A stretch of DNA of 60,175 nucleotides from Bacteroidaceae bacterium (GTDB lineage Bacteria; Bacteroidota; Bacteroidia; Bacteroidales; Bacteroidaceae), in contig JAFUOP010000004.1 of the NCBI GenBank assembly GCA_017481875.1, forward strand, positions 1-60,175. Reading direction: 5' to 3'. Below, piece by piece: positions 1-60,175 of this stretch (position 1 is the stretch's first letter; each line of letters opens with the position of its first letter). Position numbers and translations under genes: made by a program. Under the pieces are notes generated by a model. That model saw only the letters and a program-made list of their open reading frames with translations, had not been told where the DNA came from and did no database searches.

Positions 1-240
1 AATAGCAAAGTTTACTTTGGCTATTTACCGCGAGTGCAGCCTATTTTCGCAGTCGTTATTTTGCAAAGATAGTGCCAACGAGCAAATAGCAAAGTTTACT
101 TTGGCTATTTACCGCGAGTGCAGCCTATTTTCGCAGTCGTTGTTTTGCAAAGATAGTGCCAACGAGCAAATAGCAAAGTTTACTTTGGTTATTTACCGCG
201 AGTGCAGCCTATTTTCGCAAACTTTTAGTTTGCAAAGATA
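1..240. repeat. 84-bp tandem repeat, about 2.8 copies
   Basis: A unit of 84 bp begins at 1, 85 and 169. The first two copies are nearly identical. The third diverges after about position 220. Because 84 is a multiple of 3, one frame stays open through all copies and gives a 28-residue peptide repeat, but nothing suggests it is translated. Each unit contains a short palindromic core around the words gcaaagtttactttg and the box CAAAGATA, which is a -7 promoter element read on the minus strand. A diverged inverted copy of the unit lies at 46312-46365. The array may begin left of the window. Confidence 0.9.
64..177 (-). promoter_or_regulatory. tandem leftward promoters inside the repeat array
   Basis: Read on the minus strand, the repeats at 64-71 and 148-155 carry TATCTTTG, a match to the Bacteroidales -7 box TAnnTTTG. 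Each has TTTG 18 bp upstream (90-93 and 174-177), close to the usual 19-21 bp spacing. The third unit keeps the -7 box at 233-240 but has no clear -33 box. They would drive a leftward gene outside the window. The same stretch also resembles a sigma54 site (TTGGCAC, GG-N10-GC), so the sigma factor is ambiguous. Confidence 0.5.
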
Positions 241-478
241 CTAATAATATATATATAAGAGTTCTCATTTTAGCGTTTTTTAGCAATTAACCCTCTTTTA
301 TTTCAATTTATTGGTTTTTTCTATAGCTGTAATAGAAAAAAATGAACATAATAGATGTGAAAAGAATAAAATGTGTGTTATTTTTGCGTAAAATTGCAAA
401 GTAGCGTCTTTCTATTTTGGCACGGAGGCCTTTGTAAACAGTAATGTAAATTATTAACTAATTAAAATATTGTAATTT
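241..478. other. AT-rich intergenic region upstream of the transporter
   Basis: No gene is visible. TATTTTTG near 379-386 could be a rightward -7 box for the gene at 479, but a -33 partner is not obvious. A TTGGCACG sequence near 418 looks like half a sigma54 site, but its downstream TTTG is 3 bp too far away. Confidence 0.4.
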
Positions 479-1975
479 ATGTTTAAAAATTTTCAGGGAT
501 TTAGTATCTTGGAAAAGATTCAAAAAGACAAATCCCATAAAAGAGAAAGAAAGTTGCCCCTGGCAACACTGAAGCTCATTCTCATTGTTGCAGTTACAAT
601 GGTGGTTGCTTTGATACCCACCGAGGCTTATCACGAGATTGGGCTTGAAGGCCTTACCGTTATTCACAAACGTATTATTGCATTGTTTGTGTTTGCTGCT
701 CTTATGTGGCTCACCGAGACTATGCCTTCGTGGGTAACATCTATGATTGTGGTTACTATTATGTTGTTCACAGTCTCCACGAGTACGCTGAGTTTCTTGC
801 GCCCCGAAGATACATCGGGCCTTGTTCCCTTCAAGAGTATATTTGCTTGTTTCTCTAACCCCACCATTATGCTCTTTATTGGTGGATTCGTGCTTGCTAT
901 AGGCCTCACCAAAGTGAAACTCGACGTTGCGCTTGCCCGTGTGCTGTTGAAGCCTTTCGGTACAAAATCCGAGGTAGTGCTTCTGGGCTTTATGCTTGTT
1001 ACAGCTATCTTCTCGGCATTTGTGAGCAACACCGCAACTGCTGCCATGATGCTTGCGTTCCTTACACCTGTGTTGCGTTCACTCCCTGCCGATGGTAAGG
1101 GTCGTATAGCTCTTGCACTTGCAATTCCCGTGGGTGCCAACCTCGGTGGTATGATTACCCCCATTGGTACACCTCCCAATATGATTGCGCTCGACTATCT
1201 TGCATCGCAGGGTATGGGCATCAGCTTTGTCGATTGGACAATAAAGATGGCCCCCTTTGTTATTGTACTTCTTTTCCTTGCTTGGTTGCTGTTGCGCGTT
1301 CTCTTCCCCTTCAAGCAAAAGAATATTAAGATTGAGATTGAGGGAGAAATAAAGTGGAACTACCAGACTTGGTCGGTTGTAATAGCATTTGCTCTCACAA
1401 TATTTATGTGGATGTTCGGTACCGATATGTGGGGTGTTGATACAAACGTAGTGGCTATGATTCCCATTGCAATATTCTGTGCAACAGGCGTTCTCACACG
1501 TCGCGACCTCGAGGAAATCAACTGGAGCGTGCTGTGGATGGTAGCCGGTGGTTTTGCTCTTGGTGTAGCTCTTAACTATGGTGGCGATGCTTCATTGAGC
1601 AGCCTCATTGTGAAGTCGGTTCCCTTCGACAACTTCTCGCCCATTATGGTTATGATTCTCGCAGGTGTCATCTGCTTTGGATTCTCTAACTTCATTTCGC
1701 ACTCTGCGGCAACATCGTTGTTGGTGCCTGTGCTTGGTGTGGTTGCAAGCGGTCTTGGCAGCGCACTCGACAGTGTTGGCGGTCCCCAAGCAATGTTGGT
1801 GGGTATTGCCATTGCATCGTCGGTGTCTATGATTCTTCCCATCAGTACACCTCCCAATGCAATTGCTCACTCAACAGGTTTCATAGAGCAGAAGGATATG
1901 ATGAAGGTGGGTATTACCATTGGTATCTTGGGCCTTGTTCTTGGATATGGAATGTTAATATTCATAGGATTCTAA
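479..1975 (+). CDS. DASS-family (SLC13) sodium:anion symporter
   Basis: A 498-residue polytopic membrane protein of the divalent anion:Na+ symporter family, which imports dicarboxylates, sulfate or related anions with sodium. It shows the family's inverted-repeat signature. The first half has SNT at 183-185 and ITPIGTPPN at 226-234. The second half has SHS at 407-409, where SNT is usual, and ILPISTPPN at 452-460. These motifs form the sodium and anion sites in characterised members. The N-terminal 30 residues are basic and cytoplasmic. The gene stands alone, followed by a strong hairpin terminator and then a LysR gene transcribed the same way, which might regulate it. The substrate cannot be decided from sequence. 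Confidence 0.9.
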   Translation: MFKNFQGFSILEKIQKDKSHKRERKLPLATLKLILIVAVTMVVALIPTEAYHEIGLEGLTVIHKRIIALFVFAALMWLTETMPSWVTSMIVVTIMLFTVSTSTLSFLRPEDTSGLVPFKSIFACFSNPTIMLFIGGFVLAIGLTKVKLDVALARVLLKPFGTKSEVVLLGFMLVTAIFSAFVSNTATAAMMLAFLTPVLRSLPADGKGRIALALAIPVGANLGGMITPIGTPPNMIALDYLASQGMGISFVDWTIKMAPFVIVLLFLAWLLLRVLFPFKQKNIKIEIEGEIKWNYQTWSVVIAFALTIFMWMFGTDMWGVDTNVVAMIPIAIFCATGVLTRRDLEEINWSVLWMVAGGFALGVALNYGGDASLSSLIVKSVPFDNFSPIMVMILAGVICFGFSNFISHSAATSLLVPVLGVVASGLGSALDSVGGPQAMLVGIAIASSVSMILPISTPPNAIAHSTGFIEQKDMMKVGITIGILGLVLGYGMLIFIGF

Positions 1976-2018
1976 AAAATAGGTTCATAAAAGACAGAAT
2001 TTGTTCTTAAATAATGGT

Positions 2019-2072
2019 TCCGGCTCACAAATGGTTAATTTTTTAAAGAACTTAACCATTTTGTGAGCCGGA
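2019..2072 (+). terminator. hairpin terminator after the DASS transporter
   Basis: An inverted repeat of about 19 bp per arm (arms 2019-2037 and 2052-2072, one bulge) is built on ggctcacaa and ttgtgagcc. It sits 45 bp after the transporter stop and ends just before the LysR promoter box. Confidence 0.75.
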
Positions 2073-2078
2073 TTTCTT

Positions 2079-2086
2079 ATCTTCGC
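2079..2086 (+). promoter_or_regulatory. -7 promoter box of the LysR gene
   Basis: TATCTTCG, a common Bacteroidales -7 variant, lies 20 bp before the start codon at 2107. This implies a very short 5' leader. Confidence 0.6.
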
Positions 2087-2106
2087 ATTCGGCAATATTT
2101 ATATAT

Positions 2107-3009
2107 ATGGAACTACGACAACTTAAATATTTTGTAAAAAGTGCTGAATATCTCAATTTCTCCGAGGCTGCCAAGCATTTGTATATTACACAAAGCACAT
2201 TGTCGCAACAGATAAAGCAGCTGGAGTATGAATTGGGTTTTACACTTTTTATACGCAATAGTCGCCACATCTTCTTGACAGAGGCCGGCGAGGAGTTCCT
2301 GCCATTTGCACAGCGCACAATACAAGATGCCGAAGATGGTGTGCAGCGTCTCTACGATTTACAACACGTGAAAGTGGGCACTTTACACGTGGGTGTAACT
2401 TATAGTTTAAGTACTGTTCTCACCGAGGGGCTTATGCGTTTTATGCACGAATATCCGGGTATAAAATTGGAGATTTGCTATAAAACGATGGCCGAGCTAT
2501 TGGAGTTGTTGCGTGCACGTAAATTGGATTTTGTGCTGTCGTACAAGCCCTTAATCGACTCCCCCGAGATTGACGCAATGCCGTTGTTCGACAACACTCT
2601 TGCTGTTGTTGTGGATAAAGAGCATTCGCTTGCAAAACGCTCAAAGGTCTCTCTGCAAGAGTTGCAAGGCCATAATTTAGTGTTGCCCTCGGTGGGCCTG
2701 CAGGCGCGTAGTATGCTCGACAGGTTAATGGAAGGTAAAGACTTTGCATTAACATCTAAGCTGGAGCTGAATGAAACAAATATACTGTTGCAGGTGGTGG
2801 CAACGGGGCATTATGCAACAATCTTATCTACTTCGGCGGTGTTTGGCAACACACGCTTCAAGGCTGTCCCCATTGACGAGCCGGGCAACGTAATGCAAGC
2901 ATCGTTACTTAGTCTCCGTGGTACATACCAAAAAGCATCGGCAAGGGAGTTTATAAAAATATTGCTCGATACAGAAGCTGTAAAGCGTCGTTTGATGAAT
3001 TGTAAATGA
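2107..3009 (+). CDS. LysR-family transcriptional regulator
   Basis: 300 residues. The N-terminal winged helix-turn-helix spans about residues 3-62 and includes the typical run AAKHLYITQSTLSQQIKQLE. The C-terminal LysR substrate-binding domain follows from about residue 90. LysR proteins bind DNA as tetramers and respond to a small metabolite, most often controlling a neighbouring gene. Here the upstream neighbour is a DASS transporter on the same strand and the downstream neighbour, 18 bp away, is an acyl-ACP thioesterase. Either could be a target, but nothing in the sequence decides this. Co-transcription with the thioesterase is likely from the spacing. Confidence 0.93.
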   Translation: MELRQLKYFVKSAEYLNFSEAAKHLYITQSTLSQQIKQLEYELGFTLFIRNSRHIFLTEAGEEFLPFAQRTIQDAEDGVQRLYDLQHVKVGTLHVGVTYSLSTVLTEGLMRFMHEYPGIKLEICYKTMAELLELLRARKLDFVLSYKPLIDSPEIDAMPLFDNTLAVVVDKEHSLAKRSKVSLQELQGHNLVLPSVGLQARSMLDRLMEGKDFALTSKLELNETNILLQVVATGHYATILSTSAVFGNTRFKAVPIDEPGNVMQASLLSLRGTYQKASAREFIKILLDTEAVKRRLMNCK

Positions 3010-3027
3010 TACCTTAATATTTAACAA

Positions 3028-3774
3028 ATGGTTGAAAAGTATAGTGCTATAAAGCGTATTCCGAGTTTTGATGTAGATTCTTCATCGACAATGAAGGCGA
3101 CCTCTTTTCTTAACTATGCACAAGAGGCTGCCAATATACACGCCGATTACCTTGGTGTGGGTTACGAATCTATGCAAGTTACCCGCAAGGCATGGGTGCT
3201 GGCAAGAATGCACGTTGTGTTCCATCGCTTGCCAAAGTGGCGGGAACATATAAATATGCAATCGTGGCACAAGGGTGCCATCGGTTTTCAATATCTGCGT
3301 GATTTTGAGATGTTCGACAAAGAGGGTAGTGAGAAACTTGTTTCGGCAACAACTTCCTGGTTGGTAATAGATATTGATACTCGCAGGCTTGCCAAATATT
3401 CGGAGCTTGCAGAAGACGAGGGCAAGTGCATTGTGGAAAATGCTTTAGAAGAGCCTGCTCCCAAGATTACAATGCCTCGCGGTGTGGAGCCCGTTCACGT
3501 AATGAGCCACAAGGTCGATTATTCTGACCTCGATATGATAGGGCATGTGAACAACGTAAAATATACCGAGTGGGCTATGAATGCCGTGGAGCTGGATATT
3601 ACTACTTCGCGACCATTGAAAGAGCTTGTTATAAATTTCAATAACGAAGTGAAAGCGGGCGACACCGTTGAAATTTATCGCCATTGCGAAGCTGCCGAGA
3701 ATGGCTCCCTGGTCTATTATATTGAGGGTAAGGTTGCCGAGAAATCTTCGTTTGTGGAGAAATTGATATTTTAA
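3028..3774 (+). CDS. acyl-ACP thioesterase
   Basis: 248 residues with the double hot-dog architecture of acyl-ACP thioesterases (plant FatA/FatB relatives). These release free fatty acids from acyl carrier protein in the cytoplasm. The second hot-dog carries the conserved segment DMIGHVNNVKY at 169-179, which contains the His and Asn tied to catalysis. The first repeat begins with a matching helix (SFLNYAQEAA, about 26-35). The length is normal for the bacterial family. It lies 18 bp after the LysR gene and is followed by a bidirectional terminator, so the two genes probably form one transcript. Confidence 0.92.
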   Translation: MVEKYSAIKRIPSFDVDSSSTMKATSFLNYAQEAANIHADYLGVGYESMQVTRKAWVLARMHVVFHRLPKWREHINMQSWHKGAIGFQYLRDFEMFDKEGSEKLVSATTSWLVIDIDTRRLAKYSELAEDEGKCIVENALEEPAPKITMPRGVEPVHVMSHKVDYSDLDMIGHVNNVKYTEWAMNAVELDITTSRPLKELVINFNNEVKAGDTVEIYRHCEAAENGSLVYYIEGKVAEKSSFVEKLIF

Positions 3775-3799
3775 GGTTGTTTAGATAACCATTATAAAC

Positions 3800-3826
3800 A
3801 AAAAAGAGGCTGTAAGCCTCTTTTTT
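3800..3826. terminator. bidirectional terminator
   Basis: The stem gaggc/gcctc is flanked by A6 on the left and T6 on the right, so it can act as an intrinsic terminator in both directions. It lies between the convergent thioesterase (+) and DUF1573 (-) genes. Confidence 0.85.
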
Positions 3827-3863
3827 ATATGTTTGTTACCTTTGAGAGTGTTGCCTGAATATT

Positions 3864-4292
3864 CTATTCTACAGGTTCTGCGTCGGGCACTTCGGTAATC
3901 TCTGCAGGCAACATATTTCCTTTTATATATAACCTCACAATCTCTTTTGTGGAGTTGTTGTGCACTGTAATACTTCTGCGCATCTTTCCAGGGTATTTCT
4001 TGGTACCATCGTATGTTACGTGAATGGTGTCTTTCTTGCCCGGCATCAAAGGCTCTGTAGAAAAGTTTGCAGCTGTGCACCCGCACGCTGTGGTTACTTT
4101 GTGTATGTACAAGGGTGCGTCTCCAATGTTTTCATATACAAATTTGTATTGTATTATTGCTGTGTCAGCCGAAAATGTTCCGGCATCGATAGTTATAGAA
4201 TCGAACCTTATAACAGGCTTCTTTTCGTTGTTCTGTGCTATAGCAATTGTGCAGAGTGCAGCACATACAATTGTCAATAATATCTTTTTCAT
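3864..4292 (-). CDS. exported DUF1573-domain protein
   Basis: 142 residues. A signal peptide ends near AIAQ at residue 20, followed by one DUF1573 domain, an immunoglobulin-like beta domain frequent in Bacteroidota. The hallmark ACGCT near residue 69 and the segment PGKKDTIHVTYD are visible. The tail is acidic and ends EPVE. The protein probably resides in the periplasm or is surface-exposed. The molecular function of the family is unknown. The gene is monocistronic, converging with the thioesterase gene across a terminator. Confidence 0.88.
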   Translation of the reverse strand: MKKILLTIVCAALCTIAIAQNNEKKPVIRFDSITIDAGTFSADTAIIQYKFVYENIGDAPLYIHKVTTACGCTAANFSTEPLMPGKKDTIHVTYDGTKKYPGKMRRSITVHNNSTKEIVRLYIKGNMLPAEITEVPDAEPVE

Positions 4293-4419
4293 AGTTCGTT
4301 CTTTTGTTTATTTGCGTTGCAAAGATAGTGTTGTTAAATGAATTTACAAACTTATTTGTCGGTTTTGAAATAAGGTGCTTCTTTTTGTGAAAGGAATTAT
4401 TTGTAAAAAATAAATTATA

Positions 4420-6630
4420 TTATCCTCTTTTTACCTGTTTCACTCCTTTCACGTTCTCTATTTTGTCGGTGAGCTTGCGTAGCTTTGCATTGTCGTCTAT
4501 AAGCAACGATAATGTGCCGGAAAAAAGTGTGTCGTGCGACTCTATGTTTATTCCGCGCATTATAACACCTTTTTCTTGTGATATAATTGAGGTTATGTTA
4601 TTGACAATGCCTATGTCGTCGTGCCCCACAATGCGCAGAGTAACCGGGTAGAGTGCATTGTTTTTGTCAATTTCGCTCCAGCGGGCATCTATTATGCGGT
4701 AGGGGTAACGCTCCTGCAGTTGTTTGGCATTGGTGCAATCTTTGCGGTGAATGGATATGCCATCGTGTATGGTTACAAACCCGAATATATCGTCGCCGAA
4801 TATGGGGTTGCAGCACTTTGCAAGTTTGTAATCAACTCCTTTAAGATTGCGTTCTATTACAAGAATATCGCCTCCTATGGCGTTGTCAATCTCACCGGAG
4901 AATACATATCCACCGGCACTGTGCCCCGTCTCGTTACCTTCGTTCTGTGGGGTGGTGAGTTCTTGGTATTTCTTAAATACATCGCTTACATCAATGCCAC
5001 CCTCTGCAATGCATTGATAAAAATCGGTGAGGCGTTTATATCCCATTTTGCGTATGAGGTGGTCCATCATCGCCTCGTCGTATTCAATCTTGTGGTTCTT
5101 GAACTTGCGAATGAGCATCTCTCGTGCAATGTCGGCCTGGCGGGCTGTTATTTCCTTTAATGCTTGGCGTATCTTGGCCCTGGCACGCCCGGTCTTTGCT
5201 ATAGACAGCCACGCTTGCTTGGGTGTCTGGCTGTTCGATGTGATAATTTCTACCTGGTCGCCATTGTTCAGTGTGTGGCGCATAGGTACGTTGCGCCCGT
5301 TTACGAGTGCACCGGTGCATTTGCACCCCAGCCCCGTGTGTATGCTGAATGCAAAGTCCAGAATTGTGGCTCCCTTGGGCAGGCGGAAGAGGTCGCCTTT
5401 GGGGGTGAAGATGAAGATTTCATCTTTGTATAGCTCCATCTTGAACTTGTTGTCGTTTACCTCTTCCTCACTTAAGTTTTCGAGTGTGTCGCGAATTGAT
5501 GCAAGCAGGTTGTCGAGCCCTTTTTCGCTTTTAATTCCTTTGTAACGCCAGTGGGCAGCAAGGCCGTGCTCGGCAATGGCGTCCATGCGTTCTGTTCTTA
5601 TCTGTACTTCTACCCAGCGTCCTTCGGGGCCCATAACTGTTGTGTGCAGCGACTCGTAGCCGTTGCTCTTGGGCACGGAGAGCCAGTCGCGCAAGCGGTG
5701 AGGGTTGGGGGTGTACATATCGGCAATTATTGAATATACCTGCCAACACTCGCTTTTTTCGTTTTGTGGCTCGCTGTCTATTATTATGCGTATGGCAAAA
5801 AGGTCGTAAATCTGCTCAAAGGGGCGTTGCTGGCGTTTCATTTTTTGCCATATCGAGTTAATGGATTTTGTGCGCCCTTTTATGCGGTATTTCAGGTGTG
5901 GCAGTGCACGCAGCTTGCTGTCGATAGGTTTAATGAAGCCTGCAATGTAGTCCTCGCGTGATGCCGCTGTCTCTTCGAGCTTGTGGCTGAGTTCTGCATA
6001 AATCTCACTCTCGGTGTAGCGCAGTGCAAGGTCCTCCATCTCCGACTTAAGCTTGTAGAAACCGAGCTTGTGTGCAAGTGGAATGTACAGCTTCGAAGCC
6101 TCACCGGCTACCTGCTTGCGGGCATCGCTGTCGGTAGATGTGCGCAAACGACGCAACAGCACCAATCGGCTGGCTATTATGATGAGTATAATGCGCATGT
6201 CGTTTGTGAACGAGAGGAGCAGGTTGCGGAAGTTTTCGGTTTCTATAGTGGGGCTTTTGGTGTAGAGGCTGTTTATCTGTGTGAGGTTGGTGAGTATTTT
6301 TGTTACTCCCTCGCCATAGTGCTCGTTTATCTCTTCAATGTTTGTTACACCAAGCTGCACACAACGGTTGAGCATTATGCTTATAATAATTTCGCGATGA
6401 TGCCCAATCTCCTGCCCCACAAGTGCAGCGGTGTGCATATCTACAACAACAGGGTGAAATCCAAAGCTGTCGCGTAACATTTTACCTTCGGCAATAGCTT
6501 TTTCTATTTGATTTTTTATAAATCTGTAATCGGTGGAGAGAAGTCTTCCTTCGATGCTTTTCCTTAGTATTGCATTCAACTCGAAAATCTCCGACTTCTC
6601 CTCCTGTGTAAATGCGCTTGTCCTCTCCAT
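4420..6630 (-). CDS. relA: RelA/SpoT-family (p)ppGpp synthetase with degenerate hydrolase domain
   Basis: 736 residues in the order HD-like domain (about 40-200), synthetase (about 245-365), TGS (about 410-470) and a C-terminal ACT domain. The synthetase half looks intact: GRTKSINSIWQKMKR near 252-266, RLRDW at 312-316, GYESLHT at 324-330 and AEHGLAAHW at 353-361. The hydrolase half is degenerate. Where active enzymes have an HD pair there is LNR at 87-89, and the usual ADRLHNM segment reads ASRLVLL. I infer a synthetase-only enzyme that makes the stringent-response alarmone; a separate hydrolase would be needed elsewhere. It is transcribed alone on the minus strand. Confidence 0.93.
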   Translation of the reverse strand: MERTSAFTQEEKSEIFELNAILRKSIEGRLLSTDYRFIKNQIEKAIAEGKMLRDSFGFHPVVVDMHTAALVGQEIGHHREIIISIMLNRCVQLGVTNIEEINEHYGEGVTKILTNLTQINSLYTKSPTIETENFRNLLLSFTNDMRIILIIIASRLVLLRRLRTSTDSDARKQVAGEASKLYIPLAHKLGFYKLKSEMEDLALRYTESEIYAELSHKLEETAASREDYIAGFIKPIDSKLRALPHLKYRIKGRTKSINSIWQKMKRQQRPFEQIYDLFAIRIIIDSEPQNEKSECWQVYSIIADMYTPNPHRLRDWLSVPKSNGYESLHTTVMGPEGRWVEVQIRTERMDAIAEHGLAAHWRYKGIKSEKGLDNLLASIRDTLENLSEEEVNDNKFKMELYKDEIFIFTPKGDLFRLPKGATILDFAFSIHTGLGCKCTGALVNGRNVPMRHTLNNGDQVEIITSNSQTPKQAWLSIAKTGRARAKIRQALKEITARQADIAREMLIRKFKNHKIEYDEAMMDHLIRKMGYKRLTDFYQCIAEGGIDVSDVFKKYQELTTPQNEGNETGHSAGGYVFSGEIDNAIGGDILVIERNLKGVDYKLAKCCNPIFGDDIFGFVTIHDGISIHRKDCTNAKQLQERYPYRIIDARWSEIDKNNALYPVTLRIVGHDDIGIVNNITSIISQEKGVIMRGINIESHDTLFSGTLSLLIDDNAKLRKLTDKIENVKGVKQVKRG

Positions 6631-6724
6631 ACTCTATCTTCACTGTTTACCGCAAAAATAAGCAATTTTCTTATAAATGGAATCAACTTTTATTGTAATA
6701 ATTGGATTTTGATGAAAAATAGCT

Positions 6725-6732
6725 TATCTTCG
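6725..6732 (+). promoter_or_regulatory. -7 promoter box of the DUF4301 gene
   Basis: TATCTTCG predicts a transcript start near 6740. That makes the in-frame ATG at 6743 unusable and supports the ATG at 6788 as the true start. Confidence 0.6.
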
Positions 6733-6787
6733 CAATTGTACAATGCAGTGTTGTGCACAAACGGAGAAACTACTAATTCTAACCAAT

Positions 6788-8302
6788 ATGATAAGTAAAG
6801 CAGATCAGGCTCTTTTGAGCAAAAAAGGAATTTCGGCGCAGCAGGTTGCCGAGCAGTTGCAAACATTCAAAACCGGTTTCCCATTCTTGCCAATAGAAGA
6901 GGCTGCGACAATAGGGAAAGGTATTATATGTCCCTCGCAGGAGGAGGTTGATGCGGCTCTTGCAACCTGGGACAATTATTGTACATCGGGCAAGAGTATT
7001 TTGAAATTTGTTCCGGCATCGGGTGCCGCAAGCCGTATGTTTAAGGACCTGTTTTCTTTCCTGAGCGCGGAGTATGATGTGCCTACAACCGATTTTGAGA
7101 AAAATTTCTTTGCCAATATTGAAAAGTTCGCTTTCTATGACGACCTTGACAAGGCTTGCGCTAAAAACAAAGGTGCAGGCATAAAAGAGCTCGTTGTTGC
7201 AGGTAAGTACAAAGATGTAGTGTTTAACTTGCTCGATTTTACCGGTATGAACTACGGTTCATTGCCCAAGGGGTTGCTGAAATTCCATACATACGAATCG
7301 GACGCCCGCACAGCTGCCGAAGAGCACTTTGTAGAGGGTGCTTTATATGCTGCCACAAATGGCAAGGTGCAGTTGCATTTTACAGTATCTCCCAACCATA
7401 AAGCACTCTTCCAGGAACTTGTGGCCGAGCGTAAAGCATATTATGAGCAGCTCTTTGGTGTTACGTACGATATCTGTTTCTCGGAACAGAAGCAAAGTAC
7501 CGATACCATTGCTGCCGATGCCGACAACCAGCCATTCCGCGAGAATGGGGCTCTTGTGTTCCGCCCCGGTGGCCACGGTGCGCTCATAGAGAACCTTAAC
7601 GACATAGACGCCGATGTTATCTTTATTAAAAACATTGATAATGTGGTGCCCGACCGCTTGAAGCCCGACACTGTTACATATAAAAAATTGCTTGCAGGTA
7701 TATTGGTGCAGAAACAGCAACAGGCATTTGAATATCTCCGCCTCATAGATAGTGGCAGCTACACACACGAACAGGTTATGGAAATTGTACGTTTCTTGCA
7801 GCAAGACCTGATGTGCCGCCATATTGAAATAAAAGATATGGAAGATTGCGACCTTGTTCTCTACCTGCGCAAGAAACTAAACCGCCCGATGCGTGTTTGT
7901 GGTATGGTGAAGAATGTGGGTGAGCCCGGTGGCGGCCCCTTCCTCGCATATAACCAAGACGGAACTGTGTCGTTGCAGATTTTGGAGAGTTCACAGATAG
8001 ATATGAACAATCCCGAGTCGAAGGCTATGTTCGAAAATGGAACACACTTTAATCCGGTAGATCTTGTATGTGCCGTTAAGAATTATAAGGGTGAGAAATT
8101 TAATCTTCCTGCTTACGTTGATAAGAACACCGGTTTCATCTCTCACAAATCCAAGAACGGCCGCGAGCTTAAGGCTATGGAACTTCCCGGTTTGTGGAAT
8201 GGTGCTATGAGCGACTGGAATACAATCTTTGTCGAGGTGCCTTTGGTAACATTTAACCCTGTAAAAACGGTGAACGACCTGTTGCGCGATGTTCATCAGT
8301 AA
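6788..8302 (+). CDS. DUF4301-family protein
   Basis: 504 residues from the ATG at 6788. Another in-frame ATG lies 45 nt upstream but sits on the predicted transcript start. The protein matches the Bacteroidota family DUF4301 as I recall it: a large cytoplasmic protein with no signal peptide or membrane segment. Visible conserved-looking segments are FVPASGAASRMFKDL, VFRPGGHGALIENLND and VGEPGGGPFLAYNQDG. The glycine-rich stretches suggest nucleotide or sugar-nucleotide binding, but that is only an inference. The gene is monocistronic with its own promoter and a very strong terminator. No function can be assigned. Confidence 0.85.
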   Translation: MISKADQALLSKKGISAQQVAEQLQTFKTGFPFLPIEEAATIGKGIICPSQEEVDAALATWDNYCTSGKSILKFVPASGAASRMFKDLFSFLSAEYDVPTTDFEKNFFANIEKFAFYDDLDKACAKNKGAGIKELVVAGKYKDVVFNLLDFTGMNYGSLPKGLLKFHTYESDARTAAEEHFVEGALYAATNGKVQLHFTVSPNHKALFQELVAERKAYYEQLFGVTYDICFSEQKQSTDTIAADADNQPFRENGALVFRPGGHGALIENLNDIDADVIFIKNIDNVVPDRLKPDTVTYKKLLAGILVQKQQQAFEYLRLIDSGSYTHEQVMEIVRFLQQDLMCRHIEIKDMEDCDLVLYLRKKLNRPMRVCGMVKNVGEPGGGPFLAYNQDGTVSLQILESSQIDMNNPESKAMFENGTHFNPVDLVCAVKNYKGEKFNLPAYVDKNTGFISHKSKNGRELKAMELPGLWNGAMSDWNTIFVEVPLVTFNPVKTVNDLLRDVHQ

Positions 8303-8344
8303 TAGAGTGTGTATTCACAAATAAATATATTCAGGCGACTGTAA

Positions 8345-8392
8345 AATGAAGTGAACCCCAAAGTTTTTTCAAACTTTGGGGTTCACTTCATT
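8345..8392 (+). terminator. 22-bp perfect hairpin terminator
   Basis: A perfect inverted repeat has arms at 8345-8366 and 8371-8392 and the loop tttc, 42 bp after the DUF4301 stop. The stem is unusually long for an intrinsic terminator. Confidence 0.8.
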
Positions 8393-8475
8393 GCCTGTTC
8401 TGTTTTATCTCATTTAATTCCGAAAAAGGAATATATTAATGAAGAATAAGAAACTCTTTTTTCTCTGTTTGGTAG

Positions 8476-8565
8476 TAACTTTGCCACCGAAAACCTAACA
8501 AGGTTTTATTAAGGTTTTTCATATTCTTATGTGGTAGGGGCTGCCTTTTGTGGGTAGCCCCATTT
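8476..8565 (+). ncRNA. candidate small RNA with its own promoter and terminator
   Basis: TAACTTTG at 8476-8483 fits TAnnTTTG. It is followed by a small hairpin (8490-8507) and then a GC-rich hairpin (ggggctgcc 8537-8545, ggtagcccc 8553-8561) that looks like a terminator. The predicted transcript is about 75 nt and has no open reading frame. It lies between the DUF4301 gene and pheT. I do not recognise the family. It could instead be a decayed leader. Confidence 0.3.
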
Positions 8566-8707
8566 GTTATTTGTAAAACTACCAATATATATCTGGAAAC
8601 GGCAATTTTGGAGAGAAACTTTTTTGTGTGAATACCTGTTTTGTGAGCTTTTATAATTTGTCCCTCTATTTGTTGCTTTAAGATTTCTCAAATTCGTAAA
8701 AAAAGTG

Positions 8708-8734
8708 TAACTTCGCAGTCGCTTGCGCGACTGC
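8708..8734 (+). promoter_or_regulatory. possible pheT promoter with overlapping hairpin
   Basis: TAACTTCG at 8708-8715 resembles a -7 box. A perfect 8-bp hairpin (arms 8715-8722 and 8727-8734, loop ttgc) overlaps its end. If transcription starts near 8722, pheT has a 5' leader of about 170 nt with no gene in it. No T-box or other known riboswitch motif is evident. Confidence 0.35.
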
Positions 8735-8893
8735 AAGAAAATGAGGCGAAAAAGCTATTAAATACTTTGTCATTCCTGTGCGTGGCGGGTAATTTATATA
8801 AAGTAATTTATATCTCCTGCATACGTTTTACTATGATAATAAATAGTGCTGTATTCGCACAACGATTTAGAAAATTAAACAGTTTCTTAATAT

Positions 8894-11359
8894 ATGAATA
8901 TTTCTTATAATTGGCTCAAAGAGTATGTCGCTTGCGACCTTACTCCCGAAGAAGTTTCTGCAGCCCTCACCTCCATAGGCTTGGAGACCGACGGTGTTGA
9001 AGAGGTACAGACAATTAAAGGCGGCCTCGAAGGCTTGGTTATAGGTGAGGTACTCACCTGCATAGACCACCCCGACAGCGACCACCTTCACATAACAACA
9101 GTGAACTTGGGCGACGGTGTCCCCACACAAATCGTTTGTGGTGCGCCCAACGTGGCAGCAGGGCAAAAGGTGGTTGTTGCAACCATCGGCACCAAGCTCT
9201 ACAGTGGCGACGAGTGTTTTACAATTAAAAAAGGCAAAATACGTGGTGTGGAGTCGTTCGGAATGATATGCGCCGAGGACGAAATAGGCGTGGGTACAAG
9301 CCACGATGGCATCATTGTGCTACCCGCCGACGCCGTTCCCGGAACACCTGCCAAGGAGTACTACAACATAAAGAGCGACTATCTGATAGGCGTTGATATT
9401 ACCCCTAACCGTGCCGATGCCTGCTCACACTACGGTGTGGCACGCGACCTTTATGCCTACCTTACACAAAACTGTGGCGGCAGCTCCATAACACGCCCCT
9501 CGTGCGATGCCTTTAAAGTAGATGACAACTCTTTGCCCATCGACATTGTGATAGAGAACCCCGAGGCTTGTATGCGTTATGCCGGCGTTTCTGTTAAAGG
9601 CGTTACAGTGAAAGAGAGCCCCGATTGGTTGAAGAACAAGTTGCAGATAATAGGCTTGCGCCCCATAAATAATATAGTTGATATAACAAACTACATACTC
9701 CACGCATACGGCCAGCCTATGCACTGCTTCGATGCCGACAAGATTAAAGGCGGAAAAGTGGTGGTGCGCACATTCCCCGAGGGCACTCCCTTTGTTACTC
9801 TCGATGGCGTGGAGCGCAAGCTCTCGGAGCGCGACCTTATGATTTGCAATGCCGAGGAGCCTATGTGTATTGCCGGAGTGTTCGGCGGTCTCGACTCCGG
9901 AACAACTGAAGAGACAAAAAATGTGTTCCTTGAGAGTGCCTATTTCCACCCCACCTGGATACGCAAGACTGCACGTCGCCACGGCTTGCAGACCGACGCG
10001 TCGTTCCGTTACGAGCGCGGTACCGACCCTAACAATGTAATCTATGCATTGAAACAGGCTGCCATTCTCATTAAAGAGCTTGCCGGTGGCACAATATCAA
10101 TGGATATAAAAGATGTATATCCCGCCCCTGTGGAGGATTTCAAAGTGGAGCTCGAGTATAATTATGTGAACAACCTCATTGGTGCTTGCATTGCTCCTGC
10201 CACAGTGAAAAGCATTGTTACATCGCTTGAGATGAAGATTGCCGGTGAGACCGAGAACGGCCTTTCGTTACAGGTGCCCCCTTACCGCGTAGATGTTCAA
10301 CGCCCTTGTGATGTGGTGGAGGATATTTTGCGTATATACGGCTACAATAATGTGGCTATCGACACCACCTTGCACTCATCAATAATCACCAAGGGTGCCG
10401 AGGACAAGTCGCACAAACTGCAAAACCTTGTATCGGAGCAGTTGGTGGGTTATGGCTTCAACGAGATAATGAACAACTCGCTCACATCGGCATCGTACTA
10501 CGACGGCCTTGAAACATACAAGAGCGAAAATCTTGTGCGCCTTATGAACCCCTTGAGTGCCGACCTCAACGTTCTGCGTCAGACACTTCTTTTCGGTGGC
10601 TTGGAGAGCATACAGCGCAATGTCAGCCGCAAATTCACCGACCTCAGCTTCTTTGAGTTCGGTAACAGCTATCGCTTCGATGCCGACAAACGTACCGAAG
10701 AGAAAATATTGAGCCCATACAGCGAGAGCTACCACCTATGCTTGTGGCAGACAGGTAACAACGTGGCGGCATCGTGGGTAGAGCAGGGCCGCCCCCTTTC
10801 GGTTTACGACCTGAAATCGCACGTTGAGCATATATTCGACCGCCTTGGTCTTAAACCGGCAATGCGCGTTATAAGCACTTTCAGCGACGATGTGTTTGCT
10901 GCAGGCTTGCAGGTGCAGGCAGCCAATAATAAAAAGGTGGTGGCGCAGCTCGGTATATTGCGCAAGAAGATAACCAAACGCTTCGACATCGATAGCGAGG
11001 TGTTCTATGCCGACATCAACTGGACAGAACTTATGAAGGCTGTGAAGAGCGTGAAAATTGGTTATTCCGAGATAAGCAAGTACCCCGCAGTTAAGCGCGA
11101 CTTAGCACTGCTTGTGGATAAGTCGGTTACATTTGCGCAGATAGAGCAGGTGGCACGTGAGACCGAGAAGAAATTGCTGAAAGCTGTATCGTTGTTCGAT
11201 GTTTACGAGGGCAAGAACCTCGAGGAGGGCAAGAAGAGCTATGCTGTAAGCTTCATATTGCAGGACGACAACCAAACACTCAACGACAAGGTTATCGACA
11301 AGACAATGGCTCGCCTGATGGAGAACTTCCAAAAACGCCTGGGTGCTATACAGCGATAA
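8894..11359 (+). CDS. pheT: phenylalanine--tRNA ligase beta subunit
   Basis: 821 residues, the usual length for the bacterial beta subunit of the alpha2-beta2 enzyme that charges tRNA-Phe in the cytoplasm. Domains in order: EMAP-type tRNA-binding fold (about 39-150, containing HPDSDHLHI and CGAPNV), B3/B4 editing domain (about 210-390), B5 (about 400-475), the catalytic-core-like region, and the FDX-ACB anticodon-binding domain (about 728-820, containing SKYPAVKRDLALLVDK). The gene is not next to pheS here, as is common in Bacteroidota. A long leader separates it from upstream features. Confidence 0.98.
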   Translation: MNISYNWLKEYVACDLTPEEVSAALTSIGLETDGVEEVQTIKGGLEGLVIGEVLTCIDHPDSDHLHITTVNLGDGVPTQIVCGAPNVAAGQKVVVATIGTKLYSGDECFTIKKGKIRGVESFGMICAEDEIGVGTSHDGIIVLPADAVPGTPAKEYYNIKSDYLIGVDITPNRADACSHYGVARDLYAYLTQNCGGSSITRPSCDAFKVDDNSLPIDIVIENPEACMRYAGVSVKGVTVKESPDWLKNKLQIIGLRPINNIVDITNYILHAYGQPMHCFDADKIKGGKVVVRTFPEGTPFVTLDGVERKLSERDLMICNAEEPMCIAGVFGGLDSGTTEETKNVFLESAYFHPTWIRKTARRHGLQTDASFRYERGTDPNNVIYALKQAAILIKELAGGTISMDIKDVYPAPVEDFKVELEYNYVNNLIGACIAPATVKSIVTSLEMKIAGETENGLSLQVPPYRVDVQRPCDVVEDILRIYGYNNVAIDTTLHSSIITKGAEDKSHKLQNLVSEQLVGYGFNEIMNNSLTSASYYDGLETYKSENLVRLMNPLSADLNVLRQTLLFGGLESIQRNVSRKFTDLSFFEFGNSYRFDADKRTEEKILSPYSESYHLCLWQTGNNVAASWVEQGRPLSVYDLKSHVEHIFDRLGLKPAMRVISTFSDDVFAAGLQVQAANNKKVVAQLGILRKKITKRFDIDSEVFYADINWTELMKAVKSVKIGYSEISKYPAVKRDLALLVDKSVTFAQIEQVARETEKKLLKAVSLFDVYEGKNLEEGKKSYAVSFILQDDNQTLNDKVIDKTMARLMENFQKRLGAIQR

Positions 11360-11471
11360 CAAAACACAGTAATGTCATTGGCTCGCTTTGCTTTTCGTGC
11401 ACCGCAGGGCATCACATTCAGCGATGCTGCCTGCGACGTTCACTGCAAAACTCGCCGATAACAAAATGTAA

Positions 11472-11546
11472 TTTTGTCATTTCGAACGAACGTAAGAAAT
11501 CTCAATATCGTAAGAGATACTTTGCTGCAGTTCAAGTATGACAAAA
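11472..11546. repeat. short interspersed imperfect inverted repeat
   Basis: The ends read ttttgtcatttcgaac (from 11472) and gttcaagtatgacaaaa (to 11546), which are imperfect inverted copies. The interior is AT-rich and has aagaaatctc. Elements of this form are common between Bacteroidota genes and behave like REP or MITE sequences. No gene is present between pheT and the YebC gene. Confidence 0.5.
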
Positions 11547-11589
11547 CTTAGGTAAAAGATAAATATTTAATTAAAAACTAAAATATACT

Positions 11590-12312
11590 ATGGGAAGAGC
11601 TTTTGAATATCGTAAAGCTGCGAAACTGAAAAGATGGGGTAACATGGCACGTACATTTACCCGTGTAGGTAAACAAATTGCTATTGCTGTTAAGGCCGGT
11701 GGTCCCGACCCCGACACCAACTCACACCTTAGAGCTATCATTGCCAATGCAAAGCGCGAGAATATGCCCAAGGACAATATTGAGCGTGCCATAAAAAATG
11801 CACTTGGCAAGGACCAGAAGGATTATAAGGAGGTTACATACGAGGGATACGGCCCCTTTGGTATTGCAATTTTCGTTGATGCCGCAACCGACAACACCAC
11901 CCGCACCGTAGCCAACGTGCGTGCCGTGTTCAACAAGTTCGGTGGTACATTGGGTACATCGGGCAGCCTCGACTTTATGTTTACACACAAATGCGTGTTT
12001 ACATTCACAAAGAAAGATGGCCTTGATATGGACGACCTCATACTCGAACTTATAGACTATGGTGTGGAGGACGAGTTCGACGAGGAGGAGAACGAGATAA
12101 CAATCTACGGCGACCCCAAATCTTTCGGTGCCATTCAGAAATTCCTTGAGGAGAAAGGTTTTGAGATTACCGGTAGCGAGTTTACCCGTATTCCCAACGA
12201 CCAAAAAGACGTTACCGAGGAGCAGCGTGCAACCATTGACAAGATTGTTGAGCGTCTCGAGGAGGACGACGATGTTCAGAACGTCTATACCAATATGATG
12301 CCCTTAGAATAA
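11590..12312 (+). CDS. YebC/PmpR/TACO1-family protein
   Basis: 240 residues, the normal length. The N-terminus MGRAFEYRKAAKLKRWGNMA is the Bacteroidota version of the family start, followed by the typical segments FTRVGKQI, AGGPDPDTN and NMPKDNIERAIK. The family has been described both as DNA-binding regulators and as ribosome-associated factors that relieve stalling at proline runs (TACO1/YeeI relatives). The sequence does not decide between them. The downstream gene on the opposite strand encodes a protein with a proline-rich tail, which may be coincidence. No partner gene lies in the same transcript. Confidence 0.93.
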   Translation: MGRAFEYRKAAKLKRWGNMARTFTRVGKQIAIAVKAGGPDPDTNSHLRAIIANAKRENMPKDNIERAIKNALGKDQKDYKEVTYEGYGPFGIAIFVDAATDNTTRTVANVRAVFNKFGGTLGTSGSLDFMFTHKCVFTFTKKDGLDMDDLILELIDYGVEDEFDEEENEITIYGDPKSFGAIQKFLEEKGFEITGSEFTRIPNDQKDVTEEQRATIDKIVERLEEDDDVQNVYTNMMPLE

Positions 12313-12317
12313 TTTTG

Positions 12318-12585
12318 CATCGCAAAATTATCGACAAGCATATAAAGCAATAGTCGCGCGTAGCACCGACGTAGTTGGTGCCGCGCGGTTTGCGTTTTAT
12401 TATATGCTTGTCAATATTCTAAAGCATCGCAAAATTATCGACAAAACGAGCAGCAAAAGGTCGCGCGTAGCACCGACGTAGTTGGTGCCGCGCGGGTTGC
12501 GAAGGCGAGTTTTGTCAATGATCAGAAACAAAATTATCGACAATTTCTCGTGCATAGCTGTGGCTATGCACGAGAAATTGTTATA
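12318..12585. repeat. array of three large hairpins with a shared lead sequence
   Basis: Two 107-bp-spaced units start with catcgcaaaattatcgacaa (12318 and 12425). Both share an inner hairpin core at 12353-12388 and 12460-12495 built on gcgcg and caccg/ggtgc pairing. The outer arms differ between units yet still pair: gacaagcatata/tatatgcttgtc (12333-12344 with 12401-12412) and gacaaaac/gttttgtc (12440-12447 with 12509-12516). A third, shorter lead (12530-12543) runs into a simple 17-bp hairpin on aatttctcgtgcatagc, which ends against the stop codon of the minus-strand gene and may serve as its terminator. Confidence 0.85.
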
Positions 12586-12588
12586 CTA

Positions 12589-13392
12589 TCACGGTACAAA
12601 CCCCGGAGGGCCGGAACTAACACCACCTCCACCGCCCATAGGCGGCCTTATCCCACCCATTGGTGGGCGCGGGCGCATAGGTGGTCCCAAGGGTGGCCCC
12701 ATTGGTGGGCGTGCACCAATCATTGGTGGTGGCGGTGCCATCATCGAAGGGTGGGGCGCAAACCAGAATCCGGCGTTGCCACTCCATATATATCCCGGTG
12801 TGCCCTCGAACACTCCTGCGGTGCTGTATGGGTACAGGGTACCTTCCATTGTCATATAGTTTCCGCTGAAGTTAGGGTTCACTTGTGCGGTGGCGTTGTT
12901 GCTGTTGGCATTAAGGGTTATATATACGGTGGCCGATATGTTGGCACCTTGTATGCCGTAGCTGTAGTATATGTTCCCGTTCTTGTCGCGGCTCATTTCG
13001 CTCCCCGTGATGGAGCCCTCGAGTGTTATGCCACCAAGCCCGTTGGGCGAGTTTATGTTGCTGTTGTCGAACGCGGTTTGTACCACTCCTGTTCCTTCGT
13101 TTATAGAGACATAATTTGTGCTGGGTGTTACATACTCGGTATATCCGTTGCTGAATGTAATGCTCGATGCTTCCAATGCCCAGGAACCACTTTGCAACGC
13201 TGCAATGGCCTGCATAAAATCTATAGAGTCGCGCTGTTCCTCGCGTGCCCTCTCCTCGGCTTTCTTTTTCAACCTTGCTGCACGCCAAGCGGCTTCGCGC
13301 TCCTTTCTTGTCATCTTCTTGTCGTTTTGTGCGTTGCTCACCGAGCCTGCGCACACTGCAAGCATTGCTAAAAATAATAACAGCTTTTTCAT
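12589..13392 (-). CDS. exported DUF4251 protein with Pro/Gly-rich tail
   Basis: 267 residues. A signal peptide ends near SNAQ at residue 22. A charged helical stretch follows (about 25-55, rich in K, R, E and A), then a DUF4251 domain (about 60-205) with the segment YTEYVTPSTNYVSINE. The final 55 residues are an unusual low-complexity tail of PPM, GPP and G5 elements. DUF4251 proteins are small exported proteins of Bacteroidota with unknown function, and the tail is not a regular part of the family as I know it. The tail could mediate surface or partner binding. The gene stands alone on the minus strand. Confidence 0.8.
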   Translation of the reverse strand: MKKLLLFLAMLAVCAGSVSNAQNDKKMTRKEREAAWRAARLKKKAEERAREEQRDSIDFMQAIAALQSGSWALEASSITFSNGYTEYVTPSTNYVSINEGTGVVQTAFDNSNINSPNGLGGITLEGSITGSEMSRDKNGNIYYSYGIQGANISATVYITLNANSNNATAQVNPNFSGNYMTMEGTLYPYSTAGVFEGTPGYIWSGNAGFWFAPHPSMMAPPPPMIGARPPMGPPLGPPMRPRPPMGGIRPPMGGGGGVSSGPPGFVP

Positions 13393-13600
13393 AACTCACT
13401 TGTTTGGTTGTTCTATCACTAAAACAAGATTCTCCCCATTGCTGTGCTGCAAAAACATTTAAATTTCTATAATTTGCATTGCCGTGGTTTTTAAATCTTC
13501 TAAATGCAATGCAAAAAGGTAGAATTATCTGAATTTTCTTGCTTTAGATTCTTTGTTTATATAAATTTGCTTATCTTTACAAATAAAACATCGTATAAGG

Positions 13601-14641
13601 GTGAAAAGGGTAATGTATATATCTCTCTTGTTTGCGCTGCTGCTAATTGTTTGTTTGCAGGGGTGCAAGAGAGGTGTAGCCACCGGTGGCGAGCTTCCTG
13701 CTCCGGCCGGTGTGGCTGTGGCGCAGGTAGCGATAGATACAATGGACCTTGCCAACCCTTTTGTTATATACGACGGTGCCAAAGACATCTATTATATGAC
13801 AGGCGATGGCGGTTATTTGTGGCGTAGCACCGATATGCGTGTGTGGGAGGGCCCCTTTGATGTCTTGCGCCCATCGCAGGCATCGTGGGTGGGAACCGGG
13901 GCTGTTGTAGCCTCGCCCGAGATTCACAAATACAAAGGGCGTTATTATTATATGGCAACCTTTGTACAGCCTGAAGTTGTTATAGACACTGTGGCGGGAA
14001 AGCCTGTTTTACGTACTTCGTGCGAGATATTTGCAAGCGACAGCATAACAGGCCCCTATGAGCAACTTACTGCGGAAAAACCATTGCTCGCACCCGATTA
14101 TATGGCTGTTCACCCCACTTTTTGCGAGGACGAGTTGAATGTGGGATACCTTATATATAACTATGCCGCGGAGCAGTCGGGCAATGCCACGGTGCAGATA
14201 ATACGTTTGGGCAGAAACCTTGACGTGCAGGTGGGTGAGCCTTATGTAATGTTCAGCGCATCGCAGAATGTTTGGTCATCTGCTGTTGCCGAGAATGGCG
14301 AAAAGAGCTATTCGCCCATGATGCGGGCACCTTTTATGTTCGACACGCGCGGTGGTGAGCTTGGAATACTGTTCGACACTGCCATAGACGGTGCATCAGC
14401 AATAGGGGTGGCGTACACAGAAAAGGGCCATGGCCTCAACGGCCCGTGGCACATAGAGCCGCAGCCCTTGCTCACCGGCAACGTGGGTGGCCCGATGCTA
14501 TTCAAAGACTACGATGGAACGCTTGTTATGGCGTTGCACAAAGATTCTGTTGTGGGTGGCGTTAAAAAGAGCGTACCGCAATTTATGAGAATGGATTCAC
14601 AGTTTGACAAACTAAAAGTTAAAGGACACTATAAATTTTAA
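13601..14641 (+). CDS. GH43-like lipoprotein
   Basis: 346 residues from a GTG start at 13601. An ATG four codons later would lose the basic n-region, so GTG is preferred. A lipobox LQGC puts the lipidated Cys at residue 22. The rest matches five-bladed beta-propeller glycoside hydrolases of the GH43 type (arabinan/xylan debranching): YYYMAT after [10 protein letters not shown], and [16 protein letters not shown]. The acid residue of the SPE motif is present (E107). The N-terminal base, normally Asp in a DP motif, reads NP (N52), so activity may be lost or moved. The stop lies 5 bp before nagB, so the two are probably co-transcribed. A role in host or bacterial glycans is an inference. Confidence 0.75.
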
Positions 14642-14646
14642 GTATT

Positions 14647-15459
14647 ATGCGTTTAATTATTGAACCTAACTATCAGCAACTTTCTTGCTGGGCTGCATCT
14701 TATGTAGCACGTAAAATCAACGAGTTTAAACCCACAGAGGAGAAACCTTTTGTTCTTGGTCTTCCTACCGGTGGTACACCCCTTGGCACATACCGTGAGC
14801 TTATCAACCTTTACAACAAGGGCTTGGTTAGTTTCAAGAATGTAGTAACATTCAATATGGACGAGTATGTAGGCCTTCCCGAGGAGCACCCCGAGAGCTA
14901 CCACTCATTTATGTGGAACAACTTCTTCAGCCACGTAGATGTTAAGAAAGAGAATGTAAATATCCTCAATGGTAACGCTGAAAACTTGGTAGCTGAGTGT
15001 GCACGCTACGAGGAGAAGATTAAATCATACGGTGGTATCGATTTGTTCCTCGGTGGTATAGGTCCCGACGGCCACATTGCCTTCAACGAGCCCGGTTCTT
15101 CGCTTGCATCACGTACTCGCATCAAGACTCTTACAACAGATACAATTATTGCCAACTCTCGTTTCTTCGACAACGACATCAACAAGGTGCCCAAGACAGC
15201 TGTTACAGTGGGTGTTGGTACTGTTATGGACGCAAAAGAGGTTCTTATCCTCGTAAACGGCCACAATAAGGCTCAGGCTCTCTATCACGCTGTTGAGGGT
15301 AACATCACTCAGATGTGGACAATCAGTGTATTGCAGATGCACCCCCGCGGCATCATCGTTTGCGACGACGCTGCTACTGCAGAGCTAAAGGTTGGCACAG
15401 TGAACTACTTCAAGGATATCGAGCGCGACAACCTCGACCCCGCTTCAAATCTTAAATAA
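14647..15459 (+). CDS. nagB: glucosamine-6-phosphate deaminase
   Basis: 270 residues, a clear NagB. It converts glucosamine-6-phosphate to fructose-6-phosphate and ammonia. Catalytic residues match the Escherichia coli enzyme in position: D72 (NMDEY), D141, H143 and E148 (within [12 protein letters not shown]). Residues of the allosteric N-acetylglucosamine-6-phosphate site are also conserved (S151, R158, K160), so the enzyme may be allosterically controlled. It lies 5 bp after the GH43-like lipoprotein gene, and the pair ends at a bidirectional terminator. This suggests a small amino-sugar or glycan-use operon. Confidence 0.97.
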
Positions 15460-15488
15460 TATTTGAGTATATAAGTCTTTGATACAAT

Positions 15489-15520
15489 AAACAAGGGATA
15501 CCCGTGGGTATCCCTTGTTT
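15489..15520. terminator. bidirectional terminator between nagB and htpG
   Basis: A perfect 15-bp inverted repeat (15489-15503 and 15506-15520) with A-rich and T-rich ends sits between two convergent genes. Confidence 0.85.
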
Positions 15521-15549
15521 ATTTATAGCTTAAAAAATGGTGATTTTAA

Positions 15550-17598
15550 TTATTTCATCATCTCTATGCTGCGCTTCACAAAGTTATTCAGTGCCTCGCC
15601 AGTGAGCATGTTATTCTGCAACAGGGTGATGTCTATTAGTTGTCGCACAGTGTTGTTGCTTGCTGCGTAGCTTGCGAGTATAGCCTCTTTCTCGCTCTTT
15701 GCATCGGTTATGTTTTTCTCAATTTCCCCGAGCTCGTCTTTTTCACTCTGTGGTACATCTTCCTCTTTTTTGCCCTTGCGTGCATCGTAGAGCTCTTTGC
15801 GGCGGCTCTCCCACGCAGTGGTCTTTTCGTCGATGGAGCTGAGCTTTTCGGCGCAGCTTGTCTCGGCATCGGCAAGAACACGTTTAATAAGTGGGTGCTC
15901 CTCGTTTATGAGTATGTTGTACATATCGGGCATATCGCCATAGAACGACATTCCGGCCTGTATCGATGCCATCTCCTTCATACGACGCATATACTCGGCT
16001 TGGGTTATCATTACGGGTGCGCCGTTTTCGCCCATTGCCTGTGCCATTACATAGAACTCTTTCTTCTCCATTGTGGGTAGCTGGCTTTGGAACACGCCTG
16101 TGAGTACCTCGCGCTCTTTCTCGCCGAGAGTAGATGATTTCTGTTCCTCTTTTACAATGAGGTTTTCTATAATATCACTATCAACTCGTGTAAAGCGGCT
16201 CTTCTCAAATTTGCGTTCAAGGAGGCTGATGAGGGCTACATCGAGCTGGCCGTCCATACTCAACACGTTGTAGCCTTTGTTCTTGGCATTCTCTATGAAG
16301 CTATACTCCTTCTCCTTGTCGTTTGAGTATAGGTATATGAGGTTGCCCTCTTTGTCGGTCTGCTCGGTGCCAATGAGGTTCTTGTACTCCTCGTAGGTGT
16401 ATTTCTTGCCGTCGGTGTCCTGCAACAGGGCAAATTTGCTTGCCTTGTCGTAGAAATCCTCCTCGGTGAGCATTCCGTAGTGTATGAAAATTTTCAAGTC
16501 GTTCCATTTCTCCTCGAATTGTGTGCGGTCGGTCTTGAAAATAGATTGCAAGCGGTCTGATACTTTTTTTGATATGTATGAAGAAATCTTCTTTACATTG
16601 GAGTCGCTTTGCAGGTATGAACGCGATACGTTCAAAGGAATATCGGGCGAGTCTATAACACCGTGCATGAGGGTGAGGAAGTCGGGTACGATGCCTTCAA
16701 CCTCGTCGGTTACATATACCTGGTTGCAGAATAGCTGTATTTTGTTCTTTTGCAGGTCCAAGTTGCTCTTTACCTTGGGGAAGTAAAGAATGCCGGTGAG
16801 GTGGAAGGGAAAATCCACGTTCAGGTGTATCCAGAAGAGGGGCTCGTCGCTCATGGGGTAGAGCTTGCGGTAGAACTCCTTGTAGTCCTCGTCTTTGAGT
16901 TCGGCGGGCTTGCGTGTCCACAGCGGGGTGGTGTCGTTTATTATGTTGTCCTCGGTGGTTTCTACCTGCTTGCCATCTTTCCACTCTTTTTTCTTGCCAA
17001 AAGCAATTTCCACCGGCAAGAAACGGCAATATTTGTTCAGTATGTTGCTTATGCGGCTCTCCTCCAGGAACTCCTTGCTATCGTCGTCGATGTACATTAT
17101 AATATCGGTACCGCGAGTAGCCTTGTCGCACTCCTCCAATGTGTATTCGGGGCTGCCGTCGCAACTCCATTTAACGGCCTGCGCACCCTCTTTGTACGAT
17201 TTTGTAACAATCTCCACCTTTTTAGATACCATAAAAGCTGAGTAGAATCCAAGGCCAAAGTGTCCAATGATGGAGTTTGCGCTGTCTTTGTACTTCTCCA
17301 GGAAGTCGGTTGCGCCCGAAAGGGCTATCTGGTTAATGTACTTTTCAATCTCCTCTGCAGTGAGGCCAATACCGTTGTCGCTCACTGTAATGGCATCGTT
17401 GCTTAGAGACACCGTTACCTTCATATTCCCAAGCTCGCCTTTGAACTCACCCTTTTCGTAGAGGGTTTTCAGTTTTTGTGTGGCATCTATGGCGTTTGAT
17501 ACTATCTCGCGCAAGAAAATCTCGTGGTCGCTGTAAAGAAACTTTTTAATTACGGGGAAAATGTTTTCGGTTGTTACCCCAATGTTACCTTTTTGCAT
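15550..17598 (-). CDS. htpG: molecular chaperone HtpG (Hsp90)
   Basis: 682 residues. The N-terminal GHKL ATPase domain has E31, N35 and D39 in EIVSNAIDA, DNGIG at 74-78 and the lid motif GHFGLGFYSAF at 112-122. Middle and C-terminal dimerisation domains follow. A charged segment near 575-640 (KGKKEEDVPQSEKDELGEIE) is longer than in E. coli HtpG. This ATP-dependent dimeric chaperone remodels client proteins in the cytoplasm. Its start lies 74 bp from a strong sigma54-like promoter, and the next gene upstream is clpC on the same strand, separated by a terminator. Confidence 0.98.
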   Translation of the reverse strand: MQKGNIGVTTENIFPVIKKFLYSDHEIFLREIVSNAIDATQKLKTLYEKGEFKGELGNMKVTVSLSNDAITVSDNGIGLTAEEIEKYINQIALSGATDFLEKYKDSANSIIGHFGLGFYSAFMVSKKVEIVTKSYKEGAQAVKWSCDGSPEYTLEECDKATRGTDIIMYIDDDSKEFLEESRISNILNKYCRFLPVEIAFGKKKEWKDGKQVETTEDNIINDTTPLWTRKPAELKDEDYKEFYRKLYPMSDEPLFWIHLNVDFPFHLTGILYFPKVKSNLDLQKNKIQLFCNQVYVTDEVEGIVPDFLTLMHGVIDSPDIPLNVSRSYLQSDSNVKKISSYISKKVSDRLQSIFKTDRTQFEEKWNDLKIFIHYGMLTEEDFYDKASKFALLQDTDGKKYTYEEYKNLIGTEQTDKEGNLIYLYSNDKEKEYSFIENAKNKGYNVLSMDGQLDVALISLLERKFEKSRFTRVDSDIIENLIVKEEQKSSTLGEKEREVLTGVFQSQLPTMEKKEFYVMAQAMGENGAPVMITQAEYMRRMKEMASIQAGMSFYGDMPDMYNILINEEHPLIKRVLADAETSCAEKLSSIDEKTTAWESRRKELYDARKGKKEEDVPQSEKDELGEIEKNITDAKSEKEAILASYAASNNTVRQLIDITLLQNNMLTGEALNNFVKRSIEMMK

Positions 17599-17671
17599 AT
17601 CTTTTATCTGTTATTAGTTAATCTTCCATTTAATGTGTGAAACGCACGCATAACGTTTCACAATATTATAA

Positions 17672-17688
17672 ACAAATAAAGTGCCAAA
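17672..17688 (-). promoter_or_regulatory. sigma54-like promoter of htpG
   Basis: On the minus strand the sequence reads TTTGGCACTTTATTTGT, with GG and GT separated by exactly 10 bp, as in -24/-12 promoters. No TAnnTTTG box fits here. The predicted start is near 17661, about 63 nt before the htpG start codon. Confidence 0.6.
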
Positions 17689-17709
17689 TGTGTTGTTCTG
17701 TCAAAATGG

Positions 17710-17748
17710 CAGAGGCTCTTTGGCATTATGTCAGCCAAAGAGCCTCTG
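17710..17748 (-). terminator. clpC terminator hairpin
   Basis: A perfect 15-bp inverted repeat (arms 17710-17724 and 17734-17748, core gaggctctttggc) is followed on the minus strand by TTTTGAC. It ends clpC transcription. It also lies about 70 bp upstream of the predicted htpG start. Confidence 0.8.
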
Positions 17749-17766
17749 CGTGTGGAATAGAGTTGC

Positions 17767-20286
17767 TTATTGCTCTGTTTCTTGAATGTTGAATTTTAGT
17801 TTATCACCTTCTGCAACCACCACAATGTGGTCCCCGGCTTTCAATGAACCGCATAAAAGTAATTCCGATATTTCATCTTCAACATATGTTTGCAATGCTC
17901 GTTTAAGCGGGCGGGCACCGTACTGAATATCGTAACCTTTTTCTGCTAAATATTTTTTTGCTTCGGGGGTTACATCAATGCTATAACCAAGCTCTTCAAC
18001 GCGTTTGATAATCTGTTTAAGCTCTAAATCTACAATGTTTACTATGGCATCAAGCCCCAGCTGGTCGAAGTTTATAATCTCATCTATGCGGTTTATGAAC
18101 TCGGGCGCGAAGCGTTTGTTGAGTGCTTTTTGTATGACGCTGCGCGAATATTCTTTGTCGCCTGCACGCAGGTCTTTTGTAAAGCCTACGCCTGTGCCAA
18201 AGTCTTTTAATTCGCGTGTTCCCACATTTGATGTCATAATGAGCACTGTGTTGCGGAAGTCCACTGTGCGGCCATAGCTGTCGGTGAGACGGCCCTCGTC
18301 CATTACCTGCAACAATAGGTTGAATACATCGGTATGCGCTTTTTCTATCTCATCGAGCAGTACAATAGAGTATGGGCGACGGCGCACTTTCTCGGTGAGT
18401 TGCCCGCCCTCTTCGTAACCTACGTAGCCCGGAGGGGCTCCCACAAGGCGCGACACTGTGAATTTCTCCATATACTCGCTCATATCTACGCGTATGAGTG
18501 CGTCGGCTGAACCGAACATAAATTTTGCAAGTTCTTTTGCAAGCAGTGTTTTTCCTACACCCGTCGGCCCCAGGAACATAAATGTGCCAATAGGCTTGTT
18601 GGGGTTTTGCAGGCCCACACGGCTGCGTTGAATAGCTTTGGTAAGTTTCTCTATTGCACTGTCCTGCGCAATAACTCTTGCTTGAAGTTCCTCTTTCATA
18701 CCGCGCAAGCGTGTCCATTCGTCTTGCTGCATACGTTGCATAGGCACGCCCGAAATCATAGACACAACATTTGCAACGTGCTCTTCGGTAACAGTCTGTC
18801 GGTTGTATGCACGGCTCTTTTCCCATTCGGCTTTCATTGCGGCAAGCTCGGCTTGTAGTTGCTTCTCTCTGTCGCGACTGTTGGCTGCACTCTCAAAATC
18901 CTGACGCTTTACTGCATCGTTCTTCTCGCGGTTTACTTTGTCCAGCAGTGCCTCTTGTTCCTCAATCTCCTTGGGAACATTTATGTTGCTTATATGCATA
19001 CGTGCTCCCACTTCGTCCATTGCATCTATAGCTTTGTCGGGGAAACAGCGGTCCGTTATGTAACGGTCTGTCAATTTGACACACGCTTGCAATGCTTCAT
19101 CGGTGTATGTTACATTGTGGTGGCTTTCGTAACGCTCCTTGATGTTTTTGAGAATGGTGTAGGTGTCGTCGGCCGACGTTGGTTCTACAAGCACTTTTTG
19201 GAAACGACGCTCCAGTGCACCGTCTTTTTCAATGCTTTTGCGGTACTCGTCAATAGTGGTGGCACCAATGCATTGAATCTCACCACGTGCAAGGGCAGGT
19301 TTCAAAATATTGGCGGCGTCCATTGTGCCGGGTGCCGAGCCTGCACCTACAATGGTGTGTATCTCGTCTATGAAAAGAATTATATTGGGGTTCTTTTCCA
19401 TCTCGTTCATTATAGATTGCAGGCGTTCCTCAAACTGCCCGCGGTATTTTGTGCCGGCAACAACGGCTGTCATGTCGAGTGCCACAATGCGCTTGTCAAA
19501 AAGGGTGCGCGATGTTTTGCGTTCTATTATACGTTGTGCCAGCCCCTCAACAATAGCCGATTTTCCCACTCCGGGTTCTCCTATTAAAATAGGATTGTTT
19601 TTCTTGCGGCGGCTCAAAATCTGTGATATTCGCTCAATCTCCTTCTCGCGCCCTACAACCGGGTCGAGTTTTCCTTCTGCTGCTGCACGGGTAATGTCGG
19701 TGCCGAAGTTATCGAGTACAGGAGTGCTGTTGTTGGGTTTTTCGGTGCGTGTGTTTGTGCTGTTAAAAGGTTTGTGGCCGGCATTGTACGGGTTGCCCGG
19801 TGCAGTGTCTTCCTCTTCTTCATCGGGGTCGGTAAAGCCGAACCCGCCGGTGATGTCGGGTTTCATATTCTTAATGGCATCTACCACACGTGAATAATTT
19901 ACATTGTTGCTTTCCAGAATATTGGCGGCAAGGTTCTCCTTTTCTCTTAAAATGCCAAGCAATATATGTTCGGCATCGGTATCTTCCTTGAGACCTCTTG
20001 CTTCTAAGGTGCTGAAACGTAGTATTCTTGCTGCTTTTAACCCTAGCTCTATTTCTCCGTTGGCGGCTTCGCTATTGGCGGGTTCATTAATCTGTTTTTC
20101 TATGCAATCTTTTATGTTTGCAATATCTACATTGAACTTATTCAAGATATCTATTGCAGTGTTTTGTCCTTTTTTTATAATGCCAAGCAAAAGGTGTTCC
20201 GGGTTAATGGTCTTGCTATGCAAACGTTGCGCCTCGTCTTTGCTCAGTGATAATATTTCGGACATTCTTTGTGAAAAATCGTTCAT
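17767..20286 (-). CDS. clpC: ATP-dependent Clp protease ATP-binding subunit ClpC
   Basis: 839 residues. Domain order: double Clp N-domain (about 1-145), an acidic and Asn-rich linker (150-195), AAA+ D1 with Walker A GEPGVGKS (236-243), a UVR-type coiled-coil middle domain (about 440-490), AAA+ D2 with Walker A GPTGVGKT (about 572-579) and a C-terminal D2-small domain. The UVR segment marks ClpC rather than the ClpB disaggregase. It unfolds damaged proteins for ClpP. The gene is transcribed alone, ends in a strong hairpin before htpG, and has a sigma54-like promoter about 150 bp upstream. Confidence 0.96.
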   Translation of the reverse strand: MNDFSQRMSEILSLSKDEAQRLHSKTINPEHLLLGIIKKGQNTAIDILNKFNVDIANIKDCIEKQINEPANSEAANGEIELGLKAARILRFSTLEARGLKEDTDAEHILLGILREKENLAANILESNNVNYSRVVDAIKNMKPDITGGFGFTDPDEEEEDTAPGNPYNAGHKPFNSTNTRTEKPNNSTPVLDNFGTDITRAAAEGKLDPVVGREKEIERISQILSRRKKNNPILIGEPGVGKSAIVEGLAQRIIERKTSRTLFDKRIVALDMTAVVAGTKYRGQFEERLQSIMNEMEKNPNIILFIDEIHTIVGAGSAPGTMDAANILKPALARGEIQCIGATTIDEYRKSIEKDGALERRFQKVLVEPTSADDTYTILKNIKERYESHHNVTYTDEALQACVKLTDRYITDRCFPDKAIDAMDEVGARMHISNINVPKEIEEQEALLDKVNREKNDAVKRQDFESAANSRDREKQLQAELAAMKAEWEKSRAYNRQTVTEEHVANVVSMISGVPMQRMQQDEWTRLRGMKEELQARVIAQDSAIEKLTKAIQRSRVGLQNPNKPIGTFMFLGPTGVGKTLLAKELAKFMFGSADALIRVDMSEYMEKFTVSRLVGAPPGYVGYEEGGQLTEKVRRRPYSIVLLDEIEKAHTDVFNLLLQVMDEGRLTDSYGRTVDFRNTVLIMTSNVGTRELKDFGTGVGFTKDLRAGDKEYSRSVIQKALNKRFAPEFINRIDEIINFDQLGLDAIVNIVDLELKQIIKRVEELGYSIDVTPEAKKYLAEKGYDIQYGARPLKRALQTYVEDEISELLLCGSLKAGDHIVVVAEGDKLKFNIQETEQ

Positions 20287-20434
20287 ATCTTCTTCTCCTC
20301 AATCAAAAACAATAGGGTGAATAAATGGTTTTTCTAGTTGTTATTCCCTCGTGTCAAAATGTGGTTATCTTTTGACTTTGCGAAGATATAACCATAATTT
20401 TGTGTGGAAACAATATTTTTACATAAGAATTCTT

Positions 20435-20451
20435 ACAAAAACCGTGCCAAA
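20435..20451 (-). promoter_or_regulatory. sigma54-like promoter of clpC
   Basis: On the minus strand the sequence reads TTTGGCACGGTTTTTGT, with GG-N10-GT spacing and a near-perfect -24 element. The predicted start near 20424 leaves a leader of about 138 nt before clpC. Upstream DNA (20452-20580) is AT-rich, with no clear long palindrome. Confidence 0.6.
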
Positions 20452-20581
20452 CTCTTAAATTACTATAACAAATGCTATTTATTTTCTCTATTTTATATAA
20501 AATATCTTTTAAAATATTTTTCCCCTTCCCCTGATACTAATATTATTCTCGGTTTTTGAGCCTAATCCCGTTTTTTTTTCT

Positions 20582-20589
20582 TATTTTCG
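20582..20589 (+). promoter_or_regulatory. -7 promoter box of aspS
   Basis: TATTTTCG lies 37 bp before the aspS start and fits the TAnnTTTG/TAnnTTCG pattern. The 20287-20625 interval holds only this promoter and the clpC promoter, pointing in opposite directions. Confidence 0.5.
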
Positions 20590-20625
20590 CAAGTTAAAAC
20601 GTTTAATCAAAAAAAATAGTATAAA

Positions 20626-22389
20626 ATGTTTCGTACAAATACTTGTGGCGAACTTCGTTTGTCCGATGTAAATAAAACAGTTACTTTGAGTGGTTGGGTG
20701 CAACGTGCCCGCAAAATGGGTGGTATGACATTTGTCGATTTGCGCGACCGCTATGGTATAACTCAGTTGGTTTTCAGCGAGGATAGCAATGCCGAACTTT
20801 GCGAGAAGGCTTCGCACTTGGGCCGTGAATATGTTATTCAGGCAACAGGCGTGGTGAGTGAGCGACAGAGCAAGAATGCCAATATTCCCACCGGTGATAT
20901 TGAAATTATTGTTAGTGAGTTGAATATTTTGAATGAGGCTGTAACACCTCCTTTTACAATAGAGAACAACACCGATGGTGGCGACGATATACGTATGAAG
21001 TACCGCTACCTCGACCTTCGTCGCGAGGCTGTGCGTCGTAATCTTGAAATACGTCACCAGATGACAATGGAGGTGCGCCGCTACCTCGATTCTATGAACT
21101 TCATAGAGGTTGAAACACCTATGCTCATAGGTTCTACCCCCGAGGGTGCACGCGACTTTGTGGTGCCTTCTCGTATGAACCCCGGGCAGTTCTATGCACT
21201 GCCCCAGAGCCCGCAGTTGTTCAAGCAGTTGCTTATGGTGTCGGGCTTCGACCGTTATTTTCAAATTGTTAAATGTTTCCGCGACGAGGACCTGCGTGCC
21301 GACCGCCAGCCCGAGTTTACACAAATAGATTGTGAGATGAGCTTTGTGGAGCAAGAAGATGTCATCACTTTGTTCGAGGGTATGGCAAAGCACTTGTTCA
21401 AAACAATACGTGGCGTGGAGCTCACCGAGGCGTTCCCCCGTATCACCTGGCACGATGCTATGAAGTACTATGGCAGCGACAAGCCCGACACACGCTTTGA
21501 AATGAAGTTTGTGGAGCTTATGGATATAATGAAAGGCCACGGCTTCGGTGTCTTTGACAGTGCCGAGTACATTGGTGGTATCTGTGCAAAGGGTGCTGCA
21601 ACATACACCCGTAAGCAGCTCGATGCTCTCACCGATTTTGTGCGTCGCCCGCAGATTGGTGCAAAGGGTATGGTTTATGCCCGTGTGGAGGCCGACGGCA
21701 CAGTGAAATCGAGTGTAGATAAATTCTATTCGCAAGAGGTGTTGCAGCAGATGAAGACGGCTTTTGCTGCCGAGGCAGGCGACCTCATTCTCATTTTGAG
21801 TGGCGACGATGCTATGAAAACCCGTAAGCAACTGTGCGAGTTGCGCCTTGAGGTGGCACAGCAGCTTGGCCTGCGCGACAAGAACAAGTTCTCTTGTTTG
21901 TGGGTTGTGGATTTCCCCTTGTTCGAGTACAGCGAGGAGGAGGGCCGTTATATGGCTATGCATCACCCCTTCACATCACCTAAGCCCGAAGATATCCCCT
22001 TGCTCGACACCGACATGGGTGCCGTGCGTGCCAATGCCTATGATATGGTAATTAACGGTGTAGAAGTGGGCGGTGGCTCCATTCGTATATACGACAGCGA
22101 GCTGCAGAACAAGATGTTTGCTCTGCTTGGTTTCACACCCGAGCGTGCACAGCAGCAGTTTGGTTGGTTGCTCGATGCATTTAAGTATGGTGCACCTCCT
22201 CACGGTGGTCTTGCCTATGGCCTAGACCGTTGGGTGAGCCTCTTTGCCGGTTTGGATTCAATACGCGACTGCATTGCATTCCCCAAAAATAATTCGGGCC
22301 GCGACACAATGATTGATGCCCCCTCGGTTCTCGACCCCGCGCAGCTCGATGAACTTAATATTGCACTCGATTTAAAGGAGGGAAAATAA
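20626..22389 (+). CDS. aspS: aspartate--tRNA ligase
   Basis: 587 residues. N-terminal OB anticodon-binding domain (about 1-110, with [15 protein letters not shown]), class II catalytic core with motif 2 ([18 protein letters not shown]) and motif 3 (GLAYGLDRW), and the bacterial GAD insertion between them. The segment [16 protein letters not shown] is typical of bacterial AspRS. The enzyme charges tRNA-Asp in the cytoplasm. The stop codon overlaps the start of a small membrane-protein gene (TAATG), so the two are translationally coupled. Confidence 0.98.
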
Positions 22390-22553
22390 TGGCTGTGAAG
22401 AAGAAAAGCGAGGCGCGTATTGTCAAGGAGCGCAAACGCAAAGCCGACAAGAAGCGCAAGCAGATGTTGAAGCAGATTGCAGTTATTGTACTTATAGTGG
22501 TTCTTGCAGCAATGTTGATATTTGCTTTTGCTGCCACACCAAAGGCTGTGTAA
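22389..22553 (+). CDS. small basic single-pass membrane protein
   Basis: 54 residues, beginning [20 protein letters not shown]. The first 30 residues are extremely basic (KERKRKADKKRKQ), followed by one hydrophobic helix (about 31-48, IAVIVLIVVLAAMLIFAF) and a short tail. The start overlaps the aspS stop by one base (TAATG), and a strong terminator follows 17 bp after the stop, both supporting a real gene. I do not recognise a named family. The basic segment could contact membrane lipid, RNA or ribosomes, which is speculation. Confidence 0.7.
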   Translation: MAVKKKSEARIVKERKRKADKKRKQMLKQIAVIVLIVVLAAMLIFAFAATPKAV

Positions 22554-22569
22554 ATAACAGTTATATATA

Positions 22570-22606
22570 CTAAAAAATCCGTCGCAGACTGCGACGGATT
22601 TTTTAG
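22570..22606 (+). terminator. terminator of the aspS operon
   Basis: A perfect 16-bp inverted repeat (arms 22570-22585 and 22591-22606) has the core ccgtcgc/gcgacgg followed by T6. Confidence 0.9.
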
Positions 22607-22821
22607 TATATAAGTGTCAATGTTTTGCCAAAAACTTGGTTCGGTAGCAAAAAGGTGTTTGCACTCACCATACTCGCACTCTTTCCTGCAAATGCTCTGA
22701 TAAACACTGTGATTTTAACGGTGCCGGTTTCTTTTTTCGAATTACCATTGCAGGAGGTTTTTCGTTGCACAAAGGGCAGCGTGAGCGCACAGGTTATTAA
22801 AGAATCAATTTGTTATATACA

Positions 22822-22849
22822 AAGAATGCCGCGAATTCGCGGCATTCTT
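22822..22849. terminator. perfect 28-bp palindrome downstream of the DPP-IV gene
   Basis: The arms aagaatgccgcgaa and ttcgcggcattctt form a perfect palindrome 20 bp after the stop of the minus-strand peptidase gene. The interval 22607-22821 holds no gene I can support. Confidence 0.7.
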
Positions 22850-22868
22850 GCATTATATAAATTTACTT

Positions 22869-25073
22869 TTACTTCAAATTCTCGATGAAGAATTTGGCAA
22901 TGCGTGTAAAGAGGTGGAAACGAGTGTTGCTACCGTGATAAATACTGTGGTTGCTGTCGGGGTAGAGTGCCATTTCAAACTCTTTGTTTGCTTGGTTTAA
23001 TGCGTGTGTGTAAAGTATCATATTACGCAAGTGTACATTGTCGTCGGCTGTGCCGTGTATAAGCAGCAGCTTGCCATTGAGCTTGTCTGCATTTACAATG
23101 GCCGACCCTTTGTCGTAACCCTCTTTGTTCTCTTTGGGTGTGCGCATATAACGCTCTGTATAAACAGTGTCGTAGAAACGCCAGTCGGTGGGTGCTGCCA
23201 CTGCAACACCGGCCTTGAACACTGCGTCGTCCTGGCTCATAGACATAATGGTGTTGTAGCCGCCAAAGCTCCAGCCCCAAATACCAATGTTGTTTTTATC
23301 TACGTAGGGTAGTGAACCCAAGTATTTTGCAGCCTCTACTTGGTCGCCTGGCTCGTAAACGCCAATATTAAGGTATGTGCATTTGCCAAATTCAGTTCCA
23401 CGGCCACCGGTTCCGCGTCCATCGACACACGCCATTATAAAGCCCTCGTTTGCCATGTAACTCTCGAACATTGCGTTGCCGTAGTTTCCAATGTACCAAC
23501 TGTCGTTCACCTGTTGCGAGTAGGGGCCGCTGTACTGGAACATTACCACGGGGTATTGCTTGCTTGCATCGAAATCGGCGGGTTTTATCAGCCAACCATT
23601 GAGCTGTGTGCCATCGCTGGTGTTGAAGGTGAAGAACTCCTTGGTAGGCATGTTGAACTTGGCAAGGCTCTCCACAAGGGCTTTGTTGTCGATAAGTGTC
23701 TTTATAGTCTTGCCACTGTTGTCGTTTGTTGTTACTATGTGCGGGGTGTTAATGTTCGAGAATGTGTTAATGAAATATTTCAACCCATTGCTGAACACCG
23801 CGCTGTTGCTGCCCACGCCCTTGGTCAATTGCGTCTTTTTGCCTTTGGCATTTACCTTATATATATTGTCGCGCAGGGGGCTGCCCTCGTTGCTGCGGTA
23901 GTAGAATTCGTTTTTCTTCTTGTCCCAGCCAAAGAACTCTTTTACCTCAAAATTGCCTTCGGTTATGGGGCGCACAAGTTCTCCTCCTGTGGTGTAGAGG
24001 TATAGGTGGTTATAGCCGCTACGCTCGCTGTGGAGTATAAAGTGGTTGCCAATGAACTCAATGTTTGCATATACCTGCTCGTTTAGGTAGGTGTCGCTCT
24101 CTTCGCGTACAATGCGTTTGCTTATGCCCGAAAGAGGGTTCACTGTAAAAATATCCATTATATTTTGGTGGCGGTTCAGTGTGAGCACAGCGAGTGTGTT
24201 GGCGTCGTCGGTGAATTTTATGCGTGGAATGTAGCCCTCTTCGGGAATGGGTACATCTAATTGACGTGTCTTGCGGCTCTTTATGTCGAATGAGTGAACC
24301 GAAATCTTTGAGTTTGCAGCTCCTGCTACAGGGTATTTGAAACTGTATGGTTCGCAGAAGGGTATCATTGAGGTATTTTCTTTGCCCCCGGGCAGGTACA
24401 TAGGCATGTCGTACATCATTACCTCGCTCTCGTCATATTTTACATATGCAATAACCTTGCTGTCGGCACTGAAGTCATATGAACAGTTGGTCATAAACTC
24501 CTCTTCATTTACCCAGTCGGGTATTCCGTTTATTATCTTGCCGGCTGCACCGTCGGTAGTTATCTGCGACTCGCTGTTGTCGAACAGCAGCTTCACAAGG
24601 AATATGTCGTTGTTGCGCACAAATGCAATCATGGTGCCGTCGGGCGAGAATTTAGGTACCTGCTGGGCTCCGTTCTGCGATAGTGGGGCTACTTTGTTGT
24701 TTTTGCGCGAGAATATATAGTGCTCGGCGGTGAAGGAGTTGCGATAGATTCCCACTGTGCTTGTTTGCAACAGAATGCGGCTCTCGTCGGGCGAGAATTG
24801 GTAGCCGTCGATACGTGTCTTGTCGAAACCGCGTGCTGTGGCTGCGTTGAAGAGAGTATCTACAATGCTGCCGTCTTTAAACGAGCCCATAAGAATCATT
24901 GAACGGTCGCTGCTCATGCGGGCAAAGTGTTCTCCGTCGGCCATAGGTTGTATGGCTGCATAAGTCTGTGGCCAATAACCACCGTACATGGCATCGGTGA
25001 GCTTGAACTTGTCGCCGGCCTGTGTTGCAGTAGCGGCAATAAGTGTGATGAAGAGTGTGAGTAATTTTTTCAT
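22869..25073 (-). CDS. dipeptidyl peptidase IV-like serine peptidase (S9B)
   Basis: 734 residues. A signal peptide ends near ATQA at residue 19, then an eight-bladed beta-propeller (about 40-490) and an alpha/beta-hydrolase domain. The catalytic triad is visible: S602 in GWSFGGY, the Asp pair D677/D678 in HGTADDNVH and H709 in DSNHSIYHG. The propeller carries the substrate-amine-binding glutamates in DWVNEEEF (190-192), as in DPP-IV. It removes X-Pro or X-Ala dipeptides from the N-terminus of peptides in the periplasm or at the surface. Bacteroidales use such enzymes to feed on peptides. The gene is monocistronic. Confidence 0.94.
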   Translation of the reverse strand: MKKLLTLFITLIAATATQAGDKFKLTDAMYGGYWPQTYAAIQPMADGEHFARMSSDRSMILMGSFKDGSIVDTLFNAATARGFDKTRIDGYQFSPDESRILLQTSTVGIYRNSFTAEHYIFSRKNNKVAPLSQNGAQQVPKFSPDGTMIAFVRNNDIFLVKLLFDNSESQITTDGAAGKIINGIPDWVNEEEFMTNCSYDFSADSKVIAYVKYDESEVMMYDMPMYLPGGKENTSMIPFCEPYSFKYPVAGAANSKISVHSFDIKSRKTRQLDVPIPEEGYIPRIKFTDDANTLAVLTLNRHQNIMDIFTVNPLSGISKRIVREESDTYLNEQVYANIEFIGNHFILHSERSGYNHLYLYTTGGELVRPITEGNFEVKEFFGWDKKKNEFYYRSNEGSPLRDNIYKVNAKGKKTQLTKGVGSNSAVFSNGLKYFINTFSNINTPHIVTTNDNSGKTIKTLIDNKALVESLAKFNMPTKEFFTFNTSDGTQLNGWLIKPADFDASKQYPVVMFQYSGPYSQQVNDSWYIGNYGNAMFESYMANEGFIMACVDGRGTGGRGTEFGKCTYLNIGVYEPGDQVEAAKYLGSLPYVDKNNIGIWGWSFGGYNTIMSMSQDDAVFKAGVAVAAPTDWRFYDTVYTERYMRTPKENKEGYDKGSAIVNADKLNGKLLLIHGTADDNVHLRNMILYTHALNQANKEFEMALYPDSNHSIYHGSNTRFHLFTRIAKFFIENLK

Positions 25074-25211
25074 TGTATTTTTTTTATAAATTATTGCATT
25101 TATGTTTGTGGTTACGAAGATAGTTAATCTTTTTTATATTAGCCCCCGAAAAGAGAGGTATAATCGTTCTGTTTTTTGTAATTTTGCAGTAAACCGCGAA
25201 TTTTATTCTAT

Positions 25212-26144
25212 ATGAGTGTTGTTGAGCGTTTTTATTACAATGACTTTGGAAGTTACTTGCAAAAACAGTTCCCTTTCAAAGTGCAAAAGATAACTCTTGA
25301 TGGTGGTTTCACCTGCCCCAATCGCGATGGCACAAAGGGGTGGGGTGGCTGCACATATTGCAATAACCGCACCTTTAACCCGGCCTACTGCCATAGAAAT
25401 AAACCTATTGCCCGGCAGATGCGTGAGGGCATAGCTTTTTTTGCACACAAATACCCGCAAATGCGTTATCTTGCCTATTTTCAGGCCTATACAAATACTT
25501 ATGAATCACTTGCTGTGTTGCAGAAACGCTACGAAGAGGCTTTGGTTGTTGAGGGCTGTGTGGGCATTGTTATTGGTACCCGCCCCGATTGTATGCCACC
25601 CTCTCTGCTTGCCTACCTGCAAGAGCTTGCGCAGCGCACATTCGTTCTTGTGGAGTACGGCATTGAGAGTTGTAGCGATGCCACCCTGCTACGCATAAAT
25701 CGCGGGCACGACTATGCCACGGTGGTTGATGCCGTAGAGCGCACGGCAGCCTGCGGAATTCCGGTGGGCGGGCACATAATACTTGGCTTGCCGGGCGAGG
25801 ACAAGGCTGAACTTATGCGGCAAGCAACTGAACTTTCAAAATTGCCATTAACAACGCTTAAAATGCATCAGTTACAGCTGATACGTGGCACTCGTATGGC
25901 CGAAGAGTATGCCGAGCAACCAAGTGATTTTCACCTCTTCTCTCTCAATGATTATGTAGAAACCGTTGTGGATTATATAGAACGTTTACGCCCCTCGCTT
26001 GTGCTCGAACGCTTTGCATCGCAATCGCCCAAAGAGTTGCTTGTTGCGCCCGACTGGGGCATAAAAAACTATGAGCTTGTGGAGAAGGTAAAGAAACGTA
26101 TGCGTGAACGTGATACCTGGCAAGGAAGGCTGTACGGGCTTTAA
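25212..26144 (+). CDS. TIGR01212-family (YhcC) radical SAM protein
   Basis: 310 residues. The iron-sulfur cluster motif is CX11CX2C (C35, C47, C50, within CPNRDGTKGWGGCTYC), which is diagnostic of the YhcC/TIGR01212 family rather than the common CX3CX2C. Further family segments are QAYTNTY, GTRPDC, EYGIESC and GGHIILGLPGE. It is a cytoplasmic radical S-adenosylmethionine enzyme, possibly acting on tRNA, but the substrate of the family was not settled to my knowledge. The gene is alone, with a perfect terminator palindrome after it. Confidence 0.93.
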   Translation: MSVVERFYYNDFGSYLQKQFPFKVQKITLDGGFTCPNRDGTKGWGGCTYCNNRTFNPAYCHRNKPIARQMREGIAFFAHKYPQMRYLAYFQAYTNTYESLAVLQKRYEEALVVEGCVGIVIGTRPDCMPPSLLAYLQELAQRTFVLVEYGIESCSDATLLRINRGHDYATVVDAVERTAACGIPVGGHIILGLPGEDKAELMRQATELSKLPLTTLKMHQLQLIRGTRMAEEYAEQPSDFHLFSLNDYVETVVDYIERLRPSLVLERFASQSPKELLVAPDWGIKNYELVEKVKKRMRERDTWQGRLYGL

Positions 26145-26178
26145 ATAAAACAAGAGTTCACGTGTGAACCTTGTAGAT

Positions 26179-26212
26179 AAAACACAAAATGACAATTGTC
26201 ATTTTGTGTTTT
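26179..26212. terminator. bidirectional terminator palindrome
   Basis: A perfect 34-bp palindrome (17 bp per arm, core aatgacaattgtcatt) with A-rich and T-rich ends lies between the convergent radical SAM gene and ispE. Confidence 0.85.
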
Positions 26213-26219
26213 TAGAAAT

Positions 26220-27050
26220 TCATTCGCACTTGCTGCACCAGCAGAACATACCGGGGAACGCCGCCTTAATATCTTCCACGCTATGCTCCTCTTTGAAAAT
26301 ACCAAAGAACGATGAGCCAGAACCCGACATAGATGCATACACTGCCCCCATAGCGTATAGCTTCTCTTTTATGACCTCGCACGCAGGGTGTTTGGCAAAC
26401 ACGCTCTTTTCAAAGTCGTTCTTCATAGCTCCCTTCCACTGCTCGACGGGCAGGGTGGCAATGTGGGTGAGGGGTGTTGCGGGTGCGGCAGGCACCACAA
26501 GCGAGTAGGCCTCTTTGGTGGATATATGAATGTCGGGCTTCACCAATACTAGGTGGTAGCCCGCGAGGCTGCAAGGGGTGGGGGATAGTATATTACCGAT
26601 TCCTGTGGCATATGCGGGTGTGTTCCTTATGAAGAAGGCGCAGTCGGCCCCAAGGCGTGCGGCATACTCCTCCAACTGCTCGTCGGTGAGCCCTAGTGCG
26701 GCAATCTCGTTAAGCATTTTAAGTGCAAAGGCGGCGTCGGCCGAGCCACCTCCCAGGCCTGCACCGGTGGGTATGTGCTTGTAGAGCGAAATATCCACTT
26801 TGGGCAGTTTGTGGTCGGCTGCAAGAATCTTGTATGCCTTCACTACGAGGTTGTCGTCGTCGATGCCATCGAACCTGGCGTTGAACATCTTGAATGTATA
26901 AGCCGGGGCCTCCTCATCGGCAGGTGTTATCTCCAGAATATCCTGCAGGGGAATGGGGTAGAAGATGGTTTCAAGGTTGTGGTAACCGTCGGGGCGGCGT
27001 TCCACAACGTCGAGCCCCAAGTTTATTTTTGCGTTTGGAAAGGTAATCAT
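26220..27050 (-). CDS. ispE: 4-diphosphocytidyl-2-C-methyl-D-erythritol kinase
   Basis: 276 residues from the ATG at 27050. The frame stays open 102 nt further upstream, but the family start MITFPNAKINLGL is here and a promoter box (27075-27082) lies just ahead. It is a GHMP kinase of the methylerythritol phosphate pathway of isoprenoid synthesis. K8 lies in AKINLGL, and the ATP-binding motif PTGAGLGGGSADA spans about 94-106. The C-terminal motif MSGSGSSFFG is intact. The gene stands alone. Confidence 0.97.
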   Translation of the reverse strand: MITFPNAKINLGLDVVERRPDGYHNLETIFYPIPLQDILEITPADEEAPAYTFKMFNARFDGIDDDNLVVKAYKILAADHKLPKVDISLYKHIPTGAGLGGGSADAAFALKMLNEIAALGLTDEQLEEYAARLGADCAFFIRNTPAYATGIGNILSPTPCSLAGYHLVLVKPDIHISTKEAYSLVVPAAPATPLTHIATLPVEQWKGAMKNDFEKSVFAKHPACEVIKEKLYAMGAVYASMSGSGSSFFGIFKEEHSVEDIKAAFPGMFCWCSKCE

Positions 27051-27074
27051 AGCTTTCGTCTTTTTCTCTTGTGG

Positions 27075-27082
27075 CAAAAATA
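27075..27082 (-). promoter_or_regulatory. -7 promoter box of ispE
   Basis: On the minus strand it reads TATTTTTG, a match to TAnnTTTG, 25 bp before the ispE start codon. Confidence 0.6.
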
Positions 27083-27138
27083 ACCCTTTAATTCTTTTTT
27101 TGCAATAGCAGCCTGCTTGGCTACTTAAATGCCCGTGT

Positions 27139-27245
27139 GTGCGCTTTCGCACGCGCAGTGTGCATTATCGCACACTCTAGAGGTGCTGCGTGGCGTGCTA
27201 ATGCGCTGTTTATTACTGCATTATCGTTTTGGCACGCTTTTTGTG
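27139..27245 (+). promoter_or_regulatory. upstream sigma54-like promoter with two inverted repeats
   Basis: TTGGCACGCTTTTTGTG at 27229-27245 has GG-N10-GT spacing. Upstream lie two inverted repeats: gtgcg/cgcac (27139-27152) and agtgtgc/gcacact (27157-27176), centred about 90-110 bp before the predicted start near 27255. This is where sigma54 activators bind. No convincing gene follows before the thioredoxin cluster, so this promoter would give a leader of about 465 nt or a noncoding RNA. Confidence 0.5.
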
Positions 27246-27602
27246 TATGCATTTATGTGTGGTCTGCAAAAATATAAAATATAAATTTTAGAACTCTAAA
27301 ATCCTTTTTTTAGATCTATTTTTATGCAGTACGTGGCTTCTGTTTTATATTTGTGCAATAAATGCGGGTGCAAAGTATAAGAATTTGTTTATGGAATTTT
27401 GTAACCTATTTTCATTATAGGTGTCTATATGTAAAAGGAATCTCACTTTGTTTTAACAAATTTTAACAGGGGGGGTAAATGTATGAATGAAGGAAATTAT
27501 ATTTGCAGGGTAAATGATATTGCAAACGAATTGCAAATTTGGCATTTGCTGTTTACACCTAATATCTATGTTACTTTGTATTACAGTGTTGCAAAACCGT
27601 AC

Positions 27603-27628
27603 ACCATTGTCCGCAAACGGACAATGGT
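27603..27628 (+). promoter_or_regulatory. candidate activator-binding palindrome
   Basis: accattgtccg and cggacaatggt are perfect 11-bp inverted arms around caaa. The centre is about 78 bp upstream of the predicted start of the sigma54-like promoter at 27667, the typical position of an enhancer-binding site. It is too far from any stop codon to be a terminator and is not followed by a T-run. Confidence 0.55.
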
Positions 27629-27666
27629 AGAAATGATAAACTATTATTAACCAATGTATTAAATTT

Positions 27667-27683
27667 TTGGCACGATTTTTGTA
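27667..27683 (+). promoter_or_regulatory. sigma54-like promoter of the TlpA-like cluster
   Basis: TTGGCACGATTTTTGTA has GG (27669-27670) and GT (27681-27682) separated by exactly 10 bp. The predicted start near 27693 leaves a 27-nt leader before the ATG at 27720. No TAnnTTTG box overlaps it. Confidence 0.65.
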
Positions 27684-27719
27684 TATGTTCCATCAAAGAC
27701 AAAAAAACAAAATGATAAT

Positions 27720-29378
27720 ATGAAAAAACTGCTTTCTACACTTTTGTTTCTGCTCACAAGTTTTGGCATTGCCGCGCAGTGGGCTCCTGCGATAAACGAG
27801 TATCACTATCGTGGTGGCATGGTATGTTTCCGTGGGGAATTTATAAATGTGCCCGACGGCAAATACCCTCCTCATATTCTGTTGTTATTCGATAATATTT
27901 TCGCAAACACCGAGGAAACCGTGCTTGTAACCGTAAACAGCGACGGCTCTTTCAATAGCAATGTGCATATCCCCCACAGCTCAACACTCTATCTGCGTGC
28001 CGACGGTTATGAAAACTCACTCCCCAACGACCTCTATTTCTTTGTAGGCGACACTGTTACATTAACCGTAGATGCCGCAGCCCACAAAACAACCATCGCA
28101 CCCGGGAGCATAGCCTATTGGGTGGACCACTGCCGTAATATCCACGAGGAACTCTATAGCAAAAGTCCATACGGCGACCTCTCCTCTTGGTACGAGGTGG
28201 GCCGTAAAGGTACACGCGACGATGTTGAAAAGTTCTGCCGCAATCTTGGCAAGGTGGTGGAGCACACTATTATTGATATTGAAAAAGGCAATTTCCCCTT
28301 GCCTGCCGATATACACCCTATAGCAGCCGATATAATAAGAATAAATGCCATCTTCACCGGGTTGTATCATATATTGGATATACGTTCTCTTTATAACTAC
28401 CGCAAATATGCACCCCATTTCGACGAGGCAAGCGGGCGCACCATTCCCAAGGCTGTAGAGGGCTTTGAACCACTCGACAATAAATGGCTGTTCAAGTTCT
28501 TGAAAAAGCACGAAACTATCTTGCTCGATAATCCCCTTGCCGCGCTATATGAAAATGCCGATGTTCTCATAAACCGTATGGAGTTCGGCCCTTGGGACTT
28601 TAATTGCAACGATTTCACACTACCCATAAAGAGCGGCACTCCCCAAGATATAGAAGATTACGCCTTTGAATTTGTGCTGCCTGCCGAATATGACAAACAA
28701 TTCCTTGACGCGGCACTCCCTATGCGTGGCGACACACTGCTCACCATAAGCGAGGCGTTTACCGGTGTCATCGAGCGGTTACAAGAGGAGACAGGCCTGC
28801 AATGCACGGGCTTTATGATGCAGTGGCAGATAATGCGCCACCTGTTCGGCTTCAGAATAAAAGAGCAACAGGCCCACCCCGATGTGGTTGCCGAGTATGT
28901 TGCCGAGGCAATGCCCTTCTTCACCAGCCCCATAATAAGCCATCACTTTATAAAGGCCTATCGCGAATATGTGAAGAAATACGAGGTGGCAACAGCTGGC
29001 GACAACATTACCGACGACGAGGTGTTGCAACGTATAATAGCCCCCTACAAGGGCAACATACTATTCCTCGATTTTTGGAATATGGGCTGTGGCCCCTGCC
29101 GTGCCGCAATGATGGAGCAGCGCAGTTTTCTGAATGAGATGAAGGGACAACCCGTAAAGTTCCTGTATATCACCGAGGATAAGTACCGCGAAGCATCGGA
29201 AGAATGGCTCGGCAGCACATGCATAGAAGGTGAGCACATATACATCAGCAGCGACGATTGGAACTATCTGCAGGCAAAACTGCGTTTTATCGGTATTCCC
29301 TTCTCTTGCATTGTAGATATGAATGGCACGCTGCACCGCGATATGAACCACACAATGGTAATTGAATACTTGCCTTGA
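27720..29378 (+). CDS. exported TlpA-like thioredoxin-domain protein (1 of 4)
   Basis: 552 residues. A signal peptide ends near GIAAQ at about residue 20. A beta-rich N-terminal region (about 25-125) resembles DUF4369. A long helical middle region (about 130-430) follows, and then a C-terminal thioredoxin-like domain with CGPC at 457-460 and a cis-proline segment GIPF. The domain ends with no extension. Members of this Bacteroidota family are periplasmic thiol-disulfide oxidoreductases, often lipid-anchored, but there is no lipobox here. Substrates are unknown. It is the first gene after the sigma54-like promoter and begins a cluster of four paralogues in the same orientation. Confidence 0.85.
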   Translation: MKKLLSTLLFLLTSFGIAAQWAPAINEYHYRGGMVCFRGEFINVPDGKYPPHILLLFDNIFANTEETVLVTVNSDGSFNSNVHIPHSSTLYLRADGYENSLPNDLYFFVGDTVTLTVDAAAHKTTIAPGSIAYWVDHCRNIHEELYSKSPYGDLSSWYEVGRKGTRDDVEKFCRNLGKVVEHTIIDIEKGNFPLPADIHPIAADIIRINAIFTGLYHILDIRSLYNYRKYAPHFDEASGRTIPKAVEGFEPLDNKWLFKFLKKHETILLDNPLAALYENADVLINRMEFGPWDFNCNDFTLPIKSGTPQDIEDYAFEFVLPAEYDKQFLDAALPMRGDTLLTISEAFTGVIERLQEETGLQCTGFMMQWQIMRHLFGFRIKEQQAHPDVVAEYVAEAMPFFTSPIISHHFIKAYREYVKKYEVATAGDNITDDEVLQRIIAPYKGNILFLDFWNMGCGPCRAAMMEQRSFLNEMKGQPVKFLYITEDKYREASEEWLGSTCIEGEHIYISSDDWNYLQAKLRFIGIPFSCIVDMNGTLHRDMNHTMVIEYLP

Positions 29379-29433
29379 CCTTGCCGATGACAAAAGCAGC
29401 ATCTGAATAATCAATCTCAAAACAACCAACAAA

Positions 29434-30702
29434 ATGAACAAGATATTACTAACCCTGCTATTTGCATTTGCCACCATTAGTGGCTTTGCACAGGAGTGCA
29501 TAGACTATAACAAAAAACTACATTGTCACATTGAGGGCGAGGTAAAAGAGAGTACTTTTACACGTATATTACTCGTGATTGGTAACGGCGACCCAAAAGT
29601 AGTACCGGTCGATACTATCTGGGTTAAGGATGGGCGTTTCTCGTACGACCTTTATACCGACGCTCCTGAATTCTATCAGCTGTTTGCTTGTGAGGATTAC
29701 AACAATGGTTGTTGGATGCCGCTGGATTTCTTTGCCGAGGAGGGAGATGTTTATGCTACATTCTACGGCTATGCAATAGATGATGCTTCACTTCCTACAC
29801 TGCATTCACAGACACCGCTCAACAAAGAGCTGATAGCCTACAATAAAGGCATTGAAGAAAGGTTCTACTTGCCTATGAGACAGGAGGAGGCTGCTTTGGA
29901 GAAAGCAGGAAAACTTTTAACAGCTGAAGGGGCAGCACTCAAGAGACTATATGATGAATGTGAAGACCGCGATTCGTTAAATAGCCTTAGAGAGAAAATA
30001 GAGCTGTTAGAGAAAGAAAACCGCCTTTATACGCCGGAATACAAGGCATTTATGGCGAAAGGAGAAGAGTTAAGAAAAGAGATGTATGCATATGAACTTG
30101 ACTACATCACGAACAACCCGAACCTGGTAGGACTTTATCTGCTCAACCAAGCAACGCAAAGGCTTTATAACAAAGACGATGCTGCTAAACAGCCATACGT
30201 GGATTTATTTAAGAACATATATGATACAAAGTACCCTACAAACAACATGGCAATTAACTTACGTAATTGGGTATCATCGATGGATGTGCGTGTAGGCTCA
30301 CGATTTATTGATTTTACTCTTCCCGACCTCAACGGAGCAAGACACACCCTCTCGAAAGAGATTGAGGGGAAGATTGCTGTTGTCGATTTTTGGGCATCGT
30401 GGTGCGGTCCCTGCAGACGTCAATCGATGAGCTTCATTCCATTGTACAACAAATACAAGGATAAGGGATTCACTGTCGTTGGAGTGGCAAGCGAACTGGA
30501 TAGTGAAAATATGAGGTTAGCCGTGGAGAAAGACGGTTATCCTTGGCTCAACCTGTTGGCACTGCGAGGTGTGGAAAATATTTGGGAACGTTATGGTATC
30601 AGAGGTGCCGGAGAGGTTTTCCTTATTGACAGAGATGGTACAATTCTTGCAGTAGGAGCAACCGCCGAGGAGGTAGAACAGATACTAAAAGAAAGATTAT
30701 AA
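29434..30702 (+). CDS. exported TlpA-like thioredoxin-domain protein (2 of 4)
   Basis: 422 residues, the shortest of the four. The signal peptide ends at GFAQ (residue 20). A DUF4369-like beta domain spans about 25-125, a helical linker with a coiled-coil look about 130-215, and an AhpC/TSA-TlpA domain runs from about 288. The redox motif is CGPC at 324-327, in FWASWCGPCRRQ. The cis-proline normally found in GIPxxxLID is missing: the segment reads YGIRGAGEVFLID. That residue helps substrate recognition in thioredoxins, so specificity may differ. It follows gene 1 by 55 bp and precedes gene 3 by 14 bp. Confidence 0.88.
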   Translation: MNKILLTLLFAFATISGFAQECIDYNKKLHCHIEGEVKESTFTRILLVIGNGDPKVVPVDTIWVKDGRFSYDLYTDAPEFYQLFACEDYNNGCWMPLDFFAEEGDVYATFYGYAIDDASLPTLHSQTPLNKELIAYNKGIEERFYLPMRQEEAALEKAGKLLTAEGAALKRLYDECEDRDSLNSLREKIELLEKENRLYTPEYKAFMAKGEELRKEMYAYELDYITNNPNLVGLYLLNQATQRLYNKDDAAKQPYVDLFKNIYDTKYPTNNMAINLRNWVSSMDVRVGSRFIDFTLPDLNGARHTLSKEIEGKIAVVDFWASWCGPCRRQSMSFIPLYNKYKDKGFTVVGVASELDSENMRLAVEKDGYPWLNLLALRGVENIWERYGIRGAGEVFLIDRDGTILAVGATAEEVEQILKERL

Positions 30703-30716
30703 TTTGTAAGCGTAAA

Positions 30717-32741
30717 ATGGTTATGAAAAAACTATTCTTAACCCTTGTCGTTGCATTTGCCACCCTGTGTGGCTTTGCACAGGAAATAGCAAATACCTAT
30801 TGGCGCAACGAAGTTACAGGCGATTGGTTTATAGGAATTGCTGATAAGTATATTATATATGACTGCCGTTTTTGGGAAATAGAGAACATAGGGCAAAAGA
30901 AAGACCGCTACACACTCACTGCAACATGTGACGACGAAAGACTTGACATTGCCATAGGTAATTTGAAGAATGGTACACGCACAATCACCGTAGGCAATTC
31001 AAAGGCTGTTAAGTGCAGCCCCATAACCACCGCCACCTTGCCCGATTACCCTGTGAAGGATACTCGCGTAGGTTTTAAGGACAACGGCTACGCCTTGGGT
31101 GATAGTGTTACAATCGTCGGCTGGCTCAAGGATATGCCTGCCGAGGCTTGGCAACGGGGTGGCAACGAGTTTGAGGTGTTTGTGCATAACATAATAGCAC
31201 GCAACTTAGACGATGAAAGTTTCTACGATAAAATGGATTCCTTGGGGCGTTTCACCATTAAGATGCCGTTGATGAACACCTCACAAGTATATATGGATTG
31301 GAAAAGAACAACGAAGGTTAGCGTGCTGGAACCGGGTGAAACATATTTCTTTCTCCACGATTTCGGCACAGGGCAGAAACTCTTTATGGGCAGCGATGTG
31401 CGCTTGCAGAACGAGCTGCTTGCCTATCCCGCCTCTTCTATGTATGAGCGTATGGAGTACGAGTATGCCACGCAGGAGCAGGCTATGGAGTTCCTGCACC
31501 ACGTAAAGGAGTGCGGCCGTCGGCATAATGCCGAACTGCAAAAGAGGGTAGAGGAGCACCCTATGCTTTCGCGCCGATATATCGACTACCTCGCAGGCTA
31601 CATTCTTGTAGGAATGGGCGAGAGTCTTATGCAGGGAATGTACAGTGTTGCAGGCGATAAACTGCCCGCTGAATATATCGCCTTTGCCGACTCTCTTTGG
31701 AACAGTATGATTGCACCATTATCTACCGATGGGTTTTCAACGTTGAGCAGCCCTAAAAGCCTCTATAGCGACTATCCACTTTTCTTGACTGATTATATGT
31801 ATTATAAAGTACAGAATATGCCAGAACAGGAAGGCTCTGTGGCAAAGACATTGCAACGTCTTGCTGCAGAAGGTGCAATCTCGCTCGATGAGAAAGAGAC
31901 CGATGCTGTGAAACGTTACGACAGTGAACTTGAAAAGATGAAGGCACAACTTGCAACACTTGACGATGATGCGGAGATAGAAAAACTTATAAGCGAATTC
32001 AATAATAGTGAAATTGCTTATATTATAAACGATGTGTGGAACAGTAATGCCGATGCAATAATAAGGGAGTTCGCTGTAAAGATTCCGCAGCGTGCGATAA
32101 ACCGCCTGCCCAACAACAAGGAGATATACGATATTTATATGGCCGGCATCATCTGGAACGAAATAAACAACCGCCGCATTCCCCTACCGGCAGATGTGAT
32201 AGAGTGGGCAGAGGAGAATATATCGACACCGGCTGCAATAAACACAGTGGTGGAGATGCAGAACAGATATCTTGCTTTGCAACGTCGTGCACTATCAGGT
32301 AGCGAAAGCCTGAAAACCAACGACGAGGTTAAGAATATGAGCGACGGCGAGAAGATTCTACGCAAGCTCATTGAACCGTACAAAGGCAAGTTTGTATTGG
32401 TCGATGTGTGGGGAACATGGTGTGGTCCCTGCAAACGGGCTCTTTCGCACAGCAAAGAACTTTATGAGAGAATGGCGCCGTATGATATGGTTTTTCTCTA
32501 CCTTGCCAACCGCAGTGATGAGGGGGCGTGGAAGAACGTCATAAAGGAGTACAATGTAACAGGCGAGAATGTGGTACACTACAATCTGCCCGGTGAGCAG
32601 CAGAGCGCGGTGGAGAACTTTCTTCGTGTGTCGGGTTATCCCACATACAGGCTCATAGACCGCAACGGCAACCTGCTCGACGTGAATGCCGACCCAAGAG
32701 ACCTGAATGTTTTTGAGAATTTAATAAAGATGATAGAATAA
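30717..32741 (+). CDS. exported TlpA-like thioredoxin-domain protein (3 of 4)
   Basis: 674 residues. Two in-frame ATGs, at 30717 and 30723, precede the signal peptide (MKKLFLTL to GFAQ), and either could be the start. An N-terminal beta-rich part (about 25-215) is followed by a long helical middle part and a C-terminal thioredoxin domain with CGPC at 569-572 and a normal cis-proline segment GYPTYRLID. The C-terminal part shares the segment HYNLPGEQQ with HYNLPDEQQ of gene 4, so these two are the closest pair. It lies 12 bp upstream of gene 4, indicating co-transcription. Function beyond disulfide exchange is unknown. Confidence 0.86.
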   Translation: MVMKKLFLTLVVAFATLCGFAQEIANTYWRNEVTGDWFIGIADKYIIYDCRFWEIENIGQKKDRYTLTATCDDERLDIAIGNLKNGTRTITVGNSKAVKCSPITTATLPDYPVKDTRVGFKDNGYALGDSVTIVGWLKDMPAEAWQRGGNEFEVFVHNIIARNLDDESFYDKMDSLGRFTIKMPLMNTSQVYMDWKRTTKVSVLEPGETYFFLHDFGTGQKLFMGSDVRLQNELLAYPASSMYERMEYEYATQEQAMEFLHHVKECGRRHNAELQKRVEEHPMLSRRYIDYLAGYILVGMGESLMQGMYSVAGDKLPAEYIAFADSLWNSMIAPLSTDGFSTLSSPKSLYSDYPLFLTDYMYYKVQNMPEQEGSVAKTLQRLAAEGAISLDEKETDAVKRYDSELEKMKAQLATLDDDAEIEKLISEFNNSEIAYIINDVWNSNADAIIREFAVKIPQRAINRLPNNKEIYDIYMAGIIWNEINNRRIPLPADVIEWAEENISTPAAINTVVEMQNRYLALQRRALSGSESLKTNDEVKNMSDGEKILRKLIEPYKGKFVLVDVWGTWCGPCKRALSHSKELYERMAPYDMVFLYLANRSDEGAWKNVIKEYNVTGENVVHYNLPGEQQSAVENFLRVSGYPTYRLIDRNGNLLDVNADPRDLNVFENLIKMIE

Positions 32742-32753
32742 TTACATTTTGTT

Positions 32754-34874
32754 ATGAAAAATTTCATTGTAACCACTCTGTTATGCTGTATCTCGTTTTG
32801 TGCAGCAGCGCAGAAAAACGAAACCATCGAGTATCCCTTTTTCCGCACAAAGAACACACGTGTATTTGACATAACTAAAGTAACCACGAGCAAGGAATAT
32901 ACCGTGCTCGAGGTCTATTTCTATGCTGCCGATTACATAAAAGTAATTAGCACAAGTATCCTTACCGGCAACAATAGTGGCAAGAAATATAAATTGCTGC
33001 GCAGCGAAGGTGTCAATATAGACCAAGAGACCGCATTGCCGGTAGGTGGTTATATGAAAGCTACCCTCTACTTTGAGCCATTGGACGCAGCCGACCGCTC
33101 ATTCGACTTTTCCGAGGGAGAGAACGTACCCAATGGTTGGGAAATTACAAACATATCGCTCACCCCATGCAGCCTCAAAAAGGTATTGGAAAAAGATAAA
33201 AAGTGGGGAAAAAAGAGTGTGTCGCCATTCGCACGTGAATATTGCAGCGACAGCATAACGATAGAACTCGACATTAAAGATAGCAGCGAAAAATTTGAAA
33301 TGTATTATATGCACGGCTTGAGCTTTGTCGAAAGAAAATTCTCTAACAGCCGATATTCATACTCCATACCCGCGTTTAACACAATTACTATAATCGCATA
33401 TTTCCCCAATAACGAATATAAAAGGTTAGTGGCATCGCCCGGCGACAATATAAAAATTTCGTACGACGGGGCAAGCAGGCAGGCAAAGGCAGTTACTGCC
33501 GATAACGAAATGCAACGCTGCATAGACGAATATGACAGATACAACAGGGCAAGTGGAATATATGAATCGCCCGTGGGCTATGCCTTGTCGCCACAGCAAC
33601 TGTTCTACGACTACATTGCGGGAACGCTCAAGCGCAAAATGATGCGCTTGCAGAATTTCATTGACGAGCATCCCGGTTTCAATGAAAAGGCTGCATATTT
33701 TCTGCGCACAAACATAAAGACAGAAACGCTGCGTGAATTGCTCCAGTATCGCTTCAACATACGCAAGCAGCAACAAAAATGTTTCTCAAAAGAGACTATG
33801 GCACTTATCGATGAACTGTTTACCGACATTGTCAATCCGCTTACAATGAGTAGCAGTTTTAACAGGATTATGATAGACTATGCAGGTTACCGGAATGACC
33901 TATGGATGCGAGGATTAAGAGTGGCGCTAAATGCAAACACATCAAATGCAATGCGAACACTAAACAGCATAGGGGAGATAAAACTCAGTAAAAAAGAGAT
34001 AGCGACAATTGAAAAAGGGCGTTATCTGCTGAGTCTCCTTCTTGCACAAGCTCTCAATATGGTAGAAGACACCGTAAAAGCCGCGCAGGAACTAAAAGAT
34101 TCCACAATAGTAAACAAGCGTTACAGTGCCTTGCTCAAAAAATATGGCATTGATAAATTGACAAAGAGTGAGATTGAGAACTATTCCACGGCCTATAATT
34201 ATCTGAAAGTAGGAGATGGAATAAAATCCCTCCCCATAACCGATGAGGATAAGAAGTTTGCAGTAACATTCATAAATTACGAAGAGCTGTCCGATGGTAA
34301 CAAGTCGCTTAACGACACAATATTAAATATTGCTATGCGCGGGCTCGAAGATTTTGCCCCTGCTCGGCAACTGGTAGAGCAGAACAACTATATGCGTAAA
34401 TTGGAGGCTGAGGAATTGGAGGTGAAATATCTGCGTAATTGCGCCGAACTCACCCCCGAAACGCTTAAAGCCGATTCGCTCCTTGCTTCAATACTGGAGC
34501 CACACAAGGGAAAAGTGGTGTATGTCGATTTCTGGGGCACTTGGTGCAGCCCCTGCAAAGAGCAGATGAGCTATGTGCCCGCAGTGAAAGAGGCGCTTAA
34601 AGGCAAAGATGTAGTTTTCCTATATTTTGCCGACAACAGCCCCGAAGATGTGCGGCAGACAATCGTCAAAAGATTTGGTATTTATGGCGAAAACACATTC
34701 CACTACAACTTGCCCGACGAGCAGCAGCATTCGCTAAAAGAGCTGTTGAACATAAACAGTTTCCCCACCTATCTGCTGTTCGACAAGGAGGGTAGGTTGG
34801 TTAGCCGCACTGCACCGCGCCCGCAGCAGAAGGATATGCTGCTGAATGAAATACAAAAACTGCTTGATGAATGA
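32754..34874 (+). CDS. exported TlpA-like thioredoxin-domain protein (4 of 4)
   Basis: 706 residues, the longest of the set. The signal peptide ends near AAAQ (residue 20). A beta-rich region spans about 25-235 and a long helical region about 250-570. The thioredoxin domain has CSPC at 598-601, unlike CGPC in the other three, and cis-proline SFPTYLLFD. Replacing Gly by Ser in the redox motif usually changes redox potential. It is the last thioredoxin of the run; the next gene begins 39 bp later and encodes an unrelated exported protein, possibly still in the operon. Confidence 0.86.
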   Translation: MKNFIVTTLLCCISFCAAAQKNETIEYPFFRTKNTRVFDITKVTTSKEYTVLEVYFYAADYIKVISTSILTGNNSGKKYKLLRSEGVNIDQETALPVGGYMKATLYFEPLDAADRSFDFSEGENVPNGWEITNISLTPCSLKKVLEKDKKWGKKSVSPFAREYCSDSITIELDIKDSSEKFEMYYMHGLSFVERKFSNSRYSYSIPAFNTITIIAYFPNNEYKRLVASPGDNIKISYDGASRQAKAVTADNEMQRCIDEYDRYNRASGIYESPVGYALSPQQLFYDYIAGTLKRKMMRLQNFIDEHPGFNEKAAYFLRTNIKTETLRELLQYRFNIRKQQQKCFSKETMALIDELFTDIVNPLTMSSSFNRIMIDYAGYRNDLWMRGLRVALNANTSNAMRTLNSIGEIKLSKKEIATIEKGRYLLSLLLAQALNMVEDTVKAAQELKDSTIVNKRYSALLKKYGIDKLTKSEIENYSTAYNYLKVGDGIKSLPITDEDKKFAVTFINYEELSDGNKSLNDTILNIAMRGLEDFAPARQLVEQNNYMRKLEAEELEVKYLRNCAELTPETLKADSLLASILEPHKGKVVYVDFWGTWCSPCKEQMSYVPAVKEALKGKDVVFLYFADNSPEDVRQTIVKRFGIYGENTFHYNLPDEQQHSLKELLNINSFPTYLLFDKEGRLVSRTAPRPQQKDMLLNEIQKLLDE

Positions 34875-34913
34875 TTGATATGTTTATATAAAATCTTTTA
34901 AATACAAAATACA

Positions 34914-35633
34914 ATGAAAAAAGTACTTACATTATGCGCCCTGTTATTTGGCGTGTTTGCAGGCAGCTACGCGCAGCAAATTAAAAAAAGCGCACCGGTG
35001 TTCGACGACTATCTGCCCCTGTTGCAGCAAGCAGGGTACAATATGTTCACCTACGATATTTCGGCATTAAAGGATACAACGTACAATATCACATTCATCA
35101 TTCGCGAGTATGCCGCCGGCAAGCATCTGCAAGATAAAGACCTACACATAGGGCTGCGTGCCAACCGTTATATGCTGGCCGAATTCGATGAGGCCGACCG
35201 CGCCCAAGCGATAGCCGACGGCATTGCCGAAGATGCCGCCAATGGGGTATTCAGGCTTGCAACAAAAATAGGCATAGGCTTTACCCCTGCGCAGAGCGAT
35301 ACTCTGCAAAATATTCTCTTTAGGGCGTATGGCAAAGAACCGTTGGCGCAGTCGGGCCACAGGGTGGTGTTGCGCGATGTTCGTATGGATAATGAACGTG
35401 CCGATAATGAGAGCCGTAATTTTATCAGATATACTTTTCGTGAATTCAAGGAAGAACCATTTGCCACCGACACATTTATACCGCTACTGATGTATGCCTC
35501 ATTTTGGTGGGACGCCGAGCATAATATCTATCGCTTTTGTGGCGACAGTGAGCTTACGAAAGATATGACTTCTTCGCTTTTCAAGGATTCGCCTCACTAT
35601 TACATAATAGGGGTAGAGTTCAATAAACAGTAA
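34914..35633 (+). CDS. exported protein of unknown family
   Basis: 239 residues. The signal peptide (MKKVLTLCALLFGVFAGSYAQ) is cleaved near residue 21. The mature part is mixed alpha/beta and contains a region rich in Ala, Asp and Glu (about 90-120, EFDEADRAQAIADGIAEDAA). It has no cysteine pair, lipobox or transmembrane segment. I do not recognise the family. It follows the last thioredoxin gene by 39 bp on the same strand, so it may be co-expressed and act in the periplasm with it, for example as a client or partner. That is inference from position only. Confidence 0.7.
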   Translation: MKKVLTLCALLFGVFAGSYAQQIKKSAPVFDDYLPLLQQAGYNMFTYDISALKDTTYNITFIIREYAAGKHLQDKDLHIGLRANRYMLAEFDEADRAQAIADGIAEDAANGVFRLATKIGIGFTPAQSDTLQNILFRAYGKEPLAQSGHRVVLRDVRMDNERADNESRNFIRYTFREFKEEPFATDTFIPLLMYASFWWDAEHNIYRFCGDSELTKDMTSSLFKDSPHYYIIGVEFNKQ

Positions 35634-35718
35634 ATAGATTTAGTTTGCTTGTAACTCTATAGATGCTTACCCGTCTTATAGTTATAGATGAACAATGATA
35701 CTCAATAAATTAAATCGT

Positions 35719-36360
35719 ATGAAAGAGACTTTATTTGCCTTGCTGTTTGCATTTGCCACCGTATGTGGTTTTGCGCAGATGAATTCTTCTACAGCACGGT
35801 TCGAACGCAGAGACTCAATCCTTGCAACATTGGGCCTTAACGAAAGAATCTATTCAATATCACACAGAATGTATAACCCACCTGCCGAGTTCTATTGGAA
35901 CGATACTTTGTATTATATGGACAGGTCGCCGCTTGCCTATATAAATGAGAAAGAATTCAGGGATATATATCCCGAATGGCCGGTAGTAGAAGGGCTGTCC
36001 CTCGGTAATTATTCATACCGTGGAAGGTATGACTGCGTGTGGGAGCTAATGGGTGATTCTCTTTTTCTAACCAAAATAAGAAAAGCACGGATAAGTGAAC
36101 GCGACAAGGAGGAACACACTCCTTATACATATGAAGAGGTCAAGGCAAAAATGGAAAAGTTTACAGGTGGTAAATTTGGTGCAGATAACAAGATGTTTGC
36201 TTCGTGGTTCAGTGGCTCACTATATATAATGCAACCATTTCTTACCGATGGTTTGCAGTACGAGGAATACAAGGCTGCAAAAATAGAATGGGGCCTGAAG
36301 CATATACGCAGGCTTACATTCAAGAATGGCAAGCTTGTGGATATTGAATATGTCAAATGA
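35719..36360 (+). CDS. exported protein of unknown family
   Basis: 213 residues from the ATG at 35719. An in-frame ATG at 35695 would put eight residues ahead of a complete signal peptide. The leader MKETLFALLFAFATVCGFAQ is nearly the same as those of thioredoxins 2 and 3, also at DNA level. The mature protein has aromatic-rich segments such as YNPPAEFYWNDTLYYMD and no recognised domain. The only known link to its neighbours is the shared leader. Just after its stop lies a short stretch (36362-36403) that in another frame would end a helical peptide, perhaps a remnant. Confidence 0.65.
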   Translation: MKETLFALLFAFATVCGFAQMNSSTARFERRDSILATLGLNERIYSISHRMYNPPAEFYWNDTLYYMDRSPLAYINEKEFRDIYPEWPVVEGLSLGNYSYRGRYDCVWELMGDSLFLTKIRKARISERDKEEHTPYTYEEVKAKMEKFTGGKFGADNKMFASWFSGSLYIMQPFLTDGLQYEEYKAAKIEWGLKHIRRLTFKNGKLVDIEYVK

Positions 36361-36434
36361 TCGGGGGTAGTCTCGAAGAAGCAAAGAAACGTGGTAAGGA
36401 ATAAATCGTATACATATTTTATTGGATTTGTATT

Positions 36435-37469
36435 ATGAAAAGAGCTTTTTTGTTTGTTGTTTTATTTATGCTTGTAGTGCATAGTGCAAATGCACAATAC
36501 TTCCAAGTGGATACAGCAAAGTTGAATAGAGCGTATAGAACTTTAGTCAATGAGCCTGACAAAAAGGAGAAACAGGAGGCGTTTTTCGATGCTTTCCCCT
36601 GTAATTGGAGAGAGTTTATAACAACTTATGGTTTTCGTTCTGAAATTTATGGTTTATGTCCTCACGGTGGCTATGACTTTACTATGTATAGTGCTGCCAA
36701 AAGTCATATAGAGGCCTTTGGTTCAATCTCTTTGGTGAACGATACAGTTTATTGCCGTAAATTGGTGAATATTGCAGTTGGAGGTACATATGAAGCTGAT
36801 GCACCGAACTTTTTCAAAAGCCTCCTGCATCGGGTGGTGCATAAGAAGATGGATATTATGCTTTACACCGTTTCCCGGCTGCGCAAAGGGCACCAAATGC
36901 AGTTCTGGCAGTTCTATTGGTCGAGCAATGGCAAGAGTGATGAACTTGAAAAGGAGTTTGCGCATCTGTACGAGTTGAATGTTGGCAAATATCCCGATAT
37001 GATGAAGACGATGGAAACAGCTTTTCATTATTTCTATAATGGTGTTAATATTGATGGCGGGTATATGAAAGGTAGCGGCATAGCCTATGACAATAATGGG
37101 CAATATATCTTTCCTATTCTTGAAACCCCGGCGGAGTTCCCGGGTGGCCACAAGGTTTTAATGGAGTGGATAAAAAATAATCTGCAATATCCTAAAGAAT
37201 GTGTGGAAAACAAAATCGAGGGTAGAACCTTTGTGTGCTTCATTGTAAAGAAAGATGGTTCGATAGACAATGTTAAACTCTTTAAAAGCAGCGGTAATAC
37301 ATTGCTCGACCAGGAAGCACTGCGCCTGATAAATGAGGATATGCCCCTGTGGGTTCCGGCTACACACTTCAGCGAAGCAGAGGGCGAATATATAAAAGTT
37401 GACAGCCGCGTGTGGTTGCCGGTATTGTTCAAGCTCAATAATTTACCAACTTGCACTAATGCGGATTAA
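36435..37469 (+). CDS. exported protein with TonB C-terminal domain
   Basis: 344 residues. A cleavable signal peptide ends at ANAQ (about residue 21). A domain of unknown type spans about 30-220. A TonB C-terminal domain (about 235-337) has FPGGHKVLMEWIKNNLQYP, then VCFIVKKDGSIDNVKLFKSSG and LDQEALRLINEDMPLWVPA. Unlike classical TonB it has no N-terminal membrane anchor and no proline-rich spacer, so it should be a free periplasmic protein. It may contact TonB boxes or peptidoglycan, which is unproven. It sits at the end of the exported-protein block. Confidence 0.82.
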   Translation: MKRAFLFVVLFMLVVHSANAQYFQVDTAKLNRAYRTLVNEPDKKEKQEAFFDAFPCNWREFITTYGFRSEIYGLCPHGGYDFTMYSAAKSHIEAFGSISLVNDTVYCRKLVNIAVGGTYEADAPNFFKSLLHRVVHKKMDIMLYTVSRLRKGHQMQFWQFYWSSNGKSDELEKEFAHLYELNVGKYPDMMKTMETAFHYFYNGVNIDGGYMKGSGIAYDNNGQYIFPILETPAEFPGGHKVLMEWIKNNLQYPKECVENKIEGRTFVCFIVKKDGSIDNVKLFKSSGNTLLDQEALRLINEDMPLWVPATHFSEAEGEYIKVDSRVWLPVLFKLNNLPTCTNAD

Positions 37470-37549
37470 GGTCTTTGAAAGAGGGCCGTTAGTCTTAAGA
37501 TTGTATCGTGGAGAGACTTTAATGATAAAGCATTGAAGAAAGAATAGAA

Positions 37550-38122
37550 ATGAAAAATAGTATAGACAAATTCTTGAACAGGGTATTGTATTCGTTTTAC
37601 AATCTGATGTATTTCTCGGGATTACCTATATATGCTGCACTCGAATTATTGGTGCAACGCCCGCTGTATTGTTTGCCTTTCTGGAAGAGACATTTGAAAA
37701 AGCAATACGGAATTAATTCATTCAAGGAATATAAGGATTGGGCGAGAAGTGGGTTGTATAAGACCATAGACCACCCTGCATCGGGGTTTACACTATACTA
37801 TTTGACCGCTCTTGCATTGCTATTGTTTGCCTTACCTATTTATTTGGTGATTAATATTTGTATGATTTGCTATGGCCCACAGGCATATGACATTGTAGGA
37901 AGGCATTTGGCCCTTGTTGTCGCTTTGGGAATTGTTCCTTCGTGGATAATAGGTTATCTGGTATATTGGAAGAAGGACCGCTATTTGAACTATTTTGCAG
38001 TTTTTGAAAAAGAGGGTAAAATAAAGAAGATAGCTTGGACTATTGGTACTGCTATTGCTTTATGTCTGCTGATTGTAGCCAATTTTATGCTAATGTGGTA
38101 CTATGTTTTTCTCTATGGTTGA
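37550..38122 (+). CDS. membrane protein of unknown family
   Basis: 190 residues with hydrophobic stretches near 18-36, 80-107, 119-137 and 161-188, suggesting three to four membrane helices. The first 15 residues are polar and a basic loop is found at about 45-60. There is no signal peptide and no known domain that I recognise. It follows the TonB-domain gene by 80 bp and is followed by a clear terminator at 38180-38209, so it closes the rightward transcription block that starts at 27.7 kb or later. Confidence 0.6.
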   Translation: MKNSIDKFLNRVLYSFYNLMYFSGLPIYAALELLVQRPLYCLPFWKRHLKKQYGINSFKEYKDWARSGLYKTIDHPASGFTLYYLTALALLLFALPIYLVINICMICYGPQAYDIVGRHLALVVALGIVPSWIIGYLVYWKKDRYLNYFAVFEKEGKIKKIAWTIGTAIALCLLIVANFMLMWYYVFLYG

Positions 38123-38179
38123 ATAGTTAAATCTTATAACCTACTACTTTACCTACTGTATAAGATTTATAAACAAAAG

Positions 38180-38209
38180 ATTGCCTAATCGCGTACGTGA
38201 TTAGGCAAT
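38180..38209. terminator. hairpin terminator
   Basis: The arms attgcctaatc (38180-38190) and gattaggcaat (38199-38209) are perfect. The hairpin lies 57 bp after the membrane-protein stop and 50 bp from the end of the leftward acyltransferase gene. Confidence 0.75.
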
Positions 38210-38259
38210 TGGTATATTAGTGGGTGCATAAATTGGACTACATATTCTCATTTGGGATA

Positions 38260-39186
38260 TTAAATGATTCTGCCAATAATTTTTAATCTTCTTAAAACCA
38301 TAATAAGTATCATTGTCAAGCAGAATACTAATGGTGCGCTGTAATAGGGTAGGTATGGAACTGTATTACACTTTGTAGCTAGTAATATGGCAAATATGAA
38401 GTGAAAAAGATAGATGTATAGGCTGTCTTCTCTACCCGTTTTTGAGAAGATATTATCGGTTGTTTGTTTAATATTCAAGAATAGGATAAATATTAATATT
38501 GATAAAGGTATTGTTGTAGCATAATAATCGCCACTACCTTCACATATATACTTGACTTCAAAAATGGATATTATATAGATTATTAAGGAGGAAATAATTG
38601 CAAAACGTTTGCTTGGTAACTTTTTTGCACGTTTAATCATCATTCCTATTGAAAAAAATGGGAGCCCGGTAAATAGAAAGTTTCTTGTATGCATTGATAT
38701 GCCGGTTATTTCGCAATATCTTCCTACTGCTAATGTCATAACCAATATTATAGGGGTTATATAGAAAAGTAATTTATATAAATTAAATCTATGCACAAAC
38801 AAAATAATAATAAGCACATAGATGTAAGCAAAAATATACCATAGGTGCATTCCAAGAGGTACAGAATTGAATAAAACAAATCGTTTTGTAAAGATATTTG
38901 ATAAATGTGCTAATGAGTCTTTGCCATTGGCGATAAAGAACAGCAATGCATATAATAGAAATCCCCAACATAAGATTTTCGCCAAATATATGATTCTTTT
39001 GATGATGACTTTATTAATGTTTTTTTTGCCATAAGTAAAATATCCCGATATCATAAAAAATATGGGGACTGCAGTACGAATTATCGGTGTAATAAAAGTT
39101 TCCCAAATTTCGGGTTGTGGGGTGTGGATATATATTACCAATATTGCGCAAATGAGTTTTAGTGTATCTATGGAGTAGTTTCTCAT
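38260..39186 (-). CDS. acyltransferase-3 family membrane protein
   Basis: 308 residues with about ten hydrophobic helices. The start, MRNYSIDTLKLICAILVIYI followed by H, matches the acyltransferase-3 (OafA/WecH-like) family, with the conserved His at about residue 21 and the loop IRTAVPIFFMISGYF. Such enzymes O- or N-acetylate surface sugars from the cytoplasmic face. The gene is clearly more AT-rich than its neighbours (many ATA, TTA and AAA codons), which suggests recent acquisition. It starts 29 bp after the nuclease-helicase gene on the same strand and may be read with it. The acceptor is unknown. Confidence 0.85.
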   Translation of the reverse strand: MRNYSIDTLKLICAILVIYIHTPQPEIWETFITPIIRTAVPIFFMISGYFTYGKKNINKVIIKRIIYLAKILCWGFLLYALLFFIANGKDSLAHLSNIFTKRFVLFNSVPLGMHLWYIFAYIYVLIIILFVHRFNLYKLLFYITPIILVMTLAVGRYCEITGISMHTRNFLFTGLPFFSIGMMIKRAKKLPSKRFAIISSLIIYIISIFEVKYICEGSGDYYATTIPLSILIFILFLNIKQTTDNIFSKTGREDSLYIYLFHFIFAILLATKCNTVPYLPYYSAPLVFCLTMILIMVLRRLKIIGRII

Positions 39187-39215
39187 AAATTTCGTGTTTT
39201 TGTAAAAATAACAGT

Positions 39216-42152
39216 TTATATCTCCTCAATTAGCACCTTGTAAAGCGGCGACTGTTCCAGCACTTGCCTATTGCCAAAAATAAACATCTGTTTGCGTGCA
39301 CGGGTGATGGCCACGTTTAATTTGCGGTCTATTGGCTTGCCTTTTTCATCGGGTACCGGTGCCGAAAGAATATCTATCTGCGAGGGGCTGTTTATGGTGG
39401 TGCCAAAAAGAATAATTTCGCGTTGCGAGCCCTGGAAACGTTCTACTGTGTCTATTACAATATCTTTGCTGTCGGGGATTCTTAATTGGGCTATCTCCTT
39501 TGTTACCATTGCAATCTGGCTGCGGAAAGGTACAATAACACCCACCTCTCGCGAAGGGTTGCAGGGCAGCCCATTTGCGGTGCGCACCCGGTAATATGCT
39601 TGTACAAAAAGGGCTATTTCTTCGGCTTCCCTGCGGTTTATTTTGGGGTTGCTACTTTCGGCTTCCTCGGCTGTGTCTATGAATGCGGCCCTTTTGGTGG
39701 CGATGAGGCCTTGTCTGGTGTCGCTTTTTTCATATAGTGGGTACTCCAACTCCTCCTGCTGGTGGGGCAGAGGAATGGGCTCTAAAATGCCGTCATAAAA
39801 GTATTTATTGGCAAAACTATTTATTGCAGGGTGCATTCGTCCTTGCCTGTAGAGTGTGGCGGTGATGCCTTCCACGGGGTGCTTGTGGTAGTAGTTGTAC
39901 AACCTCTCGAACAGCGAGGTGGCGTGGTCTGTTATCCCAATATTGTTGAGTCGCTTGCTCTTTACTTTGGTTGTAGCGGGGTTTTGTGCTACTACTGCAG
40001 GCAGTTGCTTGGGGTCGCCGATGAGTATAAATTTTTTTATAGCAGTTTCGCCTTGCGGGGTTGTGGCGGCAAGCAGGCCTGCGAGCTGCGACTCCAATAT
40101 CTGAGTGGCTTCGTCTATTATTGCCACGTCAAACCGCTTTAACGCAAAAAGCTCTTTGCGTCCTGTGAGCGATGCCACGGTGCCCACAACTATGCGGCAC
40201 TGTTGCATAGTGGTTTTTATCTGCTCGCGGTTGTTGCAGTGCGCTATTGCGTTTTTCAGCAGGTGTTGGCGATGTTGCGGTGCGCAGCTTTGCTCACTGC
40301 CTATGCGTATGTATGCGGGGTTCTGCGGCAGGTTTTCAAGTGCTTCACATATCTCATCTACCGCTCGGTTGGTGTATGAAGCCAGCAGTATGTTGCTCTT
40401 GTCGTGGTCGTGGAACTCCTGCACCATACTCTTGAGTGCTTGCGATGTTTTTCCTGTGCCCGGAGGGCCTACAAGCAAAAATAAATCCCGGGCTTGCTTT
40501 GCCTGTAGTACAATTTTGTCTATGTATTCGTTGGTGTATTGCCCTGCGAGCGTGCGGCTTTTGTCGATGCGTGGTGTGCGGCGTGCAAGCAACAGGCTTG
40601 TGCGCTCCTCGGGAGCAGTGAGCAGGCTGAAGAGGTCGCGGAAGGCGGCACGGAAGGTGCTGTCGAGGTGGTCGTGCTCCATTGCGTAGTGGCTGGTGCG
40701 CGGGTATAGGTTGTGGTTCCTCTGTTTGTGGCGCAGACGCAAGACAATTTCCGTGGGTGTGATGCTTGTGAGCGTGCCACGGGTTACTTGTCTGTTTACA
40801 GCGGTGTGCTGCTCATTGTCGCGGCGGTATATGAACACGGTGTCGCCTGCACGGAAATTGGGGAAGAAATCCTCCCTGTATTGTGGTATCGAGAGGGTTA
40901 TTTCATTTATTCCCTCCTCGTTGTCAAATCCTTTTATTTCCAGGTCGGTGAGTATGTTGCCGTTTTCAATCTTTGCTTCTAACGGTGCGTTCCATATATC
41001 GGCAAAACTGCGGCCACGCTCATAATCGCCGTTGCCCACCTTTGCAAGGTGCATTTCGCGTGCAACAAAGGCTGTGTTGGCAAAAAAATAGTCCTGCAGC
41101 AGCTCGTCGGCATTGCGTATGGGGTTGAGAACTTCCTCAATGCGCGGGCGTAGATAATTGTTCCATAGCCTGCCGTTGTTGCCACGCTCGTTAAGGTCGT
41201 CGGCTGTTATTTTCAGCAGGGTGGTGCGCAGCCCGTCTTTGCCCATGGCAATGAGTTGTGATACTATTTTATTGCGCAGCATAAGCACGTGGCTTATCTC
41301 TGTGGGGCTGCTCTCCTCGCGGTAGAAACGGGGGTAGCGTGAATATAGCAGATAAGGGCGTATGGTTTCGCGCGGAATCTGTAGCGAGTAGCAAAGCATC
41401 TCCTTGTAGAGCGACATCTGTATTCTGTGCTCGGCTTTTGCGCCACCGCAGAATTCATCGGCCTTGCCCGACTTAAGCTCGATGAGACTGCTACAGTCGC
41501 TTTGCAACAGGTCTATGCGCCCTTGCAAGCCTAACGGCTCGCAAAAGAACGATGGTTCCAGGTAGGTTTTGTCGTTGCGCCTGGCACTCTCCATATCAAG
41601 AATGCCCGACGTGCCCACCTTTATCTGTATGTTGTTGAACTGCTCACGTGCGAGTGTAAAGAAATTGTTATCAATCTCGTTGCATGCCGACAGTTGCAGC
41701 GGGTATTCGCGAAAGAATCGTTTCATAGATTCTACGTATGTGGCGGGCTTGTCGTTGTGTTCGTTTACACAGTCGTCGAGGAACATATTGGCTGCCTCTC
41801 CAAGCAGGCGGGCAGCACTGTCGCTGCTCTTTTCAAAGAGGTTTATTATGTAGCCCATTGCAGGCGAGCCGTAGGGTTGCACGCAGCGGGCAAGCGATGA
41901 TATATCTATCAGGTAGTCGGGCTCCAGTATTATGTCGCGCGGGTGAAGAATGCCCTGTGCGTTGGTGCCGGCCGATAATATATTTAATTTGCAACCATTG
42001 GTGAGCAGGGCAGGAAGTTGCTTGTATGCGCTGTCGCCAGGGAGTGCCACGGTGACCACGGCATCGTTGTTGGTGTGCCCCGTTATGTTGCCTTCTTTAT
42101 ATTCGGTGAATATTATTTGTGTCCTTAATATGCCTGCCGCTTTTTCTTGCAT
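39216..42152 (-). CDS. Dna2-like PD-(D/E)XK nuclease fused to SF1 helicase
   Basis: 978 residues. The N-terminal half carries a PD-(D/E)XK-like nuclease with IELKSGKADEF at about residue 223, preceded by D in RIDLLQSD and followed by HRIQMSLYKEML, as in RecB/Cas4-type nucleases. The C-terminal half is an SF1B helicase: Walker A GPPGTGKTS (about 561-569), Walker B IIDEATQ, motif III LIGDPKQLP, motif IV YRQGRMHP, motif V DTVERFQGSQREI and motif VI NVAITRARKQ. This order matches eukaryotic Dna2 and related bacterial proteins that process DNA ends or flaps. No four-cysteine iron-sulfur cluster is obvious. It is downstream of the transglycosylase gene by 12 bp. Confidence 0.9.
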   Translation of the reverse strand: MQEKAAGILRTQIIFTEYKEGNITGHTNNDAVVTVALPGDSAYKQLPALLTNGCKLNILSAGTNAQGILHPRDIILEPDYLIDISSLARCVQPYGSPAMGYIINLFEKSSDSAARLLGEAANMFLDDCVNEHNDKPATYVESMKRFFREYPLQLSACNEIDNNFFTLAREQFNNIQIKVGTSGILDMESARRNDKTYLEPSFFCEPLGLQGRIDLLQSDCSSLIELKSGKADEFCGGAKAEHRIQMSLYKEMLCYSLQIPRETIRPYLLYSRYPRFYREESSPTEISHVLMLRNKIVSQLIAMGKDGLRTTLLKITADDLNERGNNGRLWNNYLRPRIEEVLNPIRNADELLQDYFFANTAFVAREMHLAKVGNGDYERGRSFADIWNAPLEAKIENGNILTDLEIKGFDNEEGINEITLSIPQYREDFFPNFRAGDTVFIYRRDNEQHTAVNRQVTRGTLTSITPTEIVLRLRHKQRNHNLYPRTSHYAMEHDHLDSTFRAAFRDLFSLLTAPEERTSLLLARRTPRIDKSRTLAGQYTNEYIDKIVLQAKQARDLFLLVGPPGTGKTSQALKSMVQEFHDHDKSNILLASYTNRAVDEICEALENLPQNPAYIRIGSEQSCAPQHRQHLLKNAIAHCNNREQIKTTMQQCRIVVGTVASLTGRKELFALKRFDVAIIDEATQILESQLAGLLAATTPQGETAIKKFILIGDPKQLPAVVAQNPATTKVKSKRLNNIGITDHATSLFERLYNYYHKHPVEGITATLYRQGRMHPAINSFANKYFYDGILEPIPLPHQQEELEYPLYEKSDTRQGLIATKRAAFIDTAEEAESSNPKINRREAEEIALFVQAYYRVRTANGLPCNPSREVGVIVPFRSQIAMVTKEIAQLRIPDSKDIVIDTVERFQGSQREIILFGTTINSPSQIDILSAPVPDEKGKPIDRKLNVAITRARKQMFIFGNRQVLEQSPLYKVLIEEI

Positions 42153-42164
42153 ATAACCGCCCTC

Positions 42165-42908
42165 TTATTCTTTTATTCTTATGGTGCTGTCCTTTGCCAT
42201 AAGTGTTGTTATGGAGTCGTTGTAACGGGTTTGCAGCATCTCAAACCGTCTCCAATTGCGCTTTACTTTTTTTACAAAAGATAGCGTCTGCTTCCAGTCG
42301 CTGAAAGAGCCGTTGCGGCATACGCTGTCGGTGTAGTATTCGGGTTTTCCTTTTAATATAAGAAAACTATCGACATTGTCATTCCACACATATCGCGGGC
42401 GACCATATTTTTCGGCAAGGTTCATAGCATCGCCTATGTGCCCTGCACCTGCGTTGTACGATGCAAGTATGAAATTTGTACGCTCATCAAAATTCTTTAT
42501 GCGGCGGTACAGGTGGTCGAGGTAGTCGAGTAACTCGGCTGCTGCCATAATATTGGTGCGGGTGTCCATGTGTAGCGAGTCCGGCACTCCCATTCCACGC
42601 AAGGTGGCAGGCATAACCTGCATCACACCACAGGCTCCGACTTCCGATGTTGCAGTGCTGTCGAAGCGCGACTCGGTGAAAGCTATCGCTGCCACAAGTT
42701 TCCAATCCCACCGTAGTGTGTCGGCTGCTGCACGGAAATGGTGGTCGTATGGCGATATTTTCACATAAGGCGACACGTACGTGATTCTTGGTGTGGGTGG
42801 AACCGGGTAAACTCCTTCTACCTCACCGCGAAAAATGGCATCGCCCTCTGTTACCGTAATAACAAAGGCAATGAGCAGTGCAAGCGGGTAGAGGAATTTC
42901 AATTGCAT
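42165..42908 (-). CDS. MltF/Slt-type lytic transglycosylase
   Basis: 247 residues. An N-terminal signal or anchor segment (about 3-20) is followed by a Pro-rich stretch and a goose-lysozyme-like SLT domain (about 58-190). The catalytic Glu is E79 in AIAFTESRFDS, followed by the family segment GVMQVMPAT and the ASYNAGAGHI motif. It cleaves peptidoglycan glycan strands to 1,6-anhydro-muropeptides in the periplasm. The Bacteroidota version here lacks the extracellular solute-binding domain of E. coli MltF. It is 6 bp downstream of udk and 12 bp upstream of the helicase gene, so the three share an operon. Confidence 0.92.
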   Translation of the reverse strand: MQLKFLYPLALLIAFVITVTEGDAIFRGEVEGVYPVPPTPRITYVSPYVKISPYDHHFRAAADTLRWDWKLVAAIAFTESRFDSTATSEVGACGVMQVMPATLRGMGVPDSLHMDTRTNIMAAAELLDYLDHLYRRIKNFDERTNFILASYNAGAGHIGDAMNLAEKYGRPRYVWNDNVDSFLILKGKPEYYTDSVCRNGSFSDWKQTLSFVKKVKRNWRRFEMLQTRYNDSITTLMAKDSTIRIKE

Positions 42909-42914
42909 AGCTTT

Positions 42915-43526
42915 TTATCTCTTCAAAAAGTAGCCTATAGACATTTGCAGGGTTTTTATGGCCTTGGTGTTGTGCCCGCCTTGGGGAATTATTATATCGG
43001 CATATTTCTTTGTGGGTTCAATGAATTCCCAATGCATCTCTTTAACAATGCGCTCGTAGCGCGAAATTACAGTCTCTGGTGTGCGCCCGCGCTCTATCAC
43101 GTCGCGTCTTATGAGGCGAATGAGACGGTCGTCGGCATCGGCATCTACATATACCTTCAAGTCCATAAGGTCGCGTAACTGGGGGCTCACAAGTGCCATA
43201 ATACCTTCTATTATAATAATCTCCTTCGGTTCTATGTGCACTACCTCGGGCTGGCGTGTGCAGGTGATATATGAGTATGTGGGCTGTTCTATTGCCTTCC
43301 CCTCGCGCAGCATTGTAATCTGCTCTACAAGCAGGTCCCAATCGAATGCATCGGGGTGGTCGAAATTAATAAACTGCCTCTCCTCCACCGGAACGTGGCT
43401 GCTGTCTTTGTAATATGAATCTTGTGGAATTACAACCACCGACGCTTCGGGCAGTGAATTTACAATCTCTTTAACCACGGTGGTTTTCCCCGAACCTGTA
43501 CCACCTGCAATACCAATGATATACAT
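42915..43526 (-). CDS. udk: uridine kinase
   Basis: 203 residues. P-loop GGTGSGKTT at about 8-16, substrate-binding segment IPQDSYYKD, FDHPDAFDW and the lid arginines in RLIRRDVIERGR. It phosphorylates uridine and cytidine for pyrimidine salvage in the cytoplasm. It is the first gene of a leftward operon that continues with a lytic transglycosylase (6 bp apart) and the nuclease-helicase. Upstream is repeat-rich DNA with several minus-strand promoter-like boxes, for example TATATTTG at 43590-43583. Confidence 0.96.
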   Translation of the reverse strand: MYIIGIAGGTGSGKTTVVKEIVNSLPEASVVVIPQDSYYKDSSHVPVEERQFINFDHPDAFDWDLLVEQITMLREGKAIEQPTYSYITCTRQPEVVHIEPKEIIIIEGIMALVSPQLRDLMDLKVYVDADADDRLIRLIRRDVIERGRTPETVISRYERIVKEMHWEFIEPTKKYADIIIPQGGHNTKAIKTLQMSIGYFLKR

Positions 43527-43579
43527 AATGTTATTTCGTTTTTTATGTTTGCGGCCTGTTGCGACAAAGCAACCACTAA

Positions 43580-43890
43580 GCGCAAATATAACACAAACGA
43601 GCGAGAAATATAAAGCTTGCTTTAATATTTTTCACAGCGAGTGCTGCACATATTCGTGCTTTAGCACAAAAATAACACAAACGAGCGAAAGTTGTGCAAG
43701 CGAGTGGGTAAAAATTTATTTTTACACGCAACGAGCGCAGCTAAACTTGGCCGAAGGCAAAGATGTTAGCTTGCTTTAATATTTTTACACGCAACGAGCG
43801 CAGCTAAACTTGGCCGAAGGCAAAGATGTTAAGCTTGCTTTAATATTTTTCACAGTGAGTGCTGCACATATTCGTGCTTTAGCAAAAATA
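43580..43890. repeat. mosaic of short repeats upstream of udk and fba
   Basis: Two 63-bp-spaced copies of a unit starting tttacacgcaacgagcgcag (43721 and 43784) are flanked by a second unit, ttgctttaatatttttcaca then gtgctgcacatattcgtgct, present near 43618 and 43838. Minus-strand boxes TATATTTG (43583-43590) and TATTTTTG (43664-43671) lie in it and point towards udk. Short words (aacgagc, gcaaagat, cgagtgc) are shared with the array at 1-240, so the two may be related. No gene is visible between 43527 and 44102. Confidence 0.8.
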
Positions 43891-44028
43891 TAATTTTATT
43901 CTCCTGAATTGTGCTTGCTTTACATTAAAATCCTTTCATCTTGCAGCCTATTTCAGCATTATTTCGTCTGCCACATAAATTTTTTATAGAATTTTGAACA
44001 AACTTTTATTTATAACGAAAGAATTTAT

Positions 44029-44036
44029 TAAATTTG
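44029..44036 (+). promoter_or_regulatory. -7 promoter box of fba
   Basis: TAAATTTG matches TAnnTTTG and predicts a start near 44043. This excludes the in-frame ATG at 44034 and supports the ATG at 44103, leaving a leader of about 60 nt. Confidence 0.6.
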
Positions 44037-44102
44037 CAGAAAATCCCGCATAGGGTAGTTGCGAAAGATTATTTTCTATTACTTAATAAAAAGTATGATA
44101 TT

Positions 44103-45104
44103 ATGGTAAATTACAAAGAACTTGGCCTTGTAAACACACGTGATATGTTTGCAAGAGCAATGAAAGGCGGTTATGCAATCCCTGCATTTAACTTCAACAA
44201 CATGGAGCAGTTGCAGGCTATTGTTATGGCTGCAGTAGAGACAAAATCTCCCGTTATTCTTCAGGTATCGAGCGGTGCTCGCAAGTATGCCAATCAGACA
44301 CTTCTCCGTTACATGGCTGAGGGTGCTGTTGAGTATGCAAAAGAGCTTGGTTGCGCTAACCCCGAAATCGTTCTTCACCTCGACCACGGTAACTCTTTCG
44401 AGTTGTGCAAGTCTTGTATTGATATGGGCTTCTCTTCTGTAATGATCGACGGTTCACACCTCCCCTACGAGGAGAACGTTGCTCTTACAAAGAAGGTTGT
44501 AGAGTATGCTCACCAGTACGATGTTACTGTTGAGGGCGAGCTTGGTATTCTTGCTGGTGTTGAGGACGACGTTGTTGCCGAGCACCACACATATACACGC
44601 CCCGAGGAGGTTGTAGATTTCGTTACAAAGACAGGCTGCGACAGCTTGGCTATCTCGATCGGTACATCTCACGGTGCTAACAAGTTCAAACCCGAGCAGT
44701 GCACACGCAACGAGAAGGGTATCCTTGTTCCTCCTCCCTTGGCATTCGACGTTCTCGAAGGCTGTATGAAGGAGCTTCCCGGTTTCCCCATCGTTCTCCA
44801 CGGTTCTTCTTCAGTTCCCCAGGAGGAGGTTGAGACAATCAACAAATATGGTGGTGCTTTGAAAGACGCTATCGGTATTCCCGAGGAGGAGCTTCGCAAG
44901 GCTGCTTCACTCGCAGTTTGCAAAATCAACATCGACAGCGACAGCCGCTTGGCTATGACAGCTGCTATTCGTGAGGTGTTTGCAACCAGCCCCGCAGAGT
45001 TCGACCCCCGCAAGTACTTGGGTCCCGCTCGCGAGAATATGAAGAAACAGTACATTCACAAGATTGTGAACGTTCTTGGTTCTGACAATAAACTTGCTCA
45101 GTAA
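44103..45104 (+). CDS. fba: class II fructose-bisphosphate aldolase
   Basis: 333 residues from the ATG at 44103. The zinc enzyme interconverts fructose-1,6-bisphosphate with glyceraldehyde-3-phosphate and dihydroxyacetone phosphate. Visible active-site parts are HLDHG at 92-96 (base Asp, first zinc His), MIDGSHLPYEENV, GELG, the zinc-binding HHTYTRPEE region and HGSSSVP. Codon use looks like a highly expressed gene. The last 94 bp, including the stop, are duplicated in diverged form at 46163-46256, which suggests that this 3' end was the target or product of an insertion. Confidence 0.96.
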   Translation: MVNYKELGLVNTRDMFARAMKGGYAIPAFNFNNMEQLQAIVMAAVETKSPVILQVSSGARKYANQTLLRYMAEGAVEYAKELGCANPEIVLHLDHGNSFELCKSCIDMGFSSVMIDGSHLPYEENVALTKKVVEYAHQYDVTVEGELGILAGVEDDVVAEHHTYTRPEEVVDFVTKTGCDSLAISIGTSHGANKFKPEQCTRNEKGILVPPPLAFDVLEGCMKELPGFPIVLHGSSSVPQEEVETINKYGGALKDAIGIPEEELRKAASLAVCKINIDSDSRLAMTAAIREVFATSPAEFDPRKYLGPARENMKKQYIHKIVNVLGSDNKLAQ

Positions 45105-45123
45105 TTAGGAACTTCTTCCATAT

Positions 45124-45149
45124 AAAAGCCCTGCTTAGGCAGGGCTTTT
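45124..45149 (+). terminator. fba terminator
   Basis: aaaagccctgc and gcagggctttt are perfect 11-bp arms around ttag, 20 bp after the fba stop, followed by a T-run. Confidence 0.9.
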
Positions 45150-45254
45150 TGTGTATTAATATAGTCTATAATATCATGGGAACAATGAAATAGATAAGTG
45201 GTGGAGAGAAATAAGGAGATATATAGATGTTCTTATTATTTTATCAAGATTTAA

Positions 45255-45285
45255 TTTGTTATTTATAATTTATACTGTATTTTTG
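45255..45285 (+). promoter_or_regulatory. full consensus promoter of the noncoding transcript
   Basis: TTTG at 45255-45258 and TATTTTTG at 45278-45285 are separated by 19 bp, a complete Bacteroidales -33/-7 promoter. It is among the best promoter matches in this window. Confidence 0.65.
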
Positions 45286-45291
45286 CATAAA

Positions 45292-45612
45292 CCCATTAAT
45301 GTTATAAGCTAATGGGTGACATATTTAATTCAATGTAGTAAAATACCTCCTTTGACAAAAGAGGGTATTGGCATTGATAAAAGGACGTTTACAGACGTTT
45401 CTTCTACGTACAAATCTCGCAAATTTGAACCATTCAAGAAGATACGGCAACGAAACGTTCACGTTAGATATATTATATTTGTTTGTGGCTGATGCTATAA
45501 ACATATTGTATATATCATGGCGTGGGCTGCCTGCGTTGCTTATCCTTGAGTGGGGGCAATGCGAGAGCCTGTACGTGGGATAAGTGAGATGTAGAAACTC
45601 CCACGTCTTTTT
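45292..45612 (+). ncRNA. candidate structured noncoding RNA, about 320 nt
   Basis: The interval starts at a consensus promoter and ends at a hairpin (acgtggga 45573-45580, tcccacgt 45599-45606) followed by a T-run. Inside are a perfect 8-bp 5' hairpin (45291-45298 with 45310-45317), a hairpin on ataccctc-type arms near 45343-45372 and a longer imperfect stem near 45520-45575. The only open frame is 71 codons (45368-45583) with no domain and no credible ribosome-binding site. I found no match to RNase P, tmRNA or SRP RNA core motifs. The unit lies between the two copies of the fba tail. Confidence 0.4.
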
Positions 45613-45662
45613 TATTTGTATAATGCTGAATTGTGGGAGTATAGGCGAATTAATTTATTATT

Positions 45663-46070
45663 ATGCGAAAAAGAATCTTGCTAATTATTTGTGTTCTTGC
45701 AGTAAATTCGGTGGCTTTCTCACAATTTGTTCAATGGGGGCAGATGCAGTATTATGATAACTCATACAATAGTCATCACAATTTTAATATGACTAATCAT
45801 ATGATAAATACGTATCAAAATATCGGAGCATGGCAAAATTATTTAAATCAAATGCAGATGCAACAAATGCAACAAATGTATCAAAATGGAATTCAGTATC
45901 AACAAGATTATAATGAGGGAAGAAAGCAACGAGAAGCAAAGAAAAAAACAAAATGCTCTAATTGCTCTGGTACCGGTAAAGTAACACATTACCATAAATC
46001 AAATGGAAAAGTTCAAGAGATAAAACTTAGATGTTCATTTTGTCATGGCACCGGAAAAAGTGAAAATTGA
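45663..46070 (+). CDS. small exported protein with DnaJ-type zinc-finger motifs
   Basis: 135 residues. The signal peptide is cleaved near VAFSQ (about residue 21). The mature N-terminal half is rich in Asn, Gln, Tyr and His, and a Q/M stretch (about 62-75) precedes a lysine-rich linker. The C-terminal 40 residues have two motifs, CSNCSGTGK and CSFCHGTGK, spaced as one DnaJ-type zinc-finger pair (CXXCXGXG twice). Such fingers are normally cytoplasmic, so an exported copy is odd. The gene is more AT-rich than its neighbours and lies on the island bracketed by fba tail copies. Confidence 0.7.
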   Translation: MRKRILLIICVLAVNSVAFSQFVQWGQMQYYDNSYNSHHNFNMTNHMINTYQNIGAWQNYLNQMQMQQMQQMYQNGIQYQQDYNEGRKQREAKKKTKCSNCSGTGKVTHYHKSNGKVQEIKLRCSFCHGTGKSEN

Positions 46071-46088
46071 TTAAGGATAAGTTTAGTA

Positions 46089-46132
46089 AAAAAGGAACGG
46101 TGTTTTATAATTTAGCACTGCTCCTTTTTTTT
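46089..46132 (+). terminator. probable terminator after the zinc-finger gene
   Basis: An imperfect stem of ggaacggtgtt with agcactgctcc is followed by T8. Confidence 0.5.
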
Positions 46133-46162
46133 AGCACCCGCAAAAGTTTGGATGCACGCTCT

Positions 46163-46256
46163 AAGTTTCTTGGGCCCCGCTCGCGAGAATATGAAGAAAC
46201 AGTACATTCACAGGATTGTTAACGTTCTTGGTTCTGACAACAAGCTTGCTCAGTAA
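46163..46256 (+). pseudogene. displaced copy of the fba 3' end
   Basis: 94 bp matching 45012-45104 with five substitutions and one indel at the left edge, ending in the same stop codon. In the fba frame it encodes the last 28 residues of the aldolase with one change (Lys to Arg in YIHRIVN). Four of the five substitutions are silent third-position changes, so the copy evolved as a working gene before being cut off. Homology stops abruptly on the left, and there is no start codon. Confidence 0.9.
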
Positions 46257-46311
46257 TAAAGAGTTTATTTATATGAAGATGACTAAAAAGTGTATTTGGT
46301 TCCCCAAATTT

Positions 46312-46365
46312 GGCTGCACTCGTTGTAAAATCACAAAGTAAACTTTGCATTTAACTCGTTTGCAC
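46312..46365 (-). repeat. inverted diverged copy of the 84-bp repeat
   Basis: Read on the plus strand it begins ggctgcactcg, has caaagtaaactttgc in the middle and ends cgtttgcac. The same order occurs on the minus strand of the array at 1-240. It lies between inverted copies of gactaaaaagt (46281-46297 and 46491-46505), which could bound a small mobile element of about 225 bp. The interval 46257-46560 otherwise holds only a terminator and the queA promoter. Confidence 0.65.
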
Positions 46366-46474
46366 AATTTTTTTGCGTTACGCTTGCCTTCAAAATCCTC
46401 ATTTACGTTTAGTAAACTGCGGTTTTTCAGGCTACGCAAGCATTAAACTACATCTTTTTATTCATCTTCCTGCA

Positions 46475-46516
46475 AAATGAGGCTGCTAAAAAATACTTTT
46501 TAGTCAGCCTCATTTT
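46475..46516. terminator. long hairpin upstream of queA
   Basis: aaaatgaggctg and cagcctcatttt (with one inserted base) enclose a second stem of ctaaaaa/tttttag, and a T-run follows. It may terminate leftover transcription from the fba side or be the end of a small repeat element. Confidence 0.65.
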
Positions 46517-46534
46517 TTTGTGCCATAAATGTTG

Positions 46535-46542
46535 TATCTTCG
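46535..46542 (+). promoter_or_regulatory. -7 promoter box of queA
   Basis: TATCTTCG lies 18 bp before the queA start, so the transcript has almost no leader. Confidence 0.6.
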
Positions 46543-46560
46543 CGTGTGTAAATGTAAACT

Positions 46561-47772
46561 ATGAAAGAGATACGGAATATAGCCATTGCAGAGTACGATT
46601 ATCCGTTGCCCGACGAGAGAATAGCAAAATATCCGCTTGCACAACGCGATGCATCGAAACTCCTATTATATAATGGTGGTGTAGTGAGCGAGGATATTTT
46701 CTCCTCATTACCTAAATATCTGCCACAAGGGAGCTTGATGATATTCAACAACACCAAAGTTATTCAGGCACGCCTGCGCTTCCGCAAAGAGACAGGCGCG
46801 CAGGTAGAGGTTTTCTGCCTTGAGCCTGAGAGTCCGGCCGACTACCAATTGATTTTTCAGCAGACAAGCGAGTGTGTGTGGCAGTGCCTTGTGGGCAACA
46901 GCAATCGCTGGAAGAGTGGCACGTTGTCGCAAGTGATAAATATTGGTGGGTGCAATGTTACGCTCACCGTGGAACGTTTGACCGCAGGTGCCGTGAACAA
47001 TGTGCGTTTCACTTGGAACGGTGGTTACTCTTTTGCCGAGTTACTTGAAGCCGCAGGTGAGCTCCCCATTCCTCCGTACCTGAACCGCCGCACCGAAGAG
47101 AGCGACAACACTACATATCAGACTGTATATTCAAAGGTGAAAGGCTCTGTGGCGGCACCAACGGCAGGTCTTCACTTCACACCTGCAGTGATGGAGGCAA
47201 TAGACCGTGCCGGTATATGTCGTGAAGAGGTTACTTTGCACGTTGGTGCAGGCACATTCAAACCTGTTAAAAGTGAACTCATTGCAGAACACGAAATGCA
47301 CGAGGAGTACATTGAGGTGCGTGTGGAGTTGCTCGAAAAACTCATTGCAGCGGGCGGGCAGGCTGTTGCTGTGGGCACGACCTCGGTGCGCACGCTCGAA
47401 AGTCTCTATTTTATAGGTGAGAAGGTGCTGCAGAATCCCTCTATTGCACCCGAAGCCTTAAATGTGAGCCAGTGGACACCCTATGAATGTGAGCACACTG
47501 CGAGTACCATAGATGCCCTGCAAGCACTTGTCGGTTACCTTAAGAAGCACGGCCTTGCAGTTCTTCACTCTCACACACAAATTATGATAGCCCCAGGCTA
47601 CACATTCCGCATAGTAAAGGCTATAGTAACTAATTTCCACCAGCCCAAAAGCACGCTGTTGCTCCTTGTGTCGGCATTTGTGAAGGGTGATTGGAAAAAG
47701 ATTTACGACTATGCCTTGGCCCACGATTTCCGTTTTTTAAGCTATGGCGACAGCTCGCTTTTAATACCATAA
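46561..47772 (+). CDS. queA: S-adenosylmethionine:tRNA ribosyltransferase-isomerase
   Basis: 403 residues, about 50 longer than E. coli QueA, as is usual in Bacteroidota. It transfers the ribosyl part of SAM to preQ1-tRNA to make epoxyqueuosine. Family segments visible: YPLPDERIAKYPLAQRDASK, FNNTKVIQARL, ELPIPPYL, SVAAPTAGLHFTP and VGAGTFKPV. The C-terminal SLLIP tail ends the catalytic fold. The stop is followed after 2 bp by the next gene, so queA and the LRR gene are co-transcribed. Confidence 0.96.
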   Translation: MKEIRNIAIAEYDYPLPDERIAKYPLAQRDASKLLLYNGGVVSEDIFSSLPKYLPQGSLMIFNNTKVIQARLRFRKETGAQVEVFCLEPESPADYQLIFQQTSECVWQCLVGNSNRWKSGTLSQVINIGGCNVTLTVERLTAGAVNNVRFTWNGGYSFAELLEAAGELPIPPYLNRRTEESDNTTYQTVYSKVKGSVAAPTAGLHFTPAVMEAIDRAGICREEVTLHVGAGTFKPVKSELIAEHEMHEEYIEVRVELLEKLIAAGGQAVAVGTTSVRTLESLYFIGEKVLQNPSIAPEALNVSQWTPYECEHTASTIDALQALVGYLKKHGLAVLHSHTQIMIAPGYTFRIVKAIVTNFHQPKSTLLLLVSAFVKGDWKKIYDYALAHDFRFLSYGDSSLLIP

Positions 47773-47774
47773 TT

Positions 47775-48812
47775 ATGATAACAAAAATAGATTCCATACC
47801 ATACCTCTTGAATGATGCCGAGGGAGTAGCAACCGTTACTAAGAACGATGAACCCTATGAGGGCAGGGTGGTGATTCCCGCAACCGTGGCGAGCAATGGC
47901 AAGAATTATAAAGTTACCGAGATTCTCGACGAGGCTTTTGCCGGTTGCACAGGTCTGCTCTCAGTGGAGCTTGGTGGCTCGGTGGAGAGTGTGGGTATTT
48001 CGGCTTTTGAGGGCTGTACAGCTCTTGCCGAGATCGTTTTTGGCCCTGCTCTGCACATTGTGGGTATGAATGCCTTTAAAGGTTGTGTGTCGCTTGCCGA
48101 GGTTGTCTTTCCTACACGAGTGCTCGTTATCGGCCGTGCTGCATTTGCCGGGTGTACATCGTTGCGCAATGCCTTTTTGCCCGATATGCTCATAAACATA
48201 GAACCTTCTTTGTTCGATGGTTGTGCGTCGCTTGAGAGAGTGTCGGTGGGTGGCTCGGTAGAGAGTGTGGGTGAGTATGCTTTCTGCGGCTGTTCTTCGT
48301 TGCGTGCCGTCTCCTTGCCTGCGGGTGTGCTTTCTATTGAGGGGTGGGCCTTTCGCGACTGTGTATCATTGGAAACCATTGATTTGCCCACTACGTTGGT
48401 GTCTGTAAAAAAAGGTGCATTCTGGGGTTGTTCTTCACTCACCTCGTTCACGCTGCCTGCAGGTGTCAATATGCTCGACCAAGGTGTGCTTGCGGGTTGT
48501 TCTTCGTTGCGCTCGGTGGCTTTGCACAGTGGCGTGCTAAGCATAGGCTATGGTGCTTTCTATAACTGCTCGGCACTCGCTAGTGTAACCATTCCTCCTG
48601 CCGTGGTGAATGTGGGCGACCAGGCTTTCCGCAGCTGTTCGTCGCTCAAGGAGTTGCGCTTGCAATGTGAGGCTGCCCCTATGTGCTCGGGTGATATTGC
48701 CGATGCTGCGGTGTATGCTGCTGCCACATTGGTTGTTCCGCGTGGTGCTGTTGCCGAGTATGGTTTTGCCCGTGTATGGGAAAAATTTGCAAATGTAATA
48801 GAGAGCGAGTAA
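47775..48812 (+). CDS. leaderless BspA-like leucine-rich repeat protein
   Basis: 345 residues from the ATG at 47775, 2 bp after queA. A longer frame starts inside queA but lacks any supporting site. A short N-terminal domain (1-45) precedes about 11 LRR_5-type repeats of 23 residues (pattern SLxxVxLPxGVxxIGxxAFx, then GC). A C-terminal cap with RGAVAEYGFARVWEKF follows. BspA-type repeats usually sit on exported adhesins, but there is no signal peptide, lipobox or sorting tail here. A cytoplasmic binding role, or export by another route, is possible. Pairing with queA looks incidental. Confidence 0.88.
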   Translation: MITKIDSIPYLLNDAEGVATVTKNDEPYEGRVVIPATVASNGKNYKVTEILDEAFAGCTGLLSVELGGSVESVGISAFEGCTALAEIVFGPALHIVGMNAFKGCVSLAEVVFPTRVLVIGRAAFAGCTSLRNAFLPDMLINIEPSLFDGCASLERVSVGGSVESVGEYAFCGCSSLRAVSLPAGVLSIEGWAFRDCVSLETIDLPTTLVSVKKGAFWGCSSLTSFTLPAGVNMLDQGVLAGCSSLRSVALHSGVLSIGYGAFYNCSALASVTIPPAVVNVGDQAFRSCSSLKELRLQCEAAPMCSGDIADAAVYAAATLVVPRGAVAEYGFARVWEKFANVIESE

Positions 48813-48858
48813 ACAATTTTTCACACCTTGCTGTTCTCATATTGTAATATTTTTGAGA

Positions 48859-49203
48859 ATGGCCCGTATCCTTTTTGTCATTTTAACGTTTGTGTTTGTT
48901 GTTTCTTGCAAGCACGCTGTTACCGATGAACTTGCATCACCGGCAAGGGCTATATTTTTGTTGCCTTATGGCATTGATAACCGTCGTTTAAGCGTAGATA
49001 ATTTTATTCCTGCACATTATAATATAGAGCTTGTAGAGTATGATACACTGCACCCGGTGATGCAGATAACGTATAGCTCGCACAGAAAGACTGGTGATAG
49101 TTACGACTGGGTGGATACAGTTTTGCGCTTGCCTGTGAGTGTGCAGCAGGTAACTGCTCTGAAACAATTGCTCTATGGCGGTTTAGAACACAATTTTCCA
49201 TAA
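48859..49203 (+). CDS. small lipoprotein of unknown function
   Basis: 114 residues from the ATG at 48859. A TTG two codons earlier is less likely. The leader MARILFVILTFVFVV is followed by SC, a lipobox that puts the lipidated Cys near residue 18. The mature part has no recognised domain and consists mainly of short beta-like segments (YNIELVEYDTLHPVMQITYS). It follows the LRR gene by 46 bp on the same strand and converges with the metallo-hydrolase gene. Function is unknown. Confidence 0.65.
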   Translation: MARILFVILTFVFVVSCKHAVTDELASPARAIFLLPYGIDNRRLSVDNFIPAHYNIELVEYDTLHPVMQITYSSHRKTGDSYDWVDTVLRLPVSVQQVTALKQLLYGGLEHNFP

Positions 49204-49235
49204 AGTCGTAAATATCAGGTAGATATTAATTCCTG

Positions 49236-49877
49236 TTAGCGTACATATAAATTATACTCTTTTTCCATTCCAATATTGGTGTAGTCGCTGTGCCCGGGGA
49301 ATACACGCGTGTCGTCGGGCAGTGTAAAGAGCCTCTCTCTTATACTCTTTATAAGTGTAAGGTGGTCGCTGTCGGGGAGGTCGGTGCGTCCTATGCTGCT
49401 GTGGAAAAGAGCATCGCCTGTGAAAACCATTTTTTGTTGTGGCAGGTAAAAAGCCAAGCTGCCGGGGGAGTGCCCCGGAACTGCAATAACCTCAACTGTT
49501 TGATTGCCGAACTGTACCTTGTCGCCGTGGTTAAGAACCCGCACCGGTGCCGAGATATCTTCGTTGTAGCGTAGCCCGAAGAGCTTTACTCGCTCTGCAA
49601 TACCTTTGGCCCAAGCTATGTCGCCATCGTTGGCCTCGTATCCAAGCCCAAAGCAGTGTTGCACGAAAGGGTTGCCGAATATGTGGTCGAAATGAAGGTG
49701 GGTGTTCAGATAGTGTTTAATGGTGAGCCCCTTTTCGGCTACAAAATTTTTTAGTTGCTCCTCTTCGTGTTGGTGCAACGCTCCGCAATCTATGAGCAAT
49801 GCCTCTTTTGTCTCGTCCCACAGCAGGTAACAATTAACCTGCACAGGGTTAAATATAAATCTTCTAAGCTCTAACAT
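49236..49877 (-). CDS. MBL-fold metallo-hydrolase (GloB-like)
   Basis: 213 residues. The metal-binding signature THLHFDH gives H60, H62, D64 and H65, with later ligands in VPGHSPGS, TGDALF and FPGHS. The length and the order of motifs match the compact glyoxalase-II-like hydrolases of Bacteroidota, which cleave thioesters such as lactoylglutathione analogues. The true substrate is not known. It is the last gene of a leftward operon, 3 bp after rsmG, which in turn follows a DUF3298 lipoprotein gene. Confidence 0.92.
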   Translation of the reverse strand: MLELRRFIFNPVQVNCYLLWDETKEALLIDCGALHQHEEEQLKNFVAEKGLTIKHYLNTHLHFDHIFGNPFVQHCFGLGYEANDGDIAWAKGIAERVKLFGLRYNEDISAPVRVLNHGDKVQFGNQTVEVIAVPGHSPGSLAFYLPQQKMVFTGDALFHSSIGRTDLPDSDHLTLIKSIRERLFTLPDDTRVFPGHSDYTNIGMEKEYNLYVR

Positions 49878-49880
49878 ACT

Positions 49881-50504
49881 TTATCCTATTGGAACATAAA
49901 CAATTTTTTTGTCTTTGAAAAACTCTTCGATGAATATAGTGCTTAGCTCTGTTATCTCCACAAAATTCTTAAATGGTTGCACCTCTCCCTCAATATTCCC
50001 GCCTTTCAAGCATATAATACCATTGGGCAGGGAGTTTAGTTGTTCTTTACATATATTTTTGCGGCATATTTTTATGAGTTCGGGCAGCTGCATTACTGCG
50101 CGGCTCACCACAAAATTATACTTCTCCTTAATCTCTTGTACACGGCTGTGCGTGCCACGCACGTTCTCCAGCCCTATGGCTGCTGCAATTTCTGTGGCTA
50201 CACGCACTTTCTTGCCTATGCTATCTATCAGGTGAAAGTCGGTGTCGGGGAACATTATGGCAAGGGGAATGCCGGGAAAGCCACCACCGCACCCAAAATC
50301 CATCACTTTTGTACCGGGGCGGAACTGTATGGCTTTGGCAATAGCAAGAGAGTGCAACACGTGGTGCAAATATAGATTTTCAATGTCCTTACGTGAAATG
50401 ACATTTATTTTACTATTCCAATCTGTATATAAGTCGTACAGTGCTTCAAACTGCTCCTTCTGCTTGTCGGTGAGTGAAGGGAAATATTTTAAAATTTCTT
50501 CCAT
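49881..50504 (-). CDS. rsmG: 16S rRNA (guanine-527-N7)-methyltransferase
   Basis: 207 residues. The SAM-binding motif VMDFGCGGGFPGIPLA lies at 67-82 and the family segment VVSRAVMQLPEL later. The N-terminus has the typical TDWNSKINVISRKD segment. The enzyme methylates G527 of 16S rRNA, and its loss gives low-level streptomycin resistance in other bacteria. It is 3 bp upstream of the metallo-hydrolase and 10 bp after the DUF3298 lipoprotein gene in one operon. Confidence 0.96.
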   Translation of the reverse strand: MEEILKYFPSLTDKQKEQFEALYDLYTDWNSKINVISRKDIENLYLHHVLHSLAIAKAIQFRPGTKVMDFGCGGGFPGIPLAIMFPDTDFHLIDSIGKKVRVATEIAAAIGLENVRGTHSRVQEIKEKYNFVVSRAVMQLPELIKICRKNICKEQLNSLPNGIICLKGGNIEGEVQPFKNFVEITELSTIFIEEFFKDKKIVYVPIG

Positions 50505-50514
50505 CTGCTTTATT

Positions 50515-51336
50515 TTAAAAACTTTCTTTGAGTAAATCTTTCAGTTCTTCGTATTTGAATCCTATGCGGCTTCTTCCTTTGTAATATGGGGCTATTTCGT
50601 AATTGTTGTAAAGGAAGAATATACTATCTTTTCCCAATATGAAATTATTGGTAATATACATATCGTTCAGCACCAGATAATCAATCTCTTTAAGCTCCTC
50701 TATCCCTTTTACTCCGTTTTGCAGCGCGAGCCTGTCGATAAGTCTTTCTGTTAGCTGTTCTTCGGTACCGTCGGTAAAAATATCTTGCAGAGTAATCTCT
50801 TTGCCTGTTTTTTCATTTATGTTTACACAACTTATTATGCTGTTCGGGTGTGCACCGCCACTGTATATTTCATAATCTACAGTATAGCATATATTGCCGT
50901 GGAGCCCCTCGCTTGCGTTGCTGTGCAGTGTGTAGTAGTTGTTGAACCAAGGAGCATCGGGGTTGGCTGTTTTTTCATTTATATAGTCGTTGCGTAGTTC
51001 AAGATATTCGTTTTTCATGGAATTTACAGTGGAGTCGGCAGCCTTGGCCGCTGTCAATCCCTCATATCCAAACGCTGCATAAGAAATACATGCGTTCATG
51101 TTTTGGGCTACCATTGGTGAGATATCTCCCGGAACAAGCAATTCTATGTCTATTTTTAGTGCAGGAGAATTTGCATCTAATGTGTCGAGCAAAATATGTT
51201 TGTTTATGCGCAAGGTGTCGAACATTGCTGCACGGCAGCTCTCTTTGTCGCCGGCAGTAGTTGCTTGTGGTTTATTATGGCAGGCTGCTACACATATAGC
51301 AACCAACGTACATAGTATGATATAGCCTTTTCTCAT
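50515..51336 (-). CDS. lipoprotein with DUF3298/RsiV-like domain
   Basis: 273 residues. The signal peptide ends in a lipobox (VAACH), giving lipidated Cys at about residue 19. A DUF4163-like N-terminal part (about 45-160) and a C-terminal DUF3298 domain (about 170-265) follow, including YTVDYEIYSGGAHPN and TGKEITLQDIF. This architecture is shared with the anti-sigma factor RsiV ectodomain and lysozyme-binding relatives, but here it is attached to the membrane by lipid with no anti-sigma part. It is the first gene of the rsmG operon. A role in envelope sensing is only inferred. Confidence 0.85.
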   Translation of the reverse strand: MRKGYIILCTLVAICVAACHNKPQATTAGDKESCRAAMFDTLRINKHILLDTLDANSPALKIDIELLVPGDISPMVAQNMNACISYAAFGYEGLTAAKAADSTVNSMKNEYLELRNDYINEKTANPDAPWFNNYYTLHSNASEGLHGNICYTVDYEIYSGGAHPNSIISCVNINEKTGKEITLQDIFTDGTEEQLTERLIDRLALQNGVKGIEELKEIDYLVLNDMYITNNFILGKDSIFFLYNNYEIAPYYKGRSRIGFKYEELKDLLKESF

Positions 51337-51438
51337 AGTTCTCTAAAATTTATGTAAAAAAACTAAATAGGTGTGCCGCTTTGCTCCTTTCGGTTGTTTC
51401 ATTTGTATCCGAACATTGCTGTATGCAGTAACGGCAAG

Positions 51439-51550
51439 CGAAGATAGTAATTTTTTGTTATGAAACACCTAATAAAGAGATTTTGATTTTTCATAGCTTG
51501 CAAAAATACTCTTTAAAAATTGATTTTCGGCAAAAATGCAACTATCTTCG
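51439..51550. promoter_or_regulatory. divergent promoter region
   Basis: A minus-strand TATCTTCG box (51446-51439) serves the leftward rsmG operon. A plus-strand TATCTTCG box (51543-51550) serves the rightward YtxH/holin/rmuC set. No gene is visible in 51337-51612. Confidence 0.6.
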
Positions 51551-51612
51551 CATTTGCCAAGAGAGGGCAACGGCATAGTTCGGGGTAATGTTAATATATA
51601 AACTTTTGAATT

Positions 51613-51828
51613 ATGAAATTTGCTTGTTGTATGGTGGCTTTTGCCGGTGGGGTGCTTGCCGGTGGCATAATGGCTTTGTTGTTTGCACCCAAAAGAGGCG
51701 ATGAGATGCGTCGTGATATAAAAAAACATGCAGATGACGCTCTAAAACACATTAAGGACGAAATCTCTTGTTGTAAACCCGGCTCCCAGGTGATAGAGGA
51801 GGATATATCACTGTCGTTAAAGGAGTAA
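51613..51828 (+). CDS. YtxH-like small membrane protein
   Basis: 71 residues. An N-terminal glycine-rich hydrophobic helix (about 5-25, FAGGVLAGGIMALLFAP) is followed by KRGDEMRRDIKKHADDALKH, the typical YtxH pattern of a membrane helix with the LFAPKRG turn and a charged amphipathic helix. The C-terminal part contains CC and an acidic tail. YtxH proteins are small envelope proteins sometimes linked to stress. It is 6 bp ahead of a holin-like gene and begins a four-gene rightward set. Confidence 0.85.
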   Translation: MKFACCMVAFAGGVLAGGIMALLFAPKRGDEMRRDIKKHADDALKHIKDEISCCKPGSQVIEEDISLSLKE

Positions 51829-51834
51829 TGTGCT

Positions 51835-52197
51835 ATGAGTGTACAACAGAACTTCGACAGGCTCTCACGCGATGCTTGTGAGTTTCTCAATCTTAAAATT
51901 GAAGAGATAAAACTATCTGTTGTTGAGAGGCTGTCGCTCCTTTTTGCCGACGCACTTTCCTGGCTTGCGGTCATAATTTTTTTGTTGCTGTCATCGTTAT
52001 GCTTTATAGCGGCATTGGTGGCTATGCTATCTGTTTTTATGGGAGTTTTACCGGCACTGCTTCTTGTCGCGTTTTTGTTGCTTGCTGCTGCGTGGCTTTT
52101 TTATTTATTGCGTGGGAGTATTTTTGCCAATATGGTGGTTGCCCGTTTATATAAAGTATTTTTTAATGATGTTGAACAGAGCAATGGAGAAGAGTGA
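51835..52197 (+). CDS. phage holin superfamily (DUF1469-like) membrane protein
   Basis: 120 residues. An amphipathic N-terminal helix (about 1-35) is followed by two long hydrophobic helices (about 40-68 and 72-93) and a charged C-terminus. It matches the putative Actinobacterial Holin-X/DUF1469 group, which is chromosomally encoded and usually found with YtxH-type genes in Bacteroidota. Despite the name there are no other phage genes here. Its stop overlaps the next gene start by 14 bp, which indicates translational coupling. Confidence 0.82.
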   Translation: MSVQQNFDRLSRDACEFLNLKIEEIKLSVVERLSLLFADALSWLAVIIFLLLSSLCFIAALVAMLSVFMGVLPALLLVAFLLLAAAWLFYLLRGSIFANMVVARLYKVFFNDVEQSNGEE

Positions 52198-52447
52198 ACA
52201 GCGTGCACCCATTACAACTCTTGTGCAATTGCACAATGCACAGCGTGCCAATAGTGTACAACTGAAAGCTGCAAGCAAACGCCTGAATAACAGCTTGCTG
52301 CTATTTAAGCAATCCCTTTCGGTGGGCAATATATTTTTATCGGCAGTGAGTGGCTGGGTGGGGCTCCTGCAGCGTATAACCACCTTTAGGCGCAGTTATC
52401 GTATTATTATGAACTTTTTAGAGTCGTTACTACACAAGTATAAATAG
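52184..52447 (+). CDS. small protein following the holin-like gene
   Basis: 87 residues from the ATG at 52184, overlapping the holin-like gene by 14 bp. The frame is open further upstream, but that part reads another frame of the holin gene. The N-terminal half is a polar helix (QLHNAQRANSVQLKAASKRL) and the middle has a weak hydrophobic segment (about 48-62). It is the third member of the usual YtxH-holin-small-protein trio in Bacteroidota, where its function is not known. Confidence 0.75.
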   Translation: MEKSEQRAPITTLVQLHNAQRANSVQLKAASKRLNNSLLLFKQSLSVGNIFLSAVSGWVGLLQRITTFRRSYRIIMNFLESLLHKYK

Positions 52448-52476
52448 GCTGACAAAACAAAATAACACAATAGCAA

Positions 52477-53796
52477 ATGACAACTACAATTCTTATCGTT
52501 GCTTTATTAACCCTGCTTTTTGCAGTGTTATATATGCAACTTGTGGGGCGTAATGCTGCCATAAAAAAAGAGAACGAAATAATAGGCGCAGAACTTGCCA
52601 CTGCACGCCAGCAGCTTGCTGCTGCAACAACAGCGGCAGCCGAGCAACAGCTACAACGTGAGCAATTGCTCACTCACATTGCGGCAATAGAAAGTGAAAA
52701 CCGTATTTTAGATGAACGGCTCTGTGCGCAAAGAGAACAGTTCGACAAAACTCTTGAGCAAATGCGTATGGAGTTTAAAAATATGGCTGCCGAGGCTTTG
52801 CAAAAGAACAGTGAACTCTTTGGCCGGCAGTCGCAAGAACATCTGACGGCCATTTTGCAACCTTTTAATATTGATCTGAAATCTTTCCGTGAGAAGGTCG
52901 ATAGCTACTATGGCGAGGAGAGCAAGCAACGTTTTTCTCTTCAGCAAAATATAAAGAATCTTATAGAGGCCAATCAAAAAATAAGCCAAGACGCAGTGAA
53001 CCTGACCAATGCAATTGTTGGTACCAACAATAATAAATTCCAAGGCGATTGGGGTGAAACAATTTTGGAACAGATACTCGAGAATTCGGGGCTTGTGGAG
53101 GGTGAGCAATGGGAAAAGCAGGCGACACTCTACGATGATAAAGGCAATGCTATATCTCACAACGAGACGCAGCAAGGTATGAAACCCGACATAATAGTAC
53201 ACTTCCCGGGAAAACGCGATATAATAATTGATTCAAAAGTCTCCTTAAAAGCATATATGGCATATCTTTCGGCCGAGGACGAGGAGACTCGCAGCCGCTA
53301 TCGCAAAGAACACCTGCTCTCCATTCGTAAGCACATCGATGGGCTTGCTGCAAAGTCTTATGCAAGTTACAACACAAATTCACTCGATTATGTAATGCTT
53401 TTTGTGCCTAACGAACCATCTTATTTTCTTGCAATGGAAGCCGATAATAATTTGTGGAACTATGCCTATAAACGTGGTATAGTATTAATATCTGCATCAA
53501 ATCTCATATCTACACTCTTTGTGGTAAATTCATTGTGGACACGCGAGCGACAGCAACGCGATGTTCAGAAGATTGTCGATACTGCAAATGCTGTTTATGA
53601 AAAAGTGGTGCTTTTTACCGAAAATTTTTCAAAAATAGAGGTTGCTCTGGAAAAAGCGTCCGATGCCTACCGCGAAGCATACAAGCAACTTGCAACAGGC
53701 AAAGGAAATATCACCCGTCGTCTCAACGAGATTAAAGAACAGGGGCTCATTGTAACACACAAACAAATACCCGACCATTACTTGCCCGAAGAATAG
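52477..53796 (+). CDS. rmuC: DNA recombination protein RmuC
   Basis: 439 residues. An N-terminal membrane helix (about 3-21), a long coiled coil (about 25-115) and a C-terminal endonuclease-like domain of the PD-(D/E)XK superfamily. The family segments QGDWGETILEQILENSGL, KPDIIVHFPG, DIIIDSKVSL and VMLFVPNEPSYF are present. The acid and lysine of the nuclease fold are in IDSKVS. RmuC limits inversions at short inverted repeats in E. coli. It is 29 bp downstream of the small-protein gene and 3 bp ahead of the alkD-like gene. Confidence 0.95.
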   Translation: MTTTILIVALLTLLFAVLYMQLVGRNAAIKKENEIIGAELATARQQLAAATTAAAEQQLQREQLLTHIAAIESENRILDERLCAQREQFDKTLEQMRMEFKNMAAEALQKNSELFGRQSQEHLTAILQPFNIDLKSFREKVDSYYGEESKQRFSLQQNIKNLIEANQKISQDAVNLTNAIVGTNNNKFQGDWGETILEQILENSGLVEGEQWEKQATLYDDKGNAISHNETQQGMKPDIIVHFPGKRDIIIDSKVSLKAYMAYLSAEDEETRSRYRKEHLLSIRKHIDGLAAKSYASYNTNSLDYVMLFVPNEPSYFLAMEADNNLWNYAYKRGIVLISASNLISTLFVVNSLWTRERQQRDVQKIVDTANAVYEKVVLFTENFSKIEVALEKASDAYREAYKQLATGKGNITRRLNEIKEQGLIVTHKQIPDHYLPEE

Positions 53797-53799
53797 TGT

Positions 53800-54567
53800 A
53801 TGATAACAAATATTTTATTACCTCTTGTGGGTGAGCGTTTTAAGAACGACACACGTTACCGCGAAGGGCACTTGCGCGTGATAAATGCACTGCCTGTGCG
53901 CAAAGTACTTGGCTTGCACACTCCGGAAATGAAGGCTGTGGCACGTGAACTTTCTGCAACCGATGCAATGGGCTACATAAAGGCTTTTGAACAAGCACCT
54001 TCACAGTCTCTTTGCTACGAAGAGACTGTTATTTGGGGGCTGCTTATAAACCGTTGTAAGTGCTCTTGTGAAGTGCGCTTGCAGATGCTTGAAAAGTATA
54101 TACCTGTAATGGATAATTGGGCTGTGTGCGACAGTTTCTGTGCCTCGGCAAAGTGGGCAGCCGGTGCCGACAAGGAATTGCTGTGGCAGTGGTTGCAACA
54201 GTGGTTTTCATCTTCGCGTGAGTTTGAGGTGCGTTTTGCTGTGGTTTTCTCTATGTGCTACTTCTTGGAGCCTTCGTTGCTGAAAAAGGTGCTTTCACGC
54301 ATTGATACGATTAACTTTAATGAAATAAAGTCGGAATATAGGAGCATTAAAGGAAAACCAAAAAATGTTCAAGAGGGTAGTGTACAGGGAACGGAGCCTT
54401 ATTATGTGCGTATGGCTGTAGCTTGGTTGTTGGCAACGGCTCTTGTGCGTTATCCTTCGCTCATACGTGAGTTTGTTGCAACGTCGCACCTCCCTGCCGA
54501 CGTGGTTAAGCTCTATGTGCGCAAGGCGCGTGAGTCGTTCCGCACACGTAATGTACCGGCTTTGTAG
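53800..54567 (+). CDS. AlkD-like DNA alkylation repair protein
   Basis: 255 residues forming HEAT-like helical repeats with no other domain. The segments GVRTPEMKAVARE-like (LGLHTPEMKAVARELS), MEKYIPVMDNWAVCDSF-like and VRFAVVFSMCYF match the AlkD family of DNA glycosylases that remove N3- and N7-alkylated purines. The Trp-Asp pair around DNWAVCD is the usual active-site neighbourhood. It is 3 bp after rmuC, so both DNA-maintenance genes share a transcript. Its stop codon abuts the end of the convergent patatin gene with no gap. Confidence 0.9.
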   Translation: MITNILLPLVGERFKNDTRYREGHLRVINALPVRKVLGLHTPEMKAVARELSATDAMGYIKAFEQAPSQSLCYEETVIWGLLINRCKCSCEVRLQMLEKYIPVMDNWAVCDSFCASAKWAAGADKELLWQWLQQWFSSSREFEVRFAVVFSMCYFLEPSLLKKVLSRIDTINFNEIKSEYRSIKGKPKNVQEGSVQGTEPYYVRMAVAWLLATALVRYPSLIREFVATSHLPADVVKLYVRKARESFRTRNVPAL

Positions 54568-55434
54568 CTATCGGCTTTCTATTGTAAATTTAATTTTATC
54601 GGCGCAGTTGTATCCCTCCTCGTAGAGAGCTGTCAGCTTAGATATGTCGCGCTCTATTCTATCTACCTCAATAGGTTTTTCGGGGCGTATAACAGTTATT
54701 TTCCCCTCATCTTCCAATTGCTCAACCAAAGCAATCTGTTCGTTGTAGTGGGCATTGCGGTTGCGTATGGCATTGCGCAGGGCGGGGTATTTGCGGTACA
54801 TGAAGAATGGCACTTTGGTTGGTTTTTCACTTTTGCGGTAGCCTTTGTTGCGTGTGAGCACCACCACGTTGTTTGTGAATCCTTGCGACTGTGCACGCAG
54901 TAGAGGGATAGAGTCGGCAATACCTCCATCAAGCATAGGCTCACCATCTACGTAGGCGATGGGGCTTACAAAAGGCAGGCTGCTCGATGCTTCAACAATT
55001 TCAATTATGCGTTTGGGGTTATGCTTTTCGTTGAAGTAGCAGGCCTCGCCACTCTTGCAGCTTGTGGTAACCATTTCAAAAATTTCTTTGTTTCGTGCAA
55101 GTGCATCGTAGTCGTAGGGGCTTATCTCTACGGGGAATACGTGAAACAGCAGGTTGAAATCCATAATATTCCCTTTTAACAACAGGTGTTTAAGCCCTAT
55201 ATAGTTATATTGTTCAAGAAGGTCGATGTTGCCATATTTTGCTCTCCCACGTTGCCCCGACATGTATGAAATGCCGTTGCAGGCTCCGGCACTCACTCCC
55301 ACTGTATAAGGGAAACGTATTCCTCGGTCCATAAAGTTATCAAGTACGCCCGATGTAAATACGCCACGCATTCCTCCACCTTCGAGAATAAGGCCGCTCT
55401 TGCTGTTTATAAGCACATTTTTGTATAAATCCAT
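54568..55434 (-). CDS. patatin-like phospholipase
   Basis: 288 residues. The oxyanion motif GGGMRG lies at 19-24, the nucleophile in GVSAG at 46-50 (S48) and the catalytic Asp in LDGG (D169). The N-terminus has no signal peptide, so it is probably cytoplasmic. This short form resembles YjjU of E. coli. It probably hydrolyses lipid esters, but the natural substrate is unknown. It is monocistronic, and its stop codon touches the stop of the alkD-like gene on the other strand. Confidence 0.92.
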   Translation of the reverse strand: MDLYKNVLINSKSGLILEGGGMRGVFTSGVLDNFMDRGIRFPYTVGVSAGACNGISYMSGQRGRAKYGNIDLLEQYNYIGLKHLLLKGNIMDFNLLFHVFPVEISPYDYDALARNKEIFEMVTTSCKSGEACYFNEKHNPKRIIEIVEASSSLPFVSPIAYVDGEPMLDGGIADSIPLLRAQSQGFTNNVVVLTRNKGYRKSEKPTKVPFFMYRKYPALRNAIRNRNAHYNEQIALVEQLEDEGKITVIRPEKPIEVDRIERDISKLTALYEEGYNCADKIKFTIESR

Positions 55435-55489
55435 CTATTAAATCTATTATAGCAACATTATTAAAGTATAGTGTAATTTAGGGTGTGCA

Positions 55490-56578
55490 TCATTCTTCCC
55501 TGCCACTTAAAGTGATGATTGCATAATCTCCTTTTGTGCCGATGCGTACAGGTGGCCCCCAAAGTGATATTCCGCTTGATACCCACACGTGGGCGTGAGA
55601 CCATTTGCGATAGCCGTGGCTTTGCTCAAATAAATGGTCGGTAATTAAATTCCCCGGCCATACCTGCCCATGGTGCGTGTGTCCACTTATGTGTAAGTCT
55701 GTCCCGGCCTCATTGCTTTTTGTCAGTTCATTGGGCTTGTGGTCTATTAAAATTATAGGCTTGTTGCTGTCTGTTTTCTCAAACAATTGCTTTAACTTCA
55801 AACGCTTTCTGTTATAACCATCATCGCGCAATACAAGTTGTACACCACAAGGAAGCGTAACAACACTGTCCATACATAATTTTATATTTGTGCCGGCAAT
55901 AAACTCTTTGCACTCTTCTATTCCACTTATATATTCGTGGTTGCCCGGTGCCATGTATATTCCTTGTGGTGCTTTCAGTTTGTCAATCTCTTCTTTTATA
56001 TTATCGTTCTCGACAGCTGCAATGCTGTTGTCAATGAGGTCTCCTGCAATAAGTATTACATCGGGTTGGTGGCTGTTAATTAATTCAACATATTTTTTCA
56101 TTTCACATTTCCCGGTACCATACCCCAAATGTAAATCGCTCAAGGCTGCAATTTTTAATTCACCCTTCATTGGCTTCTCTGTTTCAATATCCAGGAATAC
56201 AGCCTGAGGGTTGTGGTAGTTGTAATTTCCGTAGGCATAAATTGCTGCGGCAACACCCATTGCCCACCATAAATTGCCTTGCATTGCAGGTATAAAAATA
56301 CGTGCAATATCTAAAGCGATAAGTAACATTGCGGCCGTGCACGAAAAAAAGAGCCAAGACGAGCCTATGCGGAATAATCCTTTTCCAAAGCAGGCCGGTA
56401 GCTCACTGCCACGGAGTATCATTGCTACAAACATAGACAATGTTATAGCCCAATACAGTGTTGATAACGTAATCTTTATGGTTGTGGGCAAGCCTTGCAT
56501 TGCTTGCAAAATTCTGTAGAAAAGATAACCATTAAATGCTATATACAATAATGGTATAAATAAAAAAAAGAGATGCAT
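55490..56578 (-). CDS. membrane-bound metallophosphoesterase
   Basis: 362 residues from the ATG at 56578. An ATG 39 nt earlier lies upstream of a promoter-like TAATTTTG box (56613-56606). Four hydrophobic helices (about 3-140) precede a calcineurin-like domain. Metal ligands are seen in LSDLHLGYG, AGDLIDN, GNHEYISG, IDHKP and SGHTHHGQVWPG. It resembles YaeI/YkuE-type phosphodiesterases that act near the membrane. The domain order and the ending ISLWGPPVRIGTKGDYAIIT are typical. The gene is monocistronic, and its substrate is unknown. Confidence 0.9.
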   Translation of the reverse strand: MHLFFLFIPLLYIAFNGYLFYRILQAMQGLPTTIKITLSTLYWAITLSMFVAMILRGSELPACFGKGLFRIGSSWLFFSCTAAMLLIALDIARIFIPAMQGNLWWAMGVAAAIYAYGNYNYHNPQAVFLDIETEKPMKGELKIAALSDLHLGYGTGKCEMKKYVELINSHQPDVILIAGDLIDNSIAAVENDNIKEEIDKLKAPQGIYMAPGNHEYISGIEECKEFIAGTNIKLCMDSVVTLPCGVQLVLRDDGYNRKRLKLKQLFEKTDSNKPIILIDHKPNELTKSNEAGTDLHISGHTHHGQVWPGNLITDHLFEQSHGYRKWSHAHVWVSSGISLWGPPVRIGTKGDYAIITLSGREE

Positions 56579-56651
56579 CGTTGCAATGTGTGTGTTATGA
56601 ACGTGCAAAATTAGCACAAATAAAGCTATTCTCCCTTCATGCTATTGTTAA

Positions 56652-57542
56652 TTAATTAAAAATCATAGTATCTCCATCTATGGTAACCATATTTTCTTGG
56701 AGTTTCAGAGTTTCCTGTTCTATGTTTACATTATTTAAACAAAGCGTTTGCTTGTTTACAAAAACAATGAACTCGGTTGTGCTGAAATGTATGTTCTTTT
56801 TCACTGCTTTTGTGTGCAATGTGTTCCATTCTGTTTGTGTGCCTCCAATTTTGCTTGGTGCCTCTTTCAATGTTTGAATGTACCTGTAAGTGTCGGGGTG
56901 AACGGCAAAATCTATGCTAATTTTGTTGCAACTATTGGTGATTGCATATAAAATGGATTTATAACTTACCAGTGGTGAGTGCGTTAAATTTATAGTCGCA
57001 TTAAGCCCATAGAGCCTTATCTCTTGCAATGCAGCACACTCCTCGAATGTGTCATCGCTAATATTGCTTACAGCTTTAATGTTTATGGGGAACACTGTGT
57101 GTAGTGAACTGCACCCGCAGAATGTACCTTCCATACCGGCTGCCGGCAATATATTCGCCTCTTCTGTGCTGTCAAGCTCCTGCCCGCTGCCGAATTTCAA
57201 AATTTCAATACTGCACCTATCAAAGGTCCTTTCACCATTTAAAGGGCGGGTTTTCAATCGTTCGCCCACAGGCTGTTTGCAAGGTAAAATGGTCCTTACC
57301 TTGCAGTTTTGCAATGCACGAGGAATGTCCAGATTGTCAATAGCATCTTTGTGCATATATATGAGCAGCATTTCGTCTTCATTCATATCATCTATGCCGT
57401 TTATTGTAAAACACCCCTCTTTATCACTTGCCGATGCACCTGCAGCGAGAAATAAAATTTTTAGTGGAGATTTTTTTTCATTTTCTAATCTCCTTGCAAT
57501 GTAACTTGTGCCTGTTTTGCTGAATGTTATCGTTTTTTTCAT
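56652..57542 (-). CDS. leaderless protein with short leucine-rich repeat region
   Basis: 296 residues from the ATG at 57542. An in-frame ATG 33 nt earlier is not supported. The N-terminal 60 residues have no signal peptide. A central part (about 135-195) shows two or three degenerate BspA-type LRR_5 repeats (GTFCGCSSLHTVFP, DTFEECAALQEIRL). The rest is unlike known domains I can name. It resembles the LRR gene at 47775 in repeat type but is much more divergent. It lies alone on the minus strand between a metallophosphoesterase and glnA. Confidence 0.65.
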   Translation of the reverse strand: MKKTITFSKTGTSYIARRLENEKKSPLKILFLAAGASASDKEGCFTINGIDDMNEDEMLLIYMHKDAIDNLDIPRALQNCKVRTILPCKQPVGERLKTRPLNGERTFDRCSIEILKFGSGQELDSTEEANILPAAGMEGTFCGCSSLHTVFPINIKAVSNISDDTFEECAALQEIRLYGLNATINLTHSPLVSYKSILYAITNSCNKISIDFAVHPDTYRYIQTLKEAPSKIGGTQTEWNTLHTKAVKKNIHFSTTEFIVFVNKQTLCLNNVNIEQETLKLQENMVTIDGDTMIFN

Positions 57543-57693
57543 ATTGTTTTTTGTTACAAATGTAATGCCGTGCACACCGGGGCAGGTTGCTATATTAGTA
57601 AAAACATCTGTTGTTGAATACTGCTATTTGTGTAAACTGCAATAAAATTCTAAAAAATAATTCATCTTCGTCGGATATAATCATCATATTAAT

Positions 57694-57701
57694 TATCTTT
57701 A
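57694..57701 (+). promoter_or_regulatory. -7 promoter box of glnA
   Basis: TATCTTTA lies 29 bp before the glnA start and resembles TAnnTTTG with one mismatch. Confidence 0.45.
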
Positions 57702-57729
57702 CAAAATCAACAGTAAATAATAGAATTGT

Positions 57730-59232
57730 ATGAATAAAGAATTGGATATGAATGCCAACAAAGTAGTGGCATATCTTGGAAAACCTTCGTGTGAATTTAC
57801 AAAAGCCGATATAGTGCGCTTTGTAAAGGAGAATGGTGTGCGTATGGTGAATTTTATGTATCCTGCAGGTGATGGCAGGCTTAAAACCTTAAACTTTGTA
57901 ATAAATAACCTTGCTTATCTTGATGCTATACTCACTTGTGGCGAGCGTGTCGATGGTTCAAGCCTCTTTCCTTTTATTGAGGCCGGCAGTAGCGACCTTT
58001 ACGTTCTACCCCGTTTCAGAACTGCTTTCGTAGATCCTTTTGCCGAGATTCCTACACTCTCAATGCTCTGTTCTTATTTTAACAAAGACGGTGAATTGCT
58101 TGAGAGTTCTCCCGAAAATACCTTGTACAAGGCTTGCAAAGCATTTACCGATGTTACCGGTATGCAGTTCCAGGCAATGGGCGAGCTCGAATATTATGTA
58201 ATAGCCCCCAATGAGGGCCTGTTCCCTGCCACCGACCAGAAAGGCTACCACGAATCGGCCCCTTATGCTAAGTTCAACGAGTTCCGTACACAGTGTATGG
58301 CTTATATAGCACAAGCCGGCGGCCAGATAAAATATGGCCACTCCGAGGTTGGTAATTTCACCATAGATGGCCGTATTTACGAACAAAATGAGATTGAATT
58401 TCTGCCGGTAAACGCCGGTGATGCAGCCGACCAGCTTATGATTGCAAAATGGATAATACGTAACCTGGCATACCGTATGGGCTACGATGTAACATTCGCA
58501 CCCAAAATCACAGCAGGAAAGGCAGGTTCGGGCCTTCACATACATATGCGCATAGTAAAAGACGGAGTGAACCAGATGCTCGACGGTGGTGTGCTCTCAG
58601 CAACTGCCCGCAAGGCAATTGCCGGAATGATGGAGCTTGCCCCCTCGATAACTGCATTCGGAAACACCAACCCCACATCATACTTCCGCCTTGTTCCTCA
58701 TCAAGAGGCCCCCACAAACATATGTTGGGGCGACAGAAATCGTTCAGTTCTTGTACGTGTTCCCCTTGGCTGGGCCGCAAAGAGCGATATGTGCCGCATA
58801 GCCAATCCTTTGGAGGGCGATAGCAACTACGACACCACCCAAAAACAGACGGTGGAGATGCGCTCGCCCGATGGTTCTGCCGATATCTACCAATTGATTG
58901 CCGGCCTTGCAGTAGCCTGCCGCCACGGCTTCGAACTTGCAGGCGCATTGGAAATAGCCGAAAGAACCTATGTGAATGTGAACATACACCAGAAAGAGAA
59001 CGAGGACAAGCTGAAGTTGCTTGCCCAGTTGCCCGACAGCTGCGAGGCATCGGCCGACTGCCTGCAACAGCAGCGCGAAATATTTGAGAAATATAATGTC
59101 TTCAGCCCCGCAATGATAGACGGCATCATAAAGAAACTGCGCTCTTATGGCGACCGCACACTCCGTGCACAAATTGCGGGCAACCAAGAGGAGATGCTAA
59201 AGCTCGTCAACCGCTACTTCCATTGCGGGTGA
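57730..59232 (+). CDS. glnA: glutamine synthetase
   Basis: 500 residues. N-terminal beta-grasp domain with GDGRLKTLNFVI and a catalytic domain with the metal and substrate segments MGELEYYV, GHSEVGNF, AGKAGSGLHIHMR, NPTSYFRLVPHQEAPTNI and QTVEMRSPDGSADIYQLIA. It makes glutamine from glutamate, ammonia and ATP. The length and spacing fit the GSI-like enzymes of Bacteroidota and not the long GSIII type of about 730 residues. No obvious adenylylation site is seen. An alternative start lies six codons in. The gene is monocistronic with a strong terminator. Confidence 0.95.
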   Translation: MNKELDMNANKVVAYLGKPSCEFTKADIVRFVKENGVRMVNFMYPAGDGRLKTLNFVINNLAYLDAILTCGERVDGSSLFPFIEAGSSDLYVLPRFRTAFVDPFAEIPTLSMLCSYFNKDGELLESSPENTLYKACKAFTDVTGMQFQAMGELEYYVIAPNEGLFPATDQKGYHESAPYAKFNEFRTQCMAYIAQAGGQIKYGHSEVGNFTIDGRIYEQNEIEFLPVNAGDAADQLMIAKWIIRNLAYRMGYDVTFAPKITAGKAGSGLHIHMRIVKDGVNQMLDGGVLSATARKAIAGMMELAPSITAFGNTNPTSYFRLVPHQEAPTNICWGDRNRSVLVRVPLGWAAKSDMCRIANPLEGDSNYDTTQKQTVEMRSPDGSADIYQLIAGLAVACRHGFELAGALEIAERTYVNVNIHQKENEDKLKLLAQLPDSCEASADCLQQQREIFEKYNVFSPAMIDGIIKKLRSYGDRTLRAQIAGNQEEMLKLVNRYFHCG

Positions 59233-59252
59233 TTGTAATACATAACGCATAT

Positions 59253-59311
59253 AAAAAATGGCTGTTCCCGCAGCATTGAGTATTTCAATGGCAGGGGAGC
59301 GGCCATTTTTA
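59253..59311 (+). terminator. glnA terminator
   Basis: A long imperfect stem from aaaaatggctgttcccgc to gcggccattttt spans the tight loop gtatttcaatgg and lies 20 bp after the glnA stop. Confidence 0.75.
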
Positions 59312-59395
59312 GTACAAAATACTCTCATGATTTTCCAATTTTAATAATTTTTGTATAAAAAATTGTTCTTTAATTTGAAATTGCATATATTACAC

Positions 59396-59422
59396 ACGGT
59401 TTCAATTCCGAACCGAAACCGT
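59396..59422. promoter_or_regulatory. possible operator of the outer-membrane protein gene
   Basis: acggtttc (59396-59403) and gaaaccgt (59415-59422) are perfect 8-bp inverted arms in the promoter region of the gene at 59464. They could be a repressor site or a leader hairpin. Confidence 0.35.
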
Positions 59423-59463
59423 AGCAATTAGCAGTGTTCGGTGCAACTAAATTTTTTATTATT

Positions 59464-59973
59464 ATGAAAAAGTTATTTTTTGTAGTTGCCTTCTTGGCTG
59501 TTTCAATGTTTGCCAGTGCTCAATTCTACATTGGTGGCAATGTCGGGTTTATGAAAACTGATAACGACGGATATAAAACAACAAATTTTCAGATTGCTCC
59601 CGATTTTGGTTATGTGTTGAATGATTCTTGGTCATTCGGTTTGGCTTTGGGATTTGCCGATATGGAAAGCGGTGATTTCTTAGGTAAACAGTATACAGTG
59701 AGTCCTTATGCCCGTTATACTTTCTACAGAAGCGGTGCGTTAAGCGTATTTGCCGATGGCGTATTCGATTATTTGAACCTTAAACCAGAAGTCGGCGATA
59801 GCTTCAATGGATGGGGGCTTTCTATTGAGCCCGGTATCGCATATGGCCTGAGTGACAAATTCAGCGTTGTTGCCAAGTTTGGTTCTTTGGGTTATGTCGA
59901 TGTTGAAGATACGTCAGCCTATGGCTTTGAATTAAATAATACATTGCAATTTGGCTTGTACTATTCATTCTGA
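59464..59973 (+). CDS. outer-membrane beta-barrel protein
   Basis: 169 residues from the ATG at 59464. An ATG 30 nt upstream is in frame but would block the signal peptide. The signal peptide MKKLFFVVAFLAVSMFASAQ precedes an eight-strand barrel with alternating hydrophobic residues, and the C-terminal residue is Phe (GLYYSF), as needed for BamA-dependent insertion. It resembles the opacity/OmpW-like beta-barrel family. Ligand and role are unknown. The gene ends at a perfect palindromic terminator. Confidence 0.85.
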   Translation: MKKLFFVVAFLAVSMFASAQFYIGGNVGFMKTDNDGYKTTNFQIAPDFGYVLNDSWSFGLALGFADMESGDFLGKQYTVSPYARYTFYRSGALSVFADGVFDYLNLKPEVGDSFNGWGLSIEPGIAYGLSDKFSVVAKFGSLGYVDVEDTSAYGFELNNTLQFGLYYSF

Positions 59974-59996
59974 TAGCACTTATATCAAATAACATA

Positions 59997-60026
59997 ATAA
60001 AAGCAGGGGTACCCCTGCTTTTATTG
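59997..60026 (+). terminator. perfect 30-bp palindromic terminator
   Basis: aataaaagcaggggt and acccctgcttttatt form a perfect palindrome 24 bp after the beta-barrel gene stop. Confidence 0.9.
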
Positions 60027-60102
60027 TGTTATTACGGCTCACCTGCAAAAGTTGGGGGGATGATATAAAAATATTATCTTCGCATAGTTAAAATAAAGTA
60101 CT

Positions 60103-60175
60103 ATGCAGGACGAAAAAATACTATTGGAATTAGCTCGTTTGATATTGCCATCAGGTTTCATTGAAAACTTCAAGA
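60103..60175 (+). mobile_element. 5' end of a possible transposase gene (cut by window edge)
   Basis: The window ends 24 codons into a gene starting MQDEKILLELARLILPSG. The start lies 20 bp after a TATCTTCG box at 60075-60082. The LLxLARLILP pattern followed by FIENF resembles the N-terminal region of ISAon1-type transposases, in which a small leucine-rich domain precedes the DDE part. With so few residues this is tentative. It could also be another small regulatory or phage-related protein. No terminal inverted repeat can be checked here. Confidence 0.4.

Follow-up and report, generated by a model that had tools for sequence, protein, structure and literature searches.

We asked whether the DNA analysed here, a window of 60,175 nucleotides from an uncultured Bacteroidaceae gut bacterium, carries working sigma-54 promoters before its chaperone, Clp and thioredoxin-like genes, and whether such promoters would belong to a single regulon. 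Sigma-54 promoters open only once an AAA+ enhancer-binding protein (bEBP), seated on a palindrome of its own (UAS), touches the polymerase and consumes ATP. An earlier note on this DNA had proposed four sites, and scanning of the window for TTGGCAC-N5-TTGT revealed four, against a shuffle mean of 0.57 (four or more in 0/100 shuffles), at exactly the positions claimed (Table 1). A GG-N10-GC/GT core close to TTGGCAC-N4-5-TTGC/T was present in 4/4 sites. As the note had also held, the sites aim at the named genes in the right direction, ending 73 bp before htpG, 148 bp before clpC and 475 and 37 bp before the ORF at 27720-29378 of the TlpA-like cluster, in the same orientation as that ORF, and no TAnnTTTG box was found within any of the four sites or up to 8 bp from them. 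SigmaA-like boxes were nonetheless observed nearby, one downstream of the clpC site and one upstream of the second TlpA site. Rfam gave 0 hits at the gathering threshold within the window.

Table 1. Promoter, enhancer and coding features of the window.
Feature	Position	Strand	Basis
htpG (HSP90)	15550..17598	-	NCBIfam NF003555 molecular chaperone HtpG, 627.5 bits
Candidate sigma-54 (-24/-12) promoter of htpG, TTGGCACTTTATTTGT	17672..17687	-	exact match and conservation
UAS1 palindrome, CTGTCAAAATGGCAG	17698..17712	.	dyad scoring; core 24 bp before htpG site
clpC-type Clp ATPase	17767..20286	-	nearest models ClpB and ClpA, both below cut-offs; clpC is an assigned label
SigmaA-like -7 box between clpC site and clpC, TATCTTCG	20381..20388	-	block of conserved columns in an alignment of 28 genus sequences
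Candidate sigma-54 promoter of clpC, TTGGCACGGTTTTTGT	20435..20450	-	exact match and conservation
UAS2 palindrome a, GTGTGCGCTTTCGCACGC	27137..27154	.	92 bp before site at 27229
UAS2 palindrome b, GTGTGCATTATCGCACAC	27158..27175	.	71 bp before site at 27229
Candidate sigma-54 promoter 1 of TlpA-like cluster, TTGGCACGCTTTTTGT	27229..27244	+	exact match; kept in G116, G175
SigmaA-like box before second TlpA site, TATATTTG	27498..27505	+	read from sequence
UAS3 palindrome, ACCATTGTCCGCAAACGGACAATGGT	27603..27628	.	TTGTCCG start 60 bp before site at 27667
Candidate sigma-54 promoter 2 of TlpA-like cluster, TTGGCACGATTTTTGT	27667..27682	+	exact match; kept in G116, G175
Four ORFs (552, 422, 674, 706 aa), each with a thioredoxin-like domain at the C-terminus	27720..34874	+	Pfam Thioredoxin_8, Redoxin, AhpC-TSA

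The scan of the whole MAG that the note had called for gave 21 matches to TTGGCACNNNNNTTGY and 0 to the reversed control. Nine of these lay in an 84-bp repeat, five inside ORFs and one in a hairpin, and the remaining six were candidate promoters, before dnaK, tolC, htpG, clpC and, twice, the TlpA cluster. The repeat copies were rejected as sigma-54 promoters, TATCTTTGC reading as a sigmaA -7 box, and secA was rejected as a fifth target, its match sitting in a hairpin (L148:2503-2549) whose 20-bp arms pair perfectly and which is probably a terminator. Across 41 genus genomes there were 440 TTGGCACNNNNNTTGY-type matches against 51 for the reversed control, with repeats still included in these counts.

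Conservation of the sites was followed in genus loci (30 of 36 htpG, 30 of 37 clpC, 30 of 36 groES and 30 of 34 dnaK matches were taken) and in more distant titled relatives. Rows dropped were G172 (truncated htpG and clpC), G154 clpC (153 bp upstream, no site), L331 dnaK (truncated) and L259 clpC (87 bp upstream). The htpG site was present in 29/30 genus loci, the remaining locus being truncated, and in 75/80 titled loci (the best 80 of 550 relatives among the matches listed), compared to a background of 64/1270 windows and 13/4000 shuffles. The clpC site was present in 28/30 genus loci, 6/6 additional genus loci and 56/58 titled loci. Site-to-gene distance shifted from -53 to -279 at htpG while the site stayed conserved, and ranged from -122 to -240 at clpC (genus loci). 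A dnaK site was found in 29/29 genus loci after dropping the one truncated locus, and a groES site in 29/30 with a regex loosened after the sequences had been viewed; this loosened regex was applied unchanged to dnaK. Sites thus precede htpG, dnaK and, in relatives only, groES, as a sigma-54 chaperone regulon would have them. Conservation was broad for htpG, clpC and dnaK, while the TlpA promoters were limited to the three closest genomes and were absent at 8 further loci (two with less than 350 bp upstream).

The earlier note had made its proposal depend on an rpoN gene. None was found in the MAG (76% complete), and rpoN is present in 148/151 family genomes, including all 8 congeners drawn; as neither rpoN nor groES was found in the MAG, the evidence on both comes from relatives. 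The note had also asked for bEBP activators, and three strong PF00158 proteins were found in the MAG. Taken with the conservation of the htpG, clpC and dnaK sites in the genus, and of the first two in titled relatives, this makes the four sites before chaperone and thioredoxin-like genes look like real, working sigma-54 promoters, as the note had proposed.

An upstream dyad enhancer was present at htpG and at both TlpA promoters. The first palindrome, UAS1 (CTGNCA-N3-TGNCAG), is common to the htpG, dnaK and, in relatives, groES promoters. Dyads scoring at least 9/10 were present in 27/29 htpG, 15/29 dnaK and 11/29 groES genus loci compared to 0 to 0.3% of shuffles (htpG shuffles 0.000), and dyads scoring at least 8 in 74/75 titled htpG loci carrying the site (shuffles 3.3%); a strict UAS1 regex matched just 25/80 titled htpG loci, with UAS1 and site together in 24. 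The spacing from UAS1 to the promoter steps by approximately 10.5 bp over a range of 24 to 90 bp, with helical phase kept. At 10.5 bp the resultant was 0.860 for 53 values and 0.731 for the 14 distinct values (p ~6e-4), although the p-values are too good because related genomes are not independent. Six periods were tried, of which 10 and 11 bp were also significant, if weaker than 10.5, and 9.5 and 11.5 bp were not significant for the distinct values. The dnaK loci, gathered after the htpG and groES spacing steps had been noted, gave spacings of 76-78 (18 loci), 88-90 (7) and 55 (1); secondary UAS1-like matches before dnaK stood at 28, 28, 40, 70 and 85, the last being the best-scoring for its genome. 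Another palindrome, GTGAAACG-N9-CGTTTCAC after the htpG site (17636-17662), appeared CIRCE-like at first sight and was rejected, as it was absent from the relatives inspected.

The TlpA promoters carry two other palindromes. UAS2 consists of two GTGCG-N4-CGCAC-type palindromes 21 bp apart, and the pair lies at approximately -91/-70 before the efflux operon in 18/24 picked bEBP loci and is missing from 6/24; the geometry at TlpA promoter 1 is nearly the same. Exact GTGTGC-N6-GCACAC occurred at 15 places, with a sigma-54 site within 200 bp at 5 and none at 10. UAS3 (TGTCCG-N4-CGGACA) has fixed arms and four variable middle bases in 7 C2-type loci, and in 7/7 of them its arms stood 61 bp (counted from the GTGTCCG start) upstream of the HlyD operon that diverges from the C2-type bEBP; the hlyD sites in this C2 system finish with TTGA instead of TTGY. 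Between the two TlpA promoters, a possible ORF of 55 codons was rejected, since a frame difference seen by eye stops it early in G175.

Neither UAS2 nor UAS3 was found before htpG (0/30), dnaK (0/29) or clpC (0/28) in genus loci. At clpC none of the three enhancer palindromes was present: UAS1 was scored as a clpC enhancer and was absent (0/28 genus loci at 9 or above; 2/55 titled loci at 8 or above, compared to 2.0% of shuffles). A palindrome at 20353-20376 near clpC was likewise rejected, being absent from the relatives inspected. The TATCTTCG box is likely a second promoter of clpC.

The loops of the three MAG bEBPs read GAFTDA, GAFTDA and GAFTGA, and their neighbours carry LptE, OEP, HlyD, ABC, HATPase_c and MacB_PCD domains. 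One bEBP is receiver-less, with 14 residues before the AAA+ domain and a Fis-type HTH at its end, and its gene overlaps lptE. The other two combine receiver, AAA+ and HTH_8, adjoin a histidine kinase and are efflux-linked. In G130, G167, G176 and G179 the single strong bEBP is of the receiver-less type; all four have UAS1 and the site upstream of dnaK, and G130, G167 and G179 also have both upstream of htpG. We assign UAS1 to the receiver-less bEBP because it is the type of the only activator detected in these four congeners, an argument by elimination drawn from MAGs 84 to 92% complete.

Because the sites differ in their enhancer sequences, they point to separate control circuits. The explanation that we consider best, and probable, is that of four sigma-54 promoters served by at least two to three bEBPs with separate UAS types, with clpC standing apart. 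From the sequences, their conservation, their spacing and their neighbours we infer that RNA polymerase with sigma-54 would read all four sites. At htpG and dnaK, and at groES in relatives, UAS1 would most likely be bound by the receiver-less bEBP whose gene overlaps lptE, acting as a chaperone activator under heat or envelope stress. The response-regulator bEBP that lies divergent from a tolC-hlyD-ABC efflux operon would bind UAS2 at TlpA promoter 1, and the one divergent from an hlyD/macB-type efflux operon would bind UAS3 at promoter 2, while clpC would combine a conserved sigma-54 promoter lacking UAS1-3 with the sigmaA-like promoter. We lean, if only slightly, towards the wider proposal of a Bacteroidaceae sigma-54 chaperone response in which UAS1 in helical phase at htpG, dnaK and groES and one conserved lptE-linked receiver-less bEBP would place folding and outer-membrane assembly on one switch; in this lineage the TlpA-like cluster would in addition be connected, by a pair of stacked promoters, to two different efflux two-component systems.

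That some or all sites are chance matches or other elements (sigmaA promoters, terminators) resembling -24/-12 boxes is the least probable of the readings considered; 15/21 MAG matches were indeed sorted as non-promoters, but a site that stays conserved at varying distances from the gene, also in distant titled relatives, would be hard to explain in this way. Less improbable, though still unlikely, is a role for UAS1 as the operator of a heat-shock repressor or of another accessory regulator, HrcA-, CtsR- or RprY-like in function, with the chaperone bEBP binding elsewhere or nowhere. At htpG, UAS1 lies just 24-26 bp before the -24 box, which is unusually close for a bEBP site compared to the textbook distance and would suit an operator. 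Such a regulator has a parallel in Porphyromonas gingivalis RprY: the passages of PMC3646045 on its binding place it at the promoters of groES, dnaK and clpB, apparently as a repressor, and report no binding at the htpG promoter, yet htpG has the best UAS1 here. A range of 24 to 90 bp held in helical phase also fits a polymerase-facing activator better than a blocking repressor.

The note had inferred an RpoN-dependent folding or envelope-stress regulon; a single such sigma-54 regulon obeying one activator we regard as very improbable. The four promoters do share the TTGGCAC-N5-TTGT core and, broadly, a theme of protein quality and envelope, and PMC9723704, where it treats the sigma-54 motif, has both functions under one such motif, but that paper itself suggests distinct activators for co-expression clusters. 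Against a single regulon stand three palindromes, each with its own bEBP type or none, and no cross-occurrence before clpC, htpG and dnaK. The claim of one regulon is not supported, with one palindrome for htpG and dnaK, two others at the TlpA promoters that otherwise sit next to efflux two-component systems, and none of the three for clpC.

Chaperone induction is understood in less detail in Bacteroidota than in E. coli or Bacillus. Reports that chaperones of this phylum are under sigma-54 control already exist (PMC9723704, PMC12316311), and the idea is not new. The mapped SM4 promoters of Flavobacterium psychrophilum carry a sigma-54 motif before groES-groEL, dnaK, grpE-dnaJ, htpG, clpB and lon, and a sigma-54 promoter was also mapped there before a thioredoxin-family gene; its genome encodes three PF00158 proteins, equal to the MAG count (PMC9723704). 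Unlike here, starts were mapped in that work, and its account of these promoters assigns no enhancer sequence or activator and does not list clpC. The 2025 computational survey PMC12316311 reports, in its main text, sigma-54 enrichment of GroEL, GroES, GrpE, DnaJ, DnaK and HSP90 in Bacteroidota as well as of COG0542 (Clp ATPases), and cites B. thetaiotaomicron grpE and groES as sigma-54-dependent; that main text contains neither 'UAS' nor 'upstream activating'. What is added to these two accounts, as far as their promoter sections go, is an enhancer sequence and a candidate activator. A 15-bp palindrome that obeys a phase rule, together with a single candidate gene beside lptE, would make the chaperone switch of common gut bacteria testable, and the TlpA case suggests that a new gene cluster can join existing sigma-54 circuits by gaining a UAS and a core promoter.

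The two-component bEBPs resemble NtrC/AtoC/ZraR-type regulators in their receiver, AAA+ and HTH_8 domains, their adjoining histidine kinase and the UAS palindromes beside the target promoter, but their predicted targets are efflux operons and the TlpA-like cluster, and their scores fall short of the curated cut-offs in the NCBIfam models shown. The closest known type for the receiver-less bEBP is presumably PspF. The gene overlaps lptE rather than lying at a psp operon, and the protein reached 267.2 bits against an NCBIfam PspF cut-off of 443.55; a receiver is absent from the N-terminus in both, and PspF chains were also matched.

All four TTGGCAC-N5-TTGT sites that the earlier note had reported before htpG, clpC and a TlpA-like cluster were found, intergenic and in the orientation it gave (four observed against 0.57 expected), and none overlapped a TAnnTTTG box, as it had also claimed. 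A sigmaA-like box was additionally seen near clpC and near the TlpA gene.

Positions of the predicted promoters and neighbouring features in the window
Feature	Position	Strand	Remark
84-bp tandem repeat	1-240		bears TTGGCACTATCTTTGC
htpG site	17672-17687	-	73 bp to start codon
Hairpin	17709-17749		after clpC
clpC conserved block	about 20415-20450	-	through TTATGTAAAAA
clpC site	20435-20450	-	148 bp to start codon
TlpA promoter 1	27229-27244	+	475 bp to start codon
Stretch similar to G175	27245-27660		between TlpA promoters
TATATTTG box	27498-27505		between TlpA promoters
UAS3 palindrome	27603-27628		before TlpA promoter 2
TlpA promoter 2	27667-27682	+	37 bp to start codon

The rpoN domain PF04552 was not detected in the MAG (2.02 Mb in 48 contigs, 75.8% complete; the window is its contig C37). 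It was present in 148/151 family genomes, including 8/8 congeners drawn, and missing from the MAG itself, G050 and G131. The enhancer-binding activators (bEBPs) for which a check had been suggested are represented in the MAG by three strong bEBPs, two with receiver/AAA+/HTH domains and one with AAA+/HTH only, the loops of which read GAFTDA, GAFTDA and GAFTGA. RpoN control of the predicted promoters, as the earlier note proposed, is well supported at the sequence level.

The htpG site was conserved in 29/30 genus loci (the MAG's own counted; the remaining locus was incomplete) at -53 to -279, the commonest sequence being CTGGCATTTTTTTTGT, and in 75/80 titled loci, which are the best 80 of 550 relatives from named genome records, versus 64/1270 background windows and 13/4000 shuffles. 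Before clpC the site occurred in 28/30 genus loci at -122 to -240, in 6/6 further clpC stretches and in 56/58 titled loci having enough upstream DNA; before dnaK it was found in 29/29 genus loci. Bacteroides fragilis carries both the htpG and the clpC site. Among the matches listed, the best titled relatives by HtpG, at 97 and 96% identity, were Bacteroidaceae MAGs from the colon and rectum of sheep. The 16-bp core CTGGCATTTTTTTTGY, and its spacer too, is nearly constant in many Bacteroidaceae htpG promoters (loci L210-L287), a near-constancy which exceeds sigma-54 consensus needs.

Immediately upstream of the htpG site lies a palindrome, CTGNCA-N3-TGNCAG (UAS1), which was scored by matches to its 10 fixed letters, the htpG and clpC locus sets being confirmed by a recheck. 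Scores of at least 9 were obtained in 27/29 htpG, 15/29 dnaK and 11/29 groES genus loci (shuffles 0 to 0.3%), and 74/75 titled htpG loci scored at least 8 (shuffles 3.3%), 72 of them with UAS1 24-26 bp from the site. The distance varies between genes and genomes, stepping with the DNA helix: before groES it was 35, 46, 55-56, 64-67 or 76-78 bp (27/30 loci with both elements, one with an extra match at 84), and the dnaK loci, retrieved after these distances, gave 76-78 (18 loci), 88-90 (7) and 55 bp (1) in 26/29 loci. For a 10.5-bp period the resultant was 0.860 (n = 53; significance inflated by relatedness), and 0.731 for the 14 distinct distances, of which neighbouring values are not independent. 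Because of this stepping, we read a protein bound at UAS1 as having to face the polymerase. The strong hairpin after clpC, probably the clpC terminator, overlaps the edge of UAS1 before htpG.

Four congeners, G130 (90% complete), G167 (92%), G176 (84%) and G179 (88%), have a single strong bEBP, of the receiver-less type in 4/4. UAS1 and the site are kept before dnaK in all four and before htpG in G130, G167 and G179, those where htpG was found. Since the receiver-less bEBP is the only strong one in congeners still carrying both elements, it is by elimination the candidate activator for UAS1. The gene for this bEBP overlaps an LptE-domain ORF in the MAG, and in six congeners checked a similar ORF of 175-176 aa (likeness judged by eye) begins 14 bp before the bEBP gene end.

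No enhancer was found for the conserved clpC site, UAS1 (score at least 9) and the two palindromes UAS2 and UAS3 each occurring in 0/28 genus loci. The clpC activator may be a bEBP without a strong site, or a bEBP missed by the MAGs. The genus clpC block is nearly invariant beyond the promoter and across the predicted start, where TTATGTAAAAA contains ATG-TAA; this extended conservation was not seen in more distant titled loci.

UAS2 and UAS3 were likewise absent before htpG (0/30) and dnaK (0/29). Contig C20 encodes a response-regulator bEBP and a histidine kinase, the bEBP gene being divergent from OEP, HlyD and ABC genes. Ahead of this operon, two GTGCG-N4-CGCAC-type palindromes (UAS2), 21 bp apart at about -91/-70 (in one locus -113/-91), were found in 18/24 selected bEBP loci, 15 of the 18 having an outer-membrane efflux protein-like ORF by eye. 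Contig C2 holds a response-regulator bEBP divergent from HlyD and MacB/FtsX-type genes, and in 7/7 loci of this subtype GTGTCCG-N4-CGGACAC (UAS3), arms constant and middle variable, stands 61 bp before TTGGCAC-N5-TTGA; it was missing from the other receiver-type bEBP loci examined. TlpA promoter 1 has a UAS2 pair at -92/-71, as does G116 and, less regularly, G175, and TlpA promoter 2 has the UAS3 inner arms at 60 bp, likewise in G116 and G175. Comparison with locus L142 gave CAAA as the UAS3 middle four bases in the window and TTTG in G175, with arms in agreement. Downstream are four ORFs with C-terminal thioredoxin-like domains. Homologues (E 1e-20) occur in 15/41 genus genomes and the promoters were found solely in the MAG, G116 and G175, with none seen at eight other loci (two with short upstream DNA); from this sequence comparison the promoter wiring looks recent. 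The DNA separating the two promoters closely resembles that of G175, with no ORF in common.

PMC9723704 mapped transcription starts that have a sigma-54 motif upstream of groESL, dnaK, grpE-dnaJ, htpG, clpB, lon and a gene of the thioredoxin family, and suggested distinct activators. PMC12316311 reports enrichment of chaperones, HSP90 and Clp in Bacteroidota, and PMC3646045 reports RprY at groES, dnaK and clpB in P. gingivalis. The earlier note's observation is correct and its core idea already published. No publication naming an enhancer or activator was found in the open-access papers searched; within that scope, the sorting of the promoters by distinct enhancer type and the phase rule for UAS1 are new.

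A motif scan of the whole MAG returned 21 matches, and the reversed control 0. Six, those at dnaK, a tolC-type gene (OEP), htpG, clpC and TlpA (two), were counted as candidate promoters; set aside were nine repeat copies, five ORF-internal matches and one hairpin before secA. The last (L148:2503-2549) is a perfect hairpin with 20-bp arms and TTGGCACACTTTTTGT inside, was rejected as a sigma-54 promoter since it looks like a terminator, and is a trap for sigma-54 scans. The 84-bp repeat, in which TATCTTTGC reads as a putative sigmaA -7 box, also occurs in contigs C7, C23, C42 and C45 of the MAG; in four contigs, the window among them, it lies at an end or close to one, and in C45 it is internal.
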